Source: Bifidobacterium breve
GTDB taxonomy: Bacteria; Actinomycetota; Thermoleophilia; Solirubrobacterales; Solirubrobacteraceae
NCBI GenBank assembly: GCA_945881845.1
Contig: CAMCVN010000006.1
Coordinates: 1 to 64,000 of the forward strand
Reading direction: 5' to 3'
Length of the DNA: 64,000 nucleotides
Positions 1 through 64,000 of the stretch are shown in pieces (within the stretch, counting starts at the first letter, position 1; each line of letters starts with the position of its first letter). The notes beneath the pieces were generated by a model, which did not search any database, had not been told where the DNA came from, and saw nothing but the letters and a program-made list of their open reading frames with translations. A program made the translations under genes and the position numbers.

Positions 1-318
1 CTTGGCCCCGGCCTGGCTGTTCCGGCGTTGACGGCAGCGCTGGTCTCAGGCGTGCCGCGCGCAAACGCCGGCATCGCAGCAGCGGCATTCACAGGCAGCC
101 GGCAGGTCGGTGGCCTACTCGGCGTCGCCGTGTTCGGCGCGCTCGTCGGTACGGGAAACTTCGTGCCGCAGATGCGAGTGACTCTCTTCCTCGCAGCTGG
201 GGCGATGCTCGCCGCCGCACTTGTCGGCGGAATATTCGTCAGCTCGGGCGTCGGCGTCTCGACCGCCGAGGCGACGGTTGCAGATCTGGCCGCTGCGCCG
301 CCGGCCTCCGATAGTTGA
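1..318 (+). CDS. MFS transporter, DHA2 (EmrB/QacA) type, C-terminal fragment
   Basis: The reading frame is open from the first base, so only about the last 105 residues are seen. The peptide begins LGPGLAVPALTAALVSGVP and continues with SRQVGGLLGVAVFGAL. This pattern, a conserved proline/glycine helix followed by RQVGG-GVA, is typical of the late transmembrane helices of 14-TM DHA2 drug-efflux permeases. Another hydrophobic helix follows (LFLAAGAMLAAALVGGIFV) and then a short polar tail. By family it would export drugs or toxic organic compounds with proton antiport at the inner membrane; its substrate cannot be told from this fragment. The stop overlaps an upstream in-frame TTG of the next SDR frame, but the SDR probably starts further down at 378. 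Confidence 0.8.
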   Translation, partial: LGPGLAVPALTAALVSGVPRANAGIAAAAFTGSRQVGGLLGVAVFGALVGTGNFVPQMRVTLFLAAGAMLAAALVGGIFVSSGVGVSTAEATVADLAAAPPASDS

Positions 319-326
319 CCGTCCAA

Positions 327-370
327 CTGGCGCTTCCGCCAGCGTCAGCCGGAGCGCAACTCAGCGATCC
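327..370 (+). repeat. Hairpin plus ACTCAGCGATCC element, copy 1
   Basis: CTGGCG-CTTC-CGCCAG (327-342) is a perfect 6-bp stem with a 4-base loop. It is followed 16 bases later by ACTCAGCGATCC (359-370), 8 bases before the ATG of the SDR gene. A near copy occurs at 57625-57654: the same stem with loop CTTT, then ACTCAGGGATCC. Both lie in the leader of a plus-strand gene. The function is unknown; it could be a transcript structure, a regulator site or a dispersed repeat. Confidence 0.4.
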
Positions 371-377
371 TTCGCGG

Positions 378-1151
378 ATGCCTAATTCATCCAAAGTCGC
401 AGCAATTACGGGAGCAACTCAAGGGATCGGCCGCGCAGCTGCCGTTCGAATCGGAGCTACCGGGGCGACCGTCGCTCTCTGCGGGCGCAACGAGGCTGAA
501 GGCAAGATCACCGCTGAGCTGGTTGAGGCAGCTGGTGGAAAGGCAATCTTCACCGCTGTCGATGTGACCGACACCGATCGTCTCGACCAGTGGGTTAGGG
601 ATACCGCAGAGCAGAACGGACGGCTCGACTGGCTCGTAAACAACGCTGGAATGAACGGCGACAGCAAGCGACTTGAGGAAACCTCGGTCGATGAGTTCAT
701 GCAGATCATCAACACCAACCTTGTCTCGATCTTCTGCGCATCGCGAGCCGCAATCCCGATCATGCGTGCCAACGGCGGTGGCGCGATCGTGAACCTCGGT
801 TCAACGGCGAGCCTCCAAGGCTACGGACTGCTCAGCGCCTACACGGCTTCGAAGCATGCCGTGCTCGGACTAACGCGCAGCACTGCGCTCGAGAATGCCG
901 ATGTTCCGGTCCGCTGCAACGTGATCTGCCCGGGACCGATCGAGACGCCGTTGATGGAAGAGATCGAAGCGATCGTCAACCCTGACGATCCAGCCGCAGC
1001 GCGCACAATGTTTGAAGGAACGACAGCGCTGAAGCGCTACGGCAGCCCGGAAGAGGTCGCTGGCCTCATCTACTTCCTTCTCAGCGATGAAGCAAGCTAC
1101 ATCACGGGGACTTCCGTCTCGGTTGATGGCGGCGTAATGACCGGCGTCTAA
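378..1151 (+). CDS. SDR family NAD(P)-dependent oxidoreductase
   Basis: A classical short-chain dehydrogenase of 257 residues, the usual size. The Rossmann motif TGATQGIG is near residue 12, followed by NNAGMN, the catalytic Ser region (NLGSTAS) and the catalytic Y-x-x-x-K in YTASKHAV. The C-terminal end SYITGTSVSVDGGVMTG is the standard SDR substrate-loop/cofactor end. Family members oxidise or reduce hydroxyl/keto groups of small molecules or acyl-CoAs; the substrate is unknown. I place the start at the ATG at 378 because it puts the glycine-rich motif at the usual distance from the N-terminus. An upstream in-frame TTG at 315 would add an unlikely proline-rich leader. It lies between an efflux pump fragment and a luciferase-like oxidoreductase on the same strand. 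Confidence 0.9.
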   Translation: MPNSSKVAAITGATQGIGRAAAVRIGATGATVALCGRNEAEGKITAELVEAAGGKAIFTAVDVTDTDRLDQWVRDTAEQNGRLDWLVNNAGMNGDSKRLEETSVDEFMQIINTNLVSIFCASRAAIPIMRANGGGAIVNLGSTASLQGYGLLSAYTASKHAVLGLTRSTALENADVPVRCNVICPGPIETPLMEEIEAIVNPDDPAAARTMFEGTTALKRYGSPEEVAGLIYFLLSDEASYITGTSVSVDGGVMTGV

Positions 1152-1162
1152 CCAGACAGCTA

Positions 1163-1195
1163 CTGGCAATAGCGCCAGCCCCCGTCGTGGCGGGG
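1163..1195 (+). terminator. Tandem hairpins between SDR and LLM genes
   Basis: Two adjacent inverted repeats follow the SDR stop. CTGGC/GCCAG spans 1163-1178 with a 6-base loop. CCCCG/CGGGG spans 1180-1195 with a 6-base loop that includes a T-G wobble. No T-run follows, so this is at best a weak or Rho-assisted terminator or attenuator. Confidence 0.35.
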
Positions 1196-1213
1196 TCGTG
1201 AGACGCTTTAGGC

Positions 1214-2215
1214 ATGGAATTCGGATTTATGTACGTCCCCCGCTCTTTGGACGAGTCGCGCGCGGTCGCTGTGGCCGGCGAGTCATACGGCTTCTCCTGG
1301 ATCAGCGTCGCCGATTCGCCGACTGTCTACCAAGATTCGTACCTCCACCAGCTGGAGATTGCCCGTGCTGCTCCAACCGTCAAAGTCGGGCCGATGGTCA
1401 GCCACGTAGTCGTCCGCCATCCAATCATCGTCGGCAACCTGCTCGCAACGATGAACGAGTTCACTGACGGGCGAGCAATCGGAACGGTTGCGACAGGCAA
1501 CAGCGCAGCGCGCGGGCTCGGCCTCAAGCCCGCCAAACTGGCCGACTTGAAGCAGGCTGTTCTCGCGATCCAGTCCTACTGGCGAGGAGAGGGCGGGACC
1601 TTCCAAGAGTCTGAGATTCCTGTCACCGGGATTGAGCGCCCAGGTTGTCCAATCTTGATCGCCGCCGATGGCCCGAAAGCCGCTGCGCTCGCAGGCGAGG
1701 TCGGCGATGGCCTGCTCTACGGCGGAACTCTAGACCCAGAGATCCGGCGCAAGCGACTCGCCGCAGCGAAGATCGAGGGCGATCGACAGGCATGGATCGC
1801 CCCAACTGTCTCACTGTGCGAGACGCACGACGAGGTGCGGGACGATCTCGGAGCAATGGTCGTCGCGATGGCCAACAGGGCGATGCGTGAAGACCTGTCT
1901 GAGCGAGGAGTGCCGGCTGAGATTCAGGAGGACGTCCTCGAGATGCGGCGCGTATACGACTACGGCTTCCACGCCGACAACTCGCGTCCGAAGAACACAT
2001 CGCTCGTGAGCGAGCGGCTGACAAACTTCCTCATCGACACGCTCTGCATCTGGGGCGATGAAGCACGCTTCAAGGCGACGATCGACAGCCTCGCGGATGA
2101 GGGATGGACGGGGATCATGTTCATCCTCGGCCAGGCCGAACAGGAAAGCGTCGTGCACGCGCTGGGCAAGCGACTGCAAGACCTTGGATTCCTGAGCCCG
2201 GTCGCGGCCGCTTAA
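1214..2215 (+). CDS. LLM class flavin/F420-dependent oxidoreductase
   Basis: A bacterial-luciferase-like monooxygenase/reductase of 333 residues. The N-terminus MEFGFMYVP is the first beta strand of the TIM barrel. Family signatures follow: VGPMVSHVVVRHPIIVGNLLATMNEFTDGRAIGTVATGNSA, in which the strand ending TGNSA contacts the cofactor, and then PILIAADGPKAAALAGEVGDGLLYGG, which is like the F420-dependent Mer/Fgd branch. Members use FMNH2 or reduced F420 to oxidise or reduce organic substrates. It is only distantly like the two LLM proteins at 13343-14365 and 59188-60219, which are close to each other. The start follows a poor ribosome site. It converges on the sensor kinase gene, with only 17 bases between stops. 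Confidence 0.85.
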   Translation: MEFGFMYVPRSLDESRAVAVAGESYGFSWISVADSPTVYQDSYLHQLEIARAAPTVKVGPMVSHVVVRHPIIVGNLLATMNEFTDGRAIGTVATGNSAARGLGLKPAKLADLKQAVLAIQSYWRGEGGTFQESEIPVTGIERPGCPILIAADGPKAAALAGEVGDGLLYGGTLDPEIRRKRLAAAKIEGDRQAWIAPTVSLCETHDEVRDDLGAMVVAMANRAMREDLSERGVPAEIQEDVLEMRRVYDYGFHADNSRPKNTSLVSERLTNFLIDTLCIWGDEARFKATIDSLADEGWTGIMFILGQAEQESVVHALGKRLQDLGFLSPVAAA

Positions 2216-2232
2216 CTCAGCTGCAGAAGCTC

Positions 2233-4209
2233 TTACGCACCGTCTGCCGCGGGCGGTGTCTGCTCCGAGGGTCTAGGCACAGTCGCCGTCACGCGCGTAC
2301 CGCCTGACTCAGCCGCCTCAAGAACAAGAGCACCACCTTCATCCTGAATTATCCGCTCCAGCGCTCTCAATCCGTGTCCGCCGCCAGCCACGCCCGCGCG
2401 ACCGTCCTCGCCACGACCATCGTCGGCGACGATCAGGGCCAGGTCCCCTTGCCGATCAATCTTGAGCGTCAGCGTGGCCGTACAAGGGCCGGCGTGTTTG
2501 GCAGCGTTGACGAGCGATTCGCGCGCGACTCTCACGAGCGCGTCAGCGACAGTCAGGCGAAGCTCCTCGCAGGCCGCGAGAGCATCCTGATCTAGCCGCA
2601 GATGGATCGGCGTTGAAAACTCATCCTCGACCCCAGAAACGATCGAGGAGAGACGGGCGCTGAGGTCGGTCGCAGATGGAGGCGACAAGCGGTTTATGAC
2701 TGTGCGGATCGCGATGTCGCCGCGGACCAACAAGCCGCGCGAACGTTTGACTGCAGTCGCAACGTCAACGCCAAGTTCATCCTCCTGCACGAGAATTGCG
2801 TCAAGGCTCATCTGGGCAGCGAAGAGAATCTGCGCGACATCATCGTGGAGGTCGTCGGCGAGCAGTTGGCGTTCGTGGGCGCGGGCCAGTTCAGAACGCT
2901 GCTGCTGATAGCGCTCTGCGGCGCGCGCGAGCGCAGCCAGGTTCGCCATCCGTACCATTGAGCGGCGCTCGTTCTGTGCGAACGGTTCGCCCCGGTTTCG
3001 AAATGCTGCGAGCGTTCCGATGCGCTGATGGCCAAGCAGAATCGGCACATAGAATGCTGCCCAGCCCGGATCGCCCGGGCTCTTCGGCCCTATCACGTAA
3101 GCGCGAATGCCAGGCTCGGTATCAGCTTCATCGAGAACTGTTTCTTCAAGTCCGGGATGCCCGATCCCGGACCGGGCGATTGTCGTGACGCCATCCCCTG
3201 ACACAATCGCGACGAGATTCGCGTCGGTCGAAACGCACAACTCCTCGAGCGCTGGCACTACCGAGTCACCGGTCGCCGCACCGGACGCGACACGGACCGC
3301 CATGTCGGTCAGGATCTCCTCCAACCGCTGTTGCCGCCGCTGGTGGAACATCATCGCCCCGAGGGCCAGGATGTTCGCAATCCGCGGCGCAAGCGCGAGT
3401 GCCTGCTCGACGTCCTCGATCACGAATGGTTCGCCCTTGTCGGCGATGTGCAGTACGCCCACATTCCGCAGCGGAACCGTCATCAACTGGCGCAACTCGA
3501 GGGCTTCCACATACCCCTGACGAATCCCGAGATCACCTCCTGTGTGGTTACTGAGATACGGCAGACCGGTCGTGAAGACCCGCGCTGAGTTGCTGAACTG
3601 CTCAAACACGCTGACGCGATGCGACGCAGTGACCTCACCATCGGCTCCGAAACTGCCTGGCATCTGCTGGAGCGTGATCGCCTGTGTGTCGGCAATCATT
3701 ACTCCAACCCGGGCGCCGCCGAAATGGGGCGCTAGCGCCCGCGTCAGCGCGAGGCAGAGATCACGAAGATCGCCGGCGCGGAGCACAAGATCATCGAGCT
3801 CGGCCAGCAGGTCGGGTGGCGCCGGATCCGGAGCCGGTCGGCGTGCCAGCGCCAGCGCCAGCGCTGCCTGAGCTGCAAACACCGGAAGCAGGGCCGGGTT
3901 ATCGAAGCTGCCAGACGACTGCTTCAGTACGTAGACGATTCCGAAGCACTCGCCTTCGAAGATCGCTTCCGCACTATCAACCTCGGCAAACTCCCGCTCG
4001 AGGATCTGCAGCGCGGCTTCCCTGCTCTGGAGCTCTAATGCTTCCGTGACCAGTGCGGACAACCCGTCGCCGCCAGCCACGACGCGTGAGAGACCGTCTT
4101 CACTGACGACCACCGCGTGGTCGCCGCCTACGACGCTGCGCGTCCGCGCAGCCAAGCTAGCTAGATCGAGATCCAGCGACCTAACGCCGACGCGAGTCTC
4201 CGTCGTCAC
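2233..4209 (-). CDS. GAF-domain sensor histidine kinase (NarL/DegS-type)
   Basis: A 658-residue soluble kinase with no transmembrane segment. The N-terminal half has GAF-like sensory regions, with the clearest around residues 140-285 and 295-440. A HisKA_3 dimerisation helix follows with the phospho-acceptor in ADDLHDDVAQ, His about 455. The HATPase_c domain shows an N-box (RESLVNAAKHA, about 562-572), a G1 box (DDGRG, about 596) and GGGHGLRALERI (about 605-615). Such kinases sense an intracellular ligand or redox signal and phosphorylate a LuxR-type regulator. The partner is clearly the gene directly upstream, with which it overlaps by 4 bases. A catabolic signal for the flanking lipid/ketone genes is plausible but not shown. 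Confidence 0.92.
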   Translation of the reverse strand: MTTETRVGVRSLDLDLASLAARTRSVVGGDHAVVVSEDGLSRVVAGGDGLSALVTEALELQSREAALQILEREFAEVDSAEAIFEGECFGIVYVLKQSSGSFDNPALLPVFAAQAALALALARRPAPDPAPPDLLAELDDLVLRAGDLRDLCLALTRALAPHFGGARVGVMIADTQAITLQQMPGSFGADGEVTASHRVSVFEQFSNSARVFTTGLPYLSNHTGGDLGIRQGYVEALELRQLMTVPLRNVGVLHIADKGEPFVIEDVEQALALAPRIANILALGAMMFHQRRQQRLEEILTDMAVRVASGAATGDSVVPALEELCVSTDANLVAIVSGDGVTTIARSGIGHPGLEETVLDEADTEPGIRAYVIGPKSPGDPGWAAFYVPILLGHQRIGTLAAFRNRGEPFAQNERRSMVRMANLAALARAAERYQQQRSELARAHERQLLADDLHDDVAQILFAAQMSLDAILVQEDELGVDVATAVKRSRGLLVRGDIAIRTVINRLSPPSATDLSARLSSIVSGVEDEFSTPIHLRLDQDALAACEELRLTVADALVRVARESLVNAAKHAGPCTATLTLKIDRQGDLALIVADDGRGEDGRAGVAGGGHGLRALERIIQDEGGALVLEAAESGGTRVTATVPRPSEQTPPAADGA

Positions 4210-4874
4210 TTAGAGAGGCTCGGGATACCTGCCTCACCGGCGGGCGCAATGAATCCCGTGCGGATCGCTTTCGCGATCAGTTCGGTCTTCGTACGGGCGG
4301 CGAACTTGGTTTTCAGCTTCTGGACGTGGAAGCGAACTGTTGACTCTGAGATGAAGAGGCGGCTGCCAATTTCACGATTCGTGAAGCCCTGGGCTGCGAG
4401 TTCGAGCACGCGCTCTTGCTGCGGAGTTGGCGTCGCCTCTTTGGTCCGGCTGCTCACAACGGCGTGCAGCTGGCGCACAATCTGTGGGCCCGCCATCGCG
4501 CCGACCTCGTTCGTTCCGTCCATTACGCGCTCGATCGTCGCCACCAGCTCGGGCAGTCCGGCTGCCTTCGTGACATAACCGACAGCACCGGCAGCTAGCG
4601 CGCCGCGCACCGTTTCCTCGCTCAGGTAAGTGGTGAGAATGATCACAGACGTGCTGGGGAAATCTCGCGTCAGCTCCCGCGTTAGGTCTTCGCCACGCAT
4701 GTCCGGGAGCCGGAGGTCGACCAGAGCGATGTCCGGCAACGTCTGGCGAACGGCCCGGAGTGCTTCCTGGCCTGAGCCCGATTCAGCGACGACTTCAAAG
4801 CGACTGTCAGCAGATAGGCTGACCTTTAGCCCCTCGCGCACTATCTCGTGATCATCAACGATCATTATTCGCAT
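4206..4874 (-). CDS. LuxR/NarL-family response regulator
   Basis: 222 residues. The receiver domain (1-120) has acidic D7-D8, the phospho-acceptor D53 in DIALVDLRLPD, the conserved T81 and K103. The GerE/LuxR helix-turn-helix is at about 148-208 (TPQQERVLELAAQGFTNREIG...SESTVRFHVQKL). It should bind DNA as a dimer when phosphorylated by the kinase encoded just downstream, whose start overlaps its stop by 4 bases. The start is supported by a strong ribosome site, AGGAGG, about 9 bases before the ATG. The 130 bases upstream hold its own promoter and the presumed terminator of the hydantoinase operon. Target genes are unknown; the adjacent catabolic run at 5005-17481 is the natural candidate. 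Confidence 0.95.
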   Translation of the reverse strand: MRIMIVDDHEIVREGLKVSLSADSRFEVVAESGSGQEALRAVRQTLPDIALVDLRLPDMRGEDLTRELTRDFPSTSVIILTTYLSEETVRGALAAGAVGYVTKAAGLPELVATIERVMDGTNEVGAMAGPQIVRQLHAVVSSRTKEATPTPQQERVLELAAQGFTNREIGSRLFISESTVRFHVQKLKTKFAARTKTELIAKAIRTGFIAPAGEAGIPSLSK

Positions 4875-4949
4875 ATTGCTCTCCTCCTACCTAACGGTCG
4901 GTCGGCCGTCCAATGAGGAACCCTACACGATAATTCTCGCGCCGCAATC

Positions 4950-4972
4950 CCGGGCGTCGATCCGGCGCCCGG
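4950..4972 (-). terminator. Candidate terminator of the 5005-17481 run
   Basis: CCGGGCG (4950-4956) pairs with CGCCCGG (4966-4972), a 7-bp all-GC-rich stem with a 9-base loop, about 32 bases past the hydantoinase B stop on the minus strand. No clear U-tract follows. Confidence 0.5.
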
Positions 4973-5004
4973 CACTCCAACAGAAGCTTTGCCCTTCAGG
5001 TTCT

Positions 5005-7173
5005 CTAGCTGAGAGCCTGAGCTGAAGGCAGCCGCTCGAGCGTATCCGTCGTCACGTCGACGCCGAGACTGGCTGCGCAGCTTGGGCAGAAGTGCTCGCG
5101 CGTTACAACGCGCGGCTCCTCAAGACGATCGCGAACGATCATCTCCAGCTGTGCATAGCGCTCAGCAATTGGCGTCTCAACGCAGACAGCCCCGTCACGC
5201 CAGTTGCCATCCGCCTCAGCGAGGCTCTCGTCGCAGGATGCGCATGACCAGCGGCCATCGCTTCGGTGCGTTGAGATGCCGATCAGTGGCGGCGCTTTCA
5301 TCTCTTTGCTCGGCTTGCTGCCGATGCGATCATGGAGAACCTGTTCGCGGCGGGCCGCAGTCGCCTTCTCATCGAGAGCCTGTGAACCGTCGACAACGAC
5401 GCCGTAGATCTGGTTGGCGTGTTCTTCGGTTACGTAGCCGGCGATGATGTCGTCGACAACCTTCGATGGCTCGCGCAGTAGCGGATCGCCGAGTCCGGCG
5501 CCGCCACCAGAGGTCGCAACGAAGACGTCGCCGCGGCCGAGGTTGATATGCGTGATTTTCGAGCGAACAGCCTCTGCGTTGCCCTCAAGCCGTTCCCTCG
5601 TCGGGAGCACACCCGCGTCAATCAGGGCACCAACGTTTGAATCACGAACCGGATGGAACGAACCTCCCGAACCCGGGTAGCCACCGCCAACACCATGCGG
5701 CGGAACTTGAGCGCAAGCGTTGAAACATGGGCCAGCCATGCTGTCGCTGTAATGAATTGCGTAGGCCTGATCTAGCGACTGGCCACCGCGCATCTGCCCT
5801 GGACCGCCCGAGTTTGCGACCAAGCGGCGCCAGAGGAAGAGAACTGGATCGGCGCCCTCGTGGTTCTCGATATCCGGGATCCCGCCGCCGGTCGTGCAGG
5901 TCAAACCGTAAGCGTCCTGACCATCGTTGATTGTCTGCCCGCCACCACCTGAGCCAATCGCGTTGTCGGGGTAGAAGACGACCGAGATGCCATCGTGCTG
6001 GTTGGTGCCAAACAGCGCGTTGCCGGGGAAGCCATCCTGATGCTGACCAGCCAGCCGGCTGCGCAGGACCGGATCATCGCTGAGCGCCAATGCTTGGCAG
6101 ATTACGTCCTTGGCAAGCTTGCAGGCGCGCATTCCAACCTCGGAGTGCGCGTTGCTGACAGGAGCCGGCGGCACGGAGTTCACGATCGTTCCTGGCTCGC
6201 CGAGCTCAACTGTGATCGGCCGCCAAAGCCCGCCGTTGACGGGGAGGTCGCCGTATACGAGCGTCGTCATCAGCCCGGTCATCGCCTGACCGAACATCGG
6301 GCCTTCCGTCGAGTTGACAAAGGCGTCGATCTGCGGCACACCGGAGTAGGTGAAGCGGAGGTCGGTGCCGTCGACTTCGAGGCTGCAGCGCAGCTCGAGT
6401 AGGCGGTCCGGCCCTTCATGGCCGTCGAACTCATTCCAGTCGACCGCCTCGTAGACGCCGTCAGGCATCTTGCCGATCCGGTCGCGCAGTACCTGCTCGC
6501 TGAGGTCCTTGTTGATCTCGCAGTAGGCCTGATGCGCCTCAAGGCCAAACTCGTCGATGATCTGATGGAGCTTGGCCGTCGCCGTGTTGTTCGAGGCGAC
6601 CATCGAGCGGATGTCGTTCAGGACAGCACCTGGAGCGCGAACGTTTGCTGCGATGTAATTCTCCCACTCGGGATCGATAATTCCGTCGCGGATGATCTTG
6701 ATTGGAGGAAAGCGCATTCCCTCCTGCCAAACGTCGTGAGCGCCGGGAGCGTAGCCTGAGATTCCCACGCCTCCGACGTCCAGAACGTGCATGTTGGCGA
6801 ACGACCAGCCGAGGTGCTCGCCGTTGTAGAAGGTCGGCATGATGATCGAAACGTCGCCCTGGTGCATCGCTCCGCCGGTGTGCGGATCGTTGACGATCCA
6901 ACCGTCGCCCGGGTTCAGCTCTGCGCCTTCACGAACGAGTTCGGCGATCACCTGCGTGCCGATCAACGACGAACCGACATGGAAGAGGACGTAGGACGAG
7001 AAGCCGAGGTGTTCCGGCGTGAGATCCATAAGGCAGGTCGAGAAGTCCTTCGACTCCGTAACGATCGGCGAACCAGAGGTCCGCACGAGCGTAATTGCCA
7101 TCTCGTCTGTCAGGTTTTGTAGCGCCTTCCGATGTACTTCGGCGGCGATGACGTCGTAATCAGCAGTGCTCAT
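5005..7173 (-). CDS. Hydantoinase B/acetone-carboxylase alpha-type protein with C-terminal zinc domain
   Basis: 722 residues. Residues 1-600 form a HyuB/oxoprolinase-B domain (DVIAAEVHRKALQNLTDEMA near the start; VNDPHTGGAMHQGD; GGGGQTINDGQ; TSGGGAGLGDPLLREP near the end). About 100 extra residues carry paired cysteines, C644-x-x-C647 and C696-x-x-C699, resembling the separate zinc-bearing gamma subunit of acetone/acetophenone carboxylases. Family enzymes use ATP, through the partner A subunit, to carboxylate ketones or open cyclic amides. It is 8 bases downstream of the matching HyuA gene with an AGGAG ribosome site, so the two form one enzyme. The substrate is unknown; hydantoinase, oxoprolinase or lactamase activity are alternatives to ketone carboxylation. 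Confidence 0.88.
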   Translation of the reverse strand: MSTADYDVIAAEVHRKALQNLTDEMAITLVRTSGSPIVTESKDFSTCLMDLTPEHLGFSSYVLFHVGSSLIGTQVIAELVREGAELNPGDGWIVNDPHTGGAMHQGDVSIIMPTFYNGEHLGWSFANMHVLDVGGVGISGYAPGAHDVWQEGMRFPPIKIIRDGIIDPEWENYIAANVRAPGAVLNDIRSMVASNNTATAKLHQIIDEFGLEAHQAYCEINKDLSEQVLRDRIGKMPDGVYEAVDWNEFDGHEGPDRLLELRCSLEVDGTDLRFTYSGVPQIDAFVNSTEGPMFGQAMTGLMTTLVYGDLPVNGGLWRPITVELGEPGTIVNSVPPAPVSNAHSEVGMRACKLAKDVICQALALSDDPVLRSRLAGQHQDGFPGNALFGTNQHDGISVVFYPDNAIGSGGGGQTINDGQDAYGLTCTTGGGIPDIENHEGADPVLFLWRRLVANSGGPGQMRGGQSLDQAYAIHYSDSMAGPCFNACAQVPPHGVGGGYPGSGGSFHPVRDSNVGALIDAGVLPTRERLEGNAEAVRSKITHINLGRGDVFVATSGGGAGLGDPLLREPSKVVDDIIAGYVTEEHANQIYGVVVDGSQALDEKATAARREQVLHDRIGSKPSKEMKAPPLIGISTHRSDGRWSCASCDESLAEADGNWRDGAVCVETPIAERYAQLEMIVRDRLEEPRVVTREHFCPSCAASLGVDVTTDTLERLPSAQALS

Positions 7174-7181
7174 GTCTCTCC

Positions 7182-9275
7182 TCAGCGCGTTAGGACGTAG
7201 TTCATGTATTCATCGCGCTCCGCCGTGGTTCCGGGGGGCACGTAAATCGTTGTGTCGACCGCATCGATGATCGCCGGTCCTTCGACACGGCTGCCTACGG
7301 TCATGCTTGCATCGTCAATGACCGGGATCTCTTCCCATCGACGCTCGGTCGGAAGGAATACACGGCGCATTTCGCGCGTTAGATCGCTCGACGCTGGCTC
7401 GGCTGATGCCTTGCCAAAGTCCGGACGATCCTGCTGGCCGGTAACCGTGACGCTGTAGTTGATCAGCGAGGCCGGAACACCCTTCCAGGCAGTTCCCTCT
7501 CCGTAAGTGCGCTCATACATGGCGAGGAAGTTGTCAAAGATCTCCTCCGCATCTTCAGCTTTCAGCTCCCGTGCTGGCATCGCCACCGTCAGCTCGTAAG
7601 CCTGACCGTGGAAGCGAATGTCAGCGGTGCGTTGAACGTCAATCTGATCGCGCGTGAAGCCTTCCGTTTCCATCTGCTGGATTGCTTCTTCAACCATCCG
7701 GTCGGCGATCTCGTTGACGCGTACGACGCCTTCTGGCTTCGAAAGATCCCAGCCAACGCCTTGATCGTTACGAAGGACGTAGTCCGCCGAGAGCAGGCCG
7801 AGAGCGCAGAAGACAGAACTGTTCTGCGGGATAACGATCGTCTCGATACCGAGCCGTTCCGCTATCTGCGAAGCGAACAGCGGAAGTGTTCCGCCGTAGG
7901 CTAGGAAGAGGAACTCGCGCGGATCATGGCCCTTGCCGACGCTTACTTCGCGGACGGCGTTGGCCATGTTGACAACGACCAGATCGTGCATCGATGCTGC
8001 AGCGTCCTCTGTCGACCAGCCGAAACGCTCGCCGAACGTGTCGTCAAGGACACCCTTGGAGAGTTCAGGCTGAAGTTGGACACGGCCACCGAGGTAGCGC
8101 TCTGGGTCGATGAAACCAAGCGTGACCATTGCGTCTGTGACGGTCGGCTCTTCTCCGCCGCGTCCCAAGGCCGCAGGCCCAGGAGTTGAGCCGGCGCTCT
8201 GCGGCCCAACCTGTGGAACGCCTCGCTCACTGACCCAACCGATCGAACCGCCGCCAGCGCCGACCGAAACAACGTCGACGATGTTGACGCCGGTCATGAA
8301 GGGGCCGAGCTCAAGGTTCTTGTCGATGTGAATCTCGTTGTCGACAACGATTCCCGTGTCGAAGCTGGTGCCGCCCATGTCTCCGAGCAGCACGCGGGTC
8401 TTACCCATCCGCTTGGCGAGCTCGTTTGAACCGATCGCGCCGGCAGCTGGGCCTGACCCAAGCAGACCGAGGGGGTACTGGCGGGCCTTCTCGAGGCTGA
8501 TTCCGCCGCCGAGCCCTTGGAAGAACGCGAGTCCGCCCTTGAGTCCAGCGGTGCGCAGCTTCTCGTTGAGCGAGGTCAGGTAGACCTCGGCGCGGTCCTG
8601 AACGAACGAGTTCAGGATCGCTGTCGTCCAGCGCCGAGTCTCGCCCTCAACCGGGAAGACACGATGCGACGGCGTGATGAAGATGTCGGGGTAGATCTCC
8701 TTGATCGCCTTCTCGGCAGCGAGCTCGTGCTCGGTGTTGGCGTGGCTCCATAGGAAACAGATCGAAAGCGCATCAACGCCAACCTCCTCAACGAGGTAGC
8801 GCGCCTGTGCCTTGACCTGCTCAAGATCGAGCGGAACAAGGACGGTCCCTGACCAGTCGATCCGCTCGTCGATCTCAACGATCGCGCGGCGATCAACTAG
8901 GTCCGGGACGTTGAGCTGAAGGTGATCGTCAATCTCGGTTGTACGCGGGCCGCCGGCGAGGCGGAAGGCATCGCGGAACCCGTTCGTGACGAGCACACCA
9001 ACACGCGAGCCGCGAAGCTGCGTGATCGTGTTGGTGACAACGGTCGTGCCGTTGATGAAAAGCTTGGTCCTGTCGAGCAGCTCGTCCATGCTGAGCTCGT
9101 AGTTCACGGCGGCAACCTCAACCGCCTCGAGCACGCCGCGACTGAAGTCGTCGTAGGTTGTCAGCGCCTTGCCGCGCTCAACACGGCCGTCGTAGACGAC
9201 CGAAACGTCTGTGTGGGTTCCTCCCACATCGACGCCAATAAATGCTTGTTTTCCGTTTGCCTTCGTGTCAGTCAT
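7182..9275 (-). CDS. Hydantoinase A/acetone-carboxylase beta-type ATPase subunit
   Basis: 697 residues, the normal HyuA length. ATP-binding (actin-like fold) signatures are clear: GVDVGGTHTDVSVVYDG near residue 15, LGDMGGTSFDTGIV mid-protein, then SVGAGGGSIGWV, VGPQSAGSTPGPAALGRGG and EPTVTDA. The C-terminus carries the usual beta-rich Hydant_A_C region. The subunit phosphorylates substrate and/or bicarbonate for the HyuB-type partner encoded 8 bases downstream. The start has a good AGGAG site (AGGAGaaaaATG) and overlaps the stop of the upstream acyl-CoA ligase by 8 bases, so ligase, A and B are translationally linked. That echoes acetophenone carboxylase, whose beta-keto acid product is activated by a dedicated CoA ligase. 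Confidence 0.9.
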   Translation of the reverse strand: MTDTKANGKQAFIGVDVGGTHTDVSVVYDGRVERGKALTTYDDFSRGVLEAVEVAAVNYELSMDELLDRTKLFINGTTVVTNTITQLRGSRVGVLVTNGFRDAFRLAGGPRTTEIDDHLQLNVPDLVDRRAIVEIDERIDWSGTVLVPLDLEQVKAQARYLVEEVGVDALSICFLWSHANTEHELAAEKAIKEIYPDIFITPSHRVFPVEGETRRWTTAILNSFVQDRAEVYLTSLNEKLRTAGLKGGLAFFQGLGGGISLEKARQYPLGLLGSGPAAGAIGSNELAKRMGKTRVLLGDMGGTSFDTGIVVDNEIHIDKNLELGPFMTGVNIVDVVSVGAGGGSIGWVSERGVPQVGPQSAGSTPGPAALGRGGEEPTVTDAMVTLGFIDPERYLGGRVQLQPELSKGVLDDTFGERFGWSTEDAAASMHDLVVVNMANAVREVSVGKGHDPREFLFLAYGGTLPLFASQIAERLGIETIVIPQNSSVFCALGLLSADYVLRNDQGVGWDLSKPEGVVRVNEIADRMVEEAIQQMETEGFTRDQIDVQRTADIRFHGQAYELTVAMPARELKAEDAEEIFDNFLAMYERTYGEGTAWKGVPASLINYSVTVTGQQDRPDFGKASAEPASSDLTREMRRVFLPTERRWEEIPVIDDASMTVGSRVEGPAIIDAVDTTIYVPPGTTAERDEYMNYVLTR

Positions 9276-10986
9276 TTTTCTCCTGGGCCGAACTCGGCGG
9301 ATCTAGATGCTGACTTTGGCGTGCAGCGCCATCGCCGACAACTGTCCGATGTGACAGTCGCTCGGTCATCGACGAAAGCTCCAGCGACGGCTCCTGATTC
9401 GAGAACTGTTCTCGCAGCAGGAACTTCTTTAGCTTCCCGCTAGGCGTGCGCGGAAGTTCATCAATCACCTTGACCGACCTCGGCTTCTTGTAGCTAGCGA
9501 GGCGCTCAGTGCAGTAGTCGATAATCGCTCGCTCATCGACGATCGATCCTGGCGCGGCTTCGACTACGGCGCAGACGATCTCTCCCCATTTCTCGTCAGG
9601 GAGCCCGACGACGGCAGCATCTGAAACAGTCGCGTGCTCGCGCAGGACGGCCTCGATCTCGGATGGGAAGATGTTCATTCCGCCGCTGATGATCATGTCC
9701 CCCTTGCGGCCGGAGATGTACAGATAGCCCTCGTCGTCAAAGCGGCCCATGTCACCTGTGTGCAGCCAGCCATCGACGATCATCTCGTCGGTCATCTCAG
9801 GGTCATCCCAGTAACCCGCCGTGACCGAGGGAGCGCGCACAAGGATCTCCCCATCCCCACCCGGCGCTACCTCGCTGCCATCTAACGCCTCAAGTCGAAT
9901 CTCAGCGTGCATCGAGGCCTTGCCAGCCGATCCCGGTTTGCGGTGCGCGTCCTGCGGCGGGACGAAGGTCACCGTTCCGCCACCCTCGGTGAGCCCATAG
10001 ACCTGAATAAAGTCGGTTGTAGGGAAGACCTCCTGTGCACGACTCGTAGTCGCGGCCGAGACCGGCTGCCCCCCGCACATGATCATCTTCAGAGCACTGA
10101 GATCGAAGTCCTCGAGGTTCGGCAGGCGGAAGATGTCGTAGAGCATCGTTGGCACCCAAAGAACGTGGGTTATCTGATGATCAGCCACATAACGCAGTGT
10201 TTCCCCGGCGTCGAAGCCGCTTGACCGTTCGATATGGACTGTCCCGCCCTGTTGGAGGATGCCCCACGTAAAGTCGTGGCGACCGCCGATGTAATAGAGG
10301 TCGATAACGACGTGGGTGGAACTCTGCGGCCCGAGCTGGAAATCAACTATCTGCTGGATCGAGTTCCAGAGCACCGAGCCGTTCGTCCAGACGACGCCTT
10401 TCGGCTGACCGGTAGTGCCGGATGTAAAGATGATCTCGTGCGGGTCATCGAGCTGACCCGTTCTAGTAGGACGCTCGTTCGAGGAGGATCTCAACAGCTC
10501 CTCGTACGAAAGATCTGCAACTCCGTCGTCGATCGTGATGATCGTCCGCAGTTCGGGCACCTCGCCGGACCGTCGTAGCGCGAGGATCGTAGGTAGAAAA
10601 CGCTCGTCAACAAAGATCGCCTTGGCTTGCGAACGGCGGAGCAGATTCGCCAGCTCGCCCTCGCGCAGGCGCCAGTTAAGCGGCACCATGATCGCTCGCG
10701 CCGCTGCGATCCCTACCTCGATCTCGATGAACTCAAGGCGGTTGACGGCGAGGATTGCAACACGATCCAGCTCCTCCAGTCCCAGACCAACAAGGCCGTT
10801 CGCAATGCGCCGCGAGGCGTCCCTCAGCTCGCCGTAGGTGCGCGAGCTGCCTTCGAAGACGACTCCTGGGCTATCGAGATCCAGGCCGGCACGCTCGAAC
10901 AGGTATGGCATTGAGAGGAAGTCCCAGCGCTGCGAAGCAGACTGGCCCACAAACTTGTAGTTCCGGTTCGGTTCGGGACGTTCCAC
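9268..10986 (-). CDS. AMP-binding acyl-CoA ligase (ANL superfamily)
   Basis: 572 residues. ANL core motifs are intact: the P-loop IIFTSGTTGQPKGVV, VYGLTEGGG (A5), the A7 motif GWLHTGDMGRFDDEGYLYISGRKGDMIISGG, and the A10 lysine in TPSGKLKKFLLRE. After that an unusual tail of about 35 polar residues follows. It makes an acyl-CoA from a free acid via an acyl-AMP. It lies directly upstream of, and overlaps, the hydantoinase A gene and follows the LvaA-like kinase gene on the same strand, so it probably activates the acid made by one of these steps. The acid substrate cannot be read from the sequence. Confidence 0.9.
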   Translation of the reverse strand: MERPEPNRNYKFVGQSASQRWDFLSMPYLFERAGLDLDSPGVVFEGSSRTYGELRDASRRIANGLVGLGLEELDRVAILAVNRLEFIEIEVGIAAARAIMVPLNWRLREGELANLLRRSQAKAIFVDERFLPTILALRRSGEVPELRTIITIDDGVADLSYEELLRSSSNERPTRTGQLDDPHEIIFTSGTTGQPKGVVWTNGSVLWNSIQQIVDFQLGPQSSTHVVIDLYYIGGRHDFTWGILQQGGTVHIERSSGFDAGETLRYVADHQITHVLWVPTMLYDIFRLPNLEDFDLSALKMIMCGGQPVSAATTSRAQEVFPTTDFIQVYGLTEGGGTVTFVPPQDAHRKPGSAGKASMHAEIRLEALDGSEVAPGGDGEILVRAPSVTAGYWDDPEMTDEMIVDGWLHTGDMGRFDDEGYLYISGRKGDMIISGGMNIFPSEIEAVLREHATVSDAAVVGLPDEKWGEIVCAVVEAAPGSIVDERAIIDYCTERLASYKKPRSVKVIDELPRTPSGKLKKFLLREQFSNQEPSLELSSMTERLSHRTVVGDGAARQSQHLDPPSSAQEKND

Positions 10987-11070
10987 GCGACGCTGTCTCC
11001 ATTCAGGCGGACGTCACCAGAATGACACCGCCGAGGCAGGCAGGGCACTGGCGAATCTGCCAGTGAATTC

Positions 11071-12102
11071 TCACCAGTCCATGATGCCGGCGAGATCTTG
11101 CCGTATGCCAGGCAGCACGAATCGGGTCCAGGCGAGACGAATGTCGGTCGTTCGATGCTCGGAATAAATGCGCAGCCCTGTCGTCATGATCGCGACCAGC
11201 ATCAGCGCACCAACGGCGGAGAAGGTCCTGACGACTTCAGGATCAAGCGGTCGGCCTGTCAGCTCGCTGTAGCGCTCGGCAAACCACTCGTGGTCGGCGA
11301 CAGCGTTCAGCAATTCCGAGCCCGGAGTCGTGAACTTACCCCCGTGATAATTGAGTGACATGTAGCCAATGTCGAAGCGCGGATCTCCGACATGGGAGAG
11401 TTCCCAGTCAAGGATCGCGCTGATCCTGCCGTCCTCGATCAAGCAGTTCCCGATCCGGTAATCACCGTGGACCAGGGCGGGCTCAACGGGGTCTGGCTCG
11501 TGCGCCCGCACCCAGCGGTAACTCTCATCGATCACCGGGTCGCGAACGATGCGATTCTCCTCGTACACACCCTGCCAGTGGTCGACGGTCTCGAGGAAGC
11601 TCCTCGGCGTGGCGGCCTCGGCCGCGCGGCCGGCATCGATCTGGTGAATCGCAGCGAGGTACTTAACGTGATCCTCGGCAATGCCTCGGTCGCCGTCCCA
11701 GTCAGCTTGGAGCTCAGCTCTATCACGACCGCGCCAAACGTTGATCGCCTTGCCGGGAAGGCGATCCATCACGAAGAAGGGACCGTCAAACGGCGTGTCC
11801 TCGTCCGCAACAAAGCCGTGAACGGCCGGGGTCGGCAGCGATTCCGGGACGAGCAACTCGAATACGCGAAACTCCTGGCCGAGGTCGGTATCCAATGTCG
11901 AGCCCTGAGGGCGAGCCCGCACGACGCACGAGAGTTGCTCGTCGCCGTCTTTGATCTCAGCAATGTAGGAGTGACGCGACCAGCCACCTTGCAACTGCTC
12001 CAAGTAGGTCACTTGCGCGTCGTCGCTGACCGATCCAACCGCACGCATGCAAGCGAGCAGCGCCTTGGCCTTGGGTTCGTCGATGTCGTGATGGTCGGCC
12101 AT
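11071..12102 (-). CDS. LvaA-like phosphotransferase (probable 4-hydroxyacyl-CoA kinase)
   Basis: 343 residues with an aminoglycoside-phosphotransferase (APH) kinase fold. GGWSRHSYIAEI replaces the P-loop, HGDYRIGN is the catalytic loop and DWELSHVGDPRFD the metal-binding DFG-like motif. This clade includes LvaA of the Pseudomonas putida levulinate pathway and the kinase domain of human ACAD10/ACAD11, which phosphorylate the 4-hydroxyl of 4-hydroxyacyl-CoAs. Three bases upstream is a small LvaB-like gene, and the same run encodes an ACAD10/11-type dehydrogenase. That makes a 4-hydroxyacyl-CoA kinase role more likely than antibiotic resistance. A paralogue with the same partner is at 60213-61229. 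Confidence 0.82.
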   Translation of the reverse strand: MADHHDIDEPKAKALLACMRAVGSVSDDAQVTYLEQLQGGWSRHSYIAEIKDGDEQLSCVVRARPQGSTLDTDLGQEFRVFELLVPESLPTPAVHGFVADEDTPFDGPFFVMDRLPGKAINVWRGRDRAELQADWDGDRGIAEDHVKYLAAIHQIDAGRAAEAATPRSFLETVDHWQGVYEENRIVRDPVIDESYRWVRAHEPDPVEPALVHGDYRIGNCLIEDGRISAILDWELSHVGDPRFDIGYMSLNYHGGKFTTPGSELLNAVADHEWFAERYSELTGRPLDPEVVRTFSAVGALMLVAIMTTGLRIYSEHRTTDIRLAWTRFVLPGIRQDLAGIMDW

Positions 12103-12105
12103 CGG

Positions 12106-12483
12106 CTATTCGGGAATCGCCGCTAGCGCAGCGACCTCGCGGTCAGCCATCTCACGCAGGATGCGATGGATCTCAGGTCGGCGCGGATCATCTGCTGGCA
12201 TCTGCTCGAAGAGGAGGGACAGCTGCTCGCCAACAGCGATGCTGCTACCGGCCTCAGCCATCTGCGCTTCTTGATCTCCGAGCACCGGCCCCAGCTCGCC
12301 CTTAATCCAAGTCAGCATCGCCGGAGCTGCGACGTTCTCGGCAGCCAGCAGCCGCGCGACGCTATAGGCCGACAGAAGCTGGCTGCGCTCATAGTCCTCA
12401 AGCGCCGCGCCACGATCGGCAGCAGCTCGCAAGACGCTGCCGATGCCAATCAGAAGCTGGTCGGTCCTCAGAGCGTTAAACAC
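12106..12483 (-). CDS. LvaB-like small partner of the kinase (DUF6285-like)
   Basis: About 125 residues, mostly helical. It has no enzyme motif but a conserved block, EDYERSQLLSAYSVARLLAAE. A second family member at 61226-61672 has DDWESGQLLSVYSATRHLAAE, and each sits directly upstream of an APH-type kinase. In P. putida, LvaB is a small protein of unknown structure required with LvaA for 4-hydroxyvaleryl-CoA kinase activity; I infer the same role. I choose the GTG at 12483 because from there (VFNALRTDQ...) the protein aligns without gaps to the start of its paralogue (MWNPLSPSE...). The reading frame extends to a TTG at 12495. The DUF6285 assignment is from memory and unverified. Confidence 0.68.
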   Translation of the reverse strand: MFNALRTDQLLIGIGSVLRAAADRGAALEDYERSQLLSAYSVARLLAAENVAAPAMLTWIKGELGPVLGDQEAQMAEAGSSIAVGEQLSLLFEQMPADDPRRPEIHRILREMADREVAALAAIPE

Positions 12484-12531
12484 CCCACCAATCAAACTCC
12501 CTGGGGCTGCAGCTCGCCACTGTCAGATGCG

Positions 12532-12930
12532 CTAGGCCGGCGCCAAGCGCCGTGGCAACTTAACCAGCGCTTGCAAGACTTCGCGATCATCGACCGTGCA
12601 GCGTGCCATCACAACTACGACGGCCGCAAACTGGAGCACTTCAACGGCGCTGCAGACGACCGTCGAACCGATCGGAACCGGCCCGCGGAACGCAACGTCG
12701 ACCGTCACTCCCGCGGGCAACCCTTCGCAGCCCAGCCACGTCGCGACCGCTTCATATACGGCCTGGAGCGCGATCGGGCCGTGCGCGACGACAACACCGA
12801 AAGGGCCGGCGGCAGCGTAATCGGGATCTACGTGCAGCGGGTTGTAGTCGCCGGATACCTCTGCGTACATCGAAATTGCGGCCCCGTCTACGAGGTGGCG
12901 AACCTCAGGGAATGGCTTGAGCGTGGTCAT
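12532..12930 (-). CDS. MaoC-family hotdog hydratase, catalytic half
   Basis: 132 residues forming one hotdog domain. It has the (R)-hydratase-2 motif SGDYNPLHVDPDYA followed by VAHGPIALQAVY, with the catalytic Asp and His present. The enzyme would hydrate an enoyl-CoA to a 3-hydroxyacyl-CoA or act in reverse. It overlaps the upstream FAS1-like half by 4 bases, and the two almost certainly form a heterodimer equal to a double-hotdog hydratase. A paralogous pair is at 19727-20553. The last codons happen to encode a strong GC hairpin. It sits between the LLM oxidoreductase and the LvaB-like gene. Confidence 0.87.
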   Translation of the reverse strand: MTTLKPFPEVRHLVDGAAISMYAEVSGDYNPLHVDPDYAAAGPFGVVVAHGPIALQAVYEAVATWLGCEGLPAGVTVDVAFRGPVPIGSTVVCSAVEVLQFAAVVVVMARCTVDDREVLQALVKLPRRLAPA

Positions 12931-13346
12931 GCGTCTCGAATCGTCCAGTCGACCAATGCCGCGACGACTCCCTCGTTCTCGATTGTGAATCGAAAAGTTG
13001 TGTAAAGCCTGCCGTCACGTTCGTCCTTGTCGGATACGACTACGGCGACGTCGAGCGTGCACCCCGACGGTATCTCTGCTTGGACGTCGAAGCTCTGCCC
13101 CAAGAGCACTCCGCCTGGAGGGATCCCTGACAGTGCTCGGCGGAGGACGCGCAGCGTAACCAACGGCAGAACCCCGGCAGGGGCAACCGCACCGGCCCGC
13201 TCGGTGCCAAGCTCGCCGCGCAGGACGCTGCTGACCGCGGCGCTCAACGGCTCAACGAACGGTCCAAACTCCTGCCCGGCATGAAGGTCTTGGTAGCGCG
13301 TCTGCGAAAGCAGCGGAACCCCATCGAGCGTGTCGCCCTGCATCAC
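12927..13346 (-). CDS. FAS1-like/MaoC N-terminal hotdog protein, non-catalytic half
   Basis: 139 residues with a hotdog fold of the FAS1-like dehydratase type (YQDLHAGQEFGPFVEPLSAA near the start, then LGQSFDVQAEIPSG). The D-x-x-N-P-x-H hydratase motif is missing, so it should serve as the structural or substrate-binding half for the catalytic partner encoded 4 bases overlapping downstream. Its closest relative in the window is 19727-20152, with the same partner arrangement. The start codon overlaps the stop of the LLM gene in an ATGA, which shows tight operon coupling. Confidence 0.78.
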   Translation of the reverse strand: MMQGDTLDGVPLLSQTRYQDLHAGQEFGPFVEPLSAAVSSVLRGELGTERAGAVAPAGVLPLVTLRVLRRALSGIPPGGVLLGQSFDVQAEIPSGCTLDVAVVVSDKDERDGRLYTTFRFTIENEGVVAALVDWTIRDA

Positions 13347-14365
13347 TCCGCCCCCGGGGCGCAGGCCTCGATCAGACCAAGCGCATTTTCGCGGACTCGT
13401 TCAGGATCGAGTCGGAAACTGGGCGTATAGAGGATCACGTGGTCGAGCAGACCGTCGTAGCGGCGCAGCGCTGAACGCACATCCGAAGGTGTCCCAACAA
13501 CAGCCAGCTGATCGATCATCTCGTCGGGGACCGCCGCAACCATCGCATCTAGGTCGCCGCGTCCAAACGCTTCACGAATAGCCTCGCCAGCAGCCGCGAA
13601 CCCAGTCTTCTCAAGAATCGGGGCGTAGGTCTTCGCCGACGCGTAGAAACCGATCTGCGCAGCGACTTCCCTGCGTGCCTGCTCAGCATCCTCATGCACG
13701 GCAGCGAATACGAGGCTGGCTACAGCGACCTCGCTCGCGTCGCGACCCGCATGGGCGGCGCCACGTTCGATCGCTGGAAGAACGACATCTTCGAGGTAGC
13801 CGGTGGTGAAAAGCGTATGACCCAAGAGCCCGTCCGCGACGCGTCCGGCAACCTCGATCATGCGTGGATTGACTCCCGCGGTGTAGATCGGAATCCGCTC
13901 CCGCAGCGGCGGCAGCAAGTCCCCCGTTGGGGCGATGTGGAGCCTGTAGAACCGGCCATCATGGTCGATCGGCCCTTCGTGCAGTCGCCACAGCCTCCGT
14001 ACTAGAACAACCAGCTCTTCCATCCGAACCGCGGGCGCGTCCGGGTCCTGCCCGTGCCAGTCGGAGATCATCCGACGCGTCCCGTTGCCTAGCCCAAGTA
14101 CGAAACGACCATCCGAAATCTCGTCAAGATCCCGGGCCTCAGCCGCAAGCGTTAGTGGGGTGCGCCCAACGCCGTAGGCGATCGCCGTTCCAACCCGGCA
14201 GCGCTCTGTCCGCGCCGCAAACTCGGCGATCGTGATCGTCGCCGAGCGGCTGTAGAGCTCCGGCGCCCAGGCACTACCGAGACCGGCGATGTCAGCGGCG
14301 ACGGCAACGTCGCTCATCGATCGGACCGAAGTCCCCTGCGTCTCGATGCCGATAGTTGGGACCAT
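13343..14365 (-). CDS. LLM class F420/flavin-dependent oxidoreductase
   Basis: 340 residues. The TIM-barrel luciferase-like features are AARTERCRVGTAIAYGVGRTP, DEISDGRFVLGLGNGTRRMISDWHG and PIYTAGVNPRMIEVAGRVADGLLGHTLFT. The last is typical of F420-dependent members. I place the start at the ATG at 14365 (MVPTIGIETQG), the normal N-terminal beta strand. An open frame continues upstream into the crotonase gene with a low-complexity, Arg-rich translation that is not real. It is closely related to 59188-60219 (shared GNGTRRMISDWHG and YTAGVNPRMIE), which sits beside the second LvaAB pair. It could be a reductase, dehydrogenase or a type II Baeyer-Villiger-like oxygenase. Confidence 0.87.
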   Translation of the reverse strand: MVPTIGIETQGTSVRSMSDVAVAADIAGLGSAWAPELYSRSATITIAEFAARTERCRVGTAIAYGVGRTPLTLAAEARDLDEISDGRFVLGLGNGTRRMISDWHGQDPDAPAVRMEELVVLVRRLWRLHEGPIDHDGRFYRLHIAPTGDLLPPLRERIPIYTAGVNPRMIEVAGRVADGLLGHTLFTTGYLEDVVLPAIERGAAHAGRDASEVAVASLVFAAVHEDAEQARREVAAQIGFYASAKTYAPILEKTGFAAAGEAIREAFGRGDLDAMVAAVPDEMIDQLAVVGTPSDVRSALRRYDGLLDHVILYTPSFRLDPERVRENALGLIEACAPGAE

Positions 14366-14369
14366 CGGC

Positions 14370-15179
14370 CTAGCCGCTCGTGAACTTCGGTGCGCGCTTT
14401 TCGCGGAACGCTTCGAGCGCTTCGCGGAAGTCGTCGCCGCGAGTCGCCAGAGTCTGCCCGCGGTTCTCAACCTCAACCGCCTGGGTCAACGATCCGGCGT
14501 CGACGTTGGCGTTCAGCACGCGCTTCGAAAGCATCACGCCAAACGGCGTGTTCGAGGCGATCTGCGCAGCCATCTCGAACGCTTCTTCGAGCAGCTGGTC
14601 GGCCGCGACGACACGATTGACCAGACCGATTGCCGCTGCCTCCTCGGCATCGACAAACCGCCCTGTGAACATGATCTCGGCGGCGTGCCCGAGACCGACG
14701 ACGCGCGGCAGCGACCATGAAACGCCTACGTCACCAGCGGAAAGACCAATCCGAACAAAGGCTGCGTTGAAACGGGCTTCGGTCGAAGCGATGCGGATGT
14801 CTGCAGCCAGCGCAAGTCCGAGCCCACCTCCGGCTGCAGCTCCGTTGACCGCAGCGATCACCGGCTGTGGCAGCTCGTGGAGCTTGACGAATGCGCCTGC
14901 CCAATGCTGCTGACCGAGCATCATCTCGAGCGCCGTCATGTCGGGAAGCGTCATCGCTTCGTCGAGATCCAGGCCAGAACAGAATCCTTTTCCGGTCCCC
15001 GTGATGACGACTGCCCGAGCCGACGAATCGACCATCAGCTTGCCGGTCAGGTCGTGAATCTCGTCGAACATCTCGAACGTAATCGCGTTCATCTGCTCAG
15101 GACGGTTGAGTGTGATTAGGACGACCCCGTCGCGCGGGCGTTCGACCAGCAATGTGCGGTAATCGTTCACCGCTACCAC
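14370..15179 (-). CDS. Crotonase-family protein (enoyl-CoA hydratase/isomerase)
   Basis: 269 residues. The CoA-binding/oxyanion motifs are GKGFCSGLDL and NGAAAGGGLGLALAADIRIAS. The two glutamates of classical hydratases are not at their usual places: GGGLGLA has Gly in place of the first Glu, and the second region reads AAFVRIGLSAGDVGVSWSLPR. That sequence is common in actinobacterial EchA-type proteins of isomerase or unknown activity. It starts at a GTG that overlaps the stop of the upstream dehydrogenase. Co-transcription with an ACAD10/11-type enzyme and LvaAB suggests a step on the 4-hydroxyacyl-CoA route, but which reaction it catalyses is open. Confidence 0.88.
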   Translation of the reverse strand: MVAVNDYRTLLVERPRDGVVLITLNRPEQMNAITFEMFDEIHDLTGKLMVDSSARAVVITGTGKGFCSGLDLDEAMTLPDMTALEMMLGQQHWAGAFVKLHELPQPVIAAVNGAAAGGGLGLALAADIRIASTEARFNAAFVRIGLSAGDVGVSWSLPRVVGLGHAAEIMFTGRFVDAEEAAAIGLVNRVVAADQLLEEAFEMAAQIASNTPFGVMLSKRVLNANVDAGSLTQAVEVENRGQTLATRGDDFREALEAFREKRAPKFTSG

Positions 15180-16402
15180 GCGACCATTGAAGTGCTCGGT
15201 TCAACTTTGCCGAGTTCGATCCGAGCGATCACCTGTTTGTGGACCTCGTCGGCTCCGTCGCCGATTCGAAGCATCCGGTTGTACCGCGCCATTCCAGCCA
15301 GCGGAGTGTCCTCTGAGACCCCTGCGCCACCCCAAACCTGCATCGCGCGATCGACAACGTTGAGGGCCATCGTCGGTACGACCAGCTTCGTAATCGAGAG
15401 TTCCTCGCGAGCCTCGCGGTTCCCGACCTGATCGAGCTTCCACGCTGCGTACGCAGTCACCAAACGAGCTTGGTCGATCTCAGCCCTCGACGTCGCGATG
15501 AAGTCCTGAACGAACTGTCGCTCCGAGAGCATCGTGCCGAACATCTCGCGCGACTTGGCGCGCTGGCACATCAACTCAAGCGCACGCTCGGCCACGCCGA
15601 TGCAGCGCATGCAGTGATGGATCCGCCCTGGCCCGAGGCGGTCCTGAGCGATCTTGAATCCGCTCTGACGGGCACCGAGCGTGCAAAGCTCAGCCGGCAC
15701 GCGGCAATCGTCATAGGAGATCTCCCAGTGCCCAGGCCCTGCTGTGTGACCATGGTTGGAGAGTGGCCGAACGAGATTGAACCCGGGGGTATCTGTCGGG
15801 ACCAGGAGCATTGTCGCGCGCGAATGCCTTGGAGCATCGGGGTCGGTGACCGCCATCACAATTGCGACTGACGCACCAAGAGCGTTCGTCGTCCACCACT
15901 TGCGGCCATTGATGACCCAGTCAGAGCCGTCGAGTACGGCGCTGCAGGCAAGCCCCGTCGGATCGGAACCGGCCGTATCGGGCTCGGTCATCGAATAGCA
16001 GCTGCGAATCTCCCCCTCGAGCAGCGGATAGAGCCACCGGTCACGCTGATCGTCGGTTGCGTGCTCGACCAGAATCTCCATGTTCCCAGAGTCCGGAGGC
16101 TGGCAGTTAAAGGCGTACGGAGCGACGATCGTCGCGCGGCCCATCTCCTCGGAGAGAGCGCCGTATTCGACATTGGTCAGACCTGGTCCGAACTCCTCGT
16201 TAGGCAGAAAGAGGTTCCAGAGACCCTCCGCTTTCGCCTTCGCCCTGAGCTCAACAAGAATCTCGGGAAAGGCTGTCTGCTGATCGACCTCTCGGTCAAG
16301 CGCCGCCTCGGCCTCACGTTCGTTCGGGTAGATGTGCTCGTCCATGAAGGCCCGAACGCGCTCAAGAAGCTCCTTGCAGCGATCACTCTGTTCAAAATCC
16401 AT
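15173..16402 (-). CDS. ACAD10/ACAD11-type acyl-CoA dehydrogenase (LvaC-like)
   Basis: 409 residues. It matches the dehydrogenase half of ACAD10/11: FNCQPPDSGNMEIL, SCYSMTEPDTAGSDPT, INGRKWWT, and then RLGPGRIHHCMRCIGVAERALELMCQRA and QVWGGAGVSEDTPLAGMARYNRMLRIGDGADEVH. The catalytic Glu of ordinary ACADs is replaced by Asp (IGDG), as I recall for this clade. In animals this domain is fused to an APH kinase and processes 4-phospho-acyl-CoAs. In P. putida the separate LvaC has that role. Here the kinase is a separate gene in the same run (11071-12102). It overlaps the crotonase gene by 7 bases. Confidence 0.9.
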   Translation of the reverse strand: MDFEQSDRCKELLERVRAFMDEHIYPNEREAEAALDREVDQQTAFPEILVELRAKAKAEGLWNLFLPNEEFGPGLTNVEYGALSEEMGRATIVAPYAFNCQPPDSGNMEILVEHATDDQRDRWLYPLLEGEIRSCYSMTEPDTAGSDPTGLACSAVLDGSDWVINGRKWWTTNALGASVAIVMAVTDPDAPRHSRATMLLVPTDTPGFNLVRPLSNHGHTAGPGHWEISYDDCRVPAELCTLGARQSGFKIAQDRLGPGRIHHCMRCIGVAERALELMCQRAKSREMFGTMLSERQFVQDFIATSRAEIDQARLVTAYAAWKLDQVGNREAREELSITKLVVPTMALNVVDRAMQVWGGAGVSEDTPLAGMARYNRMLRIGDGADEVHKQVIARIELGKVEPSTSMVAW

Positions 16403-16494
16403 CGTCCTACCTCCGCTCGCGGTTGCGCCCGGCTGAGAGCGCCAATATCAACCAGCCTACGTCGCTCGAGCGGCCACCGGCATTGGCGGAATGG

Positions 16495-17481
16495 CTAGTC
16501 ACGGTCAAAGGTCACAACGATCTTGCCCGTCAGCTGCCGCGACTCGATCATCTCGTGGGCTCGGGCAACCTCAGCAGCCGGCATCACAGCCAGCTCAGGG
16601 CGCAGGGCGCCGCTTAGCAGAGCCTGCTGCACCTGCTCAACGGCCAGCGCGGGTTCTCGCGGGTCCTGCTCGGCGACGCGGGCGACAATGAAGCCGCAGA
16701 CCGACTGATCCCGCGGCATCAGCGACCTGACATCGAGCATCGCAGGCTGCTGGCTGGCTGACCCAACAACGATGTAGCGCCCTCCATACGCCAGAGCCCT
16801 AAGGCTTGGCGTGAAGAGATCGCCGCCGACGCCATCGATAATCACATCGACGCCGCGCCCCTCGGTCAGTTCGCGAACTTCGGCGGTCAACGTCTCGGGG
16901 TTCGCAAGGAGGGTCTTCGAAGCGCCGTGACCGGTGGCGATCTCGAGCTTCTCGGGAGTTGACGCAGACGCGATCACCTCAACGCCGAGTCCGGCGCAGA
17001 GCTGGACGCAGAGCGAACCGAGCCCGCCGGCCGCTGCGTGAATCAGCACGGTTTCGCCTTCCTTGAAGTGGCTGTAGCGATGGACTGCGTACCAAGCCGT
17101 GACACCCTGAGAGAAGAGACCGGCGGCAAGCGCGTCGCTGATCCCTTCGAGCACCGGATAGACGTTCGCCGCCGGAGCGACGACCATGTCCGCGTAGCCG
17201 CCGCCGTTCTCCATGAAGACGATCACGCGCGAGCCGACCTCCGGGCCGTCGGGCGGCCCTTCAACAACTCGTCCCGATACTTCAAAGCCTGGGATGAAGC
17301 TGAGTTCCTGATCCCGCCGGTACTCGCCCCGGCGGACCATCGTGTCGGCGAAGTTGACACCGATCGCGTCAACCGCGACGAGCACCTCGCCGGGTCCAGG
17401 CCGCGGGCACGGGGCCTCTTCCCAGACCATCACGTCGGGGGCGCCAAATTCGGTCAGCGTCACGAGCTTGCGAGTCTCCAT
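16495..17481 (-). CDS. Quinone-oxidoreductase-type MDR protein (zinc-free)
   Basis: About 328 residues. It is a medium-chain reductase with the NADPH motif AAAGGLGSLCVQLCAGLG, the quinone-reductase N-terminus (VTLTEFGAPDVMVWEEAPCPRPGPGEVLV) and GVNFADTMVRRGEY. It lacks the cysteine-rich zinc loop of alcohol dehydrogenases. Such enzymes reduce enones, quinones or enoyl thioesters. I place the start at the ATG at 17481, which has GGAG just before it. An upstream in-frame extension would overlap the divergent ligase start. It is the first gene of the minus-strand run and is separated from the next by 92 bases, so it may or may not be in the same transcript. Confidence 0.87.
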   Translation of the reverse strand: METRKLVTLTEFGAPDVMVWEEAPCPRPGPGEVLVAVDAIGVNFADTMVRRGEYRRDQELSFIPGFEVSGRVVEGPPDGPEVGSRVIVFMENGGGYADMVVAPAANVYPVLEGISDALAAGLFSQGVTAWYAVHRYSHFKEGETVLIHAAAGGLGSLCVQLCAGLGVEVIASASTPEKLEIATGHGASKTLLANPETLTAEVRELTEGRGVDVIIDGVGGDLFTPSLRALAYGGRYIVVGSASQQPAMLDVRSLMPRDQSVCGFIVARVAEQDPREPALAVEQVQQALLSGALRPELAVMPAAEVARAHEMIESRQLTGKIVVTFDRD

Positions 17482-17556
17482 GTACTCCAGCATTGCGGCC
17501 AACGACGACGGCGCTAACTGGCACTTGCGACAGGCGCCCTGCAAGGGGGGTCGCCA

Positions 17557-17572
17557 TAGCGTCCCGAGCATG
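17557..17572 (+). promoter_or_regulatory. Candidate leaderless -10 box of the ligase gene
   Basis: TAGCGT lies 13 to 8 bases before the ATG at 17570. It fits the TANNNT -10 element expected when an actinobacterial transcript starts at the start codon. No purine-rich ribosome site is at the proper distance. No clear -35 box is seen. Confidence 0.3.
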
Positions 17573-19225
17573 GACGTCACCAATCTTCATGGCCGCCGAG
17601 CAACCGAACGATGGGAGCGTCTAAGTGTCGGAGATCTCTTCGAGCGAATGACTTGGAGCTCACCGGACAAGGAGGCGATCGTCGCCTGGGAAGGCGCCTT
17701 CGCCGACCCGTTTCTACAGCGGGTCACCTACAGCGAGGCCGACCGGCTGGCCAACCAAATCGCCAATGCGCTGCTCGCCCGCGGACTAACGGCAGGCGAC
17801 CGAGTAGCGATGTTCTGCGAGAACTCGGTCGAGGCGTACATCTTCAAGTTCGGTGTCGCCAAGGCCGGACTGACCGTCGTGCCGATTAATCCGATGCTGG
17901 CGCCTGACGTGATCGCTTACCTGCTCGAACAAGCGACACCGCGGTTCGCCATCGTCGACGCCGAGCTGTGGCCGAAGGCCGAGGAAGGGTTCGCACTTCA
18001 GCAGGTGGCCGCCGACGTCACGATCGAGATCGGTGGCGGCACCGTTGCTGGAAGCATCAGCTTCAGTGATTTCGTGCGCGATGCAGCGACTACCGAGCCT
18101 GACGTCGAGATCCACGGCGACGACGTCTGGGAGATCATCTTCACGTCCGGAACGACGGCGATGCCCAAAGGGGCAATGATCTCGCACACCTACAGTTACT
18201 TGGGCGGCTACGCGTTCGCGCTAACGCTGACGAGGAACCTCCAAATTGAGAACGACCTGCGGCTGATCAGCTTCCTTCCTCTGATCTTTCACATCGCTGA
18301 TCAGATCTTCAGCTTCCCCGCGTTTCTTGCCGGCGGAACTTTGATCATCGGTCGGGGGCCTGACCCCAGCAAGATTGCGGCCGCGATCACAGCAGAACGC
18401 GCGACCGCGCTGTGGGGCGGATCGCCGGCGATGCTGACCGAACTGGTCGAGATCCTCGACGGGGAGTCGGGGCCTTATGACGTAACCAGCCTGACTACGA
18501 CGATCTACGGCTGGACCGCAGCTCACCCCGACCTGATCGCCGCACTGAAGCGCCACTGCGGGGAGCAACTGGTGGCCTGCGAGATCCTCGGGCAGACGGA
18601 GGCGATCGCGTGCCACCGGTTCTGGCCTGACAAGTGGCCCGAGATCTTTCTCAGCACCGCGCCTGAGCTCAACTACGTAGGCATCCCAAGCCCAATGGTC
18701 GCGGGCGACGTAGTCGACGAGGGCGGTCGATCATTGCGCGACCGGCCGGGTGAGATCGGCGAAGTCGTCTACCGCTCGCCGGTCTTGACCGCCGGCTACT
18801 ACCTCGACGAGGAGGGGACGCGCGAGGCATTCCGGGGCGGATGGTTCCACTCCGGCGACCTCTGCATGTACGACGAGAACGGCCTGCGGATCATGGTTGA
18901 CCGATCGAAGGACATCGTCAAATCCGGCGGCGAGAACGTCTCAAGCCTGCGCGTCGAGGCTGTTCTTCATCAGTACCCCGGCATCACAAAGGCTGCCGTC
19001 GTCGGCCTACCGCACGAACGTTGGGGCGAAGCCGTCGCAGCGTTCGTGATCCCTGCCGAAGGCGCTGAGCTTGACCCCGAGGAGATAATCCTCTTCTGCC
19101 GCGAGCGCCTTGCTGGCTTTGAGACGCCGAAACGGGTCGTGCTTGTCGGCGAGCTGCCAGTAACGGTCGGCAACAAGGTTCTGAAATACAAGCTTCGCGC
19201 GACTCACGCCGCGCTATTCGCATAG
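17570..19225 (+). CDS. AMP-binding acyl-CoA ligase
   Basis: 551 residues. ANL motifs are IIFTSGTTAMPKGAMISH (P-loop), EILGQTEAIA (A5), GWFHSGDLCMYDENGLRIMVDRSKDIVKSGGENVSS (A7-A8) and the A10 region LPVTVGNKVLKYKLR, where the usual T-x-x-G-K is slightly altered to TVGNK. It should activate a carboxylic acid to its CoA ester. The reading frame is open further upstream, but that part lies over the divergent MDR gene and translates to a low-complexity peptide. The ATG at 17570 is therefore preferred. It is alone on the plus strand and converges on a small membrane-protein gene. Confidence 0.9.
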   Translation: MDVTNLHGRRATERWERLSVGDLFERMTWSSPDKEAIVAWEGAFADPFLQRVTYSEADRLANQIANALLARGLTAGDRVAMFCENSVEAYIFKFGVAKAGLTVVPINPMLAPDVIAYLLEQATPRFAIVDAELWPKAEEGFALQQVAADVTIEIGGGTVAGSISFSDFVRDAATTEPDVEIHGDDVWEIIFTSGTTAMPKGAMISHTYSYLGGYAFALTLTRNLQIENDLRLISFLPLIFHIADQIFSFPAFLAGGTLIIGRGPDPSKIAAAITAERATALWGGSPAMLTELVEILDGESGPYDVTSLTTTIYGWTAAHPDLIAALKRHCGEQLVACEILGQTEAIACHRFWPDKWPEIFLSTAPELNYVGIPSPMVAGDVVDEGGRSLRDRPGEIGEVVYRSPVLTAGYYLDEEGTREAFRGGWFHSGDLCMYDENGLRIMVDRSKDIVKSGGENVSSLRVEAVLHQYPGITKAAVVGLPHERWGEAVAAFVIPAEGAELDPEEIILFCRERLAGFETPKRVVLVGELPVTVGNKVLKYKLRATHAALFA

Positions 19226-19228
19226 CCG

Positions 19229-19639
19229 CTAGCCGGAAGCGGTCAGAATCACTACGCCAGCGATGACCAGCAGAACGCCGGCCACGCGAACCAACGTCAG
19301 TTGTTCCGACAGAACCGCCGCCGCAAGCAACAGAGTCACGGCCGGATAGGCGGCGGTGATCGGGACAACAGTGCTCGCCTTGCCGACGGTGAGAGCGAGG
19401 TAGAGAGCTATCAGGCTGCTGATCGCGATTCCGGCTGAAGCGAGCGCCCAGCCGCTGCCAGATGTGAACTTCAGTTCCGTCTGGCCGCTCAGAAGCAGGA
19501 AGCCGGCAACGAGGATGTAGCCGAGGCCGGTCCAGAGCACGAGGTCCTGCCAGACGAGCGTCCGCAGGGCGAGCTTGCCTGTGATTCCAAGCGCGCCTAC
19601 AGCCACCACGTAGTAAAGAGTCGGAGCGAGCCAGGCCAT
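19229..19639 (-). CDS. Small EamA/DMT-type membrane protein (4 TM)
   Basis: 136 residues, strongly hydrophobic, with four predicted membrane segments. These are about residues 4-24, 31-50, 64-86 and 92-133, the last containing two short helices. PITAAYPAVTLLLAAAVLSEQLTLVRVAGVLLVIAGVVIL is a standard EamA ending. It is one EamA repeat rather than the usual two, so it probably works as a dimer, like small multidrug resistance proteins or bacterial half-DMT proteins. The substrate is unknown. It converges with the ligase gene, 3 bases between stops, and is divergent from the hotdog pair. Confidence 0.75.
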   Translation of the reverse strand: MAWLAPTLYYVVAVGALGITGKLALRTLVWQDLVLWTGLGYILVAGFLLLSGQTELKFTSGSGWALASAGIAISSLIALYLALTVGKASTVVPITAAYPAVTLLLAAAVLSEQLTLVRVAGVLLVIAGVVILTASG

Positions 19640-19726
19640 TGTGTGACCATCCCCTTTTGACGGAGCGGTGACGCCTAGCAGTAGTGCCAGTTGCCGTCCA
19701 CCGGCCGATAGTCGAGCCTGCAGGCC

Positions 19727-20152
19727 ATGACCAAAACTGGTGAGCTATCGAACATCCCCTATGACGATCTGGTCGTCGACGAGCGCTTTGGACCGTACGA
19801 CGAGGTCGTAACCGCGCACCTCGCGTCGCGCCTGGCCGGTCCGATCGGCGCACCGACCGTCGCAAGCTTTGCGCCGCCAGCGGTATACCCGGTGCTCTTT
19901 CTGCGAGCTCTACGACGCGCGATGGGCGGAATCCCGGCGGGCAGCATCCTCGCCAAACAAGAACTGGAGTTCGTCCGCGAGCTACCGGTCGACAGTCCCG
20001 TGGCCGTCACAACCTGGGTTGGCGCGAAGGAGATCAAGCGCGATCGCCCGTTCGTAACGATCGAGTTTGAAATTCGTGACGCAGAGGATCAACTGATCCT
20101 GACGGGACGAAAAATCATCGTTTGGCCAACCGGCCCAGGAGAACAGGCATGA
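19727..20152 (+). CDS. FAS1-like/MaoC N-terminal hotdog protein, second copy
   Basis: 141 residues, similar in length and layout to 12927-13346. YDDLVVDERFGPYDEVVTAHLASRLAG leads into a hotdog core ILAKQELEFVRELPVDSPVAV. The catalytic hydratase motif is absent, so it should be the non-catalytic half of a heterodimeric hydratase. Its stop overlaps the ATG of the catalytic half (ATGA at 20149-20152). No strong ribosome site is evident. Confidence 0.78.
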   Translation: MTKTGELSNIPYDDLVVDERFGPYDEVVTAHLASRLAGPIGAPTVASFAPPAVYPVLFLRALRRAMGGIPAGSILAKQELEFVRELPVDSPVAVTTWVGAKEIKRDRPFVTIEFEIRDAEDQLILTGRKIIVWPTGPGEQA

Positions 20153-20553
20153 CCCCTGAATTGAACGAATTCCTCGCAATCACGGACACCGTGACGCAAG
20201 AGCGAATCGACACCTATGCCGAGCTTTCAACCGATTTCAACCCACTCCATGTCGATCCGGAGGCTGCAGCAGCGTCGGAATTCGGTGGGATCATCGCCCA
20301 CGGTCCGATCGCGCTACATGCTTTCTTCCGCGCGATGACTGGCTGGCTCGGTGTTGACGCGTTGCCGGCTGGATCGACCGTCAGTGTGGCGTACCGCGCA
20401 CCGACGCGCCCTGACGACGAGGTGACTTGCGAGCTGCGCGAGATGACAGAGATCGAGCCTGGAAAGTTCGAACTCTCTGCCGAATGCCTGACCCAGGACG
20501 GGACAGTTGTTGTCTCGGTCCGGGCGACGGTGACAGTGCCCGAAGCAGCCTGA
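20149..20553 (+). CDS. MaoC-family hotdog hydratase, catalytic half, second copy
   Basis: 134 residues. The motif STDFNPLHVDPEAA followed by IAHGPIALHAFF carries the catalytic Asp and His of R-specific enoyl-CoA hydratases. The start is the ATG at 20149 that overlaps the upstream stop. A longer frame begins at 20122 but would run through the end of the partner gene. With the gene before it, it forms a complete hydratase, as at 12532-13346 but on the opposite strand. It converges on a CoA-transferase gene. Confidence 0.87.
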   Translation: MTPELNEFLAITDTVTQERIDTYAELSTDFNPLHVDPEAAAASEFGGIIAHGPIALHAFFRAMTGWLGVDALPAGSTVSVAYRAPTRPDDEVTCELREMTEIEPGKFELSAECLTQDGTVVVSVRATVTVPEAA

Positions 20554-20566
20554 TTGCCGCGCTGCG

Positions 20567-21331
20567 CTAGGCGAGCGTGCCGTAAACGTCGACGCGTTCT
20601 CGCAGCAGCTGCATCTCTTCGTCGGTAGGCCCTGGCGTCACGGGCACCTGATCGGGTACATCCAATTCGAAACCGGTCGCCTCTTGGACCTCTTCGAGAG
20701 TTACTCCCTGATGCAGCGAGCGCAACCGCATGTCGCCGGCATCGTTGAAGTCGAAGACGCCAAGCGGTGAGAGCAGCATCCTGATTCCGCCACCCGGCAG
20801 CTTCAGCCGAGCGCGCTCGGTAGCGTCTCCGAGAGCAGAGATCAGCGCGACGCGTTCAACAAAGGTTCGAGTGCTGTGGCTCGGCATGACGATGTAATAG
20901 CCAGCGCAATAGGCACTCATTGTTGCCAGCGCAATCGAGCCCGGGCCACGCATCTTCCAGCCGCCCTCGCCATCCGGAATGCCAAACAGGTTGAGGTTGC
21001 CGCGCTGATCGACTTGCAGGCCGCCGACGAAAAAGACGTCCGGGCTATGCATGTCGTCAAAGACCCGGCCCTGGAACATCAATGCTTCGGCAGCCATCGT
21101 GCGCGGGTCAAAAAGGAAGGGATGCACCGCTGGCGGATCGCCGCCATCGCCAAGCCCTTGAACGCCGAGTCCAATCGAAATCCGGGCATCGGGGTGCGTG
21201 GTGACATTCGCCATTACGGCCGCAGCTCGCGCCATCGGCATATTCGCTCCGACCATAATCGTGCGGTCTTCGGCGTGAAAATCACGCGCCAGAAGCACAG
21301 CGAATAGTTCGTTGATTGAGGGCTTTTCCAT
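20567..21331 (-). CDS. CoA-transferase family I, beta subunit (IpdB/GctB-like)
   Basis: 254 residues. NELFAVLLARDFHAEDRTIMVGANMPMARAAAVMANV at the start and GRVFDDMHSPDVFFVGGLQVDQRGNLN in the middle are typical of glutaconate CoA-transferase B-like proteins, including IpdB of steroid-ring degradation. I do not see the S-E-N/V-G catalytic glutamate signature of true transferases in the expected early region, which reads ISIGLGVQGLGDGG. It may therefore be a hydrolase/lyase-type member like IpdAB. It follows the alpha subunit gene by 2 bases, and the two form one enzyme. Substrate unknown. Confidence 0.85.
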   Translation of the reverse strand: MEKPSINELFAVLLARDFHAEDRTIMVGANMPMARAAAVMANVTTHPDARISIGLGVQGLGDGGDPPAVHPFLFDPRTMAAEALMFQGRVFDDMHSPDVFFVGGLQVDQRGNLNLFGIPDGEGGWKMRGPGSIALATMSAYCAGYYIVMPSHSTRTFVERVALISALGDATERARLKLPGGGIRMLLSPLGVFDFNDAGDMRLRSLHQGVTLEEVQEATGFELDVPDQVPVTPGPTDEEMQLLRERVDVYGTLA

Positions 21332-21333
21332 AG

Positions 21334-22212
21334 CTAGATGAGGAGCGAACTGATCCGACGTATACCGACCGTCTCCAGATAGGCATCGTTGTCCTCGGGT
21401 TCAAGAACATGAACGCGGAGGTATTCGCTCAGCGTCTCGTCCCCACCCTTGGCAGCAGCAACAAAGTCGACGAGATGCTGTTCGTCGGAGGTCATCCAAC
21501 CGTTCGAGTACGGGTGTGTTCCGAACGGTGCCTTGACAACCTTCGAGCCGGGCCAGTAGATCGTCTTCTCAGGGTTGCGACGTATTTCCTCGGTCGATAC
21601 GACGCGATCGACCTGAATCACAACCTGCTTGGCGGCCGATCCAAGCAAAGCATCCATGTGCCCTGTTCCTACGGGTTGCGCGTTGCCGTAGCAATCGGAG
21701 ACCTCAGCGTAAATCAGCGCGACGTCAAGTTCGATCGCCGGAATTGCCAGCAAGGGCTCGCCGCGCACAGGGTCGTCAAACTCGATCAGCGTCGGGTTGA
21801 GCTGCGGGAACGCAGTCCCGACCCCTCCACGCCATGGCAGGAATGGCAGGCCCTGCCCGGCTGCACGAAGCCCGGCAACGCAATGCGCTTCGTCGAGGTC
21901 GACGACCTCTACGCGGCCGCTTTCGATCGCGCTGCGATAGACCGGACCAACCCCTGCGATGGCCTCAATGCCAACGTACGAGCCAACGATGCGGCTGACG
22001 CACCCCGCGGCGATCAAGAGATCAACTTCGATCCCGCCCGTCGGGGCGACGACAGTAAGGTCGCGAACTCCGCGGCGCGCAAGCGCGCGAACGAGAGCCA
22101 TCGGGTGCCCGGCGGTAACCGCTCCGCCGATGCCGACCGTTGTCCCGTCGACGACGCAGGCGATCGCATCATCGATCTCAGAAAGGGAAGAGCTGCGTCC
22201 ACCAAGCGGCAT
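21334..22212 (-). CDS. CoA-transferase family I, alpha subunit (IpdA/GctA-like)
   Basis: About 292 residues. Family signatures are SEIDDAIACVVDGTTVGIGGAVTAGHPMALVRAL at the N-terminus, DLTVVAPTGGIEVDLLIAAGCV, IYAEVSDCYGNAQ and GWMTSDEQHLVDFV near the end. It pairs with the beta subunit 2 bases downstream. I place the start at the ATG at 22212, because related proteins begin about 10 residues before the DAI helix. A longer frame starts with a TTG at 22263. It is divergent from the medium-chain acyl-CoA synthetase gene at 22341, which suggests shared control. Confidence 0.82.
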   Translation of the reverse strand: MPLGGRSSSLSEIDDAIACVVDGTTVGIGGAVTAGHPMALVRALARRGVRDLTVVAPTGGIEVDLLIAAGCVSRIVGSYVGIEAIAGVGPVYRSAIESGRVEVVDLDEAHCVAGLRAAGQGLPFLPWRGGVGTAFPQLNPTLIEFDDPVRGEPLLAIPAIELDVALIYAEVSDCYGNAQPVGTGHMDALLGSAAKQVVIQVDRVVSTEEIRRNPEKTIYWPGSKVVKAPFGTHPYSNGWMTSDEQHLVDFVAAAKGGDETLSEYLRVHVLEPEDNDAYLETVGIRRISSLLI

Positions 22213-22340
22213 CCCACCACTCCACTTGGTAAAGCCCCCAACGGCCACTAGCGCTTCCGCCAATGCGTCTGCGCGACGGGGCGTTTAGCGTTGCTTCAGC
22301 AGGGTCACTCCGGCCCGCCTCGACATCAGGAGTCAAGAAG

Positions 22341-24014
22341 ATGGCCACCCGCCCACTGCCGGACCGAACAGCTACCCCAAACCTGGCTTCATACGAAGAG
22401 GCTTGCTCGACTTACACTGTTGAGGTCCCTGAACGGTTCAATCCCGTTGTCGACATCGTCGAAAGGTGGGCTGCCGAAGCCCCTGACGACCTCGCCCTCA
22501 TCTCTCTGGGGCCCGACGGCGCAACGGTCGACCAGCACACCGTTGCCGAGCTCGCTGAGGAGGCCCGGCGCGTTGCACAGGCGCTGCTTGATCTCGGCGT
22601 CAAGGCCGGCGACCCGGTCTTCATAATGCTGCCGCGAGCATCGGCTTGGTATGCGGCGATTCTCGGCGTGATTCGGATCGGCGCCGTCGCGATGCCCGGT
22701 ACCAACCAGTTGACAAGCCGCGACATCTCCTATCGGATCCGCGCCGCTGACGGTGTTGCTGCGATCACCGACGCAGTTGGCGTTGGCAAGATCGACGCGA
22801 TTGAAGAGGAGATGCCCTCGCTGCGAACGCGGATCTCTTGGAACGCCGGCGAGCAGGACGGGTGGCATGACTTCGACTCGATTCGTGCCGCCGCGGATCC
22901 CAGCGGCCTGGACGATTCGCCGACCTCAAAAGATGATCCGATGATCCTCTTCTTCACGAGCGGCACGGTCAGCTACCCGAAGATGGTGATGCATCCGACC
23001 TCGTACGGCCTTGGACACGTATCGACAGCGCGCTTCTGGCACGACCTTCGGCCCGGTGACCGCCACTGGACCGTCACCGACACCGGATGGGCGAAGGCTG
23101 CCTGGGGCGGACTTTTCGGCCAGTGGCACGAGCGAGCAACGATCGTCCAAGTGGCACTCGGGAAGCCCGATGCCGACACGATTCTGGAGATCATCCGTGA
23201 TGCCGACATCACATCCTTCTGCGCCCCACCAACGCTTTACCGGCTGCTCGTACAAGCCGACCTAGCTTCACACGACCTCGCCGTGCTGCGTCACTGCACG
23301 AGCGCCGGAGAGCCGCTCAACCCGGAGGTGATTCGTGCCTGGAAGGACGGAACCGGTGGCCTAACGATCTACGACGGCTATGGGCAGTCGGAAACAACTC
23401 TGCTGGTGGCGAACTATCCGACGATGCCGGTGCGACCGGGATCGATGGGCAAGCCGGTCCCCGGCTGGGAGGTCGATGTCCTCAGCGACGAGGGAGAGGT
23501 GATGCCCGACGACTCGCCAGGCAACATCGCCGTGCGAGTCACAGAACCCCGCCCACTGGGACTCTTCAGCGAGTACTACCGCAACGCCGAGGCCAACGCC
23601 AAGGCTTTCCGAGACGGCTGGTATTACACCGGCGACAAGGCATGGCGAGACCCCGACGGGTATCTATGGTTCGAAGGCCGCGACGACGACGTGATTACCT
23701 CGTCGGCCTACAGGATCGGTCCGTTTGAGGTTGAATCGGCACTCGTCGAACATGCCTCGGTCCAAGAGGCAGCGGTCGTCGGCAAGGATGATCCGGAGCG
23801 CACGCAGATCGTTTGCGCCTTCATCGTCCTGGCCCCCGGCAACGAACCGAGCGATGAGCTGGCGGCCGAACTGCAGGCCCATACGCGCGAGCTGACGGCG
23901 CCCTACAAGTACCCGCGCGAGATTCACTTTGTCGACGATCTCCCGAAGACCGTCAGCGGCAAGATTCGCCGCACCGAGCTGCGCGATCAGCTCAACGAGG
24001 AAGGGGCGAGCTAG
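22341..24014 (+). CDS. Medium-chain-type acyl-CoA synthetase (MACS/ACSM family)
   Basis: 557 residues. The P-loop is ILFFTSGTVSYPKMVMH. The ACSM hallmark TDTGWAKAAWGGLFGQWHERA is present, as are YDGYGQSETTLL, WYYTGDKAWRDPDGYLWFEGRDDDVI and the A10 lysine in LPKTVSGKIRRTELR. MACS enzymes activate medium-chain or aryl acids to CoA esters. The ATG at 22341 has a clear ribosome site (AGGAG, 8 bases upstream), so the longer frame from 22263 is not used. It is divergent from the CoA-transferase genes and convergent with the crotonase at 24030. Confidence 0.92.
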   Translation: MATRPLPDRTATPNLASYEEACSTYTVEVPERFNPVVDIVERWAAEAPDDLALISLGPDGATVDQHTVAELAEEARRVAQALLDLGVKAGDPVFIMLPRASAWYAAILGVIRIGAVAMPGTNQLTSRDISYRIRAADGVAAITDAVGVGKIDAIEEEMPSLRTRISWNAGEQDGWHDFDSIRAAADPSGLDDSPTSKDDPMILFFTSGTVSYPKMVMHPTSYGLGHVSTARFWHDLRPGDRHWTVTDTGWAKAAWGGLFGQWHERATIVQVALGKPDADTILEIIRDADITSFCAPPTLYRLLVQADLASHDLAVLRHCTSAGEPLNPEVIRAWKDGTGGLTIYDGYGQSETTLLVANYPTMPVRPGSMGKPVPGWEVDVLSDEGEVMPDDSPGNIAVRVTEPRPLGLFSEYYRNAEANAKAFRDGWYYTGDKAWRDPDGYLWFEGRDDDVITSSAYRIGPFEVESALVEHASVQEAAVVGKDDPERTQIVCAFIVLAPGNEPSDELAAELQAHTRELTAPYKYPREIHFVDDLPKTVSGKIRRTELRDQLNEEGAS

Positions 24015-24029
24015 GCGAGCAGGGTTCGG

Positions 24030-24797
24030 CTAGCGGCCCTGCCACTGCGGCGGGCGCTTCTCTTGGAATGAGCGCGGGCCCTCTTGTGCGTCCTCGCTTA
24101 GATAAACCGACTCATAGAGCTGATCGGCCTGCTCCAGCGCGGCACCCCACGCGTGCTCGGCCGAGAGATATACAAGCGACTTCGCAGCACGGACTGAAAG
24201 CGGCGCGTTGTCGGCGATCGTCCGAGCCATTGCCCGAGCAGCGTCCTGGAGCTGGTCGAGCGGCACGACCTTGTTGACCAGCCCAAGCTCGTAGGCACGC
24301 TGGGCGCTGATCGGCTCGGCAGTGACCATTAGCTCCATCGCGATCCGCGGCGGGATCAACCACGGCAGCGGAGCAGCCCAGGGCGAACCGCGGCCGACTT
24401 TGGCTTCGGTGATCGCAAACTTGGCGTGATCGGCCGCGATGACAAGATCGACCATCTGAGCGAGAAGAAAACCACCGGCGTAAGCGACTCCGTTGACGGC
24501 GGCGATCACCGGCTTGTCGGTCTTGACGGTGCGCTGCAAGTAGGGGAGAAAGTCGGCTGGCGGAACTCCCAGCGCCGCGCCAGCCATCTCTTTGAGGTCA
24601 CCGCCTGCGCAGAAGGCCTTGTCGCCAGTTGCTGTGAGAACCAGTACAGCCGCGTCATCGTCATCAGCGAAGCGGCGGAAGCCATCCCAAAGTCCTTCGC
24701 GAACCGAAGCGCTAAGCGCGTTTCGCGCTTCCGGGCGGTCGATTGTCAACCAAGCGATCGATTCCTCAACCATGTATGTAACGTCGTCGGACATCAT
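24030..24797 (-). CDS. Crotonase-family protein of the AtuA-carboxylase operon
   Basis: 255 residues. DKAFCAGGDLKEMAG is the oxyanion/CoA loop and NGVAYAGGFLLAQMVDLVIAADHAKFAITEAKVGRG the catalytic region. The second catalytic Glu is present (ITEAKVG) but the first position is not Glu (GGFLLA). It is the last gene of the operon that starts at 30205 and is 12 bases from the carboxyltransferase gene. In leucine (Liu) and acyclic terpene (Atu) utilisation, a crotonase hydrates the methylglutaconyl-CoA-like product of the carboxylase. That role is likely here. Confidence 0.88.
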   Translation of the reverse strand: MMSDDVTYMVEESIAWLTIDRPEARNALSASVREGLWDGFRRFADDDDAAVLVLTATGDKAFCAGGDLKEMAGAALGVPPADFLPYLQRTVKTDKPVIAAVNGVAYAGGFLLAQMVDLVIAADHAKFAITEAKVGRGSPWAAPLPWLIPPRIAMELMVTAEPISAQRAYELGLVNKVVPLDQLQDAARAMARTIADNAPLSVRAAKSLVYLSAEHAWGAALEQADQLYESVYLSEDAQEGPRSFQEKRPPQWQGR

Positions 24798-24809
24798 TCT
24801 CCTGTCAGG

Positions 24810-26408
24810 TCAGATACGAAGCACGCCGCCAGGCTGGCGGACAATTGGGGCGTTCAGGACCGCCGACAGCGACATTCCGAGCGTGTTGCGCGTGTCGGTC
24901 GGGTCGATCAGTCCATCGTCGCGAAGGTCGGACGTCAGGTAGTAGGAGTGATAGGTGGCCTCGAAGTAGGCGGTCACCTCCTCTGTAATCAGAGCGATCT
25001 CTTCGGGAGACGGATCCTCGCCACGCCGACGCATCGCCGCGACCCGCACCTGCGTCATTGTGTCGGCCGCCTGCTCGGGACCCATGATCGAGGATCGCGA
25101 GTTGGGCCAGGCGTAGATGAATCGTGGATCCCATGTCCTTCCGGCCATCGCGTAGTTGCCGGCGCCCTGCGAGGCATGACAGAGCACCGACAGCTTCGGA
25201 ACCGTGACATTTGCCTGAACCATCAACATCTTTGCGCCATCCTTCGTAATACCACGGCGCTCGTACTCGCGGCCGACCATGAAGCCGGTCACGTTATGAA
25301 GAAAGATCAGCGGGATCCCGTCGCGATCGCAGAGCTGCATGAAGGTCGCAGCCTTGTTCGCCGCCTCACTGAAGATCACGCCCTGATTGGCAACGATGCC
25401 GACCTTGAACCCCCAGATAAACGCCCACCCGGTGACCATTGTCTCTCCGTAGGCGGGCTTGAACTCGTGGAACATGCTCCCGTCGACGATGCGCGCTATC
25501 ACCTCGCGCATTTCGAACTGCTTCTTAATGTCGTCAGGAATGATCCCGTAAAGCTCGTCGGGATCATGGAACGGGTCCTCCGGAACTCGGCGGTCGTTGT
25601 CAGACTTTTCCCGCCGCGACCAGAGACCGACGATGTCTCGCGCCAGACTGAGCGCTTCCTGCTCCGAATCGACCGCGTAATCGGCTACCCCTGACACCGA
25701 CGTGTGCATGTCGGCGCCGCCGAGCTCCTCGGTTGTGTTCTCTTCGCCGGTAGCGGCCTTAACGAGCGGCGGACCGGCCAGGAAGACGCAGCCGCGCTCG
25801 CGCACCATGATCGTCTGATCGCAGAGAGTCGGCGTGTACGCGGCGCCAGCGGTGCAGTAGCCGAAGACAACTGCCAGCTGCTCGATCCCACGGGCGCTCA
25901 AGTGGCACTGCTGCTGGAAGATGTGGCCAGCAGTTGAGTAGATCTCATCCTGCAGATTGAGATTGGCGCCGCCCGAGTCCAGCATGTGGATGACCGGCAG
26001 GTGGTTCTCAAGCGCGATCTCCAGGGCTCTGATGATCTTGCGCGTAGTGATTGGGTACCAAGCTCCTCCCTTGAGAGAGCTGTCATTGGCGATCACCATC
26101 ACCTCGCGGCCGCTGACAACGCCGACGCCGGTCACAAGCAGAGCCTGCGGAGCCTCACCGTCGTAGTGACGATTGGCGGCCAGCGGCATCAGCTCGAGAA
26201 ACGGCGACCCCCGGTCGAGCAGCAGCTCGAGACGCTCGCGAACCGGCAGTTTCTGCTGCTCCGCTAGCCGATCAAGGGCACGCTGGGGCCTGTCAAATCG
26301 AGCGCTGCGGAGCGACTCGCGAAGTTCAGCCGAGAGCTCGAGGTTGTGTTCGCGGTAAGCGCGATAGGTCGGCGACGAGGTGTCAACGTGTGACTCGAGT
26401 CGGTGCAT
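24810..26408 (-). CDS. Acyl-CoA carboxylase carboxyltransferase subunit (MCC/GCC beta-like)
   Basis: 532 residues with both crotonase-like carboxyltransferase lobes. Motifs are MLDSGGANLNLQDEIY, GYCTAGAAYTPTLCDQTIMV, FLHNVTGFMVGREYERRGITKDGAKML and AGNYAMAGRTWDPRFIYAWPNSR. This is closest to methylcrotonyl-/geranyl-CoA carboxylase beta rather than propionyl-CoA carboxylase. It transfers CO2 from biotin to the gamma carbon of an enoyl-CoA. The ATG at 26408 is preferred because AGGAGG stands 7 bases before it. An upstream in-frame start would overlap the biotin-carrier gene. It works with the biotin carrier and biotin carboxylase genes directly upstream. Confidence 0.92.
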   Translation of the reverse strand: MHRLESHVDTSSPTYRAYREHNLELSAELRESLRSARFDRPQRALDRLAEQQKLPVRERLELLLDRGSPFLELMPLAANRHYDGEAPQALLVTGVGVVSGREVMVIANDSSLKGGAWYPITTRKIIRALEIALENHLPVIHMLDSGGANLNLQDEIYSTAGHIFQQQCHLSARGIEQLAVVFGYCTAGAAYTPTLCDQTIMVRERGCVFLAGPPLVKAATGEENTTEELGGADMHTSVSGVADYAVDSEQEALSLARDIVGLWSRREKSDNDRRVPEDPFHDPDELYGIIPDDIKKQFEMREVIARIVDGSMFHEFKPAYGETMVTGWAFIWGFKVGIVANQGVIFSEAANKAATFMQLCDRDGIPLIFLHNVTGFMVGREYERRGITKDGAKMLMVQANVTVPKLSVLCHASQGAGNYAMAGRTWDPRFIYAWPNSRSSIMGPEQAADTMTQVRVAAMRRRGEDPSPEEIALITEEVTAYFEATYHSYYLTSDLRDDGLIDPTDTRNTLGMSLSAVLNAPIVRQPGGVLRI

Positions 26409-26409
26409 T

Positions 26410-26922
26410 TCAGTCCTCCTCAGGCTCGGCGATGAGTTCAAGCGACACTAATGGGGCGCCGCGATCAAAGGTTTCGCCCACTGCCACGAAGACCCGATCG
26501 ACGACCCCGTCGCGCTCGGCGATTATCTCGCTCTGCATCTTCATGCTCTCGATCACTACCAGCGTCTGCCCGGCAGCAACGGCGTCACCCGGTTCGACTC
26601 CGACGTTGATCATTGTCCCCGGCATGGGAGCACTCGCCAGATCACCGCTGAGCGCGGCTGTGGCGAGGTTCTTCTCAGGATCGATCACCGACATCGCCCA
26701 GCAAACCCCGAACCCGTGGAGCCAGACGGTGTCGCCGGAAACGTAGGTCCAGATTCGCTCGGTGCGATCTTCGAGCGTCAGCTCGTACCCATCGCCGGCA
26801 GGCCGCAGACTGCCGTGATAATTACGCCCGTCGATCGTCAATGTGGCGCTGTCGCCATGGCGAGCGACCTCGACTGCGTGGCTACGGTCGCCGTCGAGCC
26901 CAATCTCAAATAGGCGACTCAT
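26410..26922 (-). CDS. Biotin carboxyl carrier protein of acyl-CoA carboxylase
   Basis: 170 residues. The C-terminal 75 residues form a biotinyl domain with VVIESMKMQSEI, biotinylated Lys about 128. The N-terminal part (TLTIDGRNYHGSLRP, WLHGFG) resembles the BT linker domain that joins carboxylase and carrier in MCC/PCC alpha chains. So an alpha chain that is usually one polypeptide is here split into carboxylase plus carrier. The ATG at 26922 overlaps the stop of the carboxylase gene (ATGA). Confidence 0.92.
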   Translation of the reverse strand: MSRLFEIGLDGDRSHAVEVARHGDSATLTIDGRNYHGSLRPAGDGYELTLEDRTERIWTYVSGDTVWLHGFGVCWAMSVIDPEKNLATAALSGDLASAPMPGTMINVGVEPGDAVAAGQTLVVIESMKMQSEIIAERDGVVDRVFVAVGETFDRGAPLVSLELIAEPEED

Positions 26923-28397
26923 GGACGCCACTCACCCATCTCCGCGAGCGGCTCTGGAGCCGCCAAGCGTGGATCAAAGCGCGGGCTCGCCAGCGCCGCC
27001 GCTGCAACCAGGCACCGCTCGAGTTCGGCGTCGAGAGCCCGCGGAGCGAGCTGATCGTGATGCTCGTCGAGAAACCCAGTGTGCGTATCGCCAGCCTTGA
27101 AGTGTGGGTTGGCCAGAACGCGCCCGAGATACGAAGTGTTGGTGATCACTCCCAGCAGCACGGTCGCCGCGAGCGCCGCGCGGAGGCGCTCTATCGCTTC
27201 TTCACGCGTTGCGCCGTGGGCAATGACCTTCGCGATCATCGGGTCGAACGAAGCCGTCACTTCCTGGCCCTCGACTACGCCGTGGTCGATCCGCAGGCCA
27301 TCTCCGGCTGGGAAGCGAACGATGCCGAGCCGACCGGTCGCGGGAAGAAAACCGGCGTCAGCGTCCTCTGCGTAGACGCGCGCCTCGATCGCGTGCCCAT
27401 TGAAATGAACATCCTCCTGGCCGAATCCGAGTGGCTCGCCAGCGGCAATCCGTACTTGCTGCTCAACAATGTCGATCCCGGTGACGGCCTCCGTAACAGG
27501 ATGTTCCACCTGCAGGCGGGTGTTCATTTCGAGGAAGTAGAACCCACCGTCGTCGTCGGCGATCATCTCAACGGTGCCGGCTGACGTGTAGCCGACGGCG
27601 CGCGCTAAATCGATCGCCGTCTGGCCGATCTTTTCGCGCGTCGCTTCGTCGACAACCGGCGACGGCGACTCTTCAATCACCTTCTGGTAACGGCGCTGAA
27701 TTGAACACTCGCGCTCGCCGAGATGAAGAACGGTCCCGTGCGTATCGGCGAGCACCTGAATCTCGATGTGCCGCGGCCGCTCAACGAAGCGCTCCACAAA
27801 GACACGTCCGTCGCCGAAGCTTGCGAGCGCCTCGCTAGAGGCTCGCTCGAACGCCTCGCGGCAGGCGTCGGCGTCAACCGCCGTGCGCATCCCCTTGCCA
27901 CCCCCGCCTGCACTGGCCTTCAGCAATACCGGATAGCCGATCTGATCAGCAACGGCGATCGCCTCCTCGACGTCGGCGACTGCATCCTCGGAGCCAGGAA
28001 GAGTCGGCACTCCCGCAGCCTTCGCCAAGCGCTTTGACTCAATCTTGTCGCCCATCGCTCGCATCGCGTCGGGCGGCGGACCGATAAAAAGGATGCCTGC
28101 CGCGGCCAGCGCCTCTGCGAAGTCAGCGTTCTCGGAAAGAAAGCCGAAGCCAGGGTGGACTGCCTCGGCGCCGCTCTCTGCGCAGGCGGCGATGATCGCT
28201 TCCGAATCAAGATATGCGCCTACCGGCGTTTCGCCAAAGAGCTCGACTGCCTCGTCGGCCTCCCGAACCGCCCTTCCGTCCGCGTCTAGAGCGTGGTAGA
28301 CCGCCACGCTTTCGATCTCCATCCGGCGAAGAGTGCGGATGATCCTCACGGCAATCTCGCCCCGGTTGGCAACCAGAACCTTCGAAGGCAGACTCAC
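26919..28397 (-). CDS. Biotin carboxylase subunit of acyl-CoA carboxylase
   Basis: 492 residues, the size of a free biotin carboxylase with no biotin domain. VLVANRGEIAVRIIRTLRRM, VHPGFGFLSENADF, KASAGGGGKGMR (ATP-grasp glycine loop), ECSIQRRYQKVIEESPS and EMNTRLQVEHPVTE are all present. It carboxylates biotin on the carrier encoded just downstream using ATP and bicarbonate. The start is the GTG at 28397 overlapping the AtuA-like stop (GTGA). Upstream in-frame codons would extend into that gene. Confidence 0.93.
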   Translation of the reverse strand: MSLPSKVLVANRGEIAVRIIRTLRRMEIESVAVYHALDADGRAVREADEAVELFGETPVGAYLDSEAIIAACAESGAEAVHPGFGFLSENADFAEALAAAGILFIGPPPDAMRAMGDKIESKRLAKAAGVPTLPGSEDAVADVEEAIAVADQIGYPVLLKASAGGGGKGMRTAVDADACREAFERASSEALASFGDGRVFVERFVERPRHIEIQVLADTHGTVLHLGERECSIQRRYQKVIEESPSPVVDEATREKIGQTAIDLARAVGYTSAGTVEMIADDDGGFYFLEMNTRLQVEHPVTEAVTGIDIVEQQVRIAAGEPLGFGQEDVHFNGHAIEARVYAEDADAGFLPATGRLGIVRFPAGDGLRIDHGVVEGQEVTASFDPMIAKVIAHGATREEAIERLRAALAATVLLGVITNTSYLGRVLANPHFKAGDTHTGFLDEHHDQLAPRALDAELERCLVAAAALASPRFDPRLAAPEPLAEMGEWRP

Positions 28398-30205
28398 GCG
28401 CCGGCTACCGGGGAGGCCGCGTGGAGCAGGTCCAGCTCCCACTCTGCGGGTACCACGATCGGAAGTTCGAGCAGCATCGCCGCAAAGCTCTTCCCCTGAG
28501 GGTCGTAGCGGAGCGTCGAAGTGCCGCCGGTTCCGCCGAGAGCGCCCTCGAGGACGAAGTTCAATGCCGACATCCCCGGAATCTCCCAGCGATGGACGGC
28601 GCCGGTCACGTAATGATCAAAGTAGTCGGCGACGCGCGCGGTGGTCAGCTGCGACGCGATGACCTCGGCGAACTCTGGCCGCCGGGCGATCACGCCGATA
28701 TTTGAGTTGTCGCCCTTGTCGCCGCTGCGAGCGTACGCGAGGCGCCTGAGGATCACGCTGACTCCACGCTCCGGAAGATTGGGCTCGCCGTCGGGCAGCT
28801 CGGGCGTACCGAACTCAAGCCCTGATTTGCCTGGCAGGATCGCGACCTCAAGCGGCTCGCCATCACTGATGACGGTGACGGGAACGGAATCCTTCTCAAC
28901 CAACAGGTGGAAGACCTCAATCGAAGGCGCGACGCGCGGGCGTCCGCCAAAGAAGCCTGTCATTCCCTGCGCCACCAATGCCATCGGCGCGTACTCGACG
29001 GCGAAAGTCTCAAGCGCCGCCTTCTCCTCGTGGCGGACCCCAATCTTGACGACTGCCTCATGGGCGGCGTCCTGTCGATGATCCGGGCCATATGTGTCGC
29101 CAGCTCCGATCACCTCGATCGAAGCCTCGGTTAGCGGCGAGAAGCCGGCCTTGGCGATCAGCGTTTGGGTCCGCTCGACCAGCGCCTCGGCGACGCGCCG
29201 AGCCTTGGCGCCGGCATCAATGCCACTGAACATTGCCGTAGTCATGCAGCGGTAGCCGTTGGAGTGGGTCGCGGTGACTTTGTAGGTCGAAGGCGGCTGG
29301 CTGCCTCTGGCACCGGATACGTGCACGCGATTCTCGCCTACCTGCTTGAGGTTCACATTGCGCCAATCGCAGAGCACATCCGGCATCACGTACGCCCCGG
29401 GGTCGCCGATCTCGTAGACGATCTGTTCGGCCACTGTTGCGGTTGAAACGAGCCCGCCGCTACCGGCCGGTTTTGTAATCACGGCGGTGCCGTCGGGGTG
29501 GCATTCAGCGATCGGAAAGCCCATGTCGCTCCAGCCGGGCACCGATTCCCAATCGGTGAAGTTGCCGCCGGTGCACTGCGGGCCGCACTCGACAACATGT
29601 CCGGCGAGGGTCCCGGCCGAGAGCAGGTCGTAATCGGTGTCTGACCAGCCAAACTCGTGCAGCAGCGGCCCGAGCGCGGCGGCGGAATCTACGCTGCGCC
29701 CGGTGACAACGATGTCGGCACCGGCCGCGAGCGCTGCAGCGATCGGACGTGCGCCAAGGTAGGCATTCATCGTCATCGGCGACGCCGGGAGTGGCACACC
29801 GGTGAACATGTCGGCAGCCCCGGCTGCCAGCAGGCCGTCCAACTGCGGCATCAGATCGTCCCCCGTAACGGCGGCGACCTTGATCGGCACTCCCGCCTCC
29901 TCGGCTGCCTCGCGGAAGGCAGCGGCACAGGCTTCCGGATTGAGCGCTCCAGCGTTCGTAATTACTTTGATTCCGCGTGCGTGAATGTCCTTCAGTCGCG
30001 GCGCGATAACGCGAATGGCGTCGGGAACGAAGCCACCAGCGGGGTCCTTGGCACGTGCTCGCGCGAGCAGCGCCATCGTGATCTCGGAGAGGTAGTCGGA
30101 GATCAGGTAGTCAATCTCGGCGCCGTCAAGCAGCTGGTCAACAGCGGTGCTCGTGTCGCCCCAGAATGCTGCCCAGCAGCCCAATCTAACGGGATTCTTA
30201 GCCAT
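28394..30205 (-). CDS. AtuA-like protein (DUF1446, acyclic terpene utilisation family)
   Basis: 603 residues. The DUF1446 core holds YLISDYLSEITMALLARARAKDP, NAGALNPEACAAAF and TGRSVDSAAALGPLLHEFGW. A C-terminal segment has LAYARSGDKGDNSNIGVIARRPE, the typical AtuA C-terminal (ferredoxin-like) domain fused in one chain. AtuA is needed for growth on citronellol/geraniol in Pseudomonas, but its biochemical role is unsettled. Relatives accompany acyl-CoA carboxylases in many bacteria. It is the first gene of a five-gene operon whose probable leaderless promoter contains a dyad likely bound by the divergent TetR protein. Confidence 0.9.
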   Translation of the reverse strand: MAKNPVRLGCWAAFWGDTSTAVDQLLDGAEIDYLISDYLSEITMALLARARAKDPAGGFVPDAIRVIAPRLKDIHARGIKVITNAGALNPEACAAAFREAAEEAGVPIKVAAVTGDDLMPQLDGLLAAGAADMFTGVPLPASPMTMNAYLGARPIAAALAAGADIVVTGRSVDSAAALGPLLHEFGWSDTDYDLLSAGTLAGHVVECGPQCTGGNFTDWESVPGWSDMGFPIAECHPDGTAVITKPAGSGGLVSTATVAEQIVYEIGDPGAYVMPDVLCDWRNVNLKQVGENRVHVSGARGSQPPSTYKVTATHSNGYRCMTTAMFSGIDAGAKARRVAEALVERTQTLIAKAGFSPLTEASIEVIGAGDTYGPDHRQDAAHEAVVKIGVRHEEKAALETFAVEYAPMALVAQGMTGFFGGRPRVAPSIEVFHLLVEKDSVPVTVISDGEPLEVAILPGKSGLEFGTPELPDGEPNLPERGVSVILRRLAYARSGDKGDNSNIGVIARRPEFAEVIASQLTTARVADYFDHYVTGAVHRWEIPGMSALNFVLEGALGGTGGTSTLRYDPQGKSFAAMLLELPIVVPAEWELDLLHAASPVAGA

Positions 30206-30241
30206 GCGGGGAAGTTAAATACATGTTTAGTTGAAAGTCAA
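30206..30241 (-). promoter_or_regulatory. Promoter/operator of the AtuA-carboxylase operon
   Basis: On the minus strand, TTGACT (30236-30241) is an 18-base spacer away from TAACTT (30212-30217), which lies exactly at -12 to -7 from the ATG at 30205. This fits a leaderless -35/-10 promoter. Between them is an AT-rich sequence with the short dyad ACATGT flanked by TAAA/TTTA, unusual in this GC-rich region. It is a candidate operator for the divergent TetR gene. Confidence 0.5.
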
Positions 30242-30267
30242 GTCCCAGCCTGCGACGATCGTGCCCG

Positions 30268-30897
30268 ATGGCTGTCCGAAGCGCCGAGGTTACAAGGGAG
30301 AAACTGCTCCGAGCGGCGCATGAGCTGTTGGTCGAGAGCCCCGACCGCACTTCGACGGTCAGCGAGATCTGTTCCCGAGCGGATGTCAACGTGGCGATGG
30401 TGAAGTACTGCTTCGGTGGCAAGGACGCGATGCTCGACGCGCTCCTAGAGCAGGTCTTGGCGGGGCTGACGAAGGAGGTCGAAGGGCTTTACGGCATCGA
30501 CCTTCCGCCTGACCAGAAGCTCCGCCGGCACGTCGGCGAGATCGTCCGCAACTACGTGCGCTATCCATACGTCAATCGACTGATGAACGTGCGATTGATG
30601 CGTTCGGATCCGGCCGCAGTGAACCAGATCAGCCGCAGCTTCGCGATCCCTGCGCGTGACTGGTACGCGCTGCTGCTCGAGGAGGGCGAAAGGGAGCAAG
30701 GGTGGCCGAAGCTCGACCCGACGCTGTTCTTCTTCTCAGTCGTCGGGCTGTGTGAGTTTCTATTCGCCGCGCAGCCGCTGCTCGAGCTCTCGTTCGACCG
30801 CCGCCTCGATGATCAGCTGGTCGACGACTTTGCCAATCAAGTGGCCGACTTGATCATCAGTGGCGTGCGAGGCGCAGGTTCATCTGACGCCGCTTGA
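30268..30897 (+). CDS. TetR-family regulator divergent from AtuA operon
   Basis: 209 residues. The N-terminal helix-turn-helix (REKLLRAAHELLVESPDRTSTVSEICSRADVNVAMVKYCFGGKDAMLDALL) is typical of TetR proteins, followed by a helical ligand-binding domain. The substitution YCFGGKD for the usual YYHFGSKE is mild. It shares a 62-base promoter region with the AtuA-like gene, so it most likely represses that operon and is released by a CoA ester or terpenoid/branched acid. It ends 7 bases before the converging MmgE/PrpD gene. Confidence 0.9.
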   Translation: MAVRSAEVTREKLLRAAHELLVESPDRTSTVSEICSRADVNVAMVKYCFGGKDAMLDALLEQVLAGLTKEVEGLYGIDLPPDQKLRRHVGEIVRNYVRYPYVNRLMNVRLMRSDPAAVNQISRSFAIPARDWYALLLEEGEREQGWPKLDPTLFFFSVVGLCEFLFAAQPLLELSFDRRLDDQLVDDFANQVADLIISGVRGAGSSDAA

Positions 30898-30904
30898 GCG
30901 CGCC

Positions 30905-32251
30905 CTAGTTCAGAGTTGCGGCTACGAGCGGCTTCACGTTCTCAAGCTCGAGCACGCCGTCTACCACCTGAACCAACTGGTTGAGACGAGCAGCGTCAAC
31001 AGCCATCTCGGGAAGCATCGCCCCAGCGTTCTCAACAACGCCCGCCCAATCCCAGCCGTAGGTCGAGGCGTCGGGGATTATCTCGCCAACTAGCGTTCTG
31101 CCGTCCGAGGTATCGACCTCGACTCTCGCCGCGAGGTTCACAAGCGTCTCGTCGCCGATTACCTCCGTCACCCCGACCAGCCGCATGATCGTCTCGTCAT
31201 CGAACTCCTGCAGGCCGGCAAGTGTCGCCTCGCCATTCTTGAGCGTCATCGCGACGCAGAACTCGGCGCTCATCAGCGTCGCACCGACATCGCCAAACGG
31301 TCCGCTGTTGACAGTCCCCGGGTAGCTACGGTCTGCCGGATTGAGATAACAACGGATCGCAGTGGCCTGATCGGCCGAAAGATCATCCTTGGCGAGCATG
31401 TCGAGCACGATCTGGACTGGACTCTGCGTGATCGCGCAGACCGGATAGGACTTGTAGGTCACGTCCATGATCCTCCAACGATCGCCGAGCTCCCAGTCGC
31501 TGCCGACGCCGTCACCCTCGCCACCGAACGCTCGGGCGAATCCAGCAGCGCCTTCGTACCAGTTCGGCGCGCCCTTTAGTCCGCCCGCAGCCATCCGCGC
31601 GGCGATCACTCCGTTGCTGGCAGCCATCCCGAGGTGGAGCCGATATTCGGCCGAGCCGTCGATCCAAGTCTGGTTGAGACCTCCGGAGGAGCTCGACGCG
31701 ATCGCGATCGCGGCAGCAGTTTGGTCTGCGTCCAGGCCTAGGACGACCGAGCTGGCAGCTGCCGCACCGAGCGTCCCGAAGACCGGCGATGAGCGAAACC
31801 CGAGCGCGGTCGTGTTCGCTGCAAGGCGTTCGCCAACAGCGGCGGCAACCTCGGCGCCGGCGACAACTGCTCGCGCAAGAGTTGCGCCGTCTGCTCCGGT
31901 CTCTTCGGCTAGAGCCAGCGCAGCAGGGACGACCGCTGATCCAACGTGCGTCTTTGCGGGGAAGTGAGTGTCGTCCTGAGCCCGAGCGTGCATCAACGAA
32001 CCGTTTGCCAGCGCTGCGTACTCGGCACTAACGCGGGCGCCATCGCAAAGCACGGTCGCTGGGCCGGTCGGCTGCCCGCGAACGATCGTCCACATCGGCT
32101 CGCCGACGGAATGCGCTCCCATCGCGCAGGCCAAATTGTGAAGCAGGTTGGTGCGGAACTTCTGGGCGACTTCAGGTTGCAGTTCGCTGGAACCGATCTC
32201 GGCAGCGAAACTGCCAAGCACCTGGCCCACGGGAATGGTTACGTCGGTCAT
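30905..32251 (-). CDS. MmgE/PrpD-family protein
   Basis: 448 residues, the usual length for this family. FRTNLLHNLACAMGAHSVGEP, NGSLMHARAQDDTHFPAKTHVGSAVVPAALALAEETGADG and YKSYPVCAITQSPVQIVLDML match the MmgE/PrpD fold. Known members are 2-methylcitrate dehydratase, cis-aconitate decarboxylase and immunoresponsive gene 1, all acting on small carboxylic acids. It overlaps by 4 bases the E2 gene of a 2-oxoacid dehydrogenase operon and is its last gene, so its substrate may be a precursor or product of the 2-oxo acid. Confidence 0.9.
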   Translation of the reverse strand: MTDVTIPVGQVLGSFAAEIGSSELQPEVAQKFRTNLLHNLACAMGAHSVGEPMWTIVRGQPTGPATVLCDGARVSAEYAALANGSLMHARAQDDTHFPAKTHVGSAVVPAALALAEETGADGATLARAVVAGAEVAAAVGERLAANTTALGFRSSPVFGTLGAAAASSVVLGLDADQTAAAIAIASSSSGGLNQTWIDGSAEYRLHLGMAASNGVIAARMAAGGLKGAPNWYEGAAGFARAFGGEGDGVGSDWELGDRWRIMDVTYKSYPVCAITQSPVQIVLDMLAKDDLSADQATAIRCYLNPADRSYPGTVNSGPFGDVGATLMSAEFCVAMTLKNGEATLAGLQEFDDETIMRLVGVTEVIGDETLVNLAARVEVDTSDGRTLVGEIIPDASTYGWDWAGVVENAGAMLPEMAVDAARLNQLVQVVDGVLELENVKPLVAATLN

Positions 32252-32958
32252 TTCGCAGCGTCCTTCGTCGTTGAATTGCCTGATTCGAGCCTCGCCGGCT
32301 CACCTAGGCCTTCACACACCGTCGCCAAGAACGGGGCAGCTTCTGCCCCTGTCAGCACGCGGTGGTCGCAGCCCATCGTCATTCGCACCCGCGTGCGACC
32401 GTCGCTCCCTTCAGCGCCGGCTCCGATGCCGAGAATCGCCGCTTGGGGTGGATTGATCAAGGGATCGAAGTCCTCGATCCCGAACATTCCAAGGTTCGAA
32501 AGCGTAAATGTCGAATCAGCCAGCATCTCGCGGGTCATCTTGCGGGCAGCTGCCAGCTCTGCTGCAGCGCGCACATTGACGGCGATCTCCTCAACGCTGC
32601 TGACGTCAGCGTCATAGATCGCCGGCACTACGAGCCCGCCCTCTACGGCGATCGCAACGCCAACGTTGACTCGGGAGTGGATCAGAACGGCATCGTCCTC
32701 CCATGATGCGTTGACGTTGAGGTGCTCACGAAGAGCCAGCGCGACAGCCTTGACGATGTAGTCGTTGATCGACGGGATTGGCCCATCGCTAGCTTCGCGA
32801 AGCTGCTTGCGAAGGACAAGAAGGTCGGTTATATCTGCCGAACGGCGCAGATAGAACGCTGGGACGGCACCAGCTTCGATCATGCGGCGGGCCATCGCGC
32901 GTCGCGCAACTCCCATCCGCGGGGCCTCCGACTCGCCGCGGCCTGAGGCTGCGCTCAT
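32248..32958 (-). CDS. 2-oxoacid dehydrogenase E2, catalytic domain only
   Basis: 236 residues. It contains only the acyltransferase core: GVARRAMARRMIEAGAVPAFYLRRSADITDL, then INDYIVKAVALALREHLNVNASW, VNVGVAIAVEGGLVVPAIYDAD and FTLSNLGMFG. The lipoyl domain is a separate gene directly upstream and no peripheral-subunit-binding domain is visible. The active-site motif reads D-H199-R-V-L-T203-G instead of H-x-x-x-D-G, so the usual Asp is Thr. The catalytic His remains. It overlaps its neighbours by 4 bases on both sides. The complex would have an unusual split E2 architecture. Confidence 0.86.
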   Translation of the reverse strand: MSAASGRGESEAPRMGVARRAMARRMIEAGAVPAFYLRRSADITDLLVLRKQLREASDGPIPSINDYIVKAVALALREHLNVNASWEDDAVLIHSRVNVGVAIAVEGGLVVPAIYDADVSSVEEIAVNVRAAAELAAARKMTREMLADSTFTLSNLGMFGIEDFDPLINPPQAAILGIGAGAEGSDGRTRVRMTMGCDHRVLTGAEAAPFLATVCEGLGEPARLESGNSTTKDAAK

Positions 32959-33188
32959 GAGCTCAGGACAACAAGAATCTGGTCAACCGGGATGATGTCA
33001 TCCTGCGCGACGAGGATCTCCTCAACGGTCCCACCGGAGGGAGCAACAATGTCCATGTTGGCCTTGTCGGTTGCGATCTCGAGCAGCACGTCGCCTTCGG
33101 CAACTGTGTCGCCAACGGCAACTGCGATCTCCACGACCTCGACCTCTTCAAAGCCTGCCGGGTCCTCAATCTTGACCTCTACGCGCAT
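32955..33188 (-). CDS. Free-standing lipoyl domain protein
   Basis: 77 residues forming a single lipoyl/biotinyl domain. The lipoylation site is ATDKANMDI, Lys42. It starts with a beta strand (MRVEVKIEDP) and ends right after the domain. The D-K-A context means lipoyl, not biotin. It would act as the swinging arm between E1 and the separate E2 core encoded by the next gene, which it overlaps. E1 beta is 3 bases upstream. Alternatively it could serve as a mobile acyl carrier like GcvH. Confidence 0.88.
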   Translation of the reverse strand: MRVEVKIEDPAGFEEVEVVEIAVAVGDTVAEGDVLLEIATDKANMDIVAPSGGTVEEILVAQDDIIPVDQILVVLSS

Positions 33189-33191
33189 TCT

Positions 33192-34193
33192 TTAGCTCCC
33201 CTGCATCGTCTCTCTGACAGCACTCATTACATCCTCCACACCCGGTGCCCGCTCTTCAGCCAGCGGCAGCGGAGTCGGAACGTTCACAAACGGTGACGCG
33301 ACGCGAATCGGCGCCGCCTTCAGCTCGCTCAGGCAAGACTCTGCGGCCAGCGCCACCAATTCCGACCCGACCGAGCACGGCGCCGTTGCCTCCTGCGCCG
33401 TTACCAGCCGTCCGGTGCGGCGAACCGACTCCAGGATCGTCTCTGTGTCAAGCGGCGAGAGCGTTCGTGGGTCGATTACTTCGACCGAGATGCCGTCCTC
33501 TTCCTGAAGGCGTTCGGCGGCCTCCAGCGCGCGGTCAACCAAACGACCGATCGCTACGACAGTCACGTCACTGCCCTCACGACGAATGTCAGCAACTCCG
33601 AGCGGGATCAACAGATCTTCGCCAACCGGCACATCGCGGCGCTGGGTAAGCAGCCCGAGGGTTTCGATGAACAGGACCGGATCATTGTCACGGATAGATG
33701 ACTTGAGAAGTCCCTTCGCATCCAAAGCGTTGGAAGGCATAACGACCTTCAGGCCAGGGACCCCGCAGTACCAAGCCTCAAAGTTCTGCGAGTGCTGAGC
33801 ACCGTTGGGTCCGCCGGCACCGCACATCGTGCGAATCACAAGCGGCATGTCGGCGCCGGAGAAATAGCGGAACTTGGCAGCCTGATTGACGATCTGGTCC
33901 ATCGCGATCATCGCGAAGTCGAAGAACATGACCTCCACGACGGGCCTCAGCCCAACACCTGCGCCACCTATCCCGAGGCCGACGAGAACTGCCTCGCTGA
34001 TCGGCGTATCACGGACGCGCAGGTCACCAAACTTGTCGAGCAGGCCGCGAGTTACGCCATACGGCCCGCCTGGCCGCGCAACGTCTTCGCCGACGAGAAC
34101 GACGTTCTCGTCGCGCTCCATCTCCTCGACGAGAGCCTGATTGACGCCCTGCCAGAACTTCAGTGGACGGGTCTCGACGCTTATATCGGTCAT
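33192..34193 (-). CDS. 2-oxoacid dehydrogenase E1 beta subunit
   Basis: 333 residues. Motifs are FWQGVNQALVEEMERDENVVLVGEDVARPGGPYGVTRGL, RDTPISEAVLVGLGIGGAGVGLRPVVEVMFFDF and RTMCGAGGPNGAQHSQNFEAWY, ending with the transketolase-C region (IDPRTLSPLDTETILESV). It is of the pyruvate/acetoin/branched-chain type. With E1 alpha (4-base overlap) it forms the TPP-dependent decarboxylase. The substrate cannot be assigned between acetoin, pyruvate and branched 2-oxo acids. Confidence 0.93.
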   Translation of the reverse strand: MTDISVETRPLKFWQGVNQALVEEMERDENVVLVGEDVARPGGPYGVTRGLLDKFGDLRVRDTPISEAVLVGLGIGGAGVGLRPVVEVMFFDFAMIAMDQIVNQAAKFRYFSGADMPLVIRTMCGAGGPNGAQHSQNFEAWYCGVPGLKVVMPSNALDAKGLLKSSIRDNDPVLFIETLGLLTQRRDVPVGEDLLIPLGVADIRREGSDVTVVAIGRLVDRALEAAERLQEEDGISVEVIDPRTLSPLDTETILESVRRTGRLVTAQEATAPCSVGSELVALAAESCLSELKAAPIRVASPFVNVPTPLPLAEERAPGVEDVMSAVRETMQGS

Positions 34194-35167
34194 GAGGCTG
34201 CGTAGTGTCCGATTGACAGGGAATCGAAGTCGGCCAACGGGCTCTGCTGAGCAAATGCCAACGCAACAGCGATCTCTTCCTCGATCTCGCTGTCGACCGC
34301 GTCGGCAACGTCATCGTCGATCAACGCACGCGCGCTGATCAGAGGATCGAGCGCTCTGGCCTCCTGAACCTCGGCTTCATCACGGTAGGCAGCCCGGTCG
34401 GCAACAAAGTGACCTGACCAACGGTAGGTCAGGGCCTCGATCATCGTTGGGCCGTCTCCGGCGCGCGCTCTGGCAATGGCGGTCTCCATCGCCTCGGCCA
34501 TCGCTTCGACGTCGTTGCCATCGACACGGGAGCCGGGGATGCCGAACGACTCACCACGGCGCCAGATGTCTCCGGCGATGTGGACCGACTGCGGTGTCAG
34601 CTCGACGTATTGGTTGTTCTCGCAGACGAAGATCAACGGCAGGCGCCAAAGCGCAGCGATGTTCAGCGCCTCGCCGAATGCCCCTGTTCCAGTTGCGCCC
34701 TCGCCGAAGAAACAGACCGTTACGTTGTCGCTCTTCTGGACCTGCATCGCGTACGCAGCGCCGGTTGCGATCGGCAGTCCTGCTCCGACGATTCCGTTCG
34801 TGCCGAGTAGCCCAATCTCAGGAATTGCGATGTGCATCGAGCCGCCACGCCCCAACGAGTAGCCCGCACTGCGACCGAGCAGCTCGGCCATCAGACGATC
34901 GGCTGCCGCTCCCTTCGCAAGACAGTGATGGTGGCCGCGATGGGTCGAGAGGATGGCGTCCGATTGGCGCAAATGGCAGCAGCCGCCGACCGCGACTGCC
35001 TCTTGACCGATCGATAGATGCAGTGGTCCGGGGACCTGCCCCTCGTGGAACTGCTCCTCCATCGTCTCCTCGAAGCGCCGACTAAGCCGCATCATGCGAT
35101 AACGATCTAAAGGCGTCGATGAGCCAGCCTCTGGAGCAGCTTGAACGAGCGGTTGCTGGTTACCCAT
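34190..35167 (-). CDS. 2-oxoacid dehydrogenase E1 alpha subunit
   Basis: About 325 residues. The TPP motif is CFFGEGATGTGAFGEALNIAALWRLPLIFVCENNQY (GEG...NN). Others are RFEETMEEQFHEGQVPGPLHLSIGQEAV, THRGHHHCLAKG and LGRGGSMHI. The ATG at 35167 has a good ribosome site (GAGGAG, 4 bases upstream) and is preferred over an in-frame start at 35212. It is the first gene of the operon E1 alpha, E1 beta, lipoyl, E2, MmgE/PrpD. No E3 gene is in the window. A 14-bp palindrome lies 58 bases upstream, between it and the divergent TetR gene. Confidence 0.93.
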   Translation of the reverse strand: MGNQQPLVQAAPEAGSSTPLDRYRMMRLSRRFEETMEEQFHEGQVPGPLHLSIGQEAVAVGGCCHLRQSDAILSTHRGHHHCLAKGAAADRLMAELLGRSAGYSLGRGGSMHIAIPEIGLLGTNGIVGAGLPIATGAAYAMQVQKSDNVTVCFFGEGATGTGAFGEALNIAALWRLPLIFVCENNQYVELTPQSVHIAGDIWRRGESFGIPGSRVDGNDVEAMAEAMETAIARARAGDGPTMIEALTYRWSGHFVADRAAYRDEAEVQEARALDPLISARALIDDDVADAVDSEIEEEIAVALAFAQQSPLADFDSLSIGHYAAS

Positions 35168-35224
35168 TGGACTCCTCAATTCGATTCGTGATCGACTGCG
35201 AACTACGCACAATTACTTCTACCT

Positions 35225-35238
35225 ACCTACCGGTAGGT
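35225..35238. promoter_or_regulatory. Palindromic operator between E1 alpha and TetR genes
   Basis: ACCTACCGGTAGGT is a perfect 14-bp palindrome in the 166-base divergent region. Its shape (two ACCTAC half sites) resembles TetR-family operators. A TATAAG-like -10 on the minus strand lies just beyond it at about 35245-35250, so a bound protein would sit near the transcription start of the dehydrogenase operon. Confidence 0.6.
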
Positions 35239-35333
35239 CTGTTAGCTTATACACAGTCCGGGAGCCCCACGCAAACGAACCCCGAAGGGTTCGGCCGTGC
35301 GCACTGCGCGGAAGTCCGATCCGCTCAACAGAT

Positions 35334-35942
35334 ATGACCTCCGCAAATACGACTCCCACAGTCACCGAAAGCGCTCCGGCAGTCAGAGCGGACATCGTCG
35401 AAGCTGCCACTCGAGTCTTCAGCGAGCACGGCTACGACGGAGCGTCGATGGCTCAGATCGCGGCCGAGGTAGGGATGAGAAAGCCGAGCCTCTACCACCA
35501 CGTGCGCAAGAAGGAGGACCTTCTCTTCGCGATCCACGGCCAGCTGATCGATGAACTAACACTTGAGACGAGGCAGGCGATCGACGCGGCCGCAGACCCC
35601 GCCGCACAGCTCGCCGCGTCGCTGCGTGTAGCGATGACCTTCGTTTCCCGCAACCGCGATGCGGTGACGGTCTTCCTCCAGGAGAACCGTGCCGTCAGAG
35701 GCGAGCGGTGGGACGAGGTTGTCGGCAAGCGTGATGCCTACGAACGCATGGTGCAAGAGATTCTCTCCAACGGCGCGGCCACGGGTGCCTTCGTCAACAT
35801 CCCGCCAAAGATCGCGTCGAAGGCAATCCTCGCGATGGCCAACTGGGGCTATACCTGGTTCAACCCCGACGGCCCAATGTCGGCCGACGAGGTTGCCGAC
35901 ATCTTCGCCAGGATCGCACTGACGGGCCTTTCAAAACCCTAG
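35334..35942 (+). CDS. TetR-family regulator divergent from dehydrogenase operon
   Basis: 202 residues. Its HTH is RADIVEAATRVFSEHGYDGASMAQIAAEVGMRKPSLYHHVRKKEDLLFAI, a textbook TetR domain, followed by a C-terminal region of the TetR_C_17/KstR2-like kind with NRDAVTVFLQENRAV. It is likely autoregulated and represses the E1 alpha operon through the palindrome at 35225-35238. Its stop is 8 bases from the converging ligase gene. Confidence 0.92.
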   Translation: MTSANTTPTVTESAPAVRADIVEAATRVFSEHGYDGASMAQIAAEVGMRKPSLYHHVRKKEDLLFAIHGQLIDELTLETRQAIDAAADPAAQLAASLRVAMTFVSRNRDAVTVFLQENRAVRGERWDEVVGKRDAYERMVQEILSNGAATGAFVNIPPKIASKAILAMANWGYTWFNPDGPMSADEVADIFARIALTGLSKP

Positions 35943-35950
35943 CCAGCGGC

Positions 35951-37585
35951 TTAGCGCGTCGGCACCTCGATGCCTTCCAGTGTCTTGCGTACCTCGTCCT
36001 TGCGGACCTTCCCAATTGACGTTTTTGGGAGCTCCTCAACGAAGCGGACGACCGTCGGGACCTTAAACTTCGACAGTCGAGTGCGGCAGTACTCCAGAAC
36101 ATCCTCCTCGCTGAGCGTGTCCGGCTTGAGCGGCACGACGACCGCTACAACTGCCTCGTCGCGGATTGGGTCGGGAACGCCAACAACGCAAACTTCGGCG
36201 ACCAGCGGATGGTCGCTTATCGAGCCTTCGACTTCGATCGCCGAGACATTCTCACCGGCGCGCTTGATCATGTCCTTCTTACGGTCGAAGAAGTAGAGGT
36301 ACCCCTCGCTGTCGGCGTACGCGTTGTCGCCGGTGTGCATCCGCCCGTTGCGGAACGCGCCCGCAGTCGACTCCTCGTCGCGGTAGTAGCCGAGCATCAG
36401 ATCCCGCCCTGGCGTCCCGCGGACGGTTATCTCACCGACCTCGCCCTGCGCCACCTCGTTGCCCTCGTCATCGACGAGCTCCAGACGCCTACCCGGCGAC
36501 GGGCGCCCGATCGACGGCCACCGCCGCGGCCCGGAAACTGGAGAGACGGTCAACAGCGTCATCGCCTCCGACAGCCCGTAGCCGTTGATCAGCTCAACCC
36601 CGAAGCGCTGCTCGAACTGGTCCTTCTCCGCATCGCTTACGTTGATCGCGTAGAAGAGCCTGCGCAGTTGATGATCGGTCTCATCCGGCCCGGCTGGCTG
36701 CGCGAGCATGGTGCGCAGCTGCATCGCGACGATCGCTGTCTGAGTCGCCCGATACTCGCGGACTTGCCCCCAGAAGCGTGAGGCCCGGAACTCCTCTATC
36801 AGGATCAGCGTGCCGCCTACAGTCAACGTCGCGAAGAGCGACATCGCCTGTGCGTTGACATGGAAGAGCGGCAGCGCAGTCAGGCACCGCTCGCCCTCGT
36901 CAAGCCAGAGGCAGTGGACCGAATCGAGCCCTGAGCGGACGACTATTGCGTGCGTCAGCATCACGGCTTTGGGCTTGCGCGTGGTGCCGGAGGTGAAGAT
37001 CAACTGGGCCAGATCGTTGCTCGACAGTTGTACCTCAGGGATGTCAACTCCGTCATCGATCACGCTTTGAAGCGTTCTGTATCCGTCAGCTTCGCCGCGC
37101 GCGACGAGAACCGTAGGCGCCGTTGCCACCTTGCCGGCCGCTTCTGCGACCGGCTGAACCAGTGATGGCTCGGTTATCACGAAGCGAGCAGAGCTGAAAT
37201 CAATTAGGTGCTCCAACTCGCCGGCCGTGTTGGCGACATTCGATGGGACAAGCACCGCGCCGAGCCGGGCCATCGCGAACCATGCGATCAAGAATTCCGG
37301 CGAGTTGCGCAGATGAAGCACTACGAAGTCGCCTTTGCTGATCCCAAGGCCGACGAACCCACGCGCACAGAGTTCGACCTCGGCGCGCAGTTCGGCGTAG
37401 GTCAGCTCAGTTATCTCCCTCTCGGAGCTTTCAAAGATCAGGAAGGTGCTGTCGCCGCGCGCCTCTACCTGCTCGTCAAGGAGATCGATCATCGTGCGAT
37501 CGCCGATTGGATCGAGCACACCTGGATTGGCAATCTGGTTCATGACGTTTTCCCCGCCGCTTTCGTTGGATTTGGATTTGCTCAT
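35951..37585 (-). CDS. AMP-binding acyl-CoA ligase (CaiC-like)
   Basis: 544 residues. Motifs are LIFTSGTTRKPKAVMLTH, ALPLFHVNAQAMSL, NGYGLSEAMTLL, GRMHTGDNAYADSEGYLYFFDRKKDMIKRAGENVSAIEVE and the A10 lysine in LPKTSIGKVRKDEVR. It is like crotonobetaine/long-chain acyl-CoA ligases. It is the last gene of a five-gene minus-strand run (ADH, ACAD, two SDRs, ligase), with a 4-base ATGA overlap to the SDR before it. It probably activates the acid whose CoA ester feeds the ACAD and SDR steps. Confidence 0.92.
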   Translation of the reverse strand: MSKSKSNESGGENVMNQIANPGVLDPIGDRTMIDLLDEQVEARGDSTFLIFESSEREITELTYAELRAEVELCARGFVGLGISKGDFVVLHLRNSPEFLIAWFAMARLGAVLVPSNVANTAGELEHLIDFSSARFVITEPSLVQPVAEAAGKVATAPTVLVARGEADGYRTLQSVIDDGVDIPEVQLSSNDLAQLIFTSGTTRKPKAVMLTHAIVVRSGLDSVHCLWLDEGERCLTALPLFHVNAQAMSLFATLTVGGTLILIEEFRASRFWGQVREYRATQTAIVAMQLRTMLAQPAGPDETDHQLRRLFYAINVSDAEKDQFEQRFGVELINGYGLSEAMTLLTVSPVSGPRRWPSIGRPSPGRRLELVDDEGNEVAQGEVGEITVRGTPGRDLMLGYYRDEESTAGAFRNGRMHTGDNAYADSEGYLYFFDRKKDMIKRAGENVSAIEVEGSISDHPLVAEVCVVGVPDPIRDEAVVAVVVPLKPDTLSEEDVLEYCRTRLSKFKVPTVVRFVEELPKTSIGKVRKDEVRKTLEGIEVPTR

Positions 37586-38325
37586 GCCATGTACATCCCG
37601 CCATTGACGTCGAGCGTCGCTCCGTGGACGAAGCTTGCGAGATCGGAGACCAGCACAACTGCCATCGCCGCCTGCTCCGAAGGCTGCGAGCCGCGCCCGA
37701 GCGGGGTGCGCGAGAAAGCTTCTGACCGTGCTTCCTGATTGAGGATCGTGTTCATCTCGGTGAACGTAAACCCGGGATGGATGCAGTTGACGCGCACGCC
37801 GAGTGGCCCCGCGTAGGCCGCGACATGACGGGTCAAGCCGCCAATTCCAGCCTTTGCCGCAGCGTATGGTGCGCTCGCGCGCAGTCCACCGGTGCGCGCG
37901 GCGAAGGACCCAAACAGCACGATCCGCCCGTCACCGTGCTCGCGCATGTGTTCGACGGCTGTCTGACAGACCAGGAAAGTGCCCTTGAGGTTGATGTCGA
38001 TGATCTGGTCCCATTCCTCATCGTCAACATCGGGAAGCTTTGAAATTCGATAGATCCCAGCCGAGTGGATCAGCACATCGATCTGGCCGAAGTGGTCGCG
38101 AACCTCGCCAAACGCCCGCTCGACATCGGCGCGATCGGATATGTCGGCGACCAGTCGCATGTGGCCATCGTCGGCAACAGTGTGCTGCTCAAGCGCCTGC
38201 GCATTGTTGTCGACTAGAGCTAGCTTTGCTCCCTCTCCCTCGAGTATCTCGATACAGGCTCGACCGATCCCGCTGGCCGCCCCGGTCACGATGCAGACCC
38301 GTCCTTCCAATCCACTGTTAAGCAC
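37582..38325 (-). CDS. SDR family oxidoreductase
   Basis: 247 residues. Motifs are IVTGAASGIGRACIEILEG, the NNAG-equivalent IHSAGIYR, and YAAAKAGIGGLTRHVA (YxxxK), with the C-terminal SFVHGATLDVNGGMYM. I place the start at the GTG at 38325, which is one base past the upstream stop and 8 bases after an AAGGGG ribosome site. The frame stays open further upstream, but only across the neighbouring SDR gene. It may oxidise a 3-hydroxyacyl-CoA or an alcohol in the same pathway as the adjacent SDR and ADH. Confidence 0.9.
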   Translation of the reverse strand: MLNSGLEGRVCIVTGAASGIGRACIEILEGEGAKLALVDNNAQALEQHTVADDGHMRLVADISDRADVERAFGEVRDHFGQIDVLIHSAGIYRISKLPDVDDEEWDQIIDINLKGTFLVCQTAVEHMREHGDGRIVLFGSFAARTGGLRASAPYAAAKAGIGGLTRHVAAYAGPLGVRVNCIHPGFTFTEMNTILNQEARSEAFSRTPLGRGSQPSEQAAMAVVLVSDLASFVHGATLDVNGGMYMA

Positions 38326-38326
38326 G

Positions 38327-39076
38327 TCAGTACCCCTTCGCGGCATTCCAGCCGCCGTCGACAAACAAAGTTTCGCCTTGGACGTACTCCGAGGCGTCGC
38401 TGCATAGGAAGATCGCCGGGCCAGCAAGGTCGCTGACCTGACCCCACCGCCCTTGAGGAGTGTTCCCGGTGAGAACCTCCCGCATCTCTGGATCCTCGAA
38501 GTAGCGCGCACTCAGCGGAGTCTCGATCACGCCGGGAGCGATCGAGTTGCAACGAACACCCGATCCAGCGAGCTCAGCCGCGATAGACCGCGTCAGCGCG
38601 GCCACCGCGCCCTTGCTCGTGTTGTAGGCCGATCGCTCGGTCAAAGCCAGCTGGCCAGCGATCGAACCGACATTGAGAATCTTTCCTCCGCCACGGTCGA
38701 TCATGAGCTTCGCCGCTGCTTGGCTGCAGATGAAGGTCCCTGTCACGTTGACGTCGATCGTTCGTCGCCATGCGTCAATCGGATGTTCCGCAAACGGCGC
38801 TTGGTAGCGAATCCCAGCGCTGTTGACAAGAAAATCGAACCGGCCAAAGCGCTCAAGAACCTCAGAGAACGCCTCTGCGACGCGCACGTCGTCGGTCACA
38901 TCGCCGCCGAGCCCAAGCGCCGAGCCGCCGAGCCGCTCAGCGGCAGCAGCCGAGTCGACGAGATCGAATAGCGCAACGTCGGCGCCGGCGCCTTGAAACG
39001 CCTCAGCCAAGCCGTAGCCAATGCCACTTGCGCCGCCGGTGATCACGCCAGCTTTTCCTGCAAGAGCGCCCGTCAT
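38327..39076 (-). CDS. SDR family oxidoreductase
   Basis: 249 residues. VITGGASGIGYGLAEAFQGAG is the cofactor loop, NSAGIRYQ the NNAG-like turn, NVGSIAGQ the Ser region and YNTSKGAVAALTRSIAAEL the catalytic Tyr/Lys. It ends EYVQGETLFVDGGWNA. It is a neighbour of, but clearly distinct from, the SDR at 37582. It starts with an ATGA overlap on the acyl-CoA dehydrogenase stop. Substrate unknown. Confidence 0.92.
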   Translation of the reverse strand: MTGALAGKAGVITGGASGIGYGLAEAFQGAGADVALFDLVDSAAAAERLGGSALGLGGDVTDDVRVAEAFSEVLERFGRFDFLVNSAGIRYQAPFAEHPIDAWRRTIDVNVTGTFICSQAAAKLMIDRGGGKILNVGSIAGQLALTERSAYNTSKGAVAALTRSIAAELAGSGVRCNSIAPGVIETPLSARYFEDPEMREVLTGNTPQGRWGQVSDLAGPAIFLCSDASEYVQGETLFVDGGWNAAKGY

Positions 39077-40230
39077 GCGCGTGGTGGGTCGTTAGCGGTT
39101 GGCCCGAGCAGGTCGCGAGCGATCATCCAGCGGTGGATCTCGGCCGTCCCATGGCCGATACGCCAGAGGCGCACCTGCCGGAAATAGCTCTGGACGGGAT
39201 TGTCTTTCGCGTATCCGCGCCCGCCGAAGACCTGCAAACAACGATCTGTCACGCGCTGAGCCATCTCGGTTGCAAACAGCTTTGCCTTAAAGGCCTCAGT
39301 GCGCACATCACGGCCCTCGTCGGTGTGCCAAGCCGTCTGGTAGACGAGAAGCCGTGCCGCGTCAAGCTCGACGGCGCTGTCAGCGAGCATGAACTGAATT
39401 CCCTGGCGGCTGGCAATCGGCTGCCCCCAAGTGCTCCGCTGCTGAGCCCACGCGACCGCCTCGTCAAGGCAACGCTGCGCAATGCCAAGCTGGTAGGAAG
39501 CGATCTTCAGACGACCGTGGCTGAGCTGCTCGTCGGCAACGGCAAAGCCACAGTCGACGTCGCCCAAGATCTGGCCTGCGGGAATACGGCAGTCGTTGAG
39601 CTTGATCTCAGTCGGTTCCCAGGCATCTCCCATCGTTGGGATCGTGCGAACCACCTCATACCCAGGCGTCCCCGAATCGATCAGAAAGATGCTGACTCCG
39701 CGTGAGCCTTTCTCCGGGCTCGTCGACGCAAAGAGAATCAAGAACTCGACTCGCTCAGCGAGACCGATGAAGAGCTTCTGACCATTGATTACCCACTCGT
39801 CCCCGTCTCGCACCGCTGTCGTCTCGATCGCGCCGAGGTCGGACCCAGTCCCAGGCTCAGTGAACGCGTAACAACTGCGCCGATCGCCGCTGACGACGGA
39901 CGCGAAGTAAGGCTCCCATTGCTCTGGTGAGCAGTGGTAAAGGACCGGCTCCGGCGCACCGCCCGTTTCAAACATCATTGGGTGGCGGTTGAGCTCCTCG
40001 TGAACGGCGCAAACGGCCAGCTGCCCCATTCCCAGGCCGCCGTGCTCCTCGGGGACATCGATCGCCCAAAGACCGAGAGCGCGCGCCTCCTCCTGGAGCT
40101 GGGGGCGCAGCGCCCATGGAACGTTGCCGTTCAGCAGGAACTCCTGCTCGAGCGGTGCAAGGCGCTGCTCGCGGAACTGGCGCGCCACGGCAACAAGCTC
40201 CTGCACGTCGGTGGGAAGATCGAAGTTCAC
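39073..40230 (-). CDS. Acyl-CoA dehydrogenase family protein
   Basis: 385 residues. The three ACAD domains are complete: an N-terminal helical part, SCYAFTEPGTGSDLGAIETTAV in the middle beta domain, and RCLQVFGGRGYAKDNPVQSYFRQVRLWRIGHGTAEIH at the C-terminus. At the position where medium-chain ACADs have the catalytic Glu (Y-E-G), this protein has His (I-G-H-G), so the base may be elsewhere, as in isovaleryl-CoA dehydrogenase, or the reaction may differ. It overlaps the ADH gene upstream and the SDR downstream by 4 bases each. Confidence 0.9.
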   Translation of the reverse strand: MNFDLPTDVQELVAVARQFREQRLAPLEQEFLLNGNVPWALRPQLQEEARALGLWAIDVPEEHGGLGMGQLAVCAVHEELNRHPMMFETGGAPEPVLYHCSPEQWEPYFASVVSGDRRSCYAFTEPGTGSDLGAIETTAVRDGDEWVINGQKLFIGLAERVEFLILFASTSPEKGSRGVSIFLIDSGTPGYEVVRTIPTMGDAWEPTEIKLNDCRIPAGQILGDVDCGFAVADEQLSHGRLKIASYQLGIAQRCLDEAVAWAQQRSTWGQPIASRQGIQFMLADSAVELDAARLLVYQTAWHTDEGRDVRTEAFKAKLFATEMAQRVTDRCLQVFGGRGYAKDNPVQSYFRQVRLWRIGHGTAEIHRWMIARDLLGPTANDPPRA

Positions 40231-41270
40231 TGCGCTGCCTCAGCCTTCTCAGGGAACGGTTGAAACAAAGTCCTGACAGGGTTGACCGAGCCGTCGGCAT
40301 AACCGTCGAACGCAGCAATCACTTCGTCGAAGCCAACCCGCCGTTCAATGATTGGGGCAAGATCGAGCTCGTTACTGCCGATCCAATCGACGACGTCCTG
40401 AAAGTCAGCGCTGGAGTAGCCGTAGGAGCCGTAGATGCGCGTCTCACGACCGACAACGTCACTGACCGGCAGCGGAATCTCGTCCTCCCAGATCCCGACC
40501 AAGACGACGATTCCCTTGAGCGGCACAGCCCGGATCGCCCCCGCGAAGGTTTCCGGCCGGGCGACACAGTCGAGCGCCACATCAAATTGTGCACCCGAGC
40601 CCAGAACCTCCGACGGATCGGCCGTTTTCAACCCGAGCTGCTCGCAGATCACGCGGCGCTCGGCGATCGGCTCGAGGACGAGCACTCGATCGCCAACGCG
40701 GCGACGGGCCGCGAGCGCAGCGCCGATACCGACGATCCCGCCGCCGATGACCAGCACCGAATCTGTGCTGCCAGGGTCGGCGAGGCGGAGCCCGTGAGCG
40801 CCGACGCAGAGTGGCTCGGCGAGGGCCCCGATCTCAAGCGGAGTGTCCTGGCCGAGAGGGAAGAGGTTGCTCGCAGGAGCAACAATCATTTCGGCGTACC
40901 CGCCAGGCGTGGCAGGAGCGCAGCCAAGAACGGCGCGCTTGGAGCAAAGGTTCTCGTCGCCGGCGGCGCAGTATCTGCATTCGCCGCAGCCAAGGATTGG
41001 GTTGACTGCCACCGCGGTACCGAGCTCCAAGTTGTCAATGTTGGCACCCAGTTCTGAGACGAAACCCGAAACCTCGTGCCCCATCACCAGTGATTCTCCC
41101 TCGCCGATCACAGCGTCGCGGCGATCGTTGAGACCGCTGTAGCCGTAGACGTCGGACTTGCAGAGGCCAGTCGAGTGAACGCGCACCCGCACTTCACCAG
41201 ATGCGAGCGGTGGCTCAGCGACCTCTTCTATCGCCAGCTCCCGATTGCCTTTGTAGGCCAAGCTGCGCAT
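40227..41270 (-). CDS. Zinc-dependent alcohol dehydrogenase (MDR)
   Basis: 347 residues. The catalytic-zinc ligands appear in GLCKSDVYGY and MGHEVSG, and the structural-zinc loop in GCGECRYCAAGDENLC. The Rossmann motif is VIGGGIVGIGAALAA. It oxidises an alcohol or polyol with NAD(P), or reduces the ketone. It is the first gene of the run ending with the ligase at 35951. It is separated from the ABC operon by a 142-base region that contains a 30-bp palindrome. Confidence 0.92.
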   Translation of the reverse strand: MRSLAYKGNRELAIEEVAEPPLASGEVRVRVHSTGLCKSDVYGYSGLNDRRDAVIGEGESLVMGHEVSGFVSELGANIDNLELGTAVAVNPILGCGECRYCAAGDENLCSKRAVLGCAPATPGGYAEMIVAPASNLFPLGQDTPLEIGALAEPLCVGAHGLRLADPGSTDSVLVIGGGIVGIGAALAARRRVGDRVLVLEPIAERRVICEQLGLKTADPSEVLGSGAQFDVALDCVARPETFAGAIRAVPLKGIVVLVGIWEDEIPLPVSDVVGRETRIYGSYGYSSADFQDVVDWIGSNELDLAPIIERRVGFDEVIAAFDGYADGSVNPVRTLFQPFPEKAEAAQ

Positions 41271-41348
41271 CCTTCAACCGATCCGATCTCTTCTGAAGTT
41301 CATCGTTTTCATTCGCCTCAAATCGCCGCGCAATTGACCAATGAACGC

Positions 41349-41378
41349 GATCGGGACGGCGCTAGCGCCGTCCCGATC
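41349..41378 (-). terminator. 30-bp perfect palindrome, probable ABC operon terminator
   Basis: The 30 bases from GATCGGGACGG through CCGTCCCGATC are a perfect palindrome centred on GCTAGC (41361-41366). It begins 35 bases after the stop of the substrate-binding protein gene and would form a very stable GC-rich hairpin. There is no U-tract on either strand. A protein-binding role is an alternative, since the ADH gene starts only about 79 bases away. Confidence 0.6.
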
Positions 41379-41412
41379 AGTCATTCATTGCGGATCTGTT
41401 CCGCTTCCTTGA

Positions 41413-42600
41413 CTACTTAGCGTTGGTGAACTGCGCTGCCCACTTCGCTGCGAAGTACGCAGGAACATCAACCAACGGAGCTACGTACTCGCCTACCGGA
41501 GGCAAGTCTTCCGTCGTGATCAACTGGTACGAGAACATGTCGCCTGCACCCGGGTAGATCGGCTGATCTTCCTTCGAGATCTCCGTCTGACGCGAGAAGA
41601 AACCAGCAAGCTGGTCTCCTGCAATCCAGTTGGCTGCATCGTAGTTGGCCTCTGACGTCATGTCGATCTGACCCTTCTTCATCAGAGCGAGCGTGCCGAG
41701 GTCAGCATGGAACGTGGCGACTAGTGGCCGGTCCGGGAAGGTCTTTCCCTTGTACTTGGCGTCGATCACGCCTCCGCCAACCTGGCCGGTCGTGTCGAAC
41801 GTGAACCAGTACGCACTGAGATCCGGCGTCTTGGTCAGGTTGTCAGATACGGCCTTCTTCGTGAACGGAACCAGCGTCGCAGCGTCGGTCTCGTAATCGG
41901 CAACGATGTCAATCGCACCCGGGTTGTCCTTCACGTACTTGCGGAACGTGTCGGTACGTGAGGAGCCCCAAGCTGCCGGGAAGTCCTGAATCGCAACCTT
42001 CGCGCCCTTGATGTCCTTGAGCTTCGCGACAAGGGCGTCGGTCAGCACCTGACCGGCCTTCGTCTCGTCGGGACCATAAGTACCGCTCAGGTCACCGATC
42101 TCGATCGACCCGCCACCGACTTGGATGACTGGGACGCCGGCCTTCATCGCCTTGTTGAGAACAGGCTGAATCTGACCTGGCTCGATAGCGACCTCAACGA
42201 TCGCGTCTACGCCGCGGTCAAGCAGCGAGTTGCCGCAAGCCAAGAACTGCGCTGGCGTGCCCTTGCCGTCACATTGGATTGACTTCCAACCCAGCATCTT
42301 GTTGACCAGTGTCTGGGTATCCCGCAAGCGATCCGATGACTCGATTCCGCCAAGGAAGTTGATAATTCCCACAGTCTTCGTGGGCAGCTCGATCGGAGCA
42401 CCAGCTTCCTTACCGGCTGCCGTTCCCTGCTCGGTCGCCAGTGCGGTGCGGTCGCCGGTGCCTGCCCGGATTCCCTCACCCTTGGTTGTTGTATCTGAGC
42501 TCGAGTCGCTGCCGCAACCTGCAACGGCAAGCGCAACGACGACGATGGCCAGCAGACCAGCGCCTCGCGTGAGCTTAATTGATTGACTGATTCTGCTCAT
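41413..42600 (-). CDS. Sugar-type ABC transporter substrate-binding lipoprotein
   Basis: 395 residues. The N-terminus has a lipoprotein signal: basic SIKLTR, hydrophobic LLAIVVVALAV and the lipobox AVAGC with Cys about 29. A periplasmic-binding-protein type 1 fold follows (TVGIINFLGGIESSDRLRDTQTLVNKMLGW; DAIVEVAIEPGQIQPVLNKAMKAGVPVIQVGGGS). It should capture a small ligand outside the membrane for the permease/ATPase encoded upstream. The family includes ribose, AI-2 and many other ligands, so sugar is only a default. A strong ribosome site (AGGAG...AGG) precedes the ATG. A 154-base spacer from the ATPase gene may allow separate, higher expression. Confidence 0.92.
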   Translation of the reverse strand: MSRISQSIKLTRGAGLLAIVVVALAVAGCGSDSSSDTTTKGEGIRAGTGDRTALATEQGTAAGKEAGAPIELPTKTVGIINFLGGIESSDRLRDTQTLVNKMLGWKSIQCDGKGTPAQFLACGNSLLDRGVDAIVEVAIEPGQIQPVLNKAMKAGVPVIQVGGGSIEIGDLSGTYGPDETKAGQVLTDALVAKLKDIKGAKVAIQDFPAAWGSSRTDTFRKYVKDNPGAIDIVADYETDAATLVPFTKKAVSDNLTKTPDLSAYWFTFDTTGQVGGGVIDAKYKGKTFPDRPLVATFHADLGTLALMKKGQIDMTSEANYDAANWIAGDQLAGFFSRQTEISKEDQPIYPGAGDMFSYQLITTEDLPPVGEYVAPLVDVPAYFAAKWAAQFTNAK

Positions 42601-42754
42601 GAATTTCCTTCTCTCCTAGTTGGATTATTGAACGGCCGACACGAACTAATTCCCCGCCGACATTTTTCTGTGCCACCTACCGCTGAACGATTCGATCTAA
42701 GTTTGTGACTCGCGCCACCGAGAGCTACAGAGCGCCCGGCCGATCGTGTGAAAT

Positions 42755-44293
42755 TCATCTCAGCGCCCCCTTGCGGGACTCGTCGCTGTAGCACGATTCA
42801 ACCAACGCGGACTCGGTTATCTCATCGCCTGTGAGCTGATCGACCAGTCGTCCTTCGGCCATCACAAGAACGCGGTTGCATGAACCGGCGAGCTCAACGA
42901 ACTCTGATGAGATGAAGATCACACCCTTGCCTTTCTCTGCGAGCTCAGTCATCAGGTTGTAGACCTCCTCCTTGCCTTCGACGTCGATCCCATGCGTCGG
43001 CTCGTCGAAGATGAAGATGTCAGCGCCGGAGTCGAGCCACTTCGCCAGAACCATCTTCTGCTGATTGCCTCCGGACAGGAAGCGAGCGGGATGTTCAACA
43101 TCGCCAACCTTGATGTTGAGGCGCTCGACAAGATCGCGGGACGCTGCCCGTTCCTTGGCGCGGCTGGGAACCGGCATCGGGGAGGACACACGGAAACTGC
43201 TCAACGAAGGGAGCGTGATGTTCTCGCGGACGGAGAAGCTGAAGACGGCGCCTTGCGTTTTGCGATCCTCGGGCAGCAGCACAATCCCTGCTGCCATCGC
43301 GTCGCGCGGCGAGCGAATCTTGACTTCCTGACCGCGCACACTGACGCTGCCCGCTGCCGCCTTGTCGGCTCCGAAGATCAGACGAACAAGTTCGGTGCGA
43401 CCAGCCCCTACCAGCCCAGCAATACCGAGCAGCTCTCCCTCTTTGAGCGTGAAGCTCGCGTCCTCGACAACACCTGGGAGAGTCATCCCTTCGACCTTCA
43501 TCAGATCAGCCGCGCCGCTGGGAAGCACATACCGCTTGCGCGTCTCAACCGCTTGTCCAGAGCCGGTGATCTGTGAGATCAACTCCTGCTTCGTGACATC
43601 CTTGGTAAGCGAGTTGTAGACAGTCTTGCCATCGCGCATGACCGTCACGCTGTCGGTCACTGAGAAGATCTCATCGAGGCGGTGGCTGACGTAGAGGATT
43701 GCCACGCCGCTGTCACGCAGATTGCGCAGGACGCGATCGAGATGCTCGATCTCAGTGTCGCTTAGCGATGCTGTCGGCTCGTCAAGTACCAGCAGACGAG
43801 CGTTCGCGGCGAGTCCATGCGCGATCATCACCATCCGCCGGTGAGCGATGCTGAGGCTAGAGAGCGGGGCGGCAGGGTTGATGTCAACCTCAAGGCGCTC
43901 AAGAACCTTTGAGGCGTCCTGCCTCATCTGGCGCCGATTGACGAAGCCGACGCGCTTCGGATAACCAAGTCCCAGCAGGACGTTTTCAGCTACCGAGAGG
44001 TTGGGAACATCCGCCAGCTCCTGGTGGACGAAAGAAAACCCGAGCGCCGCTGACGCGTGTGGGTTATGGATCTCAGTGACTTCACCATCGACAATAATCT
44101 GGCCACTCTCGGGCAGCACGACACCCGCAAGTGCCTTGATCAGCGTGCTCTTGCCCGCGCCGTTCTTGCCCAGCAAGCCGAGCACATTCCCCGGCGGGAT
44201 CGTGACATCCACGCCATCGAGCGCAACTACGCCTGGGTACGCCTTGACCAGCCCCCGAACCTCAATCGTCCCGGTCGGGCCGCCTTCAATCAT
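42755..44293 (-). CDS. Ribose-type ABC transporter ATPase (RbsA/MglA-like)
   Basis: 512 residues with two nucleotide-binding domains. The first has Walker A GLLGKNGAGKSTLIKAL, a degenerate signature LSIAHRRMVMIAHGL and Walker B RLLVLDEPTAS. The second has GIAGLVGAGRTELVRLIFG and the good signature LSGGNQQKMVLAKWL with IFIFDEPTHGID. This fused-NBD pattern defines CUT2-family importers. It overlaps the permease gene by 4 bases and energises import of the ligand bound by the 41413-42600 protein. Confidence 0.95.
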   Translation of the reverse strand: MIEGGPTGTIEVRGLVKAYPGVVALDGVDVTIPPGNVLGLLGKNGAGKSTLIKALAGVVLPESGQIIVDGEVTEIHNPHASAALGFSFVHQELADVPNLSVAENVLLGLGYPKRVGFVNRRQMRQDASKVLERLEVDINPAAPLSSLSIAHRRMVMIAHGLAANARLLVLDEPTASLSDTEIEHLDRVLRNLRDSGVAILYVSHRLDEIFSVTDSVTVMRDGKTVYNSLTKDVTKQELISQITGSGQAVETRKRYVLPSGAADLMKVEGMTLPGVVEDASFTLKEGELLGIAGLVGAGRTELVRLIFGADKAAAGSVSVRGQEVKIRSPRDAMAAGIVLLPEDRKTQGAVFSFSVRENITLPSLSSFRVSSPMPVPSRAKERAASRDLVERLNIKVGDVEHPARFLSGGNQQKMVLAKWLDSGADIFIFDEPTHGIDVEGKEEVYNLMTELAEKGKGVIFISSEFVELAGSCNRVLVMAEGRLVDQLTGDEITESALVESCYSDESRKGALR

Positions 44294-45312
44294 TGGCTCT
44301 GCTGACCGATCCGGCTGATTAGGACTGCGGCGATGAGGATGCCGCCCTGAACCAAGTTGATGACGTAGGTCTCGAAGTCGAGCATGATCAGGCCGGTCTG
44401 AATGACGCCCAAGAACAGGACTCCGACGATCGTTCCCGGAACGTTGAACTCGCCAGGCCGGAAGACGGCAGCGCCGAGGAACGCGGCGGCAAACGCCGGC
44501 AGCAGATACGCGACGCCACCGTTAGGCGAGTACCCAGCGGCCTGCGCCGTCAGCAACATGCCAACGACCGCTGCCGTCAGCGCAACGATGATGAAGCCAA
44601 GAACCCGGAGCTGACGAACCCGAACTCCTGAGAGGCGAGCAGCCTCGGCGTTACCGCCGATCGCGTACATGTAGCGACCGATCTCAGTCCGATCCAGGAG
44701 CAGCCAGATCAACGCAGCGATCACCGCTGCCAGCCAGATCAAGTTGCTGACGCCCAGCACTGTGCCTGTAGCGATCGCGGTGAAGCTCTCCGGAAACCCA
44801 GTAAAGACTGTGTCCTGCTTCGTCAGCGCGTACTCGACCCCGGTCAAGATCGTTCCCATTGCGAGCGTGATGATGAATGACGAACCACCCAAGTAGGCGA
44901 CCATGTAGCCGTTCGCTACGCCCACCAGGATCGCAATGGCGATCAGTGCCAGCAGCGACATCTGCCACGGCCAGCCAAAGGTCACCGTGAACGCCGTCAG
45001 AACCCCTGTGGAAAGACCGATCATCGCACCAAACGACAGGTCGAAGTCCTGCATCACGAGCACGACGGTCAAGCCGACAGCAATGATCAGCGACGGCGCC
45101 GCGAGAGTCAGAATTGACTCCAAGTTGCGCCCAGTAGCAAAGCTTTCTGGCCGCAACAGGCAGAAGACGACAATAGTGAGGAAGAACGCTACGAGCAGCC
45201 CGTACTTGCTCACGAACTGGCTGCGACCGCGGGAGGGAAGCTCGGTCGCCGCCGCGCCTCCTTCTAGGTCAGGGCTTGATGTCTCAGTTGGGTTCGGTGC
45301 CGCGTCAGCCAT
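44290..45312 (-). CDS. Ribose-type ABC transporter permease (RbsC-like)
   Basis: 340 residues, with about 8-10 membrane helices after a polar N-terminus of about 30 residues. LIIAVGLTVVLVMQDFDLSFGAMIGLSTGVLTAF and GRYMYAIGGNAEAARLSGVRVRQLRVLGFI are hallmark CUT2 permease segments. It is the first gene of the three-gene importer operon, with a GGGAGAG ribosome site. A LacI-like operator lies 58 bases upstream in the region shared with the divergent crotonase gene. Confidence 0.94.
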   Translation of the reverse strand: MADAAPNPTETSSPDLEGGAAATELPSRGRSQFVSKYGLLVAFFLTIVVFCLLRPESFATGRNLESILTLAAPSLIIAVGLTVVLVMQDFDLSFGAMIGLSTGVLTAFTVTFGWPWQMSLLALIAIAILVGVANGYMVAYLGGSSFIITLAMGTILTGVEYALTKQDTVFTGFPESFTAIATGTVLGVSNLIWLAAVIAALIWLLLDRTEIGRYMYAIGGNAEAARLSGVRVRQLRVLGFIIVALTAAVVGMLLTAQAAGYSPNGGVAYLLPAFAAAFLGAAVFRPGEFNVPGTIVGVLFLGVIQTGLIMLDFETYVINLVQGGILIAAVLISRIGQQSQ

Positions 45313-45351
45313 AGAACATCTCTCCCTTGTTCAGCCCGCATCATCTCCGCC

Positions 45352-45383
45352 TACCCAGCGGTCGGGTACTAGCGCAAGCGCTA
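45352..45383. promoter_or_regulatory. LacI-like operator and TACCC/GGGTA repeat
   Basis: TAGCGC-AA-GCGCTA (45370-45383) is a 6+6 inverted repeat of the size and shape of LacI/GalR-family operators. TACCC-N7-GGGTA (45352-45368) abuts it. Both are in the 161-base divergent region between the ABC permease and crotonase genes. No LacI-type regulator is encoded in the window. Confidence 0.42.
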
Positions 45384-45460
45384 ATTGGCCCCGAGTCGCA
45401 AGTAGCCCGATCTAAGCCAGCTATCTGTACACCTGTCTCAAGCGACAGCCAGCCGCGCTG

Positions 45461-45476
45461 TAGCCTTCGCGAGATG
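45461..45476 (+). promoter_or_regulatory. Candidate leaderless -10 box of the crotonase gene
   Basis: TAGCCT (45461-45466) lies 13 to 8 bases before the ATG at 45474, fitting the TANNNT -10 of leaderless actinobacterial promoters. No ribosome site is evident before the start. Confidence 0.3.
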
Positions 45477-46271
45477 GAACCTGAACCCGGACTCAAAGTC
45501 GAGTTTGACGATGGCGTAGCGCACCTCGTGCTCGACTACGCACCTGTCAATCAGTTCGACGAACACTTCCTCACAGCGATCACCGAAGCCGTCGAGACGC
45601 TTCCCTCCGACGTGCGCGCCCTAGTCGTCAGCAGCTCGGTCGATCGAATCTTCGCTGCCGGTGGCGACATCCCGTGGATGGCGAGCGCACCGCTGGAGGA
45701 GCAACTGCGATTCGTTGATCTCTGTCAGAGCACCTACTCACTCTTTGAGCAGGTTCGATACCCGACGATCGCGGCGGTTGAAGGCGCCTGCCTCGGTGGC
45801 GGAATGGAACTGACACTTGCCTGCGACATTCGAATCCTCGGCCCCGACGCCAAGCTCGGGCTGCCAGAGGCGACAATCGGCCTGATCCCAGGAGCCGGAG
45901 GGATAACCCGGCTGGTTCGCGCGATTGGACGCGGCGCAGCACACGACCTTCTAATCACGGGGCGTCGCGTGACGACCACTGAAGCGATCGCGATCGGTAT
46001 CGCGAGCCGCACCGCAGAGCGGGGAGAAGCAGTCGCGGACGCGCTGACGTTGGCGCGAACGCTTGCAGACGGGCCAACCGAAGCGATCGAAGCAACAAAG
46101 CGGCTCGCCGTGATCGCCTCGCAGGGCACGATCCCTGAGGGTCTCGCGCGCGAGCGGGAGGCCTGGGAGTCGCTCAGGCCCTCGGCCAAGACTCAGGAAG
46201 GGTTGGAAGCCTTCGCCGAAAAGCGCAAGCCGGATTTCCGCGCGGCAGCGCGGCGGGCAGAACAGAGTTAG
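45474..46271 (+). CDS. Enoyl-CoA hydratase, canonical crotonase
   Basis: 265 residues. Unlike the other crotonases in this window, it has both catalytic glutamates at their normal positions: GACLGGGMELTLACDIR and LGLPEATIGLIPGAGGITRLVR. RIFAAGGDIPWMA is the oxyanion loop. It should be a true hydratase of 2-enoyl-CoA. The ATG at 45474 is preferred, since the upstream frame runs through a promoter region. It stands alone on the plus strand and converges on the hydantoinase B gene. Confidence 0.93.
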   Translation: MEPEPGLKVEFDDGVAHLVLDYAPVNQFDEHFLTAITEAVETLPSDVRALVVSSSVDRIFAAGGDIPWMASAPLEEQLRFVDLCQSTYSLFEQVRYPTIAAVEGACLGGGMELTLACDIRILGPDAKLGLPEATIGLIPGAGGITRLVRAIGRGAAHDLLITGRRVTTTEAIAIGIASRTAERGEAVADALTLARTLADGPTEAIEATKRLAVIASQGTIPEGLAREREAWESLRPSAKTQEGLEAFAEKRKPDFRAAARRAEQS

Positions 46272-46284
46272 GACGAAGCCTGCG

Positions 46285-48606
46285 CTAGCCAGCGACAGGC
46301 GCCAGCCGGACATCCCAGACCGGCTCGTCGTCCGGCCGGCAGAACTCACCATCCAGAGCGATTCCGCAGGATGGGCAGAGGTACGAACGCCAGCAGAGCT
46401 CGTGCCCGATCTGTTCAACCGGGTCGCTGAAGTGAGTTCCAAGGTCCGCCGCAGGAATCTCAAGCCAAGCTGATCCAAGCCGATAGTTACCCTCGCGCGG
46501 AGCCAACTCCTGCTGGCACGCGGCGCATCCGAGCGCATCGCCATTGCTGCCGGGGCCGACAGCAACTGTCGCCAACGCGTACTGAGTGACCGAAGCGAGT
46601 GATCCTTCGGCAGGCTCACGCGGCGGCTTTGCGCGCTCAAGCCGACCGGCGAGCAACTCGGCGCGCAGCTTGTCGGTCGCAGGCTGGTCCAAAGCACCGT
46701 CCTGACCCAACGCGACCCCGTAGATCGCTTCCGCATCAGCAACAGTGATCTTGCCCTCGCGGACGTCCTCTTCGACCATCTCAGGTATCCGTAGGACAGG
46801 ATCGCCGTACCCTGCGCCTGGGTTTGGAAGGACCTCGAAGACGTCGTTCTCCGTGATCCGGTTGTTGAAGATCTTTGGCGGCGCAGGGGTTCCCTCAGGC
46901 GCCATCTCACGCAGATCTTCCGGGGTGCCTGGCAGCCGGCCTTCGGCAAACCAGTCCTGGATCGCGCAGTCCTCAGCTCGCCACATCGTGCCTCCGGTTG
47001 CCGGCCAGCCACCGAGCACGCCGATTCCTTGGGTCACACTCTGAGCCAAGCCGCCGGACGAGATGTAGTGCTCGGCTGACCTATGGCCGACCATTCCTGA
47101 AACCAAACATGCCCCTCCGCGCCAGCGGCCATGGCCGCCGGAGTCGGTCGCCTCGCGGCGGTAGAGGTAGATCATCGGGATCTCGCGTTCCATCGCCTCG
47201 ACGCTGCCGACAGGGTTCATAGTCGCGCTCATCGTGCCGCCGTGCTCCAGCCCATCTCGCCAAGGGAACGCGCCGAGGCCGCCTACGACCCCGTCCATCG
47301 GGAAGTTGGCCGTCGGCGTCCCGTACTGATCGACCCCGAAGGTGTGGTTGTAGATCAGCGTCGCTGCTCCCGAGGCCGCGAAAGTCTGGTGCGCGGCAGC
47401 TTCGTTGGTGGAGAGCATCTTCATATTCAGATGCTGAGCTTGAACAAGCGCTACCACCAGACCTATCGAGGTACTGCAGGCGGCGGGGTGGTTGGCAGCC
47501 GTGATCGTTCCCCGTTCGAACTCGAAATCGACCTGCTCCAGCAGGCCCGCGGCGCAGAGATACTGGTCGAAGCAGAGGAATGTCAGCAACGAGTTGGTGA
47601 TGCATGCCCGCAGCACGCCGGCCGTGATGTTGAACGAGCCGACGCTCGGGTCGGTGCCACTGTTCGTATAGAGCAGCCTGTCGCCCTCCTTGCGGACCGT
47701 AAGACTCACGCGGTAAGGCTTCAGATCTCCGACAACAGCGCCGGCGACATACCGAGTGTCGGTCCACTCGCCGTCAGGGAGCGCTTTTAGCCTCTCGCCA
47801 ACGACACCAGCCGTCGTCGAGATCATCTTGCGCATTACTCCCTTGACCTGGCCTGCGCCGTAGCGACCGACCATGTCGAGAACGCGCTCGCGCGCGAGTT
47901 GCACCCCGGCGATCTGCGAACGGAGCTCAAGCGTCATCAGTCCGGACAGCCGCGAGCGACGAACCCAAGCGTCGACCACGTCTTCGCGGATCTTGCCGGC
48001 CTCGACCAGCTTGATCGGCGGGAAGAACGTGGGCTCCGAGTAGACGTCGTGGGCCTGCTGCGTGAAGCCGCCCGGCTCAACGCCTCCCAATTCACGCTGA
48101 TGGATCACGTTGTAGACCCAGGCGAAGAGCTTTCCTTCCCAGAAGACCGGCGCGTACACGGCCGTGTCCATCTGGTGGTTGGTGCCGATCCACGGATCGT
48201 CTTGAAGGAAGATGTCGCCCTCGCCGATCCCTACATTCATCGACCGGTGCTCGAGCGTCCACTTGACGACAAGGTCGGCACAGCCGCTGAAGAAGAGGTT
48301 GCCCGGCCCGAAGCAAACTCCGGCGCCGTCCTCGGTCTGAATCGAGGTGTTGAAGTCGTAGCCGAAGACGACGACCTGGCTTCCCGAGACACGACGGATT
48401 GTCTCCTGGTGATCCCAGTTGACGTTCCAGAGCTTCGAGCGCAGAACCTCGTAGGAGATCGGGTCGATATCCGTTTCGAAATCGGTGTCGAGCTTCAGCG
48501 AAGGATCGATGACGAGCTCGGCCGGAGGCAGATAGCCTCGCGCGAAACTCTCCGCACGACGCTCACGCTCGTTCTCAAGGGTCCGCTCTACAGTCGTATC
48601 GCTCAC
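46285..48606 (-). CDS. Hydantoinase B/acetone-carboxylase alpha-type protein with C-terminal zinc domain
   Basis: 773 residues. After about 45 N-terminal residues, DPISYEVLRSKLWNVNWDHQETIRRVSGS starts the HyuB domain. DPWIGTNHQMDTAV, NAGAGYGDPVLRIP and a final segment with C694-x-x-C697 and C744-x-x-C747 follow. The last 100 residues look like a fused gamma/zinc module, as in 5005-7173. Within this family the layout is closer to acetone/acetophenone carboxylases than to simple hydantoinases. It begins at a GTG after GGGAG, 2 bases from the HyuA gene stop, so the two form a pair. It is the last gene of the minus-strand locus. Confidence 0.88.
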   Translation of the reverse strand: MSDTTVERTLENERERRAESFARGYLPPAELVIDPSLKLDTDFETDIDPISYEVLRSKLWNVNWDHQETIRRVSGSQVVVFGYDFNTSIQTEDGAGVCFGPGNLFFSGCADLVVKWTLEHRSMNVGIGEGDIFLQDDPWIGTNHQMDTAVYAPVFWEGKLFAWVYNVIHQRELGGVEPGGFTQQAHDVYSEPTFFPPIKLVEAGKIREDVVDAWVRRSRLSGLMTLELRSQIAGVQLARERVLDMVGRYGAGQVKGVMRKMISTTAGVVGERLKALPDGEWTDTRYVAGAVVGDLKPYRVSLTVRKEGDRLLYTNSGTDPSVGSFNITAGVLRACITNSLLTFLCFDQYLCAAGLLEQVDFEFERGTITAANHPAACSTSIGLVVALVQAQHLNMKMLSTNEAAAHQTFAASGAATLIYNHTFGVDQYGTPTANFPMDGVVGGLGAFPWRDGLEHGGTMSATMNPVGSVEAMEREIPMIYLYRREATDSGGHGRWRGGACLVSGMVGHRSAEHYISSGGLAQSVTQGIGVLGGWPATGGTMWRAEDCAIQDWFAEGRLPGTPEDLREMAPEGTPAPPKIFNNRITENDVFEVLPNPGAGYGDPVLRIPEMVEEDVREGKITVADAEAIYGVALGQDGALDQPATDKLRAELLAGRLERAKPPREPAEGSLASVTQYALATVAVGPGSNGDALGCAACQQELAPREGNYRLGSAWLEIPAADLGTHFSDPVEQIGHELCWRSYLCPSCGIALDGEFCRPDDEPVWDVRLAPVAG

Positions 48607-48608
48607 GC

Positions 48609-50714
48609 TTACGCTCCCGGCTCGATGGTTAGGTTGCCGCCCGGTTCGACGGTCAAGTTGAGGCCCGGTCGCAGCACCGCTGTGGTGTCCGGGTAGTCGA
48701 TGAGTGCAGGGCCGGAAAGGGCTGTGCCGGCGGCCAGCGATGGGCCGTCAAAGACCGGTGTCGCCGATGTCTCTCTGTGCTCTGACCAGTAGACATCGCG
48801 TTCCCCTGACGGTTTGGCATCGGTCGTGCCGCCGGGTTCGGCGTAGCCGGTAACCAGCGCTCGCAACGGTTCGGCCGGTTCGACCAGCAGCCTCAGCGCC
48901 ATCAGGTCGATCCCGCCCTCTGGGTATCCGACGCCCTCGCCGAACCTGCGCGCGTAGGTGCGCGCGAAGCTCTCGACGATCTCTTCCATCGCTGCCTCGT
49001 CCAAGTCGCCGTCAGGCACATCGGCCTCGACGTCGTAAACCTGAAGCGCATACTTGAGGTCCGCGCTGCGCTTAGAGCTGAGCGAATTCCAGTCGACGTT
49101 TGAGCGCTCGGCGTCAGCACGCGCAACCGCTTCAAGCCGCTCGAACTCGCTGGCAACTCGAGCGCTGTCGAGCGGAGCTTTCATGAAGCCGGGCGCCTCG
49201 TATGTTCGGCCGTAGCCCTCCAGCCCGATCCCGTACGCGGACCAGACCGATGCCAGATCACCGACGGGAATGACGACGCGGTTGATACCCAACCCGCGCG
49301 AGAAGAGACCAGCATGCACGGCCCCGCCGCCGCCAAACGCGTAGAGCGCGAAGTCACGCGGGTCGTGGCCACGCGCGATCGTCATGCTGCGGATCTTGTC
49401 CTCCATCAGGTTGTCGGCAACCTCCTGGATTCCCGCAGCGCACTCCATCACGCCGAGTCCAACCTGCTCGCCGAGCGCTGCGATTGCAGCTTCAGCGGCC
49501 TTGATATCAAGCTTCATCCGCCCGCCGAGGAAGTTCTCGCCATTGACGAGCCCTAGTACTAGGTCGGCATCGGTGACGGTTGGTTGCGTGCCGCCGCGGC
49601 CGTAACAAACGGGGCCAGGATCGGCGCCCGCGCTCTGCGGTCCGACGCGCAAAGCGCCCGACTGCTGCTCGACCCAAGCCAAACTTCCGCCGCCCGCGCC
49701 GACCGACTCGACGTCAACCATCCGCAGGAAGAGATCGTGCTGTTCAACAACGACGCCGTCGCGGATTGGCAGCCGAGCCTCGGCGATCACGCTGACATCG
49801 AATGTCGTACCGCCCATGTCGGCAGCGATGATGTTCTCATGACCAACTTCTGCGCCAGCCTTGGCGCAGGCAATAACGCCTCCGACCGGTCCAGATTCGA
49901 GCGTCATCACGGGCCGGTCGATCACGTCGGTGGCATCGATCAACCCACCGTCGCACTGAGCGAACAGCAGGCGATCCGTGTAGCCGCGCTGCTCAAGCTT
50001 CGCTAGCAAGCTGCGGACGTAGTCGCTCATCAACGGTCCGATGTAGGAGTTCAGAACGGCGGTCGCGGCGCGCGGGTATTCACCCATCCGCTGAGCCAAC
50101 CGTGCTCCATAACTGACGTAGAGATCTGGGTAGCGTTCGGACAGCACTTCGCGCGTGCGTTCTTCGTGCTCATTATTCAGATGGCTCCAGAGGTAGCTGA
50201 CGGCGAGCGTCTCGACTCCCTGCTCGAGCAGCGAGTCGACGCTCGCGATCAGCTCGTCAACGTTCAGCGGAATAACAACATCGCCGAAGCAGTCGATCCG
50301 CTCGGAGACCTCGCGCACATCCTCACGACGGACGAAGCGCTCCGGCAGCGAGCTGGCGGCGTAGTTGAGAATCCGCTCAACCGGCTGACCATTCGTGCGG
50401 CCCGTATTGTTGAGCAGACGGAGAGAGTCGCCGTGGCCAACTGTTGAGACGAGCCCAACGCGCGAACCGGTGTGGCTAACTACAGCGTTGATGCCGACCG
50501 TCGTGCCGTGCGACATCCGCGCCGTCTGAGCGAGCAGTTCGGAGAGTTCGACGCCTAGCGCTGACGCCCCAGTCTCAAGTGAATCGATGAAGCCTCTCGA
50601 AAAGTCGTCTGGCGTTGACGGCGACTTGGCAATCGTTACGGCACCGTTGCCGTCGACGATCGTGCAGTCCGTGAACGTCCCTCCGATATCGATGCTTACG
50701 CGGTAGTTGCTCAT
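48609..50714 (-). CDS. Hydantoinase A/acetone-carboxylase beta-type ATPase subunit
   Basis: 701 residues. Actin-like ATP motifs are SIDIGGTFTDCTIVDG near residue 8, AADMGGTTFDVSVIAE, then SVGAGGGSLAWVEQ, VGPQSAGADPGPVCYGRGG and TVTDADLVLG. The C-terminal region is complete. It should power the HyuB-type partner encoded 2 bases downstream. Its start overlaps the stop of the SDR gene by 4 bases. Together with the fused A-B protein at 51486 this locus encodes two A-type and two B-type domains. Acetophenone carboxylase also has two A-like chains, so the two sets could assemble together. Confidence 0.9.
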   Translation of the reverse strand: MSNYRVSIDIGGTFTDCTIVDGNGAVTIAKSPSTPDDFSRGFIDSLETGASALGVELSELLAQTARMSHGTTVGINAVVSHTGSRVGLVSTVGHGDSLRLLNNTGRTNGQPVERILNYAASSLPERFVRREDVREVSERIDCFGDVVIPLNVDELIASVDSLLEQGVETLAVSYLWSHLNNEHEERTREVLSERYPDLYVSYGARLAQRMGEYPRAATAVLNSYIGPLMSDYVRSLLAKLEQRGYTDRLLFAQCDGGLIDATDVIDRPVMTLESGPVGGVIACAKAGAEVGHENIIAADMGGTTFDVSVIAEARLPIRDGVVVEQHDLFLRMVDVESVGAGGGSLAWVEQQSGALRVGPQSAGADPGPVCYGRGGTQPTVTDADLVLGLVNGENFLGGRMKLDIKAAEAAIAALGEQVGLGVMECAAGIQEVADNLMEDKIRSMTIARGHDPRDFALYAFGGGGAVHAGLFSRGLGINRVVIPVGDLASVWSAYGIGLEGYGRTYEAPGFMKAPLDSARVASEFERLEAVARADAERSNVDWNSLSSKRSADLKYALQVYDVEADVPDGDLDEAAMEEIVESFARTYARRFGEGVGYPEGGIDLMALRLLVEPAEPLRALVTGYAEPGGTTDAKPSGERDVYWSEHRETSATPVFDGPSLAAGTALSGPALIDYPDTTAVLRPGLNLTVEPGGNLTIEPGA

Positions 50715-51481
50715 GATCCTGTCCTGCTCCCTCCGTTGACACTTAGGTACTCCCCGGTAACGAAATCAGAGCCTGGGGAGACGAGGTAGAGCACGGCGGC
50801 TGCGATGTCATCCGGCAGCCCGTGCTCTCCTTGCTTGCCATGGCGATGAAGTGGAATGTCGGCTGCAAGGCCGGCGATCGCTTCGTCGTCGAACTGGTCG
50901 TGGATGTCAGTTCGGATGAAGCCAGGGTTGATCGCGTTCACGCAGATCCCGAACTCGCCAAGGTTGCGCGCCAAAGAGACGGTCAGCCCTAGAACTGCTC
51001 CCTTCGAAGCGGCGTAGGCAGGGTTCGTTGTCGGACGACCTTGTTGCGCCGCGAGCGAACCGATGTTGACGATCTTGCCGTAGCGGCCTTCGCGCATATC
51101 GGGAAGGCAGGCGCGGATGCACCAGAAAGTCCCGGACGAGTTGACGCGGAAGTGGCGCTCCCAGTCCTCATCGGTTACATCCCATGGAGCGACTGCGTTT
51201 ACGACGCCGGCAACGTTGACGAGGATCTCGATCGGACCGAGCGCGGCACGCGTCTGAGCAGCAGCGTCGTCGACCGCAGCCGAATCGCCGATGTCGACCG
51301 CAATTGGAAGCAGCTCGCCATCGACGGTGCTGATCGCCCGGGCAGCAGCAACGAGGGGCTCCTCCTTGACGTCCCACATCGCGACCTTGGCCCCCTCGGC
51401 GTGGAGCAGCTTCGCCGTGACGCGTCCGAATCCGCCAGCAGCGCCGGTTACAACCGCGACTTTTCCATCAAGTTGACCCAT
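50711..51481 (-). CDS. SDR family oxidoreductase inside the carboxylase-like locus
   Basis: 256 residues. VVTGAAGGFGRVTAKLLHAEGAKVAMWD is the cofactor site, NVAGVVNA the NNAG-like turn, NIGSLAAQ the Ser region and YAASKGAVLGLTVSLARNL the catalytic Tyr/Lys. The end reads FVTGEYLSVNGG. It sits between two hydantoinase-like sets, 4 bases after the fused A-B gene. It may make the ketone substrate from an alcohol, as 1-phenylethanol dehydrogenase does for acetophenone carboxylase, or reduce the keto product. Confidence 0.92.
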   Translation of the reverse strand: MGQLDGKVAVVTGAAGGFGRVTAKLLHAEGAKVAMWDVKEEPLVAAARAISTVDGELLPIAVDIGDSAAVDDAAAQTRAALGPIEILVNVAGVVNAVAPWDVTDEDWERHFRVNSSGTFWCIRACLPDMREGRYGKIVNIGSLAAQQGRPTTNPAYAASKGAVLGLTVSLARNLGEFGICVNAINPGFIRTDIHDQFDDEAIAGLAADIPLHRHGKQGEHGLPDDIAAAVLYLVSPGSDFVTGEYLSVNGGSRTGS

Positions 51482-51485
51482 CTAG

Positions 51486-54400
51486 CTAACTCTCCGTTCC
51501 GCCGAGGATGCCCTCGGAGCCGTATTGAGCTATTGCCTCGGCGACTGGCCTTGCACCATCCAGCCGCTCCGCTCGGAGCTCTCCGCGCCTCGCCAAAGTG
51601 GCCGCCGCGTCGTTGCCCGAGACGTCGGCCGAAACCCCGTAGATCATCTCTGCGTCCGAAGCTCCACAAAGCCCGGCCTGCAAGTCCGCAACGACCAGCT
51701 CGGCATCGCGCTGGAGCGGGTCACCAAAACCAGGGCCACCTTCGGTGCGTGTGATCAACATGTCGCCCGTCGAGAGCGTTGTGCGCGCTTTAGCGTCCAG
51801 AACATCTCGGGCTTCAAACTGCACTTCGGACTCGCCGCTGACGAGCCTCCCGGACTCAAGCTGCGCGCGCGCGTCAGCGCCGCGCAGAATGATGTTCGTG
51901 TTCAGAGCACACGGATAACCGCCATAAAGACCGGGCGCGCCGGGCTGGGCTGCGCCGTGCGTCGTGACGATAACTTCAAGATCGCGATCAACGTCGTAAC
52001 TGATCGTTCCGACTTCGATTCCGGTGCCGCCGCGGTAGCGACCGTGGCCGTAGCTCCCGGGTGCACGATGGCGGTAGAGCTCGAGGACCGGGAAAACCTT
52101 CTCATTGGACTCAACGTTCGGGCAGACACACGAAACGGACTCGAAGTAACCACCGCAATCGACACCGTCGCCCCAGCGTCGTGCACCTCCGCCGCCAGCC
52201 GCGTTGTCGAACATCAGGCTGGCCAGTGGCTCGCCGTACTGATCGATTCCGGCGAGGATGACAAGGTTGAAGTAGGGATACCAAACCGCCATCGACTCGT
52301 CCCTGAGCTCGCCGCTTGAAGCCAGCATCTTGCCAACGACAGTTCCGGCAACATTCTCGGTCGCTTCCTCCCCGCAAACGCTGCCGCCGCTGCAGGCGGC
52401 CGGATAATTACAGTTGTTGACGGTCCCGGGTTCGCTGACGATCTCGACAATGTCGCGCAAGCCACCTGTCGACCAAGGAATCTCGTACGCCAGCATCACA
52501 AGCACGGCGACCATCACACCCCCGCGCAGGCCGCTGATCGTGCAGTTGATCATTCCCGGCGCCTCCGGCGAGGTGCCGGTGAAGTCGAACAGCAGCTTCC
52601 CGTCACGCTTCTCGAGCCTCAGCTTGACCTCGTATAGCTCATAGTTGACTCCGTCGTGATCGAGGTAGACATGGTCGTACCACTCACCGTCGGGGATCTG
52701 ATCCAGTCGCGACCGAACAGTCTGCTCGACCTCCTCCTGGATTTGAGTGGTGGCGGCCCTAAATGCCTCCTCGCCGTAACGGTCAACAACTTCGAGCACG
52801 CGGCGACGGGCCGTTACCTGTGAGGCGACTGTCGCCCGCAGGTTAAGGCCGTTCATCATCGGAGTTCGAGTGTTGCGCAACAGCAGCGTCTCAACCTCGG
52901 TGCAATAGCGCCCCGCATCCATCAGTTTCAGCGGAGTGATGATCGGGCACTCTTCGAAGACATCAGATGCCCCAACAACGAAACTCCCCGGCACTGGTCC
53001 GCCAACGTCCTGGTAGTGCATCACCAAAGCGCCCCAGGCGATGATCTCCTCACCGGCGAAGAACGGCGTCACGACAACGAAGTCATTGAAGTGAATTGCG
53101 CCGACCCAAGGGTCGTTCGTGATGAACATGTCGCCGTCGCGGATCTCAGGGAAGCGCTCGATGATCGCCTTCACGGTCATGTCGAGCCCGGTCGTATGGA
53201 AGAGCACGTAGACACCGGCGAAGAGTCCGTTGCCGTCTCCATCGAGCAGCCCCGCATTGAAATCAAAGGCCTCATAGATGAACTGGCTGCCGGACTTGCG
53301 AGCCGCAGTCTGCGCCTGCTCGTCATTGATCGCCCAAAGGCGGTTACGAATTACTTCGTAAGTGATCGGATCGAGCCTGCCATCGGTCACGCTTGCACTC
53401 TGCGAACCGAAGTCCTGCTTCTCGGGAATTGCCACGTAGATCGATCCCCGTTCATCAACCTCGGCCGTAAAACCGGGTGGGATGAGGACGCTGTCGCCGT
53501 AGCGCTCAATCACTGCTGGGCCCTCAAGACGGTGGCCAGGCGCCATCGCGTCACCATCGAAGACTGCTGTCAACTGGCGGCCATAGCCGTCGAAGTACGC
53601 CTCCCGCTCGCCGCTACGCGCAGCCGCGACGTCACCTTCAGCAGGTGCCGGGCGCGGAAGCTCGGTTACCGAGGTCGGGATCGTCGCCGTCATTCGGAAA
53701 GTAGTGATTTCAACCCCAGCTTCGGGGTACGCTGAACCTTCGCCGTAGGTGCTCTCGTAGCGTTCGGTAAATCCGTCGATCAGACGATCGACCCCTTCTG
53801 GGTCGAGAGTCAGATCGTCCGGAACTTCAATCTCAAGCTCATGGACTTGGGCTCTGAAACGCATCAGCAGGAAGCGGCGGAATGTCGCCTCGGATGCCGA
53901 CTCTCCCTCACGCTCCAGCTGCGCTTCAGCGGTCGACCGCAGCTCTGCGAAGAGATCCGACATCGCCTCGAAGTCACTCTCCCCGAAAGGCGTCGACATC
54001 GGACGCGCGCGGTCGAACGAGTGCCGCAGATCAGCAGTCAGCATCCCGAGCGCACTAAATGCGGTCGCTTCGCTGAGTACGTGAATGCCCTTGACGCCGG
54101 CCTCGGCCGAGTAGCCAACGGCATGGGTCGCCGCCGCGCCGCCGTAGGCAAAGAGTGCGAAGTCGCGCGGGTCATGACCGCGCTCGATGCTCGACGCGCG
54201 CAGCAGGTCCGCCATGTGCGAGTTCATGATCCGGTGCACGCCGGCAGCGGTCTCCTCTACCGACTGACCGAGCTTTTCGGCCAGGACCTCGAACGCTCGG
54301 AATGCGGCGTCGCGATCCAGCTCCATCGCCCCACCAAGGAAGTTGTCTGGATTGAGATAGCCAAGAATGACGTTGGCGTCTGTCACCGTGGGCTCAGTCC

Positions 54401-55520
54401 CTCCAAGCCCGTAGCAAGCAGGGCCGGGGCGGGCACCGGCCGATTGGGGGCCGACCTTTAGGACTCCTATCTGATCAATCCAAGCGATCGATCCTCCGCC
54501 AGCGCCGATGCTCTTGACGGCGACCTTCGGAACCTTGAAGGCATACTGCGCGATCACAGGCTCCTCCTCGAGTTGAAGGTCATCGTCGATCACGAGCGAA
54601 ACATCAAACGATGTGCCTCCGACATCGGTACAAATGATGTTCGGCTCACCGTAAGCGCGCCCGACAAATCGTGAGCCCAGCGTGCCACCGACAGGCCCCG
54701 AATCGAGCAGGCTCACGGGCCGCTCCCGCGCGCTCTCGATTGGGACGACACCGCCTTCCGCAGTCATCAGAAGCACTGGTGCTTTGAGACCACTTGCGCT
54801 CATCAGTTCCTGCAGCCCACCGAGATACTTCGAAATCGGAGGCCCAAGGTACGCGTTCAGCGCCGTCGTTACCCCGCGCTCGTACTCGCCTAGTACCGAC
54901 GCAACATCGACCGAGGCAGAGATGAAGAGGTCGGGCATCGCAGATGACAACGCGGCGACCAAACGCCGCTCGTGATCGGGGCAGAGAAAGCTCCACAGGA
55001 GGCAGATTGCGACCGCGACAACACCAGAATCGCGAACCCTCTCAACGACCGCTGCGATCTCGTCATCTTCTAGCGCAATGACGACGCGTCCTTGGTAGTC
55101 GATCCGCTCCGTAACACCGAAGACGAGATCCCGCTCGATCAGCGGTGGATCGGCCATCGAAAGCCGGTTAAGATGCGAAATCTCGCGCTCCGATAGCCCC
55201 GCTCGCTTCTGAAAGATCTTGCCGATCGCGAGAGTGTCCTCGTGGCCAGCGGTCGTGATGTATGCGGTCTTTACCCCGTCCCGTTCAATCATCGCGTTGG
55301 TCGCCACAGTCGAACCATGGATGAAGCGCTCGGTACCTTCTAAGACCTCGTCCAACGGTTTGCCGAGGCGCTCCGCCGCGGCCCTGACCGAATCAAGCAC
55401 TCCGGCACCGAGGTCATCGCGTCGGCTGGGTGCCTTTGCAGCCACGACCCGGTTGCCCGCGACGTCGTGGATCACGCAATCAGTGAAAGTACCTCCGATA
55501 TCTACCGCGATGTTGTACAT
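51486..55520 (-). CDS. Fused hydantoinase A-B protein (giant ketone-carboxylase-like)
   Basis: 1344 residues, the longest gene here. Residues 1 to about 700 are a complete HyuA (AVDIGGTFTDCVIHD, CTDVGGTSFDVSLVI, SIGAGGGSIAWID, VGPQSAGARPGPACYGLGG). Residues from about 712 are a complete HyuB (LDPITYEVIRNRLWAINDEQAQTAARKSGSQ, TNDPWVGAIHFND, EGGPGFGDPLQRDAE). There is no C-terminal zinc extension. That module is instead the separate small gene just upstream (55533-55892). Fused A-B chains are known among 5-oxoprolinases, but that gamma partner argues for the carboxylase branch. The frame is unbroken and not a frameshift artefact. Confidence 0.9.
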   Translation of the reverse strand: MYNIAVDIGGTFTDCVIHDVAGNRVVAAKAPSRRDDLGAGVLDSVRAAAERLGKPLDEVLEGTERFIHGSTVATNAMIERDGVKTAYITTAGHEDTLAIGKIFQKRAGLSEREISHLNRLSMADPPLIERDLVFGVTERIDYQGRVVIALEDDEIAAVVERVRDSGVVAVAICLLWSFLCPDHERRLVAALSSAMPDLFISASVDVASVLGEYERGVTTALNAYLGPPISKYLGGLQELMSASGLKAPVLLMTAEGGVVPIESARERPVSLLDSGPVGGTLGSRFVGRAYGEPNIICTDVGGTSFDVSLVIDDDLQLEEEPVIAQYAFKVPKVAVKSIGAGGGSIAWIDQIGVLKVGPQSAGARPGPACYGLGGTEPTVTDANVILGYLNPDNFLGGAMELDRDAAFRAFEVLAEKLGQSVEETAAGVHRIMNSHMADLLRASSIERGHDPRDFALFAYGGAAATHAVGYSAEAGVKGIHVLSEATAFSALGMLTADLRHSFDRARPMSTPFGESDFEAMSDLFAELRSTAEAQLEREGESASEATFRRFLLMRFRAQVHELEIEVPDDLTLDPEGVDRLIDGFTERYESTYGEGSAYPEAGVEITTFRMTATIPTSVTELPRPAPAEGDVAAARSGEREAYFDGYGRQLTAVFDGDAMAPGHRLEGPAVIERYGDSVLIPPGFTAEVDERGSIYVAIPEKQDFGSQSASVTDGRLDPITYEVIRNRLWAINDEQAQTAARKSGSQFIYEAFDFNAGLLDGDGNGLFAGVYVLFHTTGLDMTVKAIIERFPEIRDGDMFITNDPWVGAIHFNDFVVVTPFFAGEEIIAWGALVMHYQDVGGPVPGSFVVGASDVFEECPIITPLKLMDAGRYCTEVETLLLRNTRTPMMNGLNLRATVASQVTARRRVLEVVDRYGEEAFRAATTQIQEEVEQTVRSRLDQIPDGEWYDHVYLDHDGVNYELYEVKLRLEKRDGKLLFDFTGTSPEAPGMINCTISGLRGGVMVAVLVMLAYEIPWSTGGLRDIVEIVSEPGTVNNCNYPAACSGGSVCGEEATENVAGTVVGKMLASSGELRDESMAVWYPYFNLVILAGIDQYGEPLASLMFDNAAGGGGARRWGDGVDCGGYFESVSCVCPNVESNEKVFPVLELYRHRAPGSYGHGRYRGGTGIEVGTISYDVDRDLEVIVTTHGAAQPGAPGLYGGYPCALNTNIILRGADARAQLESGRLVSGESEVQFEARDVLDAKARTTLSTGDMLITRTEGGPGFGDPLQRDAELVVADLQAGLCGASDAEMIYGVSADVSGNDAAATLARRGELRAERLDGARPVAEAIAQYGSEGILGGTES

Positions 55521-55532
55521 AGGATCGCGCGC

Positions 55533-55892
55533 CTAACGCGCCTTCGAAAGAGTCTCAGGATCAAGTCGCCACTCGAGCATGATCGGGTCTCCGTGCTGCT
55601 GAACGTTGACGGCAATCAGCAGAGCGCAGCTAGGGCAGAAGAACTGACGCGCAACGAGCCGCTCCGTCATACCGACCGAGTTGAGCGCACTCAGGTCGGA
55701 GATTGACAGCTCCTTAAGCACGGCCCCAAGCTTGGGATCGTTCTCAATTCCCCCGTAACGATGCCCACACTCAGAGCAGTGGATCGACCATCTCGATTCA
55801 TCGTCCGCGTTTCTCATCAAGACAAACGCGTCGCCCACCGTCGGCGCGCGATCCGGCTCCACCTCGCTCTGCTGTTGCTCCAAGTCATTCAT
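55533..55892 (-). CDS. Small zinc protein, acetone/acetophenone carboxylase gamma-like
   Basis: About 119 residues with two cysteine pairs, C39-x-x-C42 (HCSECGHRYG) and C86-x-x-C89 (FFCPSC). Spacing and the FCPSC sequence match the C-terminal modules of the hydantoinase B proteins at 5005-7173 and 46285-48606. It looks like the stand-alone gamma subunit (AcxC/ApcB type) for the fused A-B protein encoded 12 bases downstream. The ATG at 55892 is chosen; a longer frame begins at 55925 and the nearest AAGGAG is further away than usual. I assign the family by cysteine pattern and context rather than strong sequence identity. Confidence 0.75.
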   Translation of the reverse strand: MNDLEQQQSEVEPDRAPTVGDAFVLMRNADDESRWSIHCSECGHRYGGIENDPKLGAVLKELSISDLSALNSVGMTERLVARQFFCPSCALLIAVNVQQHGDPIMLEWRLDPETLSKAR

Positions 55893-55983
55893 TCGTAAGT
55901 CGCTTCTCCTTAACGGGCAGCCCACGACAGGCGGTTAGTCGAACCTACCCGCGCACCCTGGGCGGCGGCGACTGGCCGTTGCG

Positions 55984-57597
55984 CTAGTTGGAGGCGGGCG
56001 GGCGGGCCGTGGCGCGCTCGCCACGGTCGATCGTGTCTGCGGTTACTCCGTCCTCACGCAGGCGGAACTTCTGGACACGCTGGCTCGGCGTCTTCGGCAG
56101 CTGCTCGCAGACACGCACGTAGCGTGGAACAGCGAAGTAGGCGAGCCGCTCACTACAGCGGGCGATCACTGCTTCGAGATCCAGCTCAGTGCCTAGTTCG
56201 AGCACCAGCGCAACCATCACCTCGTCCTCGCCAAGGTCGGACGGCACGCCATAGGCGGCGCATTCAACAATCCCGGGAAGCGCGTCGAGGACGCTCTCAA
56301 TCTCCCACGCAGAGACATTCTCACCGCGCCTGCGGATTGAGTCCTTGAGACGATCGACGTAGAAGAAGAACCCATCTTCGTCCTTCCACGCTCTGTCGCC
56401 GGTGTGAAACCAGAGGTTGCGGGTCGCGTTGATCGTCTCCTCCGGGCGCGCCCAATACTCGCGCAAGATCGTCCCCGCTTCACGTGAACGGACCTGTAGC
56501 TCGCCGACCTCGCCGACAGGTGACTCGATGTCCAGCCCATCGGCCACACGAACCTCGAAGTAAGGCACCGCACGCCCGCACGAGCCAGGGCGGCGGACCG
56601 TGCGCGTATTCCATGTTGCGATACCGATCTCAGTCATTCCATAGTGCTCATGCAGCCGAACTCCAAAGCGCTCTTCAAATTCAACCCATAGAGCGCCATC
56701 GCAGCCGCCGCCGTAAGCCTTGATCACGCCGTGGCCGGAATCTCCATCCTTTACCGGCTGCTTCGCCAACATCGAGAGCATCGTCCCCATGTAGTTGAAC
56801 GAGGTGATCCCGTTCTCACGCATTATTTCCCAGAAACGCGACGCGCTGAGCCGCTCATCGAGCACCAAACGCGCGCCGCTGATCAGGCTCGACACGACCG
56901 ATGTGAATTTCGCATTGACGTGGAACAGCGGAAAAGCCGTGTAGAGAACGTCGTCGGAGGTGTACTCCATCAGTTCCACGTTGGCTTTGGCCAGTTGCAG
57001 GTTCGCACGGTGAGAGAGCACGGCTCCTTTCGACGGCCCGGTCGTGCCCGACGTGTAAAGGATGCAGGCGACGTCGTCCGGCAAGATCACCCTCGACTCG
57101 CTAAGCGGCTCGGTGGCGAGGGCCTCCTCAAGCGTTGTCGCTTCGATTCCAGCCGGTACCTCTGCCACAGCCTCGCCGCGAACGACGACCCGCTCCAGTG
57201 CCGGCGTGTCGAGCCCGTCGATACGTTCAACGAATTCGGCGTCGCAGATCAACACGCGAGCGCCCGACTCGCGCAGGATGTGCTCAAGCAGCAGGCCTCG
57301 ATACGCCGAATGAACCGGCACCTCGACGACGCCTGCTCTGAGAATGCCGAACCAAGAGATCAGGAACTCGGGGACGTTGCCCATCATCAGCGCGACGCGA
57401 TCGCCCGCTTCTATCCCCCAGCCGGTTAGCGCTGCTGCGATCCGATAACTGTCGGCCTGAATCCGAGCCGAGCTGATGTCGCGGCCGGCACAGTTCAGCG
57501 TGGCCCGTTCGCCATCGCGCGCTGCGGCGTGGTCGAGCACCTCGAGAACCGTCTCAAACCGCTGACCTTTTTGATCGATCTCGCCCATACCGTTCAT
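55984..57597 (-). CDS. AMP-binding acyl-CoA ligase
   Basis: 537 residues. CILYTSGTTGPSKGAVLSHRAN is the P-loop. TAFPLFHVNAKFTSVV, HEHYGMTEIGIATWN, LWFHTGDRAWKDEDGFFFYVDRLKDSIRRRGENVSAWEIE and LPKTPSQRVQKFRLRE follow. In the A10 motif the usual Gly-Lys is replaced by Gln-Arg (PSQRVQK), so the adenylation lysine may be missing or shifted. It lies just upstream of the gamma-like and fused A-B genes, as a ligase does at the first hydantoinase locus. It is divergent from the histidine phosphatase gene, whose leader holds the repeated hairpin element. The start could be either of two ATGs 9 bases apart. Confidence 0.9.
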   Translation of the reverse strand: MNGMGEIDQKGQRFETVLEVLDHAAARDGERATLNCAGRDISSARIQADSYRIAAALTGWGIEAGDRVALMMGNVPEFLISWFGILRAGVVEVPVHSAYRGLLLEHILRESGARVLICDAEFVERIDGLDTPALERVVVRGEAVAEVPAGIEATTLEEALATEPLSESRVILPDDVACILYTSGTTGPSKGAVLSHRANLQLAKANVELMEYTSDDVLYTAFPLFHVNAKFTSVVSSLISGARLVLDERLSASRFWEIMRENGITSFNYMGTMLSMLAKQPVKDGDSGHGVIKAYGGGCDGALWVEFEERFGVRLHEHYGMTEIGIATWNTRTVRRPGSCGRAVPYFEVRVADGLDIESPVGEVGELQVRSREAGTILREYWARPEETINATRNLWFHTGDRAWKDEDGFFFYVDRLKDSIRRRGENVSAWEIESVLDALPGIVECAAYGVPSDLGEDEVMVALVLELGTELDLEAVIARCSERLAYFAVPRYVRVCEQLPKTPSQRVQKFRLREDGVTADTIDRGERATARPPASN

Positions 57598-57624
57598 CCA
57601 AACAGGCTCGGCGTGCTAGGCAAA

Positions 57625-57654
57625 CTGGCGCTTTCGCCAGCCACTCAGGGATCC
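57625..57654 (+). repeat. Hairpin plus ACTCAGGGATCC element, copy 2
   Basis: CTGGCG-CTTT-CGCCAG (57625-57640), then ACTCAGGGATCC (57643-57654). It matches 327-370 in the AACTGGCGCTT-x-CGCCAG stem and in 11 of 12 bases of the second block, but with 2 instead of 16 bases between. It lies in the 78-base divergent region between the ligase and phosphatase genes. Confidence 0.4.
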
Positions 57655-57675
57655 ATCAGCCGCGAGAGTTCAAGT

Positions 57676-58341
57676 GTGGGGCACGACTTCCAGAAGCCGT
57701 TCAGGCTGCCAAGCGGTGCGACCGAGATCGTGCTCGTTCGCCACGGTTCGTCGGCGAGGGTGATAGAGGGTGAGATGCCGTTGACTGACGGCCATAGCGA
57801 TCCACCTCTGAGCAGCGCAGGCTTCGAGCAGGCAGATGCCCTCAGGGAGCATCTCGCGGGCGAGCAGGTTGACGCGCTATTCGTCACGCCAAGGCTGCGG
57901 ACGGCGCAGACGGCGGCTCCGCTTGCAACGCGTATTGACCACGAACTGATCGTCGTCGACGACCTTCGCGAGGTTCACCTCGGCGACCGCGAGGCGGGCT
58001 TCAACACCGGCGTTCCGGGGCCAAACCCAATTAGCGCGCAAGTATTCGAGGAAGGGCGTTGGGACGCGATTCCAAATGCTGAGAATATGGAGCTCTTCAG
58101 TGAACGGATCGGTCGCGGCATGACTTTCGTCGCCGACCAGACAGGCCCCGACGCGACCGGCGTGGCAGTCGTCCACGCCGGAGTGATCGCAGAGGTTTGC
58201 TCGCAAGCTACCCAGAGCCATGCCTTCGCCTTCCTCTATTCCGAGAACGGTTCGATCACCCGTCTGATCCGCCTGCCGAGCGGTCGCTGGGCAGTGCGCA
58301 GCTTCAACGACACATCGCACCTCGCCGCCTTAGGGCGATGA
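57676..58341 (+). CDS. Histidine phosphatase (phosphoglycerate-mutase-like) family protein
   Basis: About 221 residues. The catalytic LVRHGSS is near residue 20. LFVTPRLRTAQTAAPLA, HLGDREAGF and the second catalytic His in AVVHAGVIAEV complete the family signature. It removes a phosphate from a small molecule via phospho-histidine; the substrate is unknown. In this locus, with an LvaA-type kinase nearby, a phospho-acyl intermediate is a possible but unproven target. I place the start at the GTG at 57676 because the coding frame upstream overlaps the divergent ligase start. Its stop overlaps the lactonase gene start (ATGA). Confidence 0.85.
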   Translation: MGHDFQKPFRLPSGATEIVLVRHGSSARVIEGEMPLTDGHSDPPLSSAGFEQADALREHLAGEQVDALFVTPRLRTAQTAAPLATRIDHELIVVDDLREVHLGDREAGFNTGVPGPNPISAQVFEEGRWDAIPNAENMELFSERIGRGMTFVADQTGPDATGVAVVHAGVIAEVCSQATQSHAFAFLYSENGSITRLIRLPSGRWAVRSFNDTSHLAALGR

Positions 58342-59180
58342 TTCTCTCTAGGGCCTCGGGACTATGTTTCCCTGAGAGTCCGCGCTGGCATCACGATCAG
58401 CTTTGGTTTGTTGACATCTTCCGCGGTGAGGTTCTGACCTATGACGGCGACGCGTTGGAGCGGGTAGCGCGGATCGATGACGACATCTCGGGGCTCGGCT
58501 TCATGCCTGATGGCACACCACTCGTCGTCAGCATGCGCAAGAAACAGATTCTCAAACTGGCGGGCGACGGAACGACGGCGGTACACGCCGACCTCGCAGA
58601 GGTTGAATGTTCGTACCTGAACGACATGCTCGTCGACGCCGACGGATGGGCCTTTGTTGACGCGATCAGCCGCGGCGAAGTGGGCGGCGCAACGGATGGC
58701 AGCGACCAGATAATCGTCGTTGACCCGCAAGGCAACTGGCGCGTTGGCGCCGGCCAGCTGCGCCGCCCGAACGGCCTTGTGCTCTGCGATCAGGGCCGCC
58801 AGCTAATCCATGCCTCAACTACCGACAAAACGTTGATCTCATGGCAGCTAACCAAGGAGCGAGAGATGTTCGGCCCGCACAAATGGGCCGGAACGGGTGA
58901 GCACACACCGGATGGAATCTGCCTTGACGCGGAAGGGGCTATCTGGGTCGGTGGTCTTGCGAGCGGAAGCTTCCTTCGAATCCTCGAAGGCGGCGAAGTT
59001 ACCGACGAAATCTCAGTCGCGCCGCACTGGGCGACGGCCTGCGTGCTCGGCGGACCAGAGCTGCGCACGCTGTTCATGACGACGGCTCAGCCAGGTCGCC
59101 TGCCGGTGCAGAAGTACCCCTTGGAGAACAAAGGCTTCCTTGAGTCGGTCGAGGTCGCCGTGCCAGCAGCCCCGATCTGA
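58338..59180 (+). CDS. SMP-30/gluconolactonase-like beta-propeller protein
   Basis: 280 residues. CFPESPRWHHDQLWFVDIFRGEVLTYD is the family start with its metal-ligand Glu. VECSYLNDMLVDADGWAF, GQLRRPNGLVLCDQGRQLIHAST and EHTPDGICLDAEGAIWVGG supply the other metal-binding Asn/Asp (LND, PNG, PDG). Members hydrolyse lactones. Start and stop are tightly linked to the phosphatase (4-base overlap). Beside an LLM oxidoreductase and LvaAB-like kinase, a gamma-lactone giving a 4-hydroxy acid would be an attractive substrate, but this is inference. Confidence 0.88.
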   Translation: MILSRASGLCFPESPRWHHDQLWFVDIFRGEVLTYDGDALERVARIDDDISGLGFMPDGTPLVVSMRKKQILKLAGDGTTAVHADLAEVECSYLNDMLVDADGWAFVDAISRGEVGGATDGSDQIIVVDPQGNWRVGAGQLRRPNGLVLCDQGRQLIHASTTDKTLISWQLTKEREMFGPHKWAGTGEHTPDGICLDAEGAIWVGGLASGSFLRILEGGEVTDEISVAPHWATACVLGGPELRTLFMTTAQPGRLPVQKYPLENKGFLESVEVAVPAAPI

Positions 59181-59187
59181 ACAGCAG

Positions 59188-60219
59188 CTACTTCGGCGGG
59201 GCGCAGCTGGCCGTCAGCAGGCTGAGGTTCTCGGCGACGCGCTCAGGAGAGATCTGGAAGCTCGGCACAGTCAGCACGACCTCGTCGACAGCGCCGTCGA
59301 AGCGGTTCAGCTTCTCAGCAACTTGGCTGGGAGTTCCGGCGATCGCAAACTCGTCGATCATCGCGTCAGTCACCTCGGCGACCATCCCGTCAATATCGCG
59401 TTCGGCAAAGGCTGAGCGAATCCGTTCCGCTTCGGCCCCGAAGCCGCCTACTTCGAAGATCTTCCCGTAAGACTTGACCGATCCGTAAAACGCGATCATC
59501 GCCGCCGCCTCGCGACGAGCCTGCTCCTCGTCCTCAGAGCAAGCGCCGAGCGTGTAGGTCGCAATCTTAATCTCGGCCGCGTCACGCCCGGCGTGATCGG
59601 CGCCGCGGGCGATCGCGGGTCGCACGACCTCCTCGATGTACTGGGGCGTAAAGAGCGTGTGGCCAAGCAGGCCGTCGGCGACGCGCCCAGCCGACTCAAT
59701 CATGCGCGGGTTGACGCCTGCCGTGTAGATCGGGATCGCGCGTGTATGCGATGACGCCATGCCTGGCAGCGCCGCGATGTGGAGGTGGTAGAAGCGCCCG
59801 TCGTGCTTGATCGGACCCTGATCGAGATTCCAAATGTCGCGGATCAGCGGCACCAGCTCCTCGATCCGTGTCGCCGGAGCGTCACCGTCGAGTCCGTGCC
59901 AGTCGGAGATCATTCGACGAGTGCCGTTTCCGATACCGAGAATGAAGCGGCCGTGCGAGAGCTCATCGAGATCCCTAGCCTCAGCGGCCAACATCAACGG
60001 GCTACGACCGACGCCGTAAAGGATGCCCGTGCCAACCGTGCACGAAGCCGTTGATTGAGCGAGCGCGGCGACAGTGATCGTCGCCGAGCGGTTGTACAGC
60101 TCCGACGTCCAGACGGAATCGAAGCCTGCCCGATCGGCTTCGCCGCCAGCCTGAGCCATCGCATCGATCGAAGCGGCAAAGACACAGATGCCACGTCGCG
60201 GAACTGAATTCTTCACCAT
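59188..60219 (-). CDS. LLM class F420/flavin-dependent oxidoreductase, paralogue
   Basis: 343 residues. ICVFAASIDAMAQAGGEADRAGFDSVWTSELYNRSATITVAALAQ, HGRFILGIGNGTRRMISDWHGLDG and PIYTAGVNPRMIESAGRVADGLLGHTLFTPQYIEEVV are near-identical in style to 13343-14365. The ATG at 60219 overlaps the stop of the LvaA-like gene by 7 bases. The longer frame from 60273 is not needed. It is translationally coupled to the kinase, whereas in locus 1 the LLM gene is three genes away. It could create or remove an oxygen function that the kinase later acts on. Confidence 0.88.
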   Translation of the reverse strand: MVKNSVPRRGICVFAASIDAMAQAGGEADRAGFDSVWTSELYNRSATITVAALAQSTASCTVGTGILYGVGRSPLMLAAEARDLDELSHGRFILGIGNGTRRMISDWHGLDGDAPATRIEELVPLIRDIWNLDQGPIKHDGRFYHLHIAALPGMASSHTRAIPIYTAGVNPRMIESAGRVADGLLGHTLFTPQYIEEVVRPAIARGADHAGRDAAEIKIATYTLGACSEDEEQARREAAAMIAFYGSVKSYGKIFEVGGFGAEAERIRSAFAERDIDGMVAEVTDAMIDEFAIAGTPSQVAEKLNRFDGAVDEVVLTVPSFQISPERVAENLSLLTASCAPPK

Positions 60220-61229
60220 TTCATCAACCTCACCATGTCGTCTCGGAGACCCGGCAATGAGTAGCGGGCCCAAACCATTCGAAAGTCATCCGTCTTGCCG
60301 TTGGCGTGCATCCAAACTGCAGTTACCTGAGTTGCTACAAGCATCATGATGCTAAGCAGCTGGAACGGGCGCAGCGACTCCACCTCTACCGGGTTCCCGG
60401 TTAGCGAGCCGTAGCGCTCGAGGAACCAAGCCTCGTCAGCGAAGGTACCCATCAGTTCGGCGCGCCGCCGCAGGTGTTTGCCTGCCGACCGCTCGAGGAC
60501 CAAGTAGCCGAGATCGAACCGTACGTCGCCGACGTAGACCAACTCCCAGTCAAGCACCGCCGTCAGCCGCCCGTCCGCCACCAGCGTATTGCCGATCCGG
60601 TAGTCGCCGTGAACCAGTCCCTCGCGCTGATCCTTCGGTTGGTTGGCGAGCAACCAGTCGAACCCCTCCTCAAAGATCGGGTCACGCACCAGCTTGCGCT
60701 CGTCGTAGACCGCCTTCCACTTGGCAACGACATCGAGGTACGAAAGCCGCTGAATCCTGGCGGGCATCGCGGTCACATCGAGCTTGTGGATCTCAGCGAG
60801 CGTCTCGACCATGTCGTTGGCGACACCGCGCGAGCCATCCCAATCCTCGGCAAGCCGCTGCTGGTCGTCGCGGCTATAGATGTTCGACGGGCTGCCGGGA
60901 AGGAACTCCATCACGAAGAACTGGCCGCCGAAGGGAGTCTCAGGCGAGAGTTCTATCCCTTGCACCCGGGGAGTCGGCACCGACGTGGTATCGAGCGCCT
61001 CGTAGACCTGGTACTCGAGCTCGAGTTCGGTGTCGAGCAAGGCGCCCGGTGGGCGGACGCGGACTACGTGCCTACTTTCTGAGCCATCAACGGCGCGGAT
61101 CCGAGCGATGTATGTGTGGCGTGACCAACCGCCTTGAATCTGCTCTAACTCTTCGCCACGAGCGCCCGGCGCTAACTCGCCGGACCCTTCGAGAACGCGG
61201 ACGACCTCTTCGAGCTTGACCTCGGTCAT
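60213..61229 (-). CDS. LvaA-like phosphotransferase, paralogue
   Basis: 338 residues. IQGGWSRHTYIARI, the catalytic loop LVHGDYRIGNTLV and VLDWELVYVGDVRFDLGYL are present. These match 11071-12102 and the APH-type kinases LvaA and ACAD10/11-N. Its start overlaps the LvaB-like gene stop by 4 bases, so the two should be made together. It probably phosphorylates a 4-hydroxyacyl-CoA; other small hydroxyl substrates are possible. Unlike locus 1, no ACAD10/11-type gene is next to it. Confidence 0.82.
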   Translation of the reverse strand: MTEVKLEEVVRVLEGSGELAPGARGEELEQIQGGWSRHTYIARIRAVDGSESRHVVRVRPPGALLDTELELEYQVYEALDTTSVPTPRVQGIELSPETPFGGQFFVMEFLPGSPSNIYSRDDQQRLAEDWDGSRGVANDMVETLAEIHKLDVTAMPARIQRLSYLDVVAKWKAVYDERKLVRDPIFEEGFDWLLANQPKDQREGLVHGDYRIGNTLVADGRLTAVLDWELVYVGDVRFDLGYLVLERSAGKHLRRRAELMGTFADEAWFLERYGSLTGNPVEVESLRPFQLLSIMMLVATQVTAVWMHANGKTDDFRMVWARYSLPGLRDDMVRLMKW

Positions 61230-61672
61230 GGCTCGACCGGGCCTTCGATCGCGTCAGCAAGCAGCCGAACTTCCAGCTCAACTGCACGGGCCAGCGCAAC
61301 GTGGATCTCCGCTCGAACGTGCTCCGCTGAGGTCGAACCGTCAACTCGGACAAGATCCAGCGCTTGGCACGCGATCTCGGCAGCCTGACGCGAATCGTCC
61401 ACGCCTTCCAGCAGTTCGGCAAGTTGGCTCAGGCGCGCTGCCAGCTCCGTCTCGTCGGTGGACGAGCGAAGCGCTGCAGCAAGGTCGCCAGTCAGCTCGC
61501 CGATGTGAGGCTCAACCGCGCCGACCTCGGCAGCAAGGTGACGGGTCGCGCTGTAGACCGAGAGCAGCTGGCCGCTCTCCCAGTCGTCGAGTGGCTCCTC
61601 ACCTCGAGCGGCATCGCGAACTGGACCGCCCATCGCAGCAATGACTTCAGATGGGGAGAGCGGGTTCCACAT
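61226..61672 (-). CDS. LvaB-like small partner of the kinase, paralogue (DUF6285-like)
   Basis: 148 residues, alpha-helical and acidic, no enzyme motif. Residues 28-49 contain DDWESGQLLSVYSATRHLAAE, aligned without gaps to EDYERSQLLSAYSVARLLAAE of 12106-12483. The rest is less similar and about 20 residues longer. It overlaps the LvaA-like gene and so repeats the order small protein, kinase. I infer a kinase partner or activator role as for P. putida LvaB; the family link is from memory and pattern. Confidence 0.68.
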   Translation of the reverse strand: MWNPLSPSEVIAAMGGPVRDAARGEEPLDDWESGQLLSVYSATRHLAAEVGAVEPHIGELTGDLAAALRSSTDETELAARLSQLAELLEGVDDSRQAAEIACQALDLVRVDGSTSAEHVRAEIHVALARAVELEVRLLADAIEGPVEP

Positions 61673-61712
61673 AACTGATCGATCGCGCTAGTTGAGCCGC
61701 GTGGCGGGCAGG

Positions 61713-62606
61713 CTACTGGCCACTCGAACGCTGTTCGAACTTCGGTTCGTGAACGAGCGGGAACGACGCAGGCATGTCCGCGCTGACTGTCATCGGGAAG
61801 CTCGGCGGCCGCTTCTCAAGGAACGATGCCGCACCCTCTGCGGCGTCGGCCGCCGGGCCGCGCTCAGCAATGTAGACCGACTCCATCCAGTGAGCGTCCA
61901 TCGGGTGTTGAGCGCCAGCCATGTTCCAGAGCAGCTGCCGGTTGATAGCGACGGAGACAGGGGCGCTGTCAGAGATCAAACTCTCAGCCATCTCACGTGC
62001 CGCTGGCATCAGCGCTTCGGAGCTGTAGAGCGAATGCACCAGGCCAGCGCTGAGTGCTTCTTCAGCATCGAAGATCCTCCCGCTGAGCGACCACTCGAGC
62101 GCCTTGCTGATACCAACGGCGCGCGGAAGGAACCAGCTCGAGGCGGCGTCCATGCAAATTCCGCGACGGCTGAAGACGAAGCCAAAACGTGCGCTATCGG
62201 CAGCCATCCGAATGTCCATCGGCAGCGGGAATGTCGCGCCAAAGCCGACACCCACTCCGTTGATCGCTCCGATGATCGGCTTCAAGCAGCTGAACATTCG
62301 AACGGCGATCAAACCGCCGCTGTCGCGAGGGATGTCGCCTTCCGCGATCTCCTCAGTTCCGCGTTCACGAGCGCGTTGCATGACGTCGAACCCGTCCTGC
62401 TCGGAGAGGTCAAAACCGGCGCAGAAAGCTCGACCATTTCCGGTCACGATCACTGCTCGAACCTCATCGTCCTGATCGACGCGATCCCAGATCCCGAGCA
62501 GTTCGCGCTCCATCGCAGCATCCAGTGCGTTGAGCTGGTCGGGGCGGTTGAGGGTGATCGTCGCGATCGCGTCCTGAACCTCGTAGGTGATCGTCTCGTA
62601 TGACAT
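61713..62606 (-). CDS. Crotonase-family protein of locus 2
   Basis: 297 residues, slightly long. GRAFCAGFDLSEQ is the oxyanion loop. NGVGVGFGATFPLPMDIRMAADSARFGFVFSRRGICMDAASSWFLPRAVG shows that neither hydratase glutamate is at its usual place. It has a C-terminal tail of about 30 residues beyond SFLEKRPPSFP. It is the first gene of the minus-strand run that continues to the LvaAB-like pair and LLM gene. By context it acts on the same CoA ester, but the reaction, isomerase or atypical hydratase, is unclear. Confidence 0.85.
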   Translation of the reverse strand: MSYETITYEVQDAIATITLNRPDQLNALDAAMERELLGIWDRVDQDDEVRAVIVTGNGRAFCAGFDLSEQDGFDVMQRARERGTEEIAEGDIPRDSGGLIAVRMFSCLKPIIGAINGVGVGFGATFPLPMDIRMAADSARFGFVFSRRGICMDAASSWFLPRAVGISKALEWSLSGRIFDAEEALSAGLVHSLYSSEALMPAAREMAESLISDSAPVSVAINRQLLWNMAGAQHPMDAHWMESVYIAERGPAADAAEGAASFLEKRPPSFPMTVSADMPASFPLVHEPKFEQRSSGQ

Positions 62607-62645
62607 CTGGCAAGTTCCCTTCAGCTTCGTTCAAGTATCGGTCTA

Positions 62646-62677
62646 AGCCAGTTAACTCGACACTGGCTGTTTTGACA
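62646..62677 (+). promoter_or_regulatory. Inverted repeat and TTGACA box upstream of NTF2-like gene
   Basis: AGCCAGT-N9-ACTGGCT (62646-62668) is a perfect 7-bp inverted repeat in the 96-base divergent region. It is followed by TTTTGACA with TTGACA at 62672-62677. This may be an operator for either divergent gene or the -35 part of a promoter. Confidence 0.35.
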
Positions 62678-62690
62678 GCAACCCGTCGCG

Positions 62691-62705
62691 TAGGATCGAA
62701 CTGTG
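62691..62705 (+). promoter_or_regulatory. Candidate leaderless -10 box of NTF2-like gene
   Basis: TAGGAT occupies exactly -12 to -7 relative to the GTG at 62703, the spacing of leaderless actinobacterial promoters. There is no ribosome site before the GTG, which supports that start. Confidence 0.4.
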
Positions 62706-63158
62706 GACCAACTTGAACAGCTGATTGCCGAGCGCGACTGCGAGAGGCTACTGACGGAGTATTGCCGACGCGTCGACTTCGGCGAGGCGGCGGCTATCGC
62801 AGACCTCTTCACCGAAGACGGCACTTGGGAAGGAGTCGAGCTGCTGCTCACCGGGCGCGAGGCAATCCGCGAGTGGTTCACTAAACGCCAAAACTTGGAG
62901 CGTCGCGTCTCTCGCCACATCAACACGAACATTGCCGTAACGCTGCTCTCCGAGACTGAGGCCGAAAGCGTCTGTTACTTGGTCAACTACCGACACGACC
63001 GCGAAGAAGGCGACACCAGCTTGCCCGCCGCGGGAGATATCCCGAAGTTCGTTGGCGAGTGCCGCGACGGCTTCCGCCTAACCGATGAAGGCTGGCGCTT
63101 CTCAAGCCGCAAGGTCGAGCTGGCCTTTATTCGGCCGTCGCGCCGCAAACAGAGCTAG
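62703..63158 (+). CDS. SnoaL/NTF2-like domain protein
   Basis: 151 residues. LEQLIAERDCERLLTEYCRRVDFGEAAAIADLFTEDGTWEGVELLLTGREAIREWF is the typical SnoaL_4/ring-hydroxylating-dioxygenase-beta-like start. A cone-shaped beta sheet follows (RHINTNIAVTLL... GFRLTDEGWRFSSRKVEL). The family covers steroid isomerases, polyketide cyclases, dehydratases and non-enzymatic binding proteins. No specific function is claimed. The start is a GTG with a TANNNT box at the leaderless distance. It is convergent with the B12-protein gene. Confidence 0.85.
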   Translation: MDQLEQLIAERDCERLLTEYCRRVDFGEAAAIADLFTEDGTWEGVELLLTGREAIREWFTKRQNLERRVSRHINTNIAVTLLSETEAESVCYLVNYRHDREEGDTSLPAAGDIPKFVGECRDGFRLTDEGWRFSSRKVELAFIRPSRRKQS

Positions 63159-63188
63159 CCGGCAGGCAGGACTAGGCGCGCGCGCTCG

Positions 63189-63632
63189 TTAGAGCGACTC
63201 GGGCTTGCGCGCCGCGCCCTCAATGAAGCTGATGATCTCTTCCAGCGGCGCGCCAGGAGTGAAGACTGCGGCCACGCCGAGCTGCTTTAGCTCAGCGATG
63301 TCGTCAGGGGGAATCGTCCCGCCGACGGTCACGATCACGTCATCAGCGCCCTGCGCGGCAAGTAGTTCAACGATCCGCGGCACGAGCGTCATGTGGGCTC
63401 CGGAGAGGATCGACAAGCCAACGGCGTCGGCGTCTTCTTGGATCACGGTTTCTGTGATCTGCTCGGGCGTCTGATGGAGACCGGTGTAGATCACCTCCAT
63501 GCCAGCATCGCGCAGCGCGCGGGCAATGATCTTCGCACCGCGGTCGTGGCCGTCTAGCCCTGGCTTGGCGACGACAACACGCAACCGACGGGCAGAAGCT
63601 GGAGCTGAAGTATCGAGCGTTTGGCTGGTCAT
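63189..63632 (-). CDS. B12-binding subunit of acyl-CoA mutase
   Basis: 147 residues. [36 protein letters not shown] has the D-x-H-x-x-G cobalamin motif. The later [18 protein letters not shown] and [15 protein letters not shown] are the S-x-L and GG parts. It is a free-standing small subunit, of the size of IcmB/HcmB or archaeal methylmalonyl-CoA mutase small subunits. It follows the large-subunit gene by 18 bases. The enzyme isomerises an acyl-CoA carbon skeleton with adenosylcobalamin. Confidence 0.93.
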
Positions 63633-63650
63633 CGAGCAGAGAGCGAGCGA

Positions 63651-64000
63651 CTAGAAGACCGGTGATTCCGTGTACTTGCCGAAGACCTCTTGAAGCGCAT
63701 CGATGATCTCCCCTTCGCTGGTGTGGACGCGCGTGCAGTCAAGCAGTAGCGGCATCAAGTTCGCCGACCCGGAGGCGGCCGTCTTTAGCGCTGCAAGCGA
63801 CGCTTCGACAGCAGCGCTGTCGCGTCCCGCGCGGACCGATTGCAGGCGAGCGATCTGTGTGCGCTCGATGCTTGGGTCGATCCGTAGCAGCGGCGTCTCA
63901 TCGACGGCGCCTTCGGTGTAGGCGTTGACGCCGACGACGACGCGACGGCCGGAGTCGATCTCCTGTTGCAGCTCGTAGCTGGCGTCGGCGATCTCGCGCT
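63651..64000 (-). CDS. Acyl-CoA mutase (methylmalonyl-CoA mutase family) large subunit, C-terminal fragment
   Basis: The frame is open to the window edge and gives about 116 residues: ELQQEIDSGRRVVVGVNAYTEG, ETPLLRIDPSIERTQIARLQSVRAGRDSAAVEASLAALK, ANLMPLLLDCTRVHTSEGEIIDALQEVFGKY. This is the standard C-terminal end of the catalytic subunit of the methylmalonyl-CoA mutase family when the B12 domain is separate. Substrate-specificity residues lie outside the window, so methylmalonyl-, isobutyryl- and 2-hydroxyisobutyryl-CoA mutase remain open. Confidence 0.92.
   Translation of the reverse strand, partial: REIADASYELQQEIDSGRRVVVGVNAYTEGAVDETPLLRIDPSIERTQIARLQSVRAGRDSAAVEASLAALKTAASGSANLMPLLLDCTRVHTSEGEIIDALQEVFGKYTESPVF

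What the first reader, a model, noticed from the sequence alone, without database searches (positions are those of the whole stretch)
5005..17481. Two paralogous catabolic superclusters with the same unusual parts list
Locus 1 (5005-17481) and locus 2 (46285-62606) each contain an F420/LLM oxidoreductase, a crotonase lacking the standard glutamates, an LvaB-like small protein followed by an LvaA-like kinase, an AMP-binding ligase, and hydantoinase A, B and zinc-gamma functions. Locus 1 adds a hotdog hydratase pair, an ACAD10/11-type enzyme and an MDR. Locus 2 adds a lactonase-like protein, a phosphatase and an SDR. Hydantoinase/carboxylase enzymes and LvaAB kinases are not known to me to act in one pathway. 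Repetition of the set suggests a conserved, undescribed route: ATP-dependent activation of a ketone, lactone or lactam, CoA ligation, then removal of a gamma-hydroxyl by phosphorylation and elimination.
Basis: partly seen in the sequence, partly recalled or inferred. Interest (0 to 1): 0.85.

Follow-up and report, generated by a model that had tools for sequence, protein, structure and literature searches.

The report
Conserved 58-kb ketone/hydroxy-acid catabolic island
The two look-alike gene sets are the two ends of one large degradation gene island, conserved in several soil actinobacteria, that combines a carbon-dioxide-fixing ketone enzyme with a phosphorylate-and-remove-the-hydroxyl step not reported together in the papers searched; its substrate is unknown.

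Summary
The parts list is real. Locus 1 (5005-17583) and locus 2 (46285-62606) both hold an LLM oxidoreductase, a crotonase without the hydratase glutamates, an LvaB-like helical protein, an LvaA-like kinase, an AMP-forming ligase and HyuA/HyuB with a zinc gamma domain. They are not two free-standing clusters. About 50 of 57 window genes lie together in one stretch of another genome of the same family (G314), so both loci belong to one ~58-kb island. The kinase tree puts the locus-1/locus-2 duplication before the split of these genera. Haloarchaea built a similar set from non-orthologous Hyu, LLM and ACAD genes. The converse fails: most zinc-type HyuB loci have no kinase. The locus-1 ACAD carries every LvaC/ACAD11 signature residue, so phosphorylation-elimination of a hydroxyacyl substrate is likely there; locus 2 has no such ACAD. 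The Hyu sets look like ketone carboxylases more than lactamases, but this is unproven. How the modules connect, and the substrate, are inference. New variant of known kinds; interest 0.55.

The parts
2233..4874 (-). GAF sensor histidine kinase + LuxR-type response regulator, conserved next to locus 1 in G314
   Evidence: Pfam; G314 orthologs 59-84% identity
5005..7173 (-). HyuB1z: hydantoinase B-type subunit with fused zinc gamma domain (2x CxxC)
   Evidence: PF02538 + PF08882; D/H/D/H metal ligands present
7182..9275 (-). HyuA1: ASKHA kinase-type alpha subunit
   Evidence: PF01968/PF05378; ATP motifs and ERID fingerprint
9268..10986 (-). ACS1: AMP-forming acyl-CoA ligase
   Evidence: PF00501
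11071..12102 (-). LvaA1: LvaA/ACAD11-like APH kinase
   Evidence: PF01636; matches the ACAD11 kinase domain; catalytic residues kept
12106..12495 (-). LvaB1: small LvaB-like/DUF6285-like partner (likely start at the GTG of VFNAL)
   Evidence: 31% to LvaB2; hhalign to DUF6285 77.6%
12532..13346 (-). MaoC + second hotdog-like protein (hydratase pair)
   Evidence: PF01575 for the first; second resembles the one at 19727; pair conserved in G314
13343..14476 (-). LLM1: LLM oxidoreductase, closest to F420-dependent families
   Evidence: PF00296; TIGR03617/TIGR04024/Mer below cut-off
14370..15179 (-). ECH1: crotonase lacking both hydratase glutamates
   Evidence: PF00378; alignment
15173..16402 (-). 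LvaC1: ACAD10/11-LvaC-type acyl-CoA dehydrogenase homologue
   Evidence: ACAD11 367 bits against 154 for the next ACAD; signature residues
16495..17583 (-). MDR1: quinone-oxidoreductase-like MDR
   Evidence: conserved in G314
17342..45312 (.). Core of the island between the loci: ligases, hotdog pair, IpdAB-like CoA transferase pair, CT/BCCP/BC/AtuA acyl-CoA carboxylase block, PrpD, E2/E1b/E1a, SDRs, ACAD, MDR, ribose-type ABC transporter, two TetR
   Evidence: Pfam; syntenic in G314 and partly in G354 (L156)
46285..48606 (-). HyuB2z: beta subunit with C-terminal 2x CxxC domain
48609..50714 (-). HyuA2: alpha subunit
50711..51481 (-). SDR2
51486..55520 (-). HyuAB2: fused alpha-beta carboxylase/hydrolase
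   Evidence: 83% ortholog in G314, 82% in G015
55533..55925 (-). gamma2: stand-alone zinc gamma subunit
   Evidence: PF08882
55984..57597 (-). ACS2: AMP-forming ligase
57529..58341 (+). Histidine phosphatase (RHG motif), conserved with locus 2 in G314
   Evidence: PF00300; 54% ortholog
58197..59180 (+). SMP-30/gluconolactonase-like protein; not found in G314
   Evidence: PF08450; absent list
59188..60273 (-). LLM2
   Evidence: PF00296; Mer is the best solved relative
60213..61229 (-). LvaA2 kinase
   Evidence: PF01636
61226..61672 (-). LvaB2 small helical partner
61713..62606 (-). ECH2: crotonase lacking both hydratase glutamates
   Evidence: PF00378

Best explanation
The two loci are the ends of one conserved ~58-kb catabolic island of Solirubrobacteraceae, with two diverged copies of a shared module. 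In each arm, HyuA uses ATP to phosphorylate a ketone enol and bicarbonate, HyuB joins them at its metal site with the help of the zinc gamma domain, and the neighbouring ligase turns the keto acid into a CoA thioester (acetone/acetophenone-carboxylase logic). In locus 1 a second sub-route works like levulinate catabolism: the LLM enzyme (probably F420-dependent) takes the LvaD role by reducing a keto group to a hydroxyl, LvaA1 with its LvaB1 partner phosphorylates that hydroxyl, LvaC1 eliminates the phosphate to give an enoyl-CoA, and the glutamate-less crotonase and hotdog pair shift or hydrate the double bond for beta-oxidation. Locus 2 does the same kinase step without its own LvaC, perhaps sharing LvaC1 or using the histidine phosphatase. 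Shown: parts, signature residues, conservation, co-occurrence. Inferred: carboxylase rather than lactamase activity, the LLM role, the order of steps and the substrate.
For: Identity of parts. One island: about 50 of 57 window genes syntenic in a single-contig 5.2-Mb genome of the same family (G314), with locus-1 order LvaC-ECH-LLM-LvaB-LvaA-ACS-HyuA-HyuBz kept at 69-83% identity (48% for LvaB); the middle of the island is also next to locus 1 in G354 (L156); locus-2 module in G015. Paralogy older than the genera: locus-1 and locus-2 kinases form separate clades with orthologs in several genomes. Co-occurrence: Hyu near 15/23 subfamily kinase loci against 1/73 (HyuA) and 0/73 (HyuB) controls. 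Similar set assembled from non-orthologous genes in haloarchaea. LvaC residues R626/H634/R637/D753 (PMC12440821) all conserved in LvaC1. Carboxylase features from PMC5214803: gamma subunit with four cysteines, alpha ATP motifs, alpha-beta-gamma order in locus 1; adjacent ligase as in the Apc operon. F420 ligase in the genome. LvaB-like resembles DUF6285, which sits next to this kinase type in 33/73 control loci and between kinase and ACAD in L029, L034 and L039; predicted helix layouts agree.
Against: Most zinc-type HyuB loci in the class have no kinase nearby, so carboxylation does not require it. Locus 2 has no LvaC. Haloarchaeal ACADs are ordinary, not LvaC-type. ACAD11's CoA-contact Arg86 is absent in all 32 subfamily kinases and Arg176 in the Solirubrobacterales copies, so the kinase substrate may not be a CoA thioester. 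HyuB1 scores nearer caprolactamase than carboxylases. I found no thiolase among the annotated window genes for a beta-ketoacyl-CoA. No expression or biochemical data.
Confidence: 0.5

Rival explanations
1. The island is a dense collection of catabolic modules acting on different substrates. The Hyu/ligase modules and the kinase/LvaC modules share a location and regulator but not a pathway.
For: Zinc-type HyuB usually occurs without the kinase; 8 of 23 subfamily kinase loci have no Hyu within ~12 kb; the island also holds an AtuA/carboxylase block, an E1/E2 set and an IpdAB-like pair; five ligases suggest several entry points.
Against: Contiguous same-strand gene order LvaA-ACS-HyuA-HyuBz kept across genera; association re-formed with non-orthologous Hyu genes in haloarchaea and with a more distant kinase, LvaC and HyuBz in G246 (L124).
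Confidence: 0.27
2. The HyuA/HyuB proteins are ATP-dependent ring-opening hydrolases (lactamase/hydantoinase type). They open a cyclic amide or related ring to an acid that the ligase and the kinase/LvaC steps then degrade.
For: HyuA and HyuB1 score higher with caprolactamase than with carboxylase models; HyuA lengths (697-701 aa) match CapA.
Against: Zinc gamma domains, fused or separate, accompany all three Hyu sets, and PMC5214803 reports gamma absent from hydantoinases; HyuB2 scores higher with the acetophenone carboxylase delta model than with CapB; no transaminase or deaminase was annotated in the window.
Confidence: 0.18
3. The LLM enzymes are FMNH2-dependent monooxygenases that make lactones from ketones; the lactonase-like protein then gives the hydroxy acid that the kinase phosphorylates.
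For: LLM superfamily includes such enzymes (general knowledge); a gluconolactonase-like gene sits beside LLM2.
Against: Best family matches are F420-dependent and the genome encodes an F420 ligase; the lactonase-like gene is missing from the G314 island.
Confidence: 0.15

Closest known systems
Levulinate (Lva) pathway of Pseudomonas putida, LvaA-E
   Same: Kinase, small partner protein, LvaC-type ACAD with the unique active-site residues, acyl-CoA ligase
   Different: LLM oxidoreductase instead of the LvaD oxidoreductase; extra crotonase/hotdog genes; linked to Hyu carboxylase-like genes; kinase lacks the ACAD11 CoA-contact arginines
ACAD10/ACAD11 4-hydroxyacyl-CoA enzymes
   Same: Same kinase and ACAD domains; R626, H634, R637 and D753 equivalents kept in LvaC1
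   Different: Separate proteins; R86 and R176 equivalents missing in the window kinases
Acetophenone carboxylase (Apc) operon with benzoylacetate-CoA ligase
   Same: HyuA, HyuB and zinc gamma subunits next to an AMP-forming ligase
   Different: No alpha-prime subunit (all three HyuA carry the alpha fingerprint) and no epsilon subunit identified; gamma fused to HyuB in two sets
Acetone carboxylase (Acx)
   Same: alpha-beta-gamma order in locus 1; metal-binding residues of the HyuB-type subunit
   Different: Sequence closer to caprolactamase/hydantoinase in several subunits; gamma fused to HyuB
Levulinate cluster of Pseudomonas citronellolis LA18T
   Same: Kinase accompanied by a histidine phosphatase, as in locus 2
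   Different: No lvaB homologue found there; no carboxylase genes among those reported

Membership tests
LvaA/ACAD11-type kinase | Kinase catalytic residues (HGD....N, DWE) | tested here: met
   D220 and N225 equivalents in 32/32 subfamily members
LvaA/ACAD11-type kinase | CoA-contact arginines R86 and R176 of ACAD11 | tested here: not met
   R86 0/32; R176 only in haloarchaeal copies
LvaB | Homology of the small partner to the LvaB family | tested here: inconclusive
   hhalign to DUF6285 77.6% against <1% for shuffles; similar predicted helices; P. putida LvaB itself was not available
LvaC/ACAD10-11 | R626, H634, R637 and catalytic D753 | tested here: met
   LvaC1 alignment to ACAD11; no copy in locus 2
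Acx/Apc ketone carboxylase | gamma subunit with four cysteines (2x CxxC) | tested here: met
   gamma2, HyuB1 and HyuB2 C-termini
Acx/Apc ketone carboxylase | ATP motifs in alpha and D(E)/H/D/H metal ligands in beta | tested here: met
   also shared by hydrolases
Apc acetophenone carboxylase | alpha-prime subunit lacking the ERiD fingerprint | tested here: not met
   all three HyuA carry ERID
Acx/Apc ketone carboxylase | Curated equivalog score | tested here: not met
   best Apc scores 126-410 bits against cut-offs of 1250-1500
Caprolactamase/hydantoinase | Two subunits, no gamma | tested here: not met
   gamma present with all sets; CapA score 506-547 below 1000
F420-dependent LLM | F420 use | tested here: inconclusive
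   TIGR03617 209 and 202 bits, below the 278 cut-off; F420 ligase in genome
Enoyl-CoA hydratase (crotonase) | Two catalytic glutamates | tested here: not met
Ketone carboxylase and hydroxyacyl kinase | Catalytic activity | not testable with these tools
   needs purified proteins

The most novel reading that the evidence does not exclude
A new catabolic route in which biotin-independent ATP-driven ketone carboxylation and hydroxyl removal by phosphorylation-elimination act in sequence on one substrate, with an F420-dependent reductase in place of LvaD, assembled at least twice (Solirubrobacterales and haloarchaea).
Probability: 0.3. Interest if true: 0.78.

Novelty: new variant of a known kind. 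Interest (0 to 1): 0.55.

Why it matters
If the route is real, it joins two rare and costly ATP-consuming reactions in one pathway shared in outline by soil actinobacteria and haloarchaea, and gives a concrete gene set for finding its substrate. It also gives a testable role for LLM oxidoreductases, many of which have no known function, and ties the unnamed DUF6285 family to LvaA-type kinases.

Tried and rejected
Two independent superclusters: rejected, since the window is one syntenic island. Vertical sharing of the whole set with haloarchaea: rejected, because only the kinase and its partner are specifically related; Hyu, LLM, ACAD and ECH match other subfamilies better. The search for LvaA across the phylum beyond the class gave nothing. 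PDB fold search of LvaB2 gave no significant match. The Rand 2017 paper was not held, so P. putida LvaB could not be compared directly. Papers on DUF6285: none. NCBIfam models did not assign E1/E2 to acetoin dehydrogenase; they match pyruvate dehydrogenase components, only E1 beta above a (subfamily) cut-off. Regex tests for LvaC in haloarchaeal ACADs were negative; L147 and L148 carry a variant signature in an ACAD about 8 kb from the kinase.
Full report
WHAT IS THERE. The window is the first 64 kb of an 85.7-kb contig of a 2.07-Mb draft genome. Genomes of its family include MAGs labelled Conexibacter sp. and Solirubrobacterales (G354 = L006 and G346 = L007 by identical hit coordinates), so it is a Solirubrobacteraceae-type actinobacterium. 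Between the loci lie an AtuA/biotin-carboxylase/carboxyltransferase block, E1/E2 genes, a PrpD, an IpdAB-like pair, two TetR regulators and a ribose-type ABC transporter.

ONE ISLAND, NOT TWO CLUSTERS. I compared all 57 annotated window genes with a 115-kb stretch of G314, a single-contig 5.2-Mb genome of the same family. About 50 have an ortholog there, most at 60-90% identity and largely collinear. Not found in place: the first SDR, EamA, one SDR, ACAD39, the lactonase-like gene, and the SnoaL and B12-binding genes at the right edge. Both loci are there, with kinases 56 kb apart (49 kb in the window). In G354 the middle of the island continues beside locus 1 (L156). The 20 kb to the right of the window holds no further island genes. 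In the same genus only G015 (60% complete) carries the locus-2 kinase module and an 82% ortholog of the HyuAB fusion.

DUPLICATION IS OLD. A maximum-likelihood kinase tree separates a locus-1 clade (window, G314, G346, G354, G364) from a locus-2 clade (window, G015, G346, G314); the locus-2 clade is strongly supported, the locus-1 clade moderately. The haloarchaeal kinases form a third clade.

CO-OCCURRENCE. A scan of genome contigs with the kinase alignment gave 80 loci. Together with loci found through plasmids and relatives, 11 belong to the close subfamily; the other 73 kinases served as controls. LvaB-like: 9/11 against 0/73; HyuA 5/11 against 1/73; HyuB 5/11 against 0/73; LLM 8/11 against 8/73. 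With more loci from class-wide and haloarchaeal searches, Hyu genes lie within ~12 kb of 15 of 23 usable subfamily loci (8/10 Solirubrobacterales, 7/13 haloarchaea; my tally; Fisher test). Caveats: the loci are related and fall into about five arrangement types; the controls are mostly other phyla and some have shorter flanks; LLM, ligase and crotonase genes are common in such genomes, so only Hyu and LvaB carry weight. The subfamily is rare: 6/349 genomes of the class, 9/344 haloarchaea, and only this genome among 397 sampled from the phylum. The converse test fails: nearly all other zinc-type HyuB loci in the class have no such kinase nearby.

HALOARCHAEA. Natrinema and Haloterrigena plasmids carry ACAD-LvaB-LvaA-HyuA-HyuB-LLM in one direction, with acetone-carboxylase gamma (Haloterrigena), ligase, MDR and E1/E2 genes near. 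Their Hyu, LLM, ACAD and crotonase proteins are closer to unrelated control genes than to the island's. The association was therefore assembled separately, which argues for function, but the chemistry after the kinase may differ because their ACADs are not LvaC-type.

KINASE MODULE. LvaC1 matches ACAD11 at 367 bits against 154 for the next ACAD group. PMC12440821 names R626, H634, R637 and catalytic D753 as uniquely conserved in ACAD10/11 and LvaC; the alignment shows all four in LvaC1. The kinases keep all catalytic residues but lack ACAD11's CoA-contact R86 (0/32, against 33/78 controls); R176 is missing in the Solirubrobacterales copies. So phosphorylation of a hydroxyl is likely, but a CoA thioester substrate is not assured. 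The small partner is all-helical in prediction with a helix layout close to DUF6285; profile comparison gives 77.6% against at most 0.7% for 30 shuffles. DUF6285 sits within 4 kb of 33/73 control kinases. P. putida LvaB could not be tested.

HYU MODULE. All three HyuA carry both phosphate motifs, the adenosine motif and the ERID fingerprint that PMC5214803 gives for Apc-alpha rather than alpha-prime. All three HyuB keep the Asp/His/Asp/His metal ligands (PMC8453981). Two HyuB have a fused 2x CxxC domain and the fused HyuAB has a separate gamma gene. PMC5214803 reports gamma in ketone carboxylases and not in hydantoinases; locus 1 follows the acx gene order. Against this, HyuB1 and the HyuA proteins score higher with caprolactamase than with carboxylase models, and none reaches a curated cut-off. 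I favour carboxylase at roughly two to one.

LLM AND CROTONASE. LLM1/LLM2 are closest to F420 families and the genome encodes an F420 ligase. Some F420 LLM enzymes interconvert ketones and alcohols (Adf, general knowledge), which is why I place them in the LvaD role; this is inference. Both crotonases lack the two glutamates, consistent with isomerase-type relatives; PaaG is among the scored families.

LITERATURE. Searches of the open library found no description of this combination. P. citronellolis has a kinase/histidine-phosphatase levulinate cluster (PMC6692424), which resembles the phosphatase of locus 2.

VERDICT. The statement that the modules form one route remains a hypothesis with no substrate.

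Noticed in passing
window 24030-30205: AtuA + biotin carboxylase + BCCP + carboxyltransferase + crotonase block, an Atu/Liu-like acyl-CoA carboxylase set conserved in G314 and G354.
   Followed up: partly
window 32248-35212: E1a/E1b/E2 genes; the E2 is 236 aa with only the catalytic domain matched and no lipoyl domain. E1/E2 genes also neighbour the haloarchaeal cluster.
   Followed up: partly
window 19727-20553: Second hotdog/MaoC pair resembling the pair inside locus 1.
   Followed up: no
window 20567-22263: IpdAB-like CoA-transferase-family pair, a family known for ring-opening hydrolases in steroid degradation (general knowledge).
   Followed up: no
L149 (G563:C2:409900-421898): A second copy of the haloarchaeal cluster with many frame breaks, close to the intact copy's arrangement; looks like a decayed or badly sequenced duplicate at a contig end.
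   Followed up: no
L152 / G314:C1:2378728-2383148: HyuA2 and HyuB2 orthologs each appear in two reading-frame pieces, possibly frameshifts or sequencing errors.
   Followed up: no
L097 (Mycolicibacterium chubuense NBB4 plasmid): An LLM 55% identical to LLM2 sits with thiolase, MaoC genes, P450 and AtuA-type carboxylase genes but no LvaA/Hyu annotated; small M. abscessus plasmids also carry the LLM.
   Followed up: partly
control loci L012-L084: DUF6285 lies within 4 kb of 33 of 73 LvaA-like kinases, and between kinase and ACAD in L029, L034 and L039, suggesting it is the usual LvaB-type partner.
   Followed up: partly

What the first reader, a model, noticed from the sequence alone, without database searches (positions are those of the whole stretch)
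11071..12483. LvaB-like small protein and APH-type kinase pair, locus 1
An APH-type kinase is preceded by a small helical protein whose motif E-x-QLLS-x-YS-x-x-R-x-LAAE recurs at the second kinase locus. The pairing matches LvaA/LvaB, the two-protein 4-hydroxyvaleryl-CoA kinase of P. putida. The small partner has no assigned structure or mechanism, so two divergent examples help to define its conserved surface.
Basis: partly seen in the sequence, partly recalled or inferred. Interest (0 to 1): 0.7.

Follow-up and report, generated by a model that had tools for sequence, protein, structure and literature searches.

The report
Kinase with distant LvaB-like partner
Two gene pairs in a bacterial genome each encode an enzyme that probably phosphorylates fatty-acid-like molecules, together with a small helper protein that looks like a very distant cousin of a known helper, which suggests that such helpers are older and more varied than described.

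Summary
A 125-aa helical protein (12106-12483, minus strand, GTG start) lies 3 bp upstream of an APH-type kinase (11071-12102). A second such pair lies at 60213-61672. The small protein is not an LvaB/DUF6285 family member: no Pfam hit, no BLAST similarity, reversed gene order, two LvaB hallmark residues absent. Profile-profile comparison supports remote homology: score 30.4 against a maximum of 17.1 in 100 shuffles and 13.7 in 35 decoys. An invariant Glu is shared. Of 18 distinct small genes (Solirubrobacteraceae-like genomes, Sciscionella, haloarchaea) the kinase is directly downstream of 14, one gene away from 3, not found near 1. In the tree, kinases with an upstream small gene, with downstream DUF6285, and without a partner separate into three groups. 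Locus 1's operon encodes an ACAD11/LvaC-type acyl-CoA dehydrogenase with the full 4-phosphoacyl-CoA elimination signature. This supports a hydroxyacyl-CoA kinase, most likely 4-hydroxy. Locus 2 and the haloarchaeal loci lack that enzyme nearby, so their product's fate is open. Activity and physical interaction are untested. I call it a new variant of the LvaAB kind.

The parts
12106..12483 (-). small partner protein, locus 1 (W1), 125 aa, GTG start, remote LvaB relative
11071..12102 (-). APH-type kinase, locus 1 (W1k), 343 aa, HGDYRIGN and DWE catalytic motifs
15173..16402 (-). ACAD11/LvaC-type acyl-CoA dehydrogenase (probable 4-phosphoacyl-CoA eliminase)
15605..15640 (-). RLGPGRIHHCMR: positions of mouse ACAD11 R626, R631, H634, R637
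   Evidence: numbering from PMC12440821 passages
14370..15179 (-). enoyl-CoA hydratase family protein of the operon
13343..14476 (-). LLM (luciferase-like, F420-type) oxidoreductase, longest ORF; the true start is probably inside
12927..13346 (-). small ORF between LLM and MaoC genes; no Pfam hit (resemblance to FAS1-type dehydratases is recalled, not shown)
12532..12930 (-). MaoC-like hydratase
9268..10986 (-). AMP-forming acyl-CoA ligase
7182..9275 (-). hydantoinase A-like protein, nearest NCBIfam models caprolactamase alpha and acetophenone carboxylase (below cut-offs)
5005..7173 (-). hydantoinase B-like protein with C-terminal acetone carboxylase gamma-like domain
61226..61672 (-). small partner protein, locus 2 (W2), 148 aa
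60213..61229 (-). APH-type kinase, locus 2 (W2k), 338 aa
59188..60273 (-). LLM oxidoreductase, locus 2
61713..62606 (-). enoyl-CoA hydratase, locus 2

Best explanation
The pair is a two-protein hydroxyacyl-CoA kinase that works like LvaA/LvaB. An AMP-forming ligase makes a hydroxyacyl-CoA, most likely 4-hydroxy. The kinase phosphorylates the hydroxyl with ATP, and the small four-helix protein is its dedicated partner. At locus 1 the ACAD11/LvaC-type enzyme then removes phosphate to give an enoyl-CoA for beta-oxidation. Shown by sequence: the pair, its co-occurrence and near-constant linkage, catalytic kinase residues, the eliminase signature, and a statistically supported distant relation of the small protein to LvaB. 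Inferred: physical complex, acyl-CoA substrate, 4-position, and the partner's role (stabilising the kinase C-lobe or completing the acyl-CoA site).
For: Kinase: HGD-N-D motifs aligned to ACAD11 D220/N225/D240; best PDB relatives include ACAD11. Eliminase in the operon: ACAD11 chains at E about 1e-108 against 5.5e-44 for the next family, with R626/R631/H634/R637/D753 equivalents. A 78-100% identical copy is present in 5 of 5 genomes with a locus-1-type kinase, G000 included. Co-occurrence: of 11 genomes compared, 7 have both gene families in equal copy number (2, 1, 1, 1, 3, 2, 1) and 4 have neither. Linkage at 18 distinct small genes: kinase directly downstream in 14, one gene away in 3, not found in 1. 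Tree: 17 of 17 upstream-small kinases form one group, support 100. Homology to LvaB: hhalign score 30.4 against shuffled maximum 17.1 (0 of 100) and decoy maximum 13.7 (0 of 35). LvaB itself was reported as pulled down with LvaA and needed for growth on levulinate (PMC6692424 passages citing Rand 2017).
Against: No DUF6285 hit. hhalign probability for the W1 family alone against LvaB is only about 5%; it reaches 55% only after haloarchaeal relatives are merged in. ACAD11 R176, modelled as contacting CoA, falls at a gap in W1k. No eliminase-type ACAD lies in the window near locus 2 or in the fetched 13.5 kb beyond, and the three haloarchaeal ACADs examined are ordinary ones with a catalytic Glu. 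Related kinases have no small partner at all, and P. citronellolis lacks lvaB at its lva locus (PMC6692424), so a partner is not required for this chemistry in general. The read-through model of the pair failed (pLDDT 56, pTM 0.49).
Confidence: 0.6

Rival explanations
1. The kinase acts on a hydroxyacyl-CoA but not at the 4-position, or on a non-CoA intermediate of the Hyu ring-opening or carboxylating pathway; the linked eliminase at locus 1 serves another kinase.
For: Locus 2, its relatives and the haloarchaeal loci lack a nearby eliminase. Hydantoinase/caprolactamase-like genes accompany both loci and hydantoinase genes accompany three of the haloarchaeal loci. The own genome has another ACAD11-type enzyme on C5 and a third kinase on C20.
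Against: At locus 1 the eliminase is 79-82% identical and in the same gene order in four operons (window, L094, L095, L101). The catalytic motifs align with the ACAD11 kinase.
Confidence: 0.25
2. The small protein is not an LvaB relative but an unrelated four-helix protein that independently became a kinase partner; the weak profile match reflects a generic helical pattern.
For: hhalign probability 5% for the family alone; no Pfam hit; gene order reversed; LvaB hallmark R45 and P114 not shared.
Against: The merged profile scores about ten standard deviations over shuffles and above all 35 decoys drawn from dehydrogenase and kinase alignments; the alignment is in register from the N-terminus and pairs the invariant E49 (18 of 18) with LvaB E46 (28 of 28).
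Confidence: 0.25
3. The small protein is a scaffold or regulator linking the kinase to eliminase, hydratase or ligase (substrate hand-over), not a catalytic partner of the kinase.
For: Solo kinases exist without it; mammalian ACAD10/11 carry kinase and dehydrogenase domains in one chain (PMC12440821 and PMC11342911 passages).
Against: Copy number and linkage follow the kinase, also where no eliminase is nearby; kinase-DUF6285 fusions in the other arrangement point to direct kinase contact.
Confidence: 0.15

Closest known systems
LvaA/LvaB, 4-hydroxyvaleryl-CoA kinase of Pseudomonas putida (LvaB = Pfam PF19802, DUF6285)
   Same: APH-type kinase plus a small partner encoded next door; LvaC-type enzyme in the operon (locus 1); distant profile similarity of the partners, shared invariant Glu.
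   Different: Partner gene upstream instead of downstream; no DUF6285 match; kinases in a separate clade; LvaB hallmark Arg45 and Pro114 not shared; the operon has Hyu, LLM and MaoC genes.
ACAD10/ACAD11 kinase and dehydrogenase domains (mammals)
   Same: Kinase catalytic residues; full R-R-H-R plus Asp signature in the dehydrogenase.
   Different: Separate chains here; a small partner gene is present; ACAD11 R176 aligned to a gap in W1k.
Solo APH kinases of related genomes
   Same: Same Pfam family; ACAD11-type dehydrogenases in the same genomes.
   Different: No small partner gene of either kind within the fetched flanks (16 loci).

Membership tests
LvaB / DUF6285 (PF19802) | match to the Pfam model above its cut-off | tested here: not met
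   no match for W1, W2 or the relatives scanned; LvaB itself E 4.8e-24
LvaB / DUF6285 (PF19802) | detectable profile-profile similarity | tested here: met
   weak for the family alone (20.5 vs shuffled max 19.4), clear when merged with haloarchaeal relatives (30.4 vs 17.1); probability only 55%
LvaB / DUF6285 (PF19802) | conserved R45-E46 pair and P114 (LvaB numbering, 28 of 28 in my set) | tested here: not met
   only the Glu has an invariant counterpart (E49)
LvaB / DUF6285 (PF19802) | gene directly after the kinase gene | tested here: not met
   kinase upstream of DUF6285 in 27 of 30 loci and in the lva operon; opposite order here
LvaB / DUF6285 (PF19802) | binds the kinase and is needed for its function | not testable with these tools
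   needs experiment; the model of the joined pair failed
4-hydroxyacyl-CoA kinase (LvaA, ACAD10/11 kinase domain) | APH family with catalytic HGD-N and DWE residues | tested here: met
4-hydroxyacyl-CoA kinase (LvaA, ACAD10/11 kinase domain) | LvaC/ACAD11-type eliminase encoded alongside | tested here: inconclusive
   met at locus 1, not found near locus 2 or the haloarchaeal loci
4-hydroxyacyl-CoA kinase (LvaA, ACAD10/11 kinase domain) | phosphorylates 4-hydroxyacyl-CoA | not testable with these tools
   needs assay
ACAD11/LvaC eliminase (ORF 15173-16402) | R626, R631, H634, R637 and catalytic D753 equivalents | tested here: met
   ordinary ACADs in the same search lack them

The most novel reading that the evidence does not exclude
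The upstream small proteins define a separate, ancient partner class of acyl-CoA kinases shared by bacteria and haloarchaea. In locus-2-type and haloarchaeal operons, which lack the known eliminase, the kinase-partner pair makes a phosphoacyl-CoA that is used by a different, undescribed downstream step.
Probability: 0.25. Interest if true: 0.75.

Novelty: new variant of a known kind. Interest (0 to 1): 0.5.

Why it matters
LvaB was reported as essential for levulinate growth in P. putida (PMC6692424 passages), yet I found no described mechanism for it; the two ACAD10/11 papers do not name it (word searches of both texts). Three kinase clades that differ by partner (upstream small protein, downstream DUF6285, none) turn the partner's role into a comparative question. 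The clade-specific kinase residues (W41, L131, G255, K256, L264, W273, F274, R322, W325, G332) suggest an interface in the C-lobe, and the invariant Glu of the partner suggests one contact (inference). Natural kinase-DUF6285 fusions supply constructs for structure work.

Tried and rejected
Single-protein searches with W1 in Pfam, NCBIfam and PDB sequences found nothing usable. LvaB also has no PDB relative (best E 0.014 to unrelated capsid proteins). Foldseek with the W1 model gave no match at E <= 0.001; small helix bundles match many things weakly, so I draw nothing from it. Weak hits in G178 and G154, G574, G013, G042 and G031 and C11 of the own genome were dropped as short or inside long unrelated frames. 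Marginal Pfam hits (HTH_Tnp, Methyltransf_24) were rejected as below cut-offs. ACAD11 CoA-contact arginines as a membership test were inconclusive: R176 is gapped and my offset for R86 is unsure. First joint alignments A4 and A6 misplaced small-protein rows on the kinase and were not folded. The joint fold of A7 failed. The phylum scans scored only a few first-look candidates per genome, so rarity outside the family is uncertain. L067 (small gene, no kinase within 2.5 kb) and L021/L094 (an LLM gene in between) are exceptions to adjacency. In the larger tree the L067 locus gave no kinase row, and L087 and the Rhodococcus kinase are long branches. From the DUF6285 set, 3 of 31 rows (L043, L049, L056) were dropped before the profile comparison.

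Full report
Observation. ORFs and sequence place the kinase at 11071-12102 and the small protein at 12106-12483 on the minus strand, 3 bp apart; the finding's end coordinate is the GTG start. The second pair is W2 61226-61672 and kinase 60213-61229, overlapping by 4 bp. The shared motif reads E-x-x-QLLS-x-YS-x-x-R-x-LAAE. Small proteins: 32% identity over 103 residues; kinases: 44% over 339. The window is contig C6 of a 2.07 Mb, 92.8% complete genome; a same-family genome holds the Conexibacter locus L011 (shared sequence), so it is Solirubrobacteraceae-like (inference).

Distribution and linkage. With the family profile, genuine matches (E below 1e-10) lie in 6 of 399 genomes of the class, G000 included; two weaker genomes were dropped. 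A relatives scan (5 of 61 with any hit) adds G015. In the phylum scan only G000 of 396 has a genuine match, one weaker genome was dropped, and few candidates per genome were scored. Three named records came in through the kinase: Sciscionella, Conexibacter and an actinobacterial MAG; the last two are the same sequences as in G399 and G015. Six haloarchaeal plasmids carry a related small gene. Over 18 distinct small genes, a kinase of this clade lies directly downstream in 14, one gene away in 3 (Sciscionella L009, L097, L094), and was not found within 2.5 kb in 1 (L067). In 11 genomes compared, copies match: 7 have both (2, 1, 1, 1, 3, 2, 1 copies), 4 have neither; the next kinases drop from E 1e-113 to 1e-46 or weaker.

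Comparison with LvaB. A plasmid with an annotated lva operon (L014) supplied LvaA and LvaB. LvaB is Pfam DUF6285 (E 4.8e-24). DUF6285 occurs in 43 of 399 class genomes; in 27 of 30 fetched loci a kinase lies just upstream on the same strand, two of them partial matches. At least four of these are single frames of kinase, Pro/Ala-rich linker and DUF6285 (L031, L032, L035, L038; a fifth, L046, is unsure). W1, W2 and relatives do not match DUF6285. Profile-profile: small family (12) against haloarchaeal proteins (6) 41.5, shuffled maximum 17.5 (0 of 150); small family against DUF6285 (28) 20.5, maximum 19.4 (0 of 150); haloarchaeal against DUF6285 25.1, maximum 19.0 (0 of 150). Merged (18) against DUF6285: probability 55%, E 1.2e-4, 30.4; shuffles maximum 17.1 (0 of 100), decoys maximum 13.7 (0 of 35). 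The alignment runs in register and pairs invariant E49 (18 of 18) with LvaB E46 (28 of 28); R45 and P114 of LvaB have no invariant counterpart. I read this as remote homology with moderate confidence.

Kinase tree. In 43 rows the 10 bacterial upstream-small kinases plus 2 haloarchaeal ones are one side of a branch (100/99) and the 26 DUF6285 kinases including LvaA another (99/99). In 59 rows: 17 upstream-small (100), 26 DUF6285 (99), 14 of 15 solo kinases together (quick method). Neither partner was found near 16 solo loci. Ten positions are invariant or nearly so in the upstream-small kinases and rare in the others; eight of these ten lie between residues 255 and 332.

Operon and chemistry. 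ORF 15173-16402 matches ACAD11 chains at about 1e-108, the next family at 5.5e-44 (an unnamed-function bacterial ACAD, 4hr3, scores as high as ACAD11), and holds RLGPGRIHHCMR and the Asp of IGDG. PMC12440821 (passages) names R626, R631, H634, R637 and D753 of mouse ACAD11 as substrate or catalytic residues. Four operons (window, L094, L095, L101) share dehydrogenase, hydratase, LLM, small gene, kinase, ligase, HyuA and HyuB; L098 shares the part from the small gene on, and its genome G346 has a 78% identical eliminase on another contig. Locus-2-type loci share hydratase, small gene, kinase and LLM (window, L010, L096; L099 without the hydratase at its contig edge) with no eliminase nearby. Haloarchaeal dehydrogenases beside the pair are ordinary (three examined). 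So the 4-hydroxyacyl-CoA reading is strongest for locus 1.

Literature. From passages: lvaA, lvaB and lvaC mutants of P. putida do not grow on levulinate, LvaB was pulled down with LvaA, and P. citronellolis lacks lvaB at its locus (PMC6692424, citing Rand 2017, which was not held). A purified LvaA ortholog of Burkholderia pseudomallei replaced the ACAD10 kinase part in vitro; the text searched does not name LvaB (PMC11342911, passages). PMC12440821 does not name LvaB either. No paper in the library holds 'DUF6285'. The full-text searches for LvaB and lva operon (listings) showed no paper on a structure or mechanism of LvaB; one search listed 20 of 24 papers, most about unrelated uses of the letters.

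Verdict. Observation confirmed; interpretation partly supported: it likely works like LvaAB, the partner is not a DUF6285 member (tested), and it represents a reversed-order, separate-clade variant. Main gaps: no biochemical or physical evidence, no complex model, unknown substrate, and an unexplained downstream step at locus 2.

Noticed in passing
L031, L032, L035, L038 (unnamed class genomes): Single open frames of APH kinase, Pro/Ala-rich linker and DUF6285 (LvaB) domain: natural LvaA-LvaB-type fusions.
   Followed up: partly
L073 833-1537 and 1458-2690 (G000:C20): The genome's third kinase of this kind has no small partner; a HAD-like ORF (name by recall) follows it, recalling the HAD-kinase part of ACAD10.
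   Followed up: partly
window 5005-9275 and 46285-55925: Three hydantoinase A/B sets with acetone carboxylase gamma-like pieces; HyuA/B of locus 1 score best against caprolactamase models but far below cut-offs, so the substrate is unknown.
   Followed up: partly
window 63189-63632 and L072 1152-2846: Split B12-dependent acyl-CoA mutase (large and small parts) next to locus 2, running past the window's end.
   Followed up: partly
L009 4907-5905; L029/L097 between small gene and kinase: A protein of about 330 aa of unknown kind (lipocalin-like only by recall) is inserted between partner and kinase in Sciscionella and in genome G314.
   Followed up: no
L017 4945-5466 (Rhodococcus opacus plasmid): A 173-aa hypothetical protein without family hits overlaps the end of an APH kinase gene: possibly a further partner type.
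   Followed up: no
L068 2992-5284 (Halomarina plasmid): Two kinase-like stretches in tandem after one small gene.
   Followed up: no
window 57529-58341 (+): Histidine phosphatase superfamily gene close to locus 2; P. citronellolis also has such a gene beside lvaA (PMC6692424 passages).
   Followed up: no
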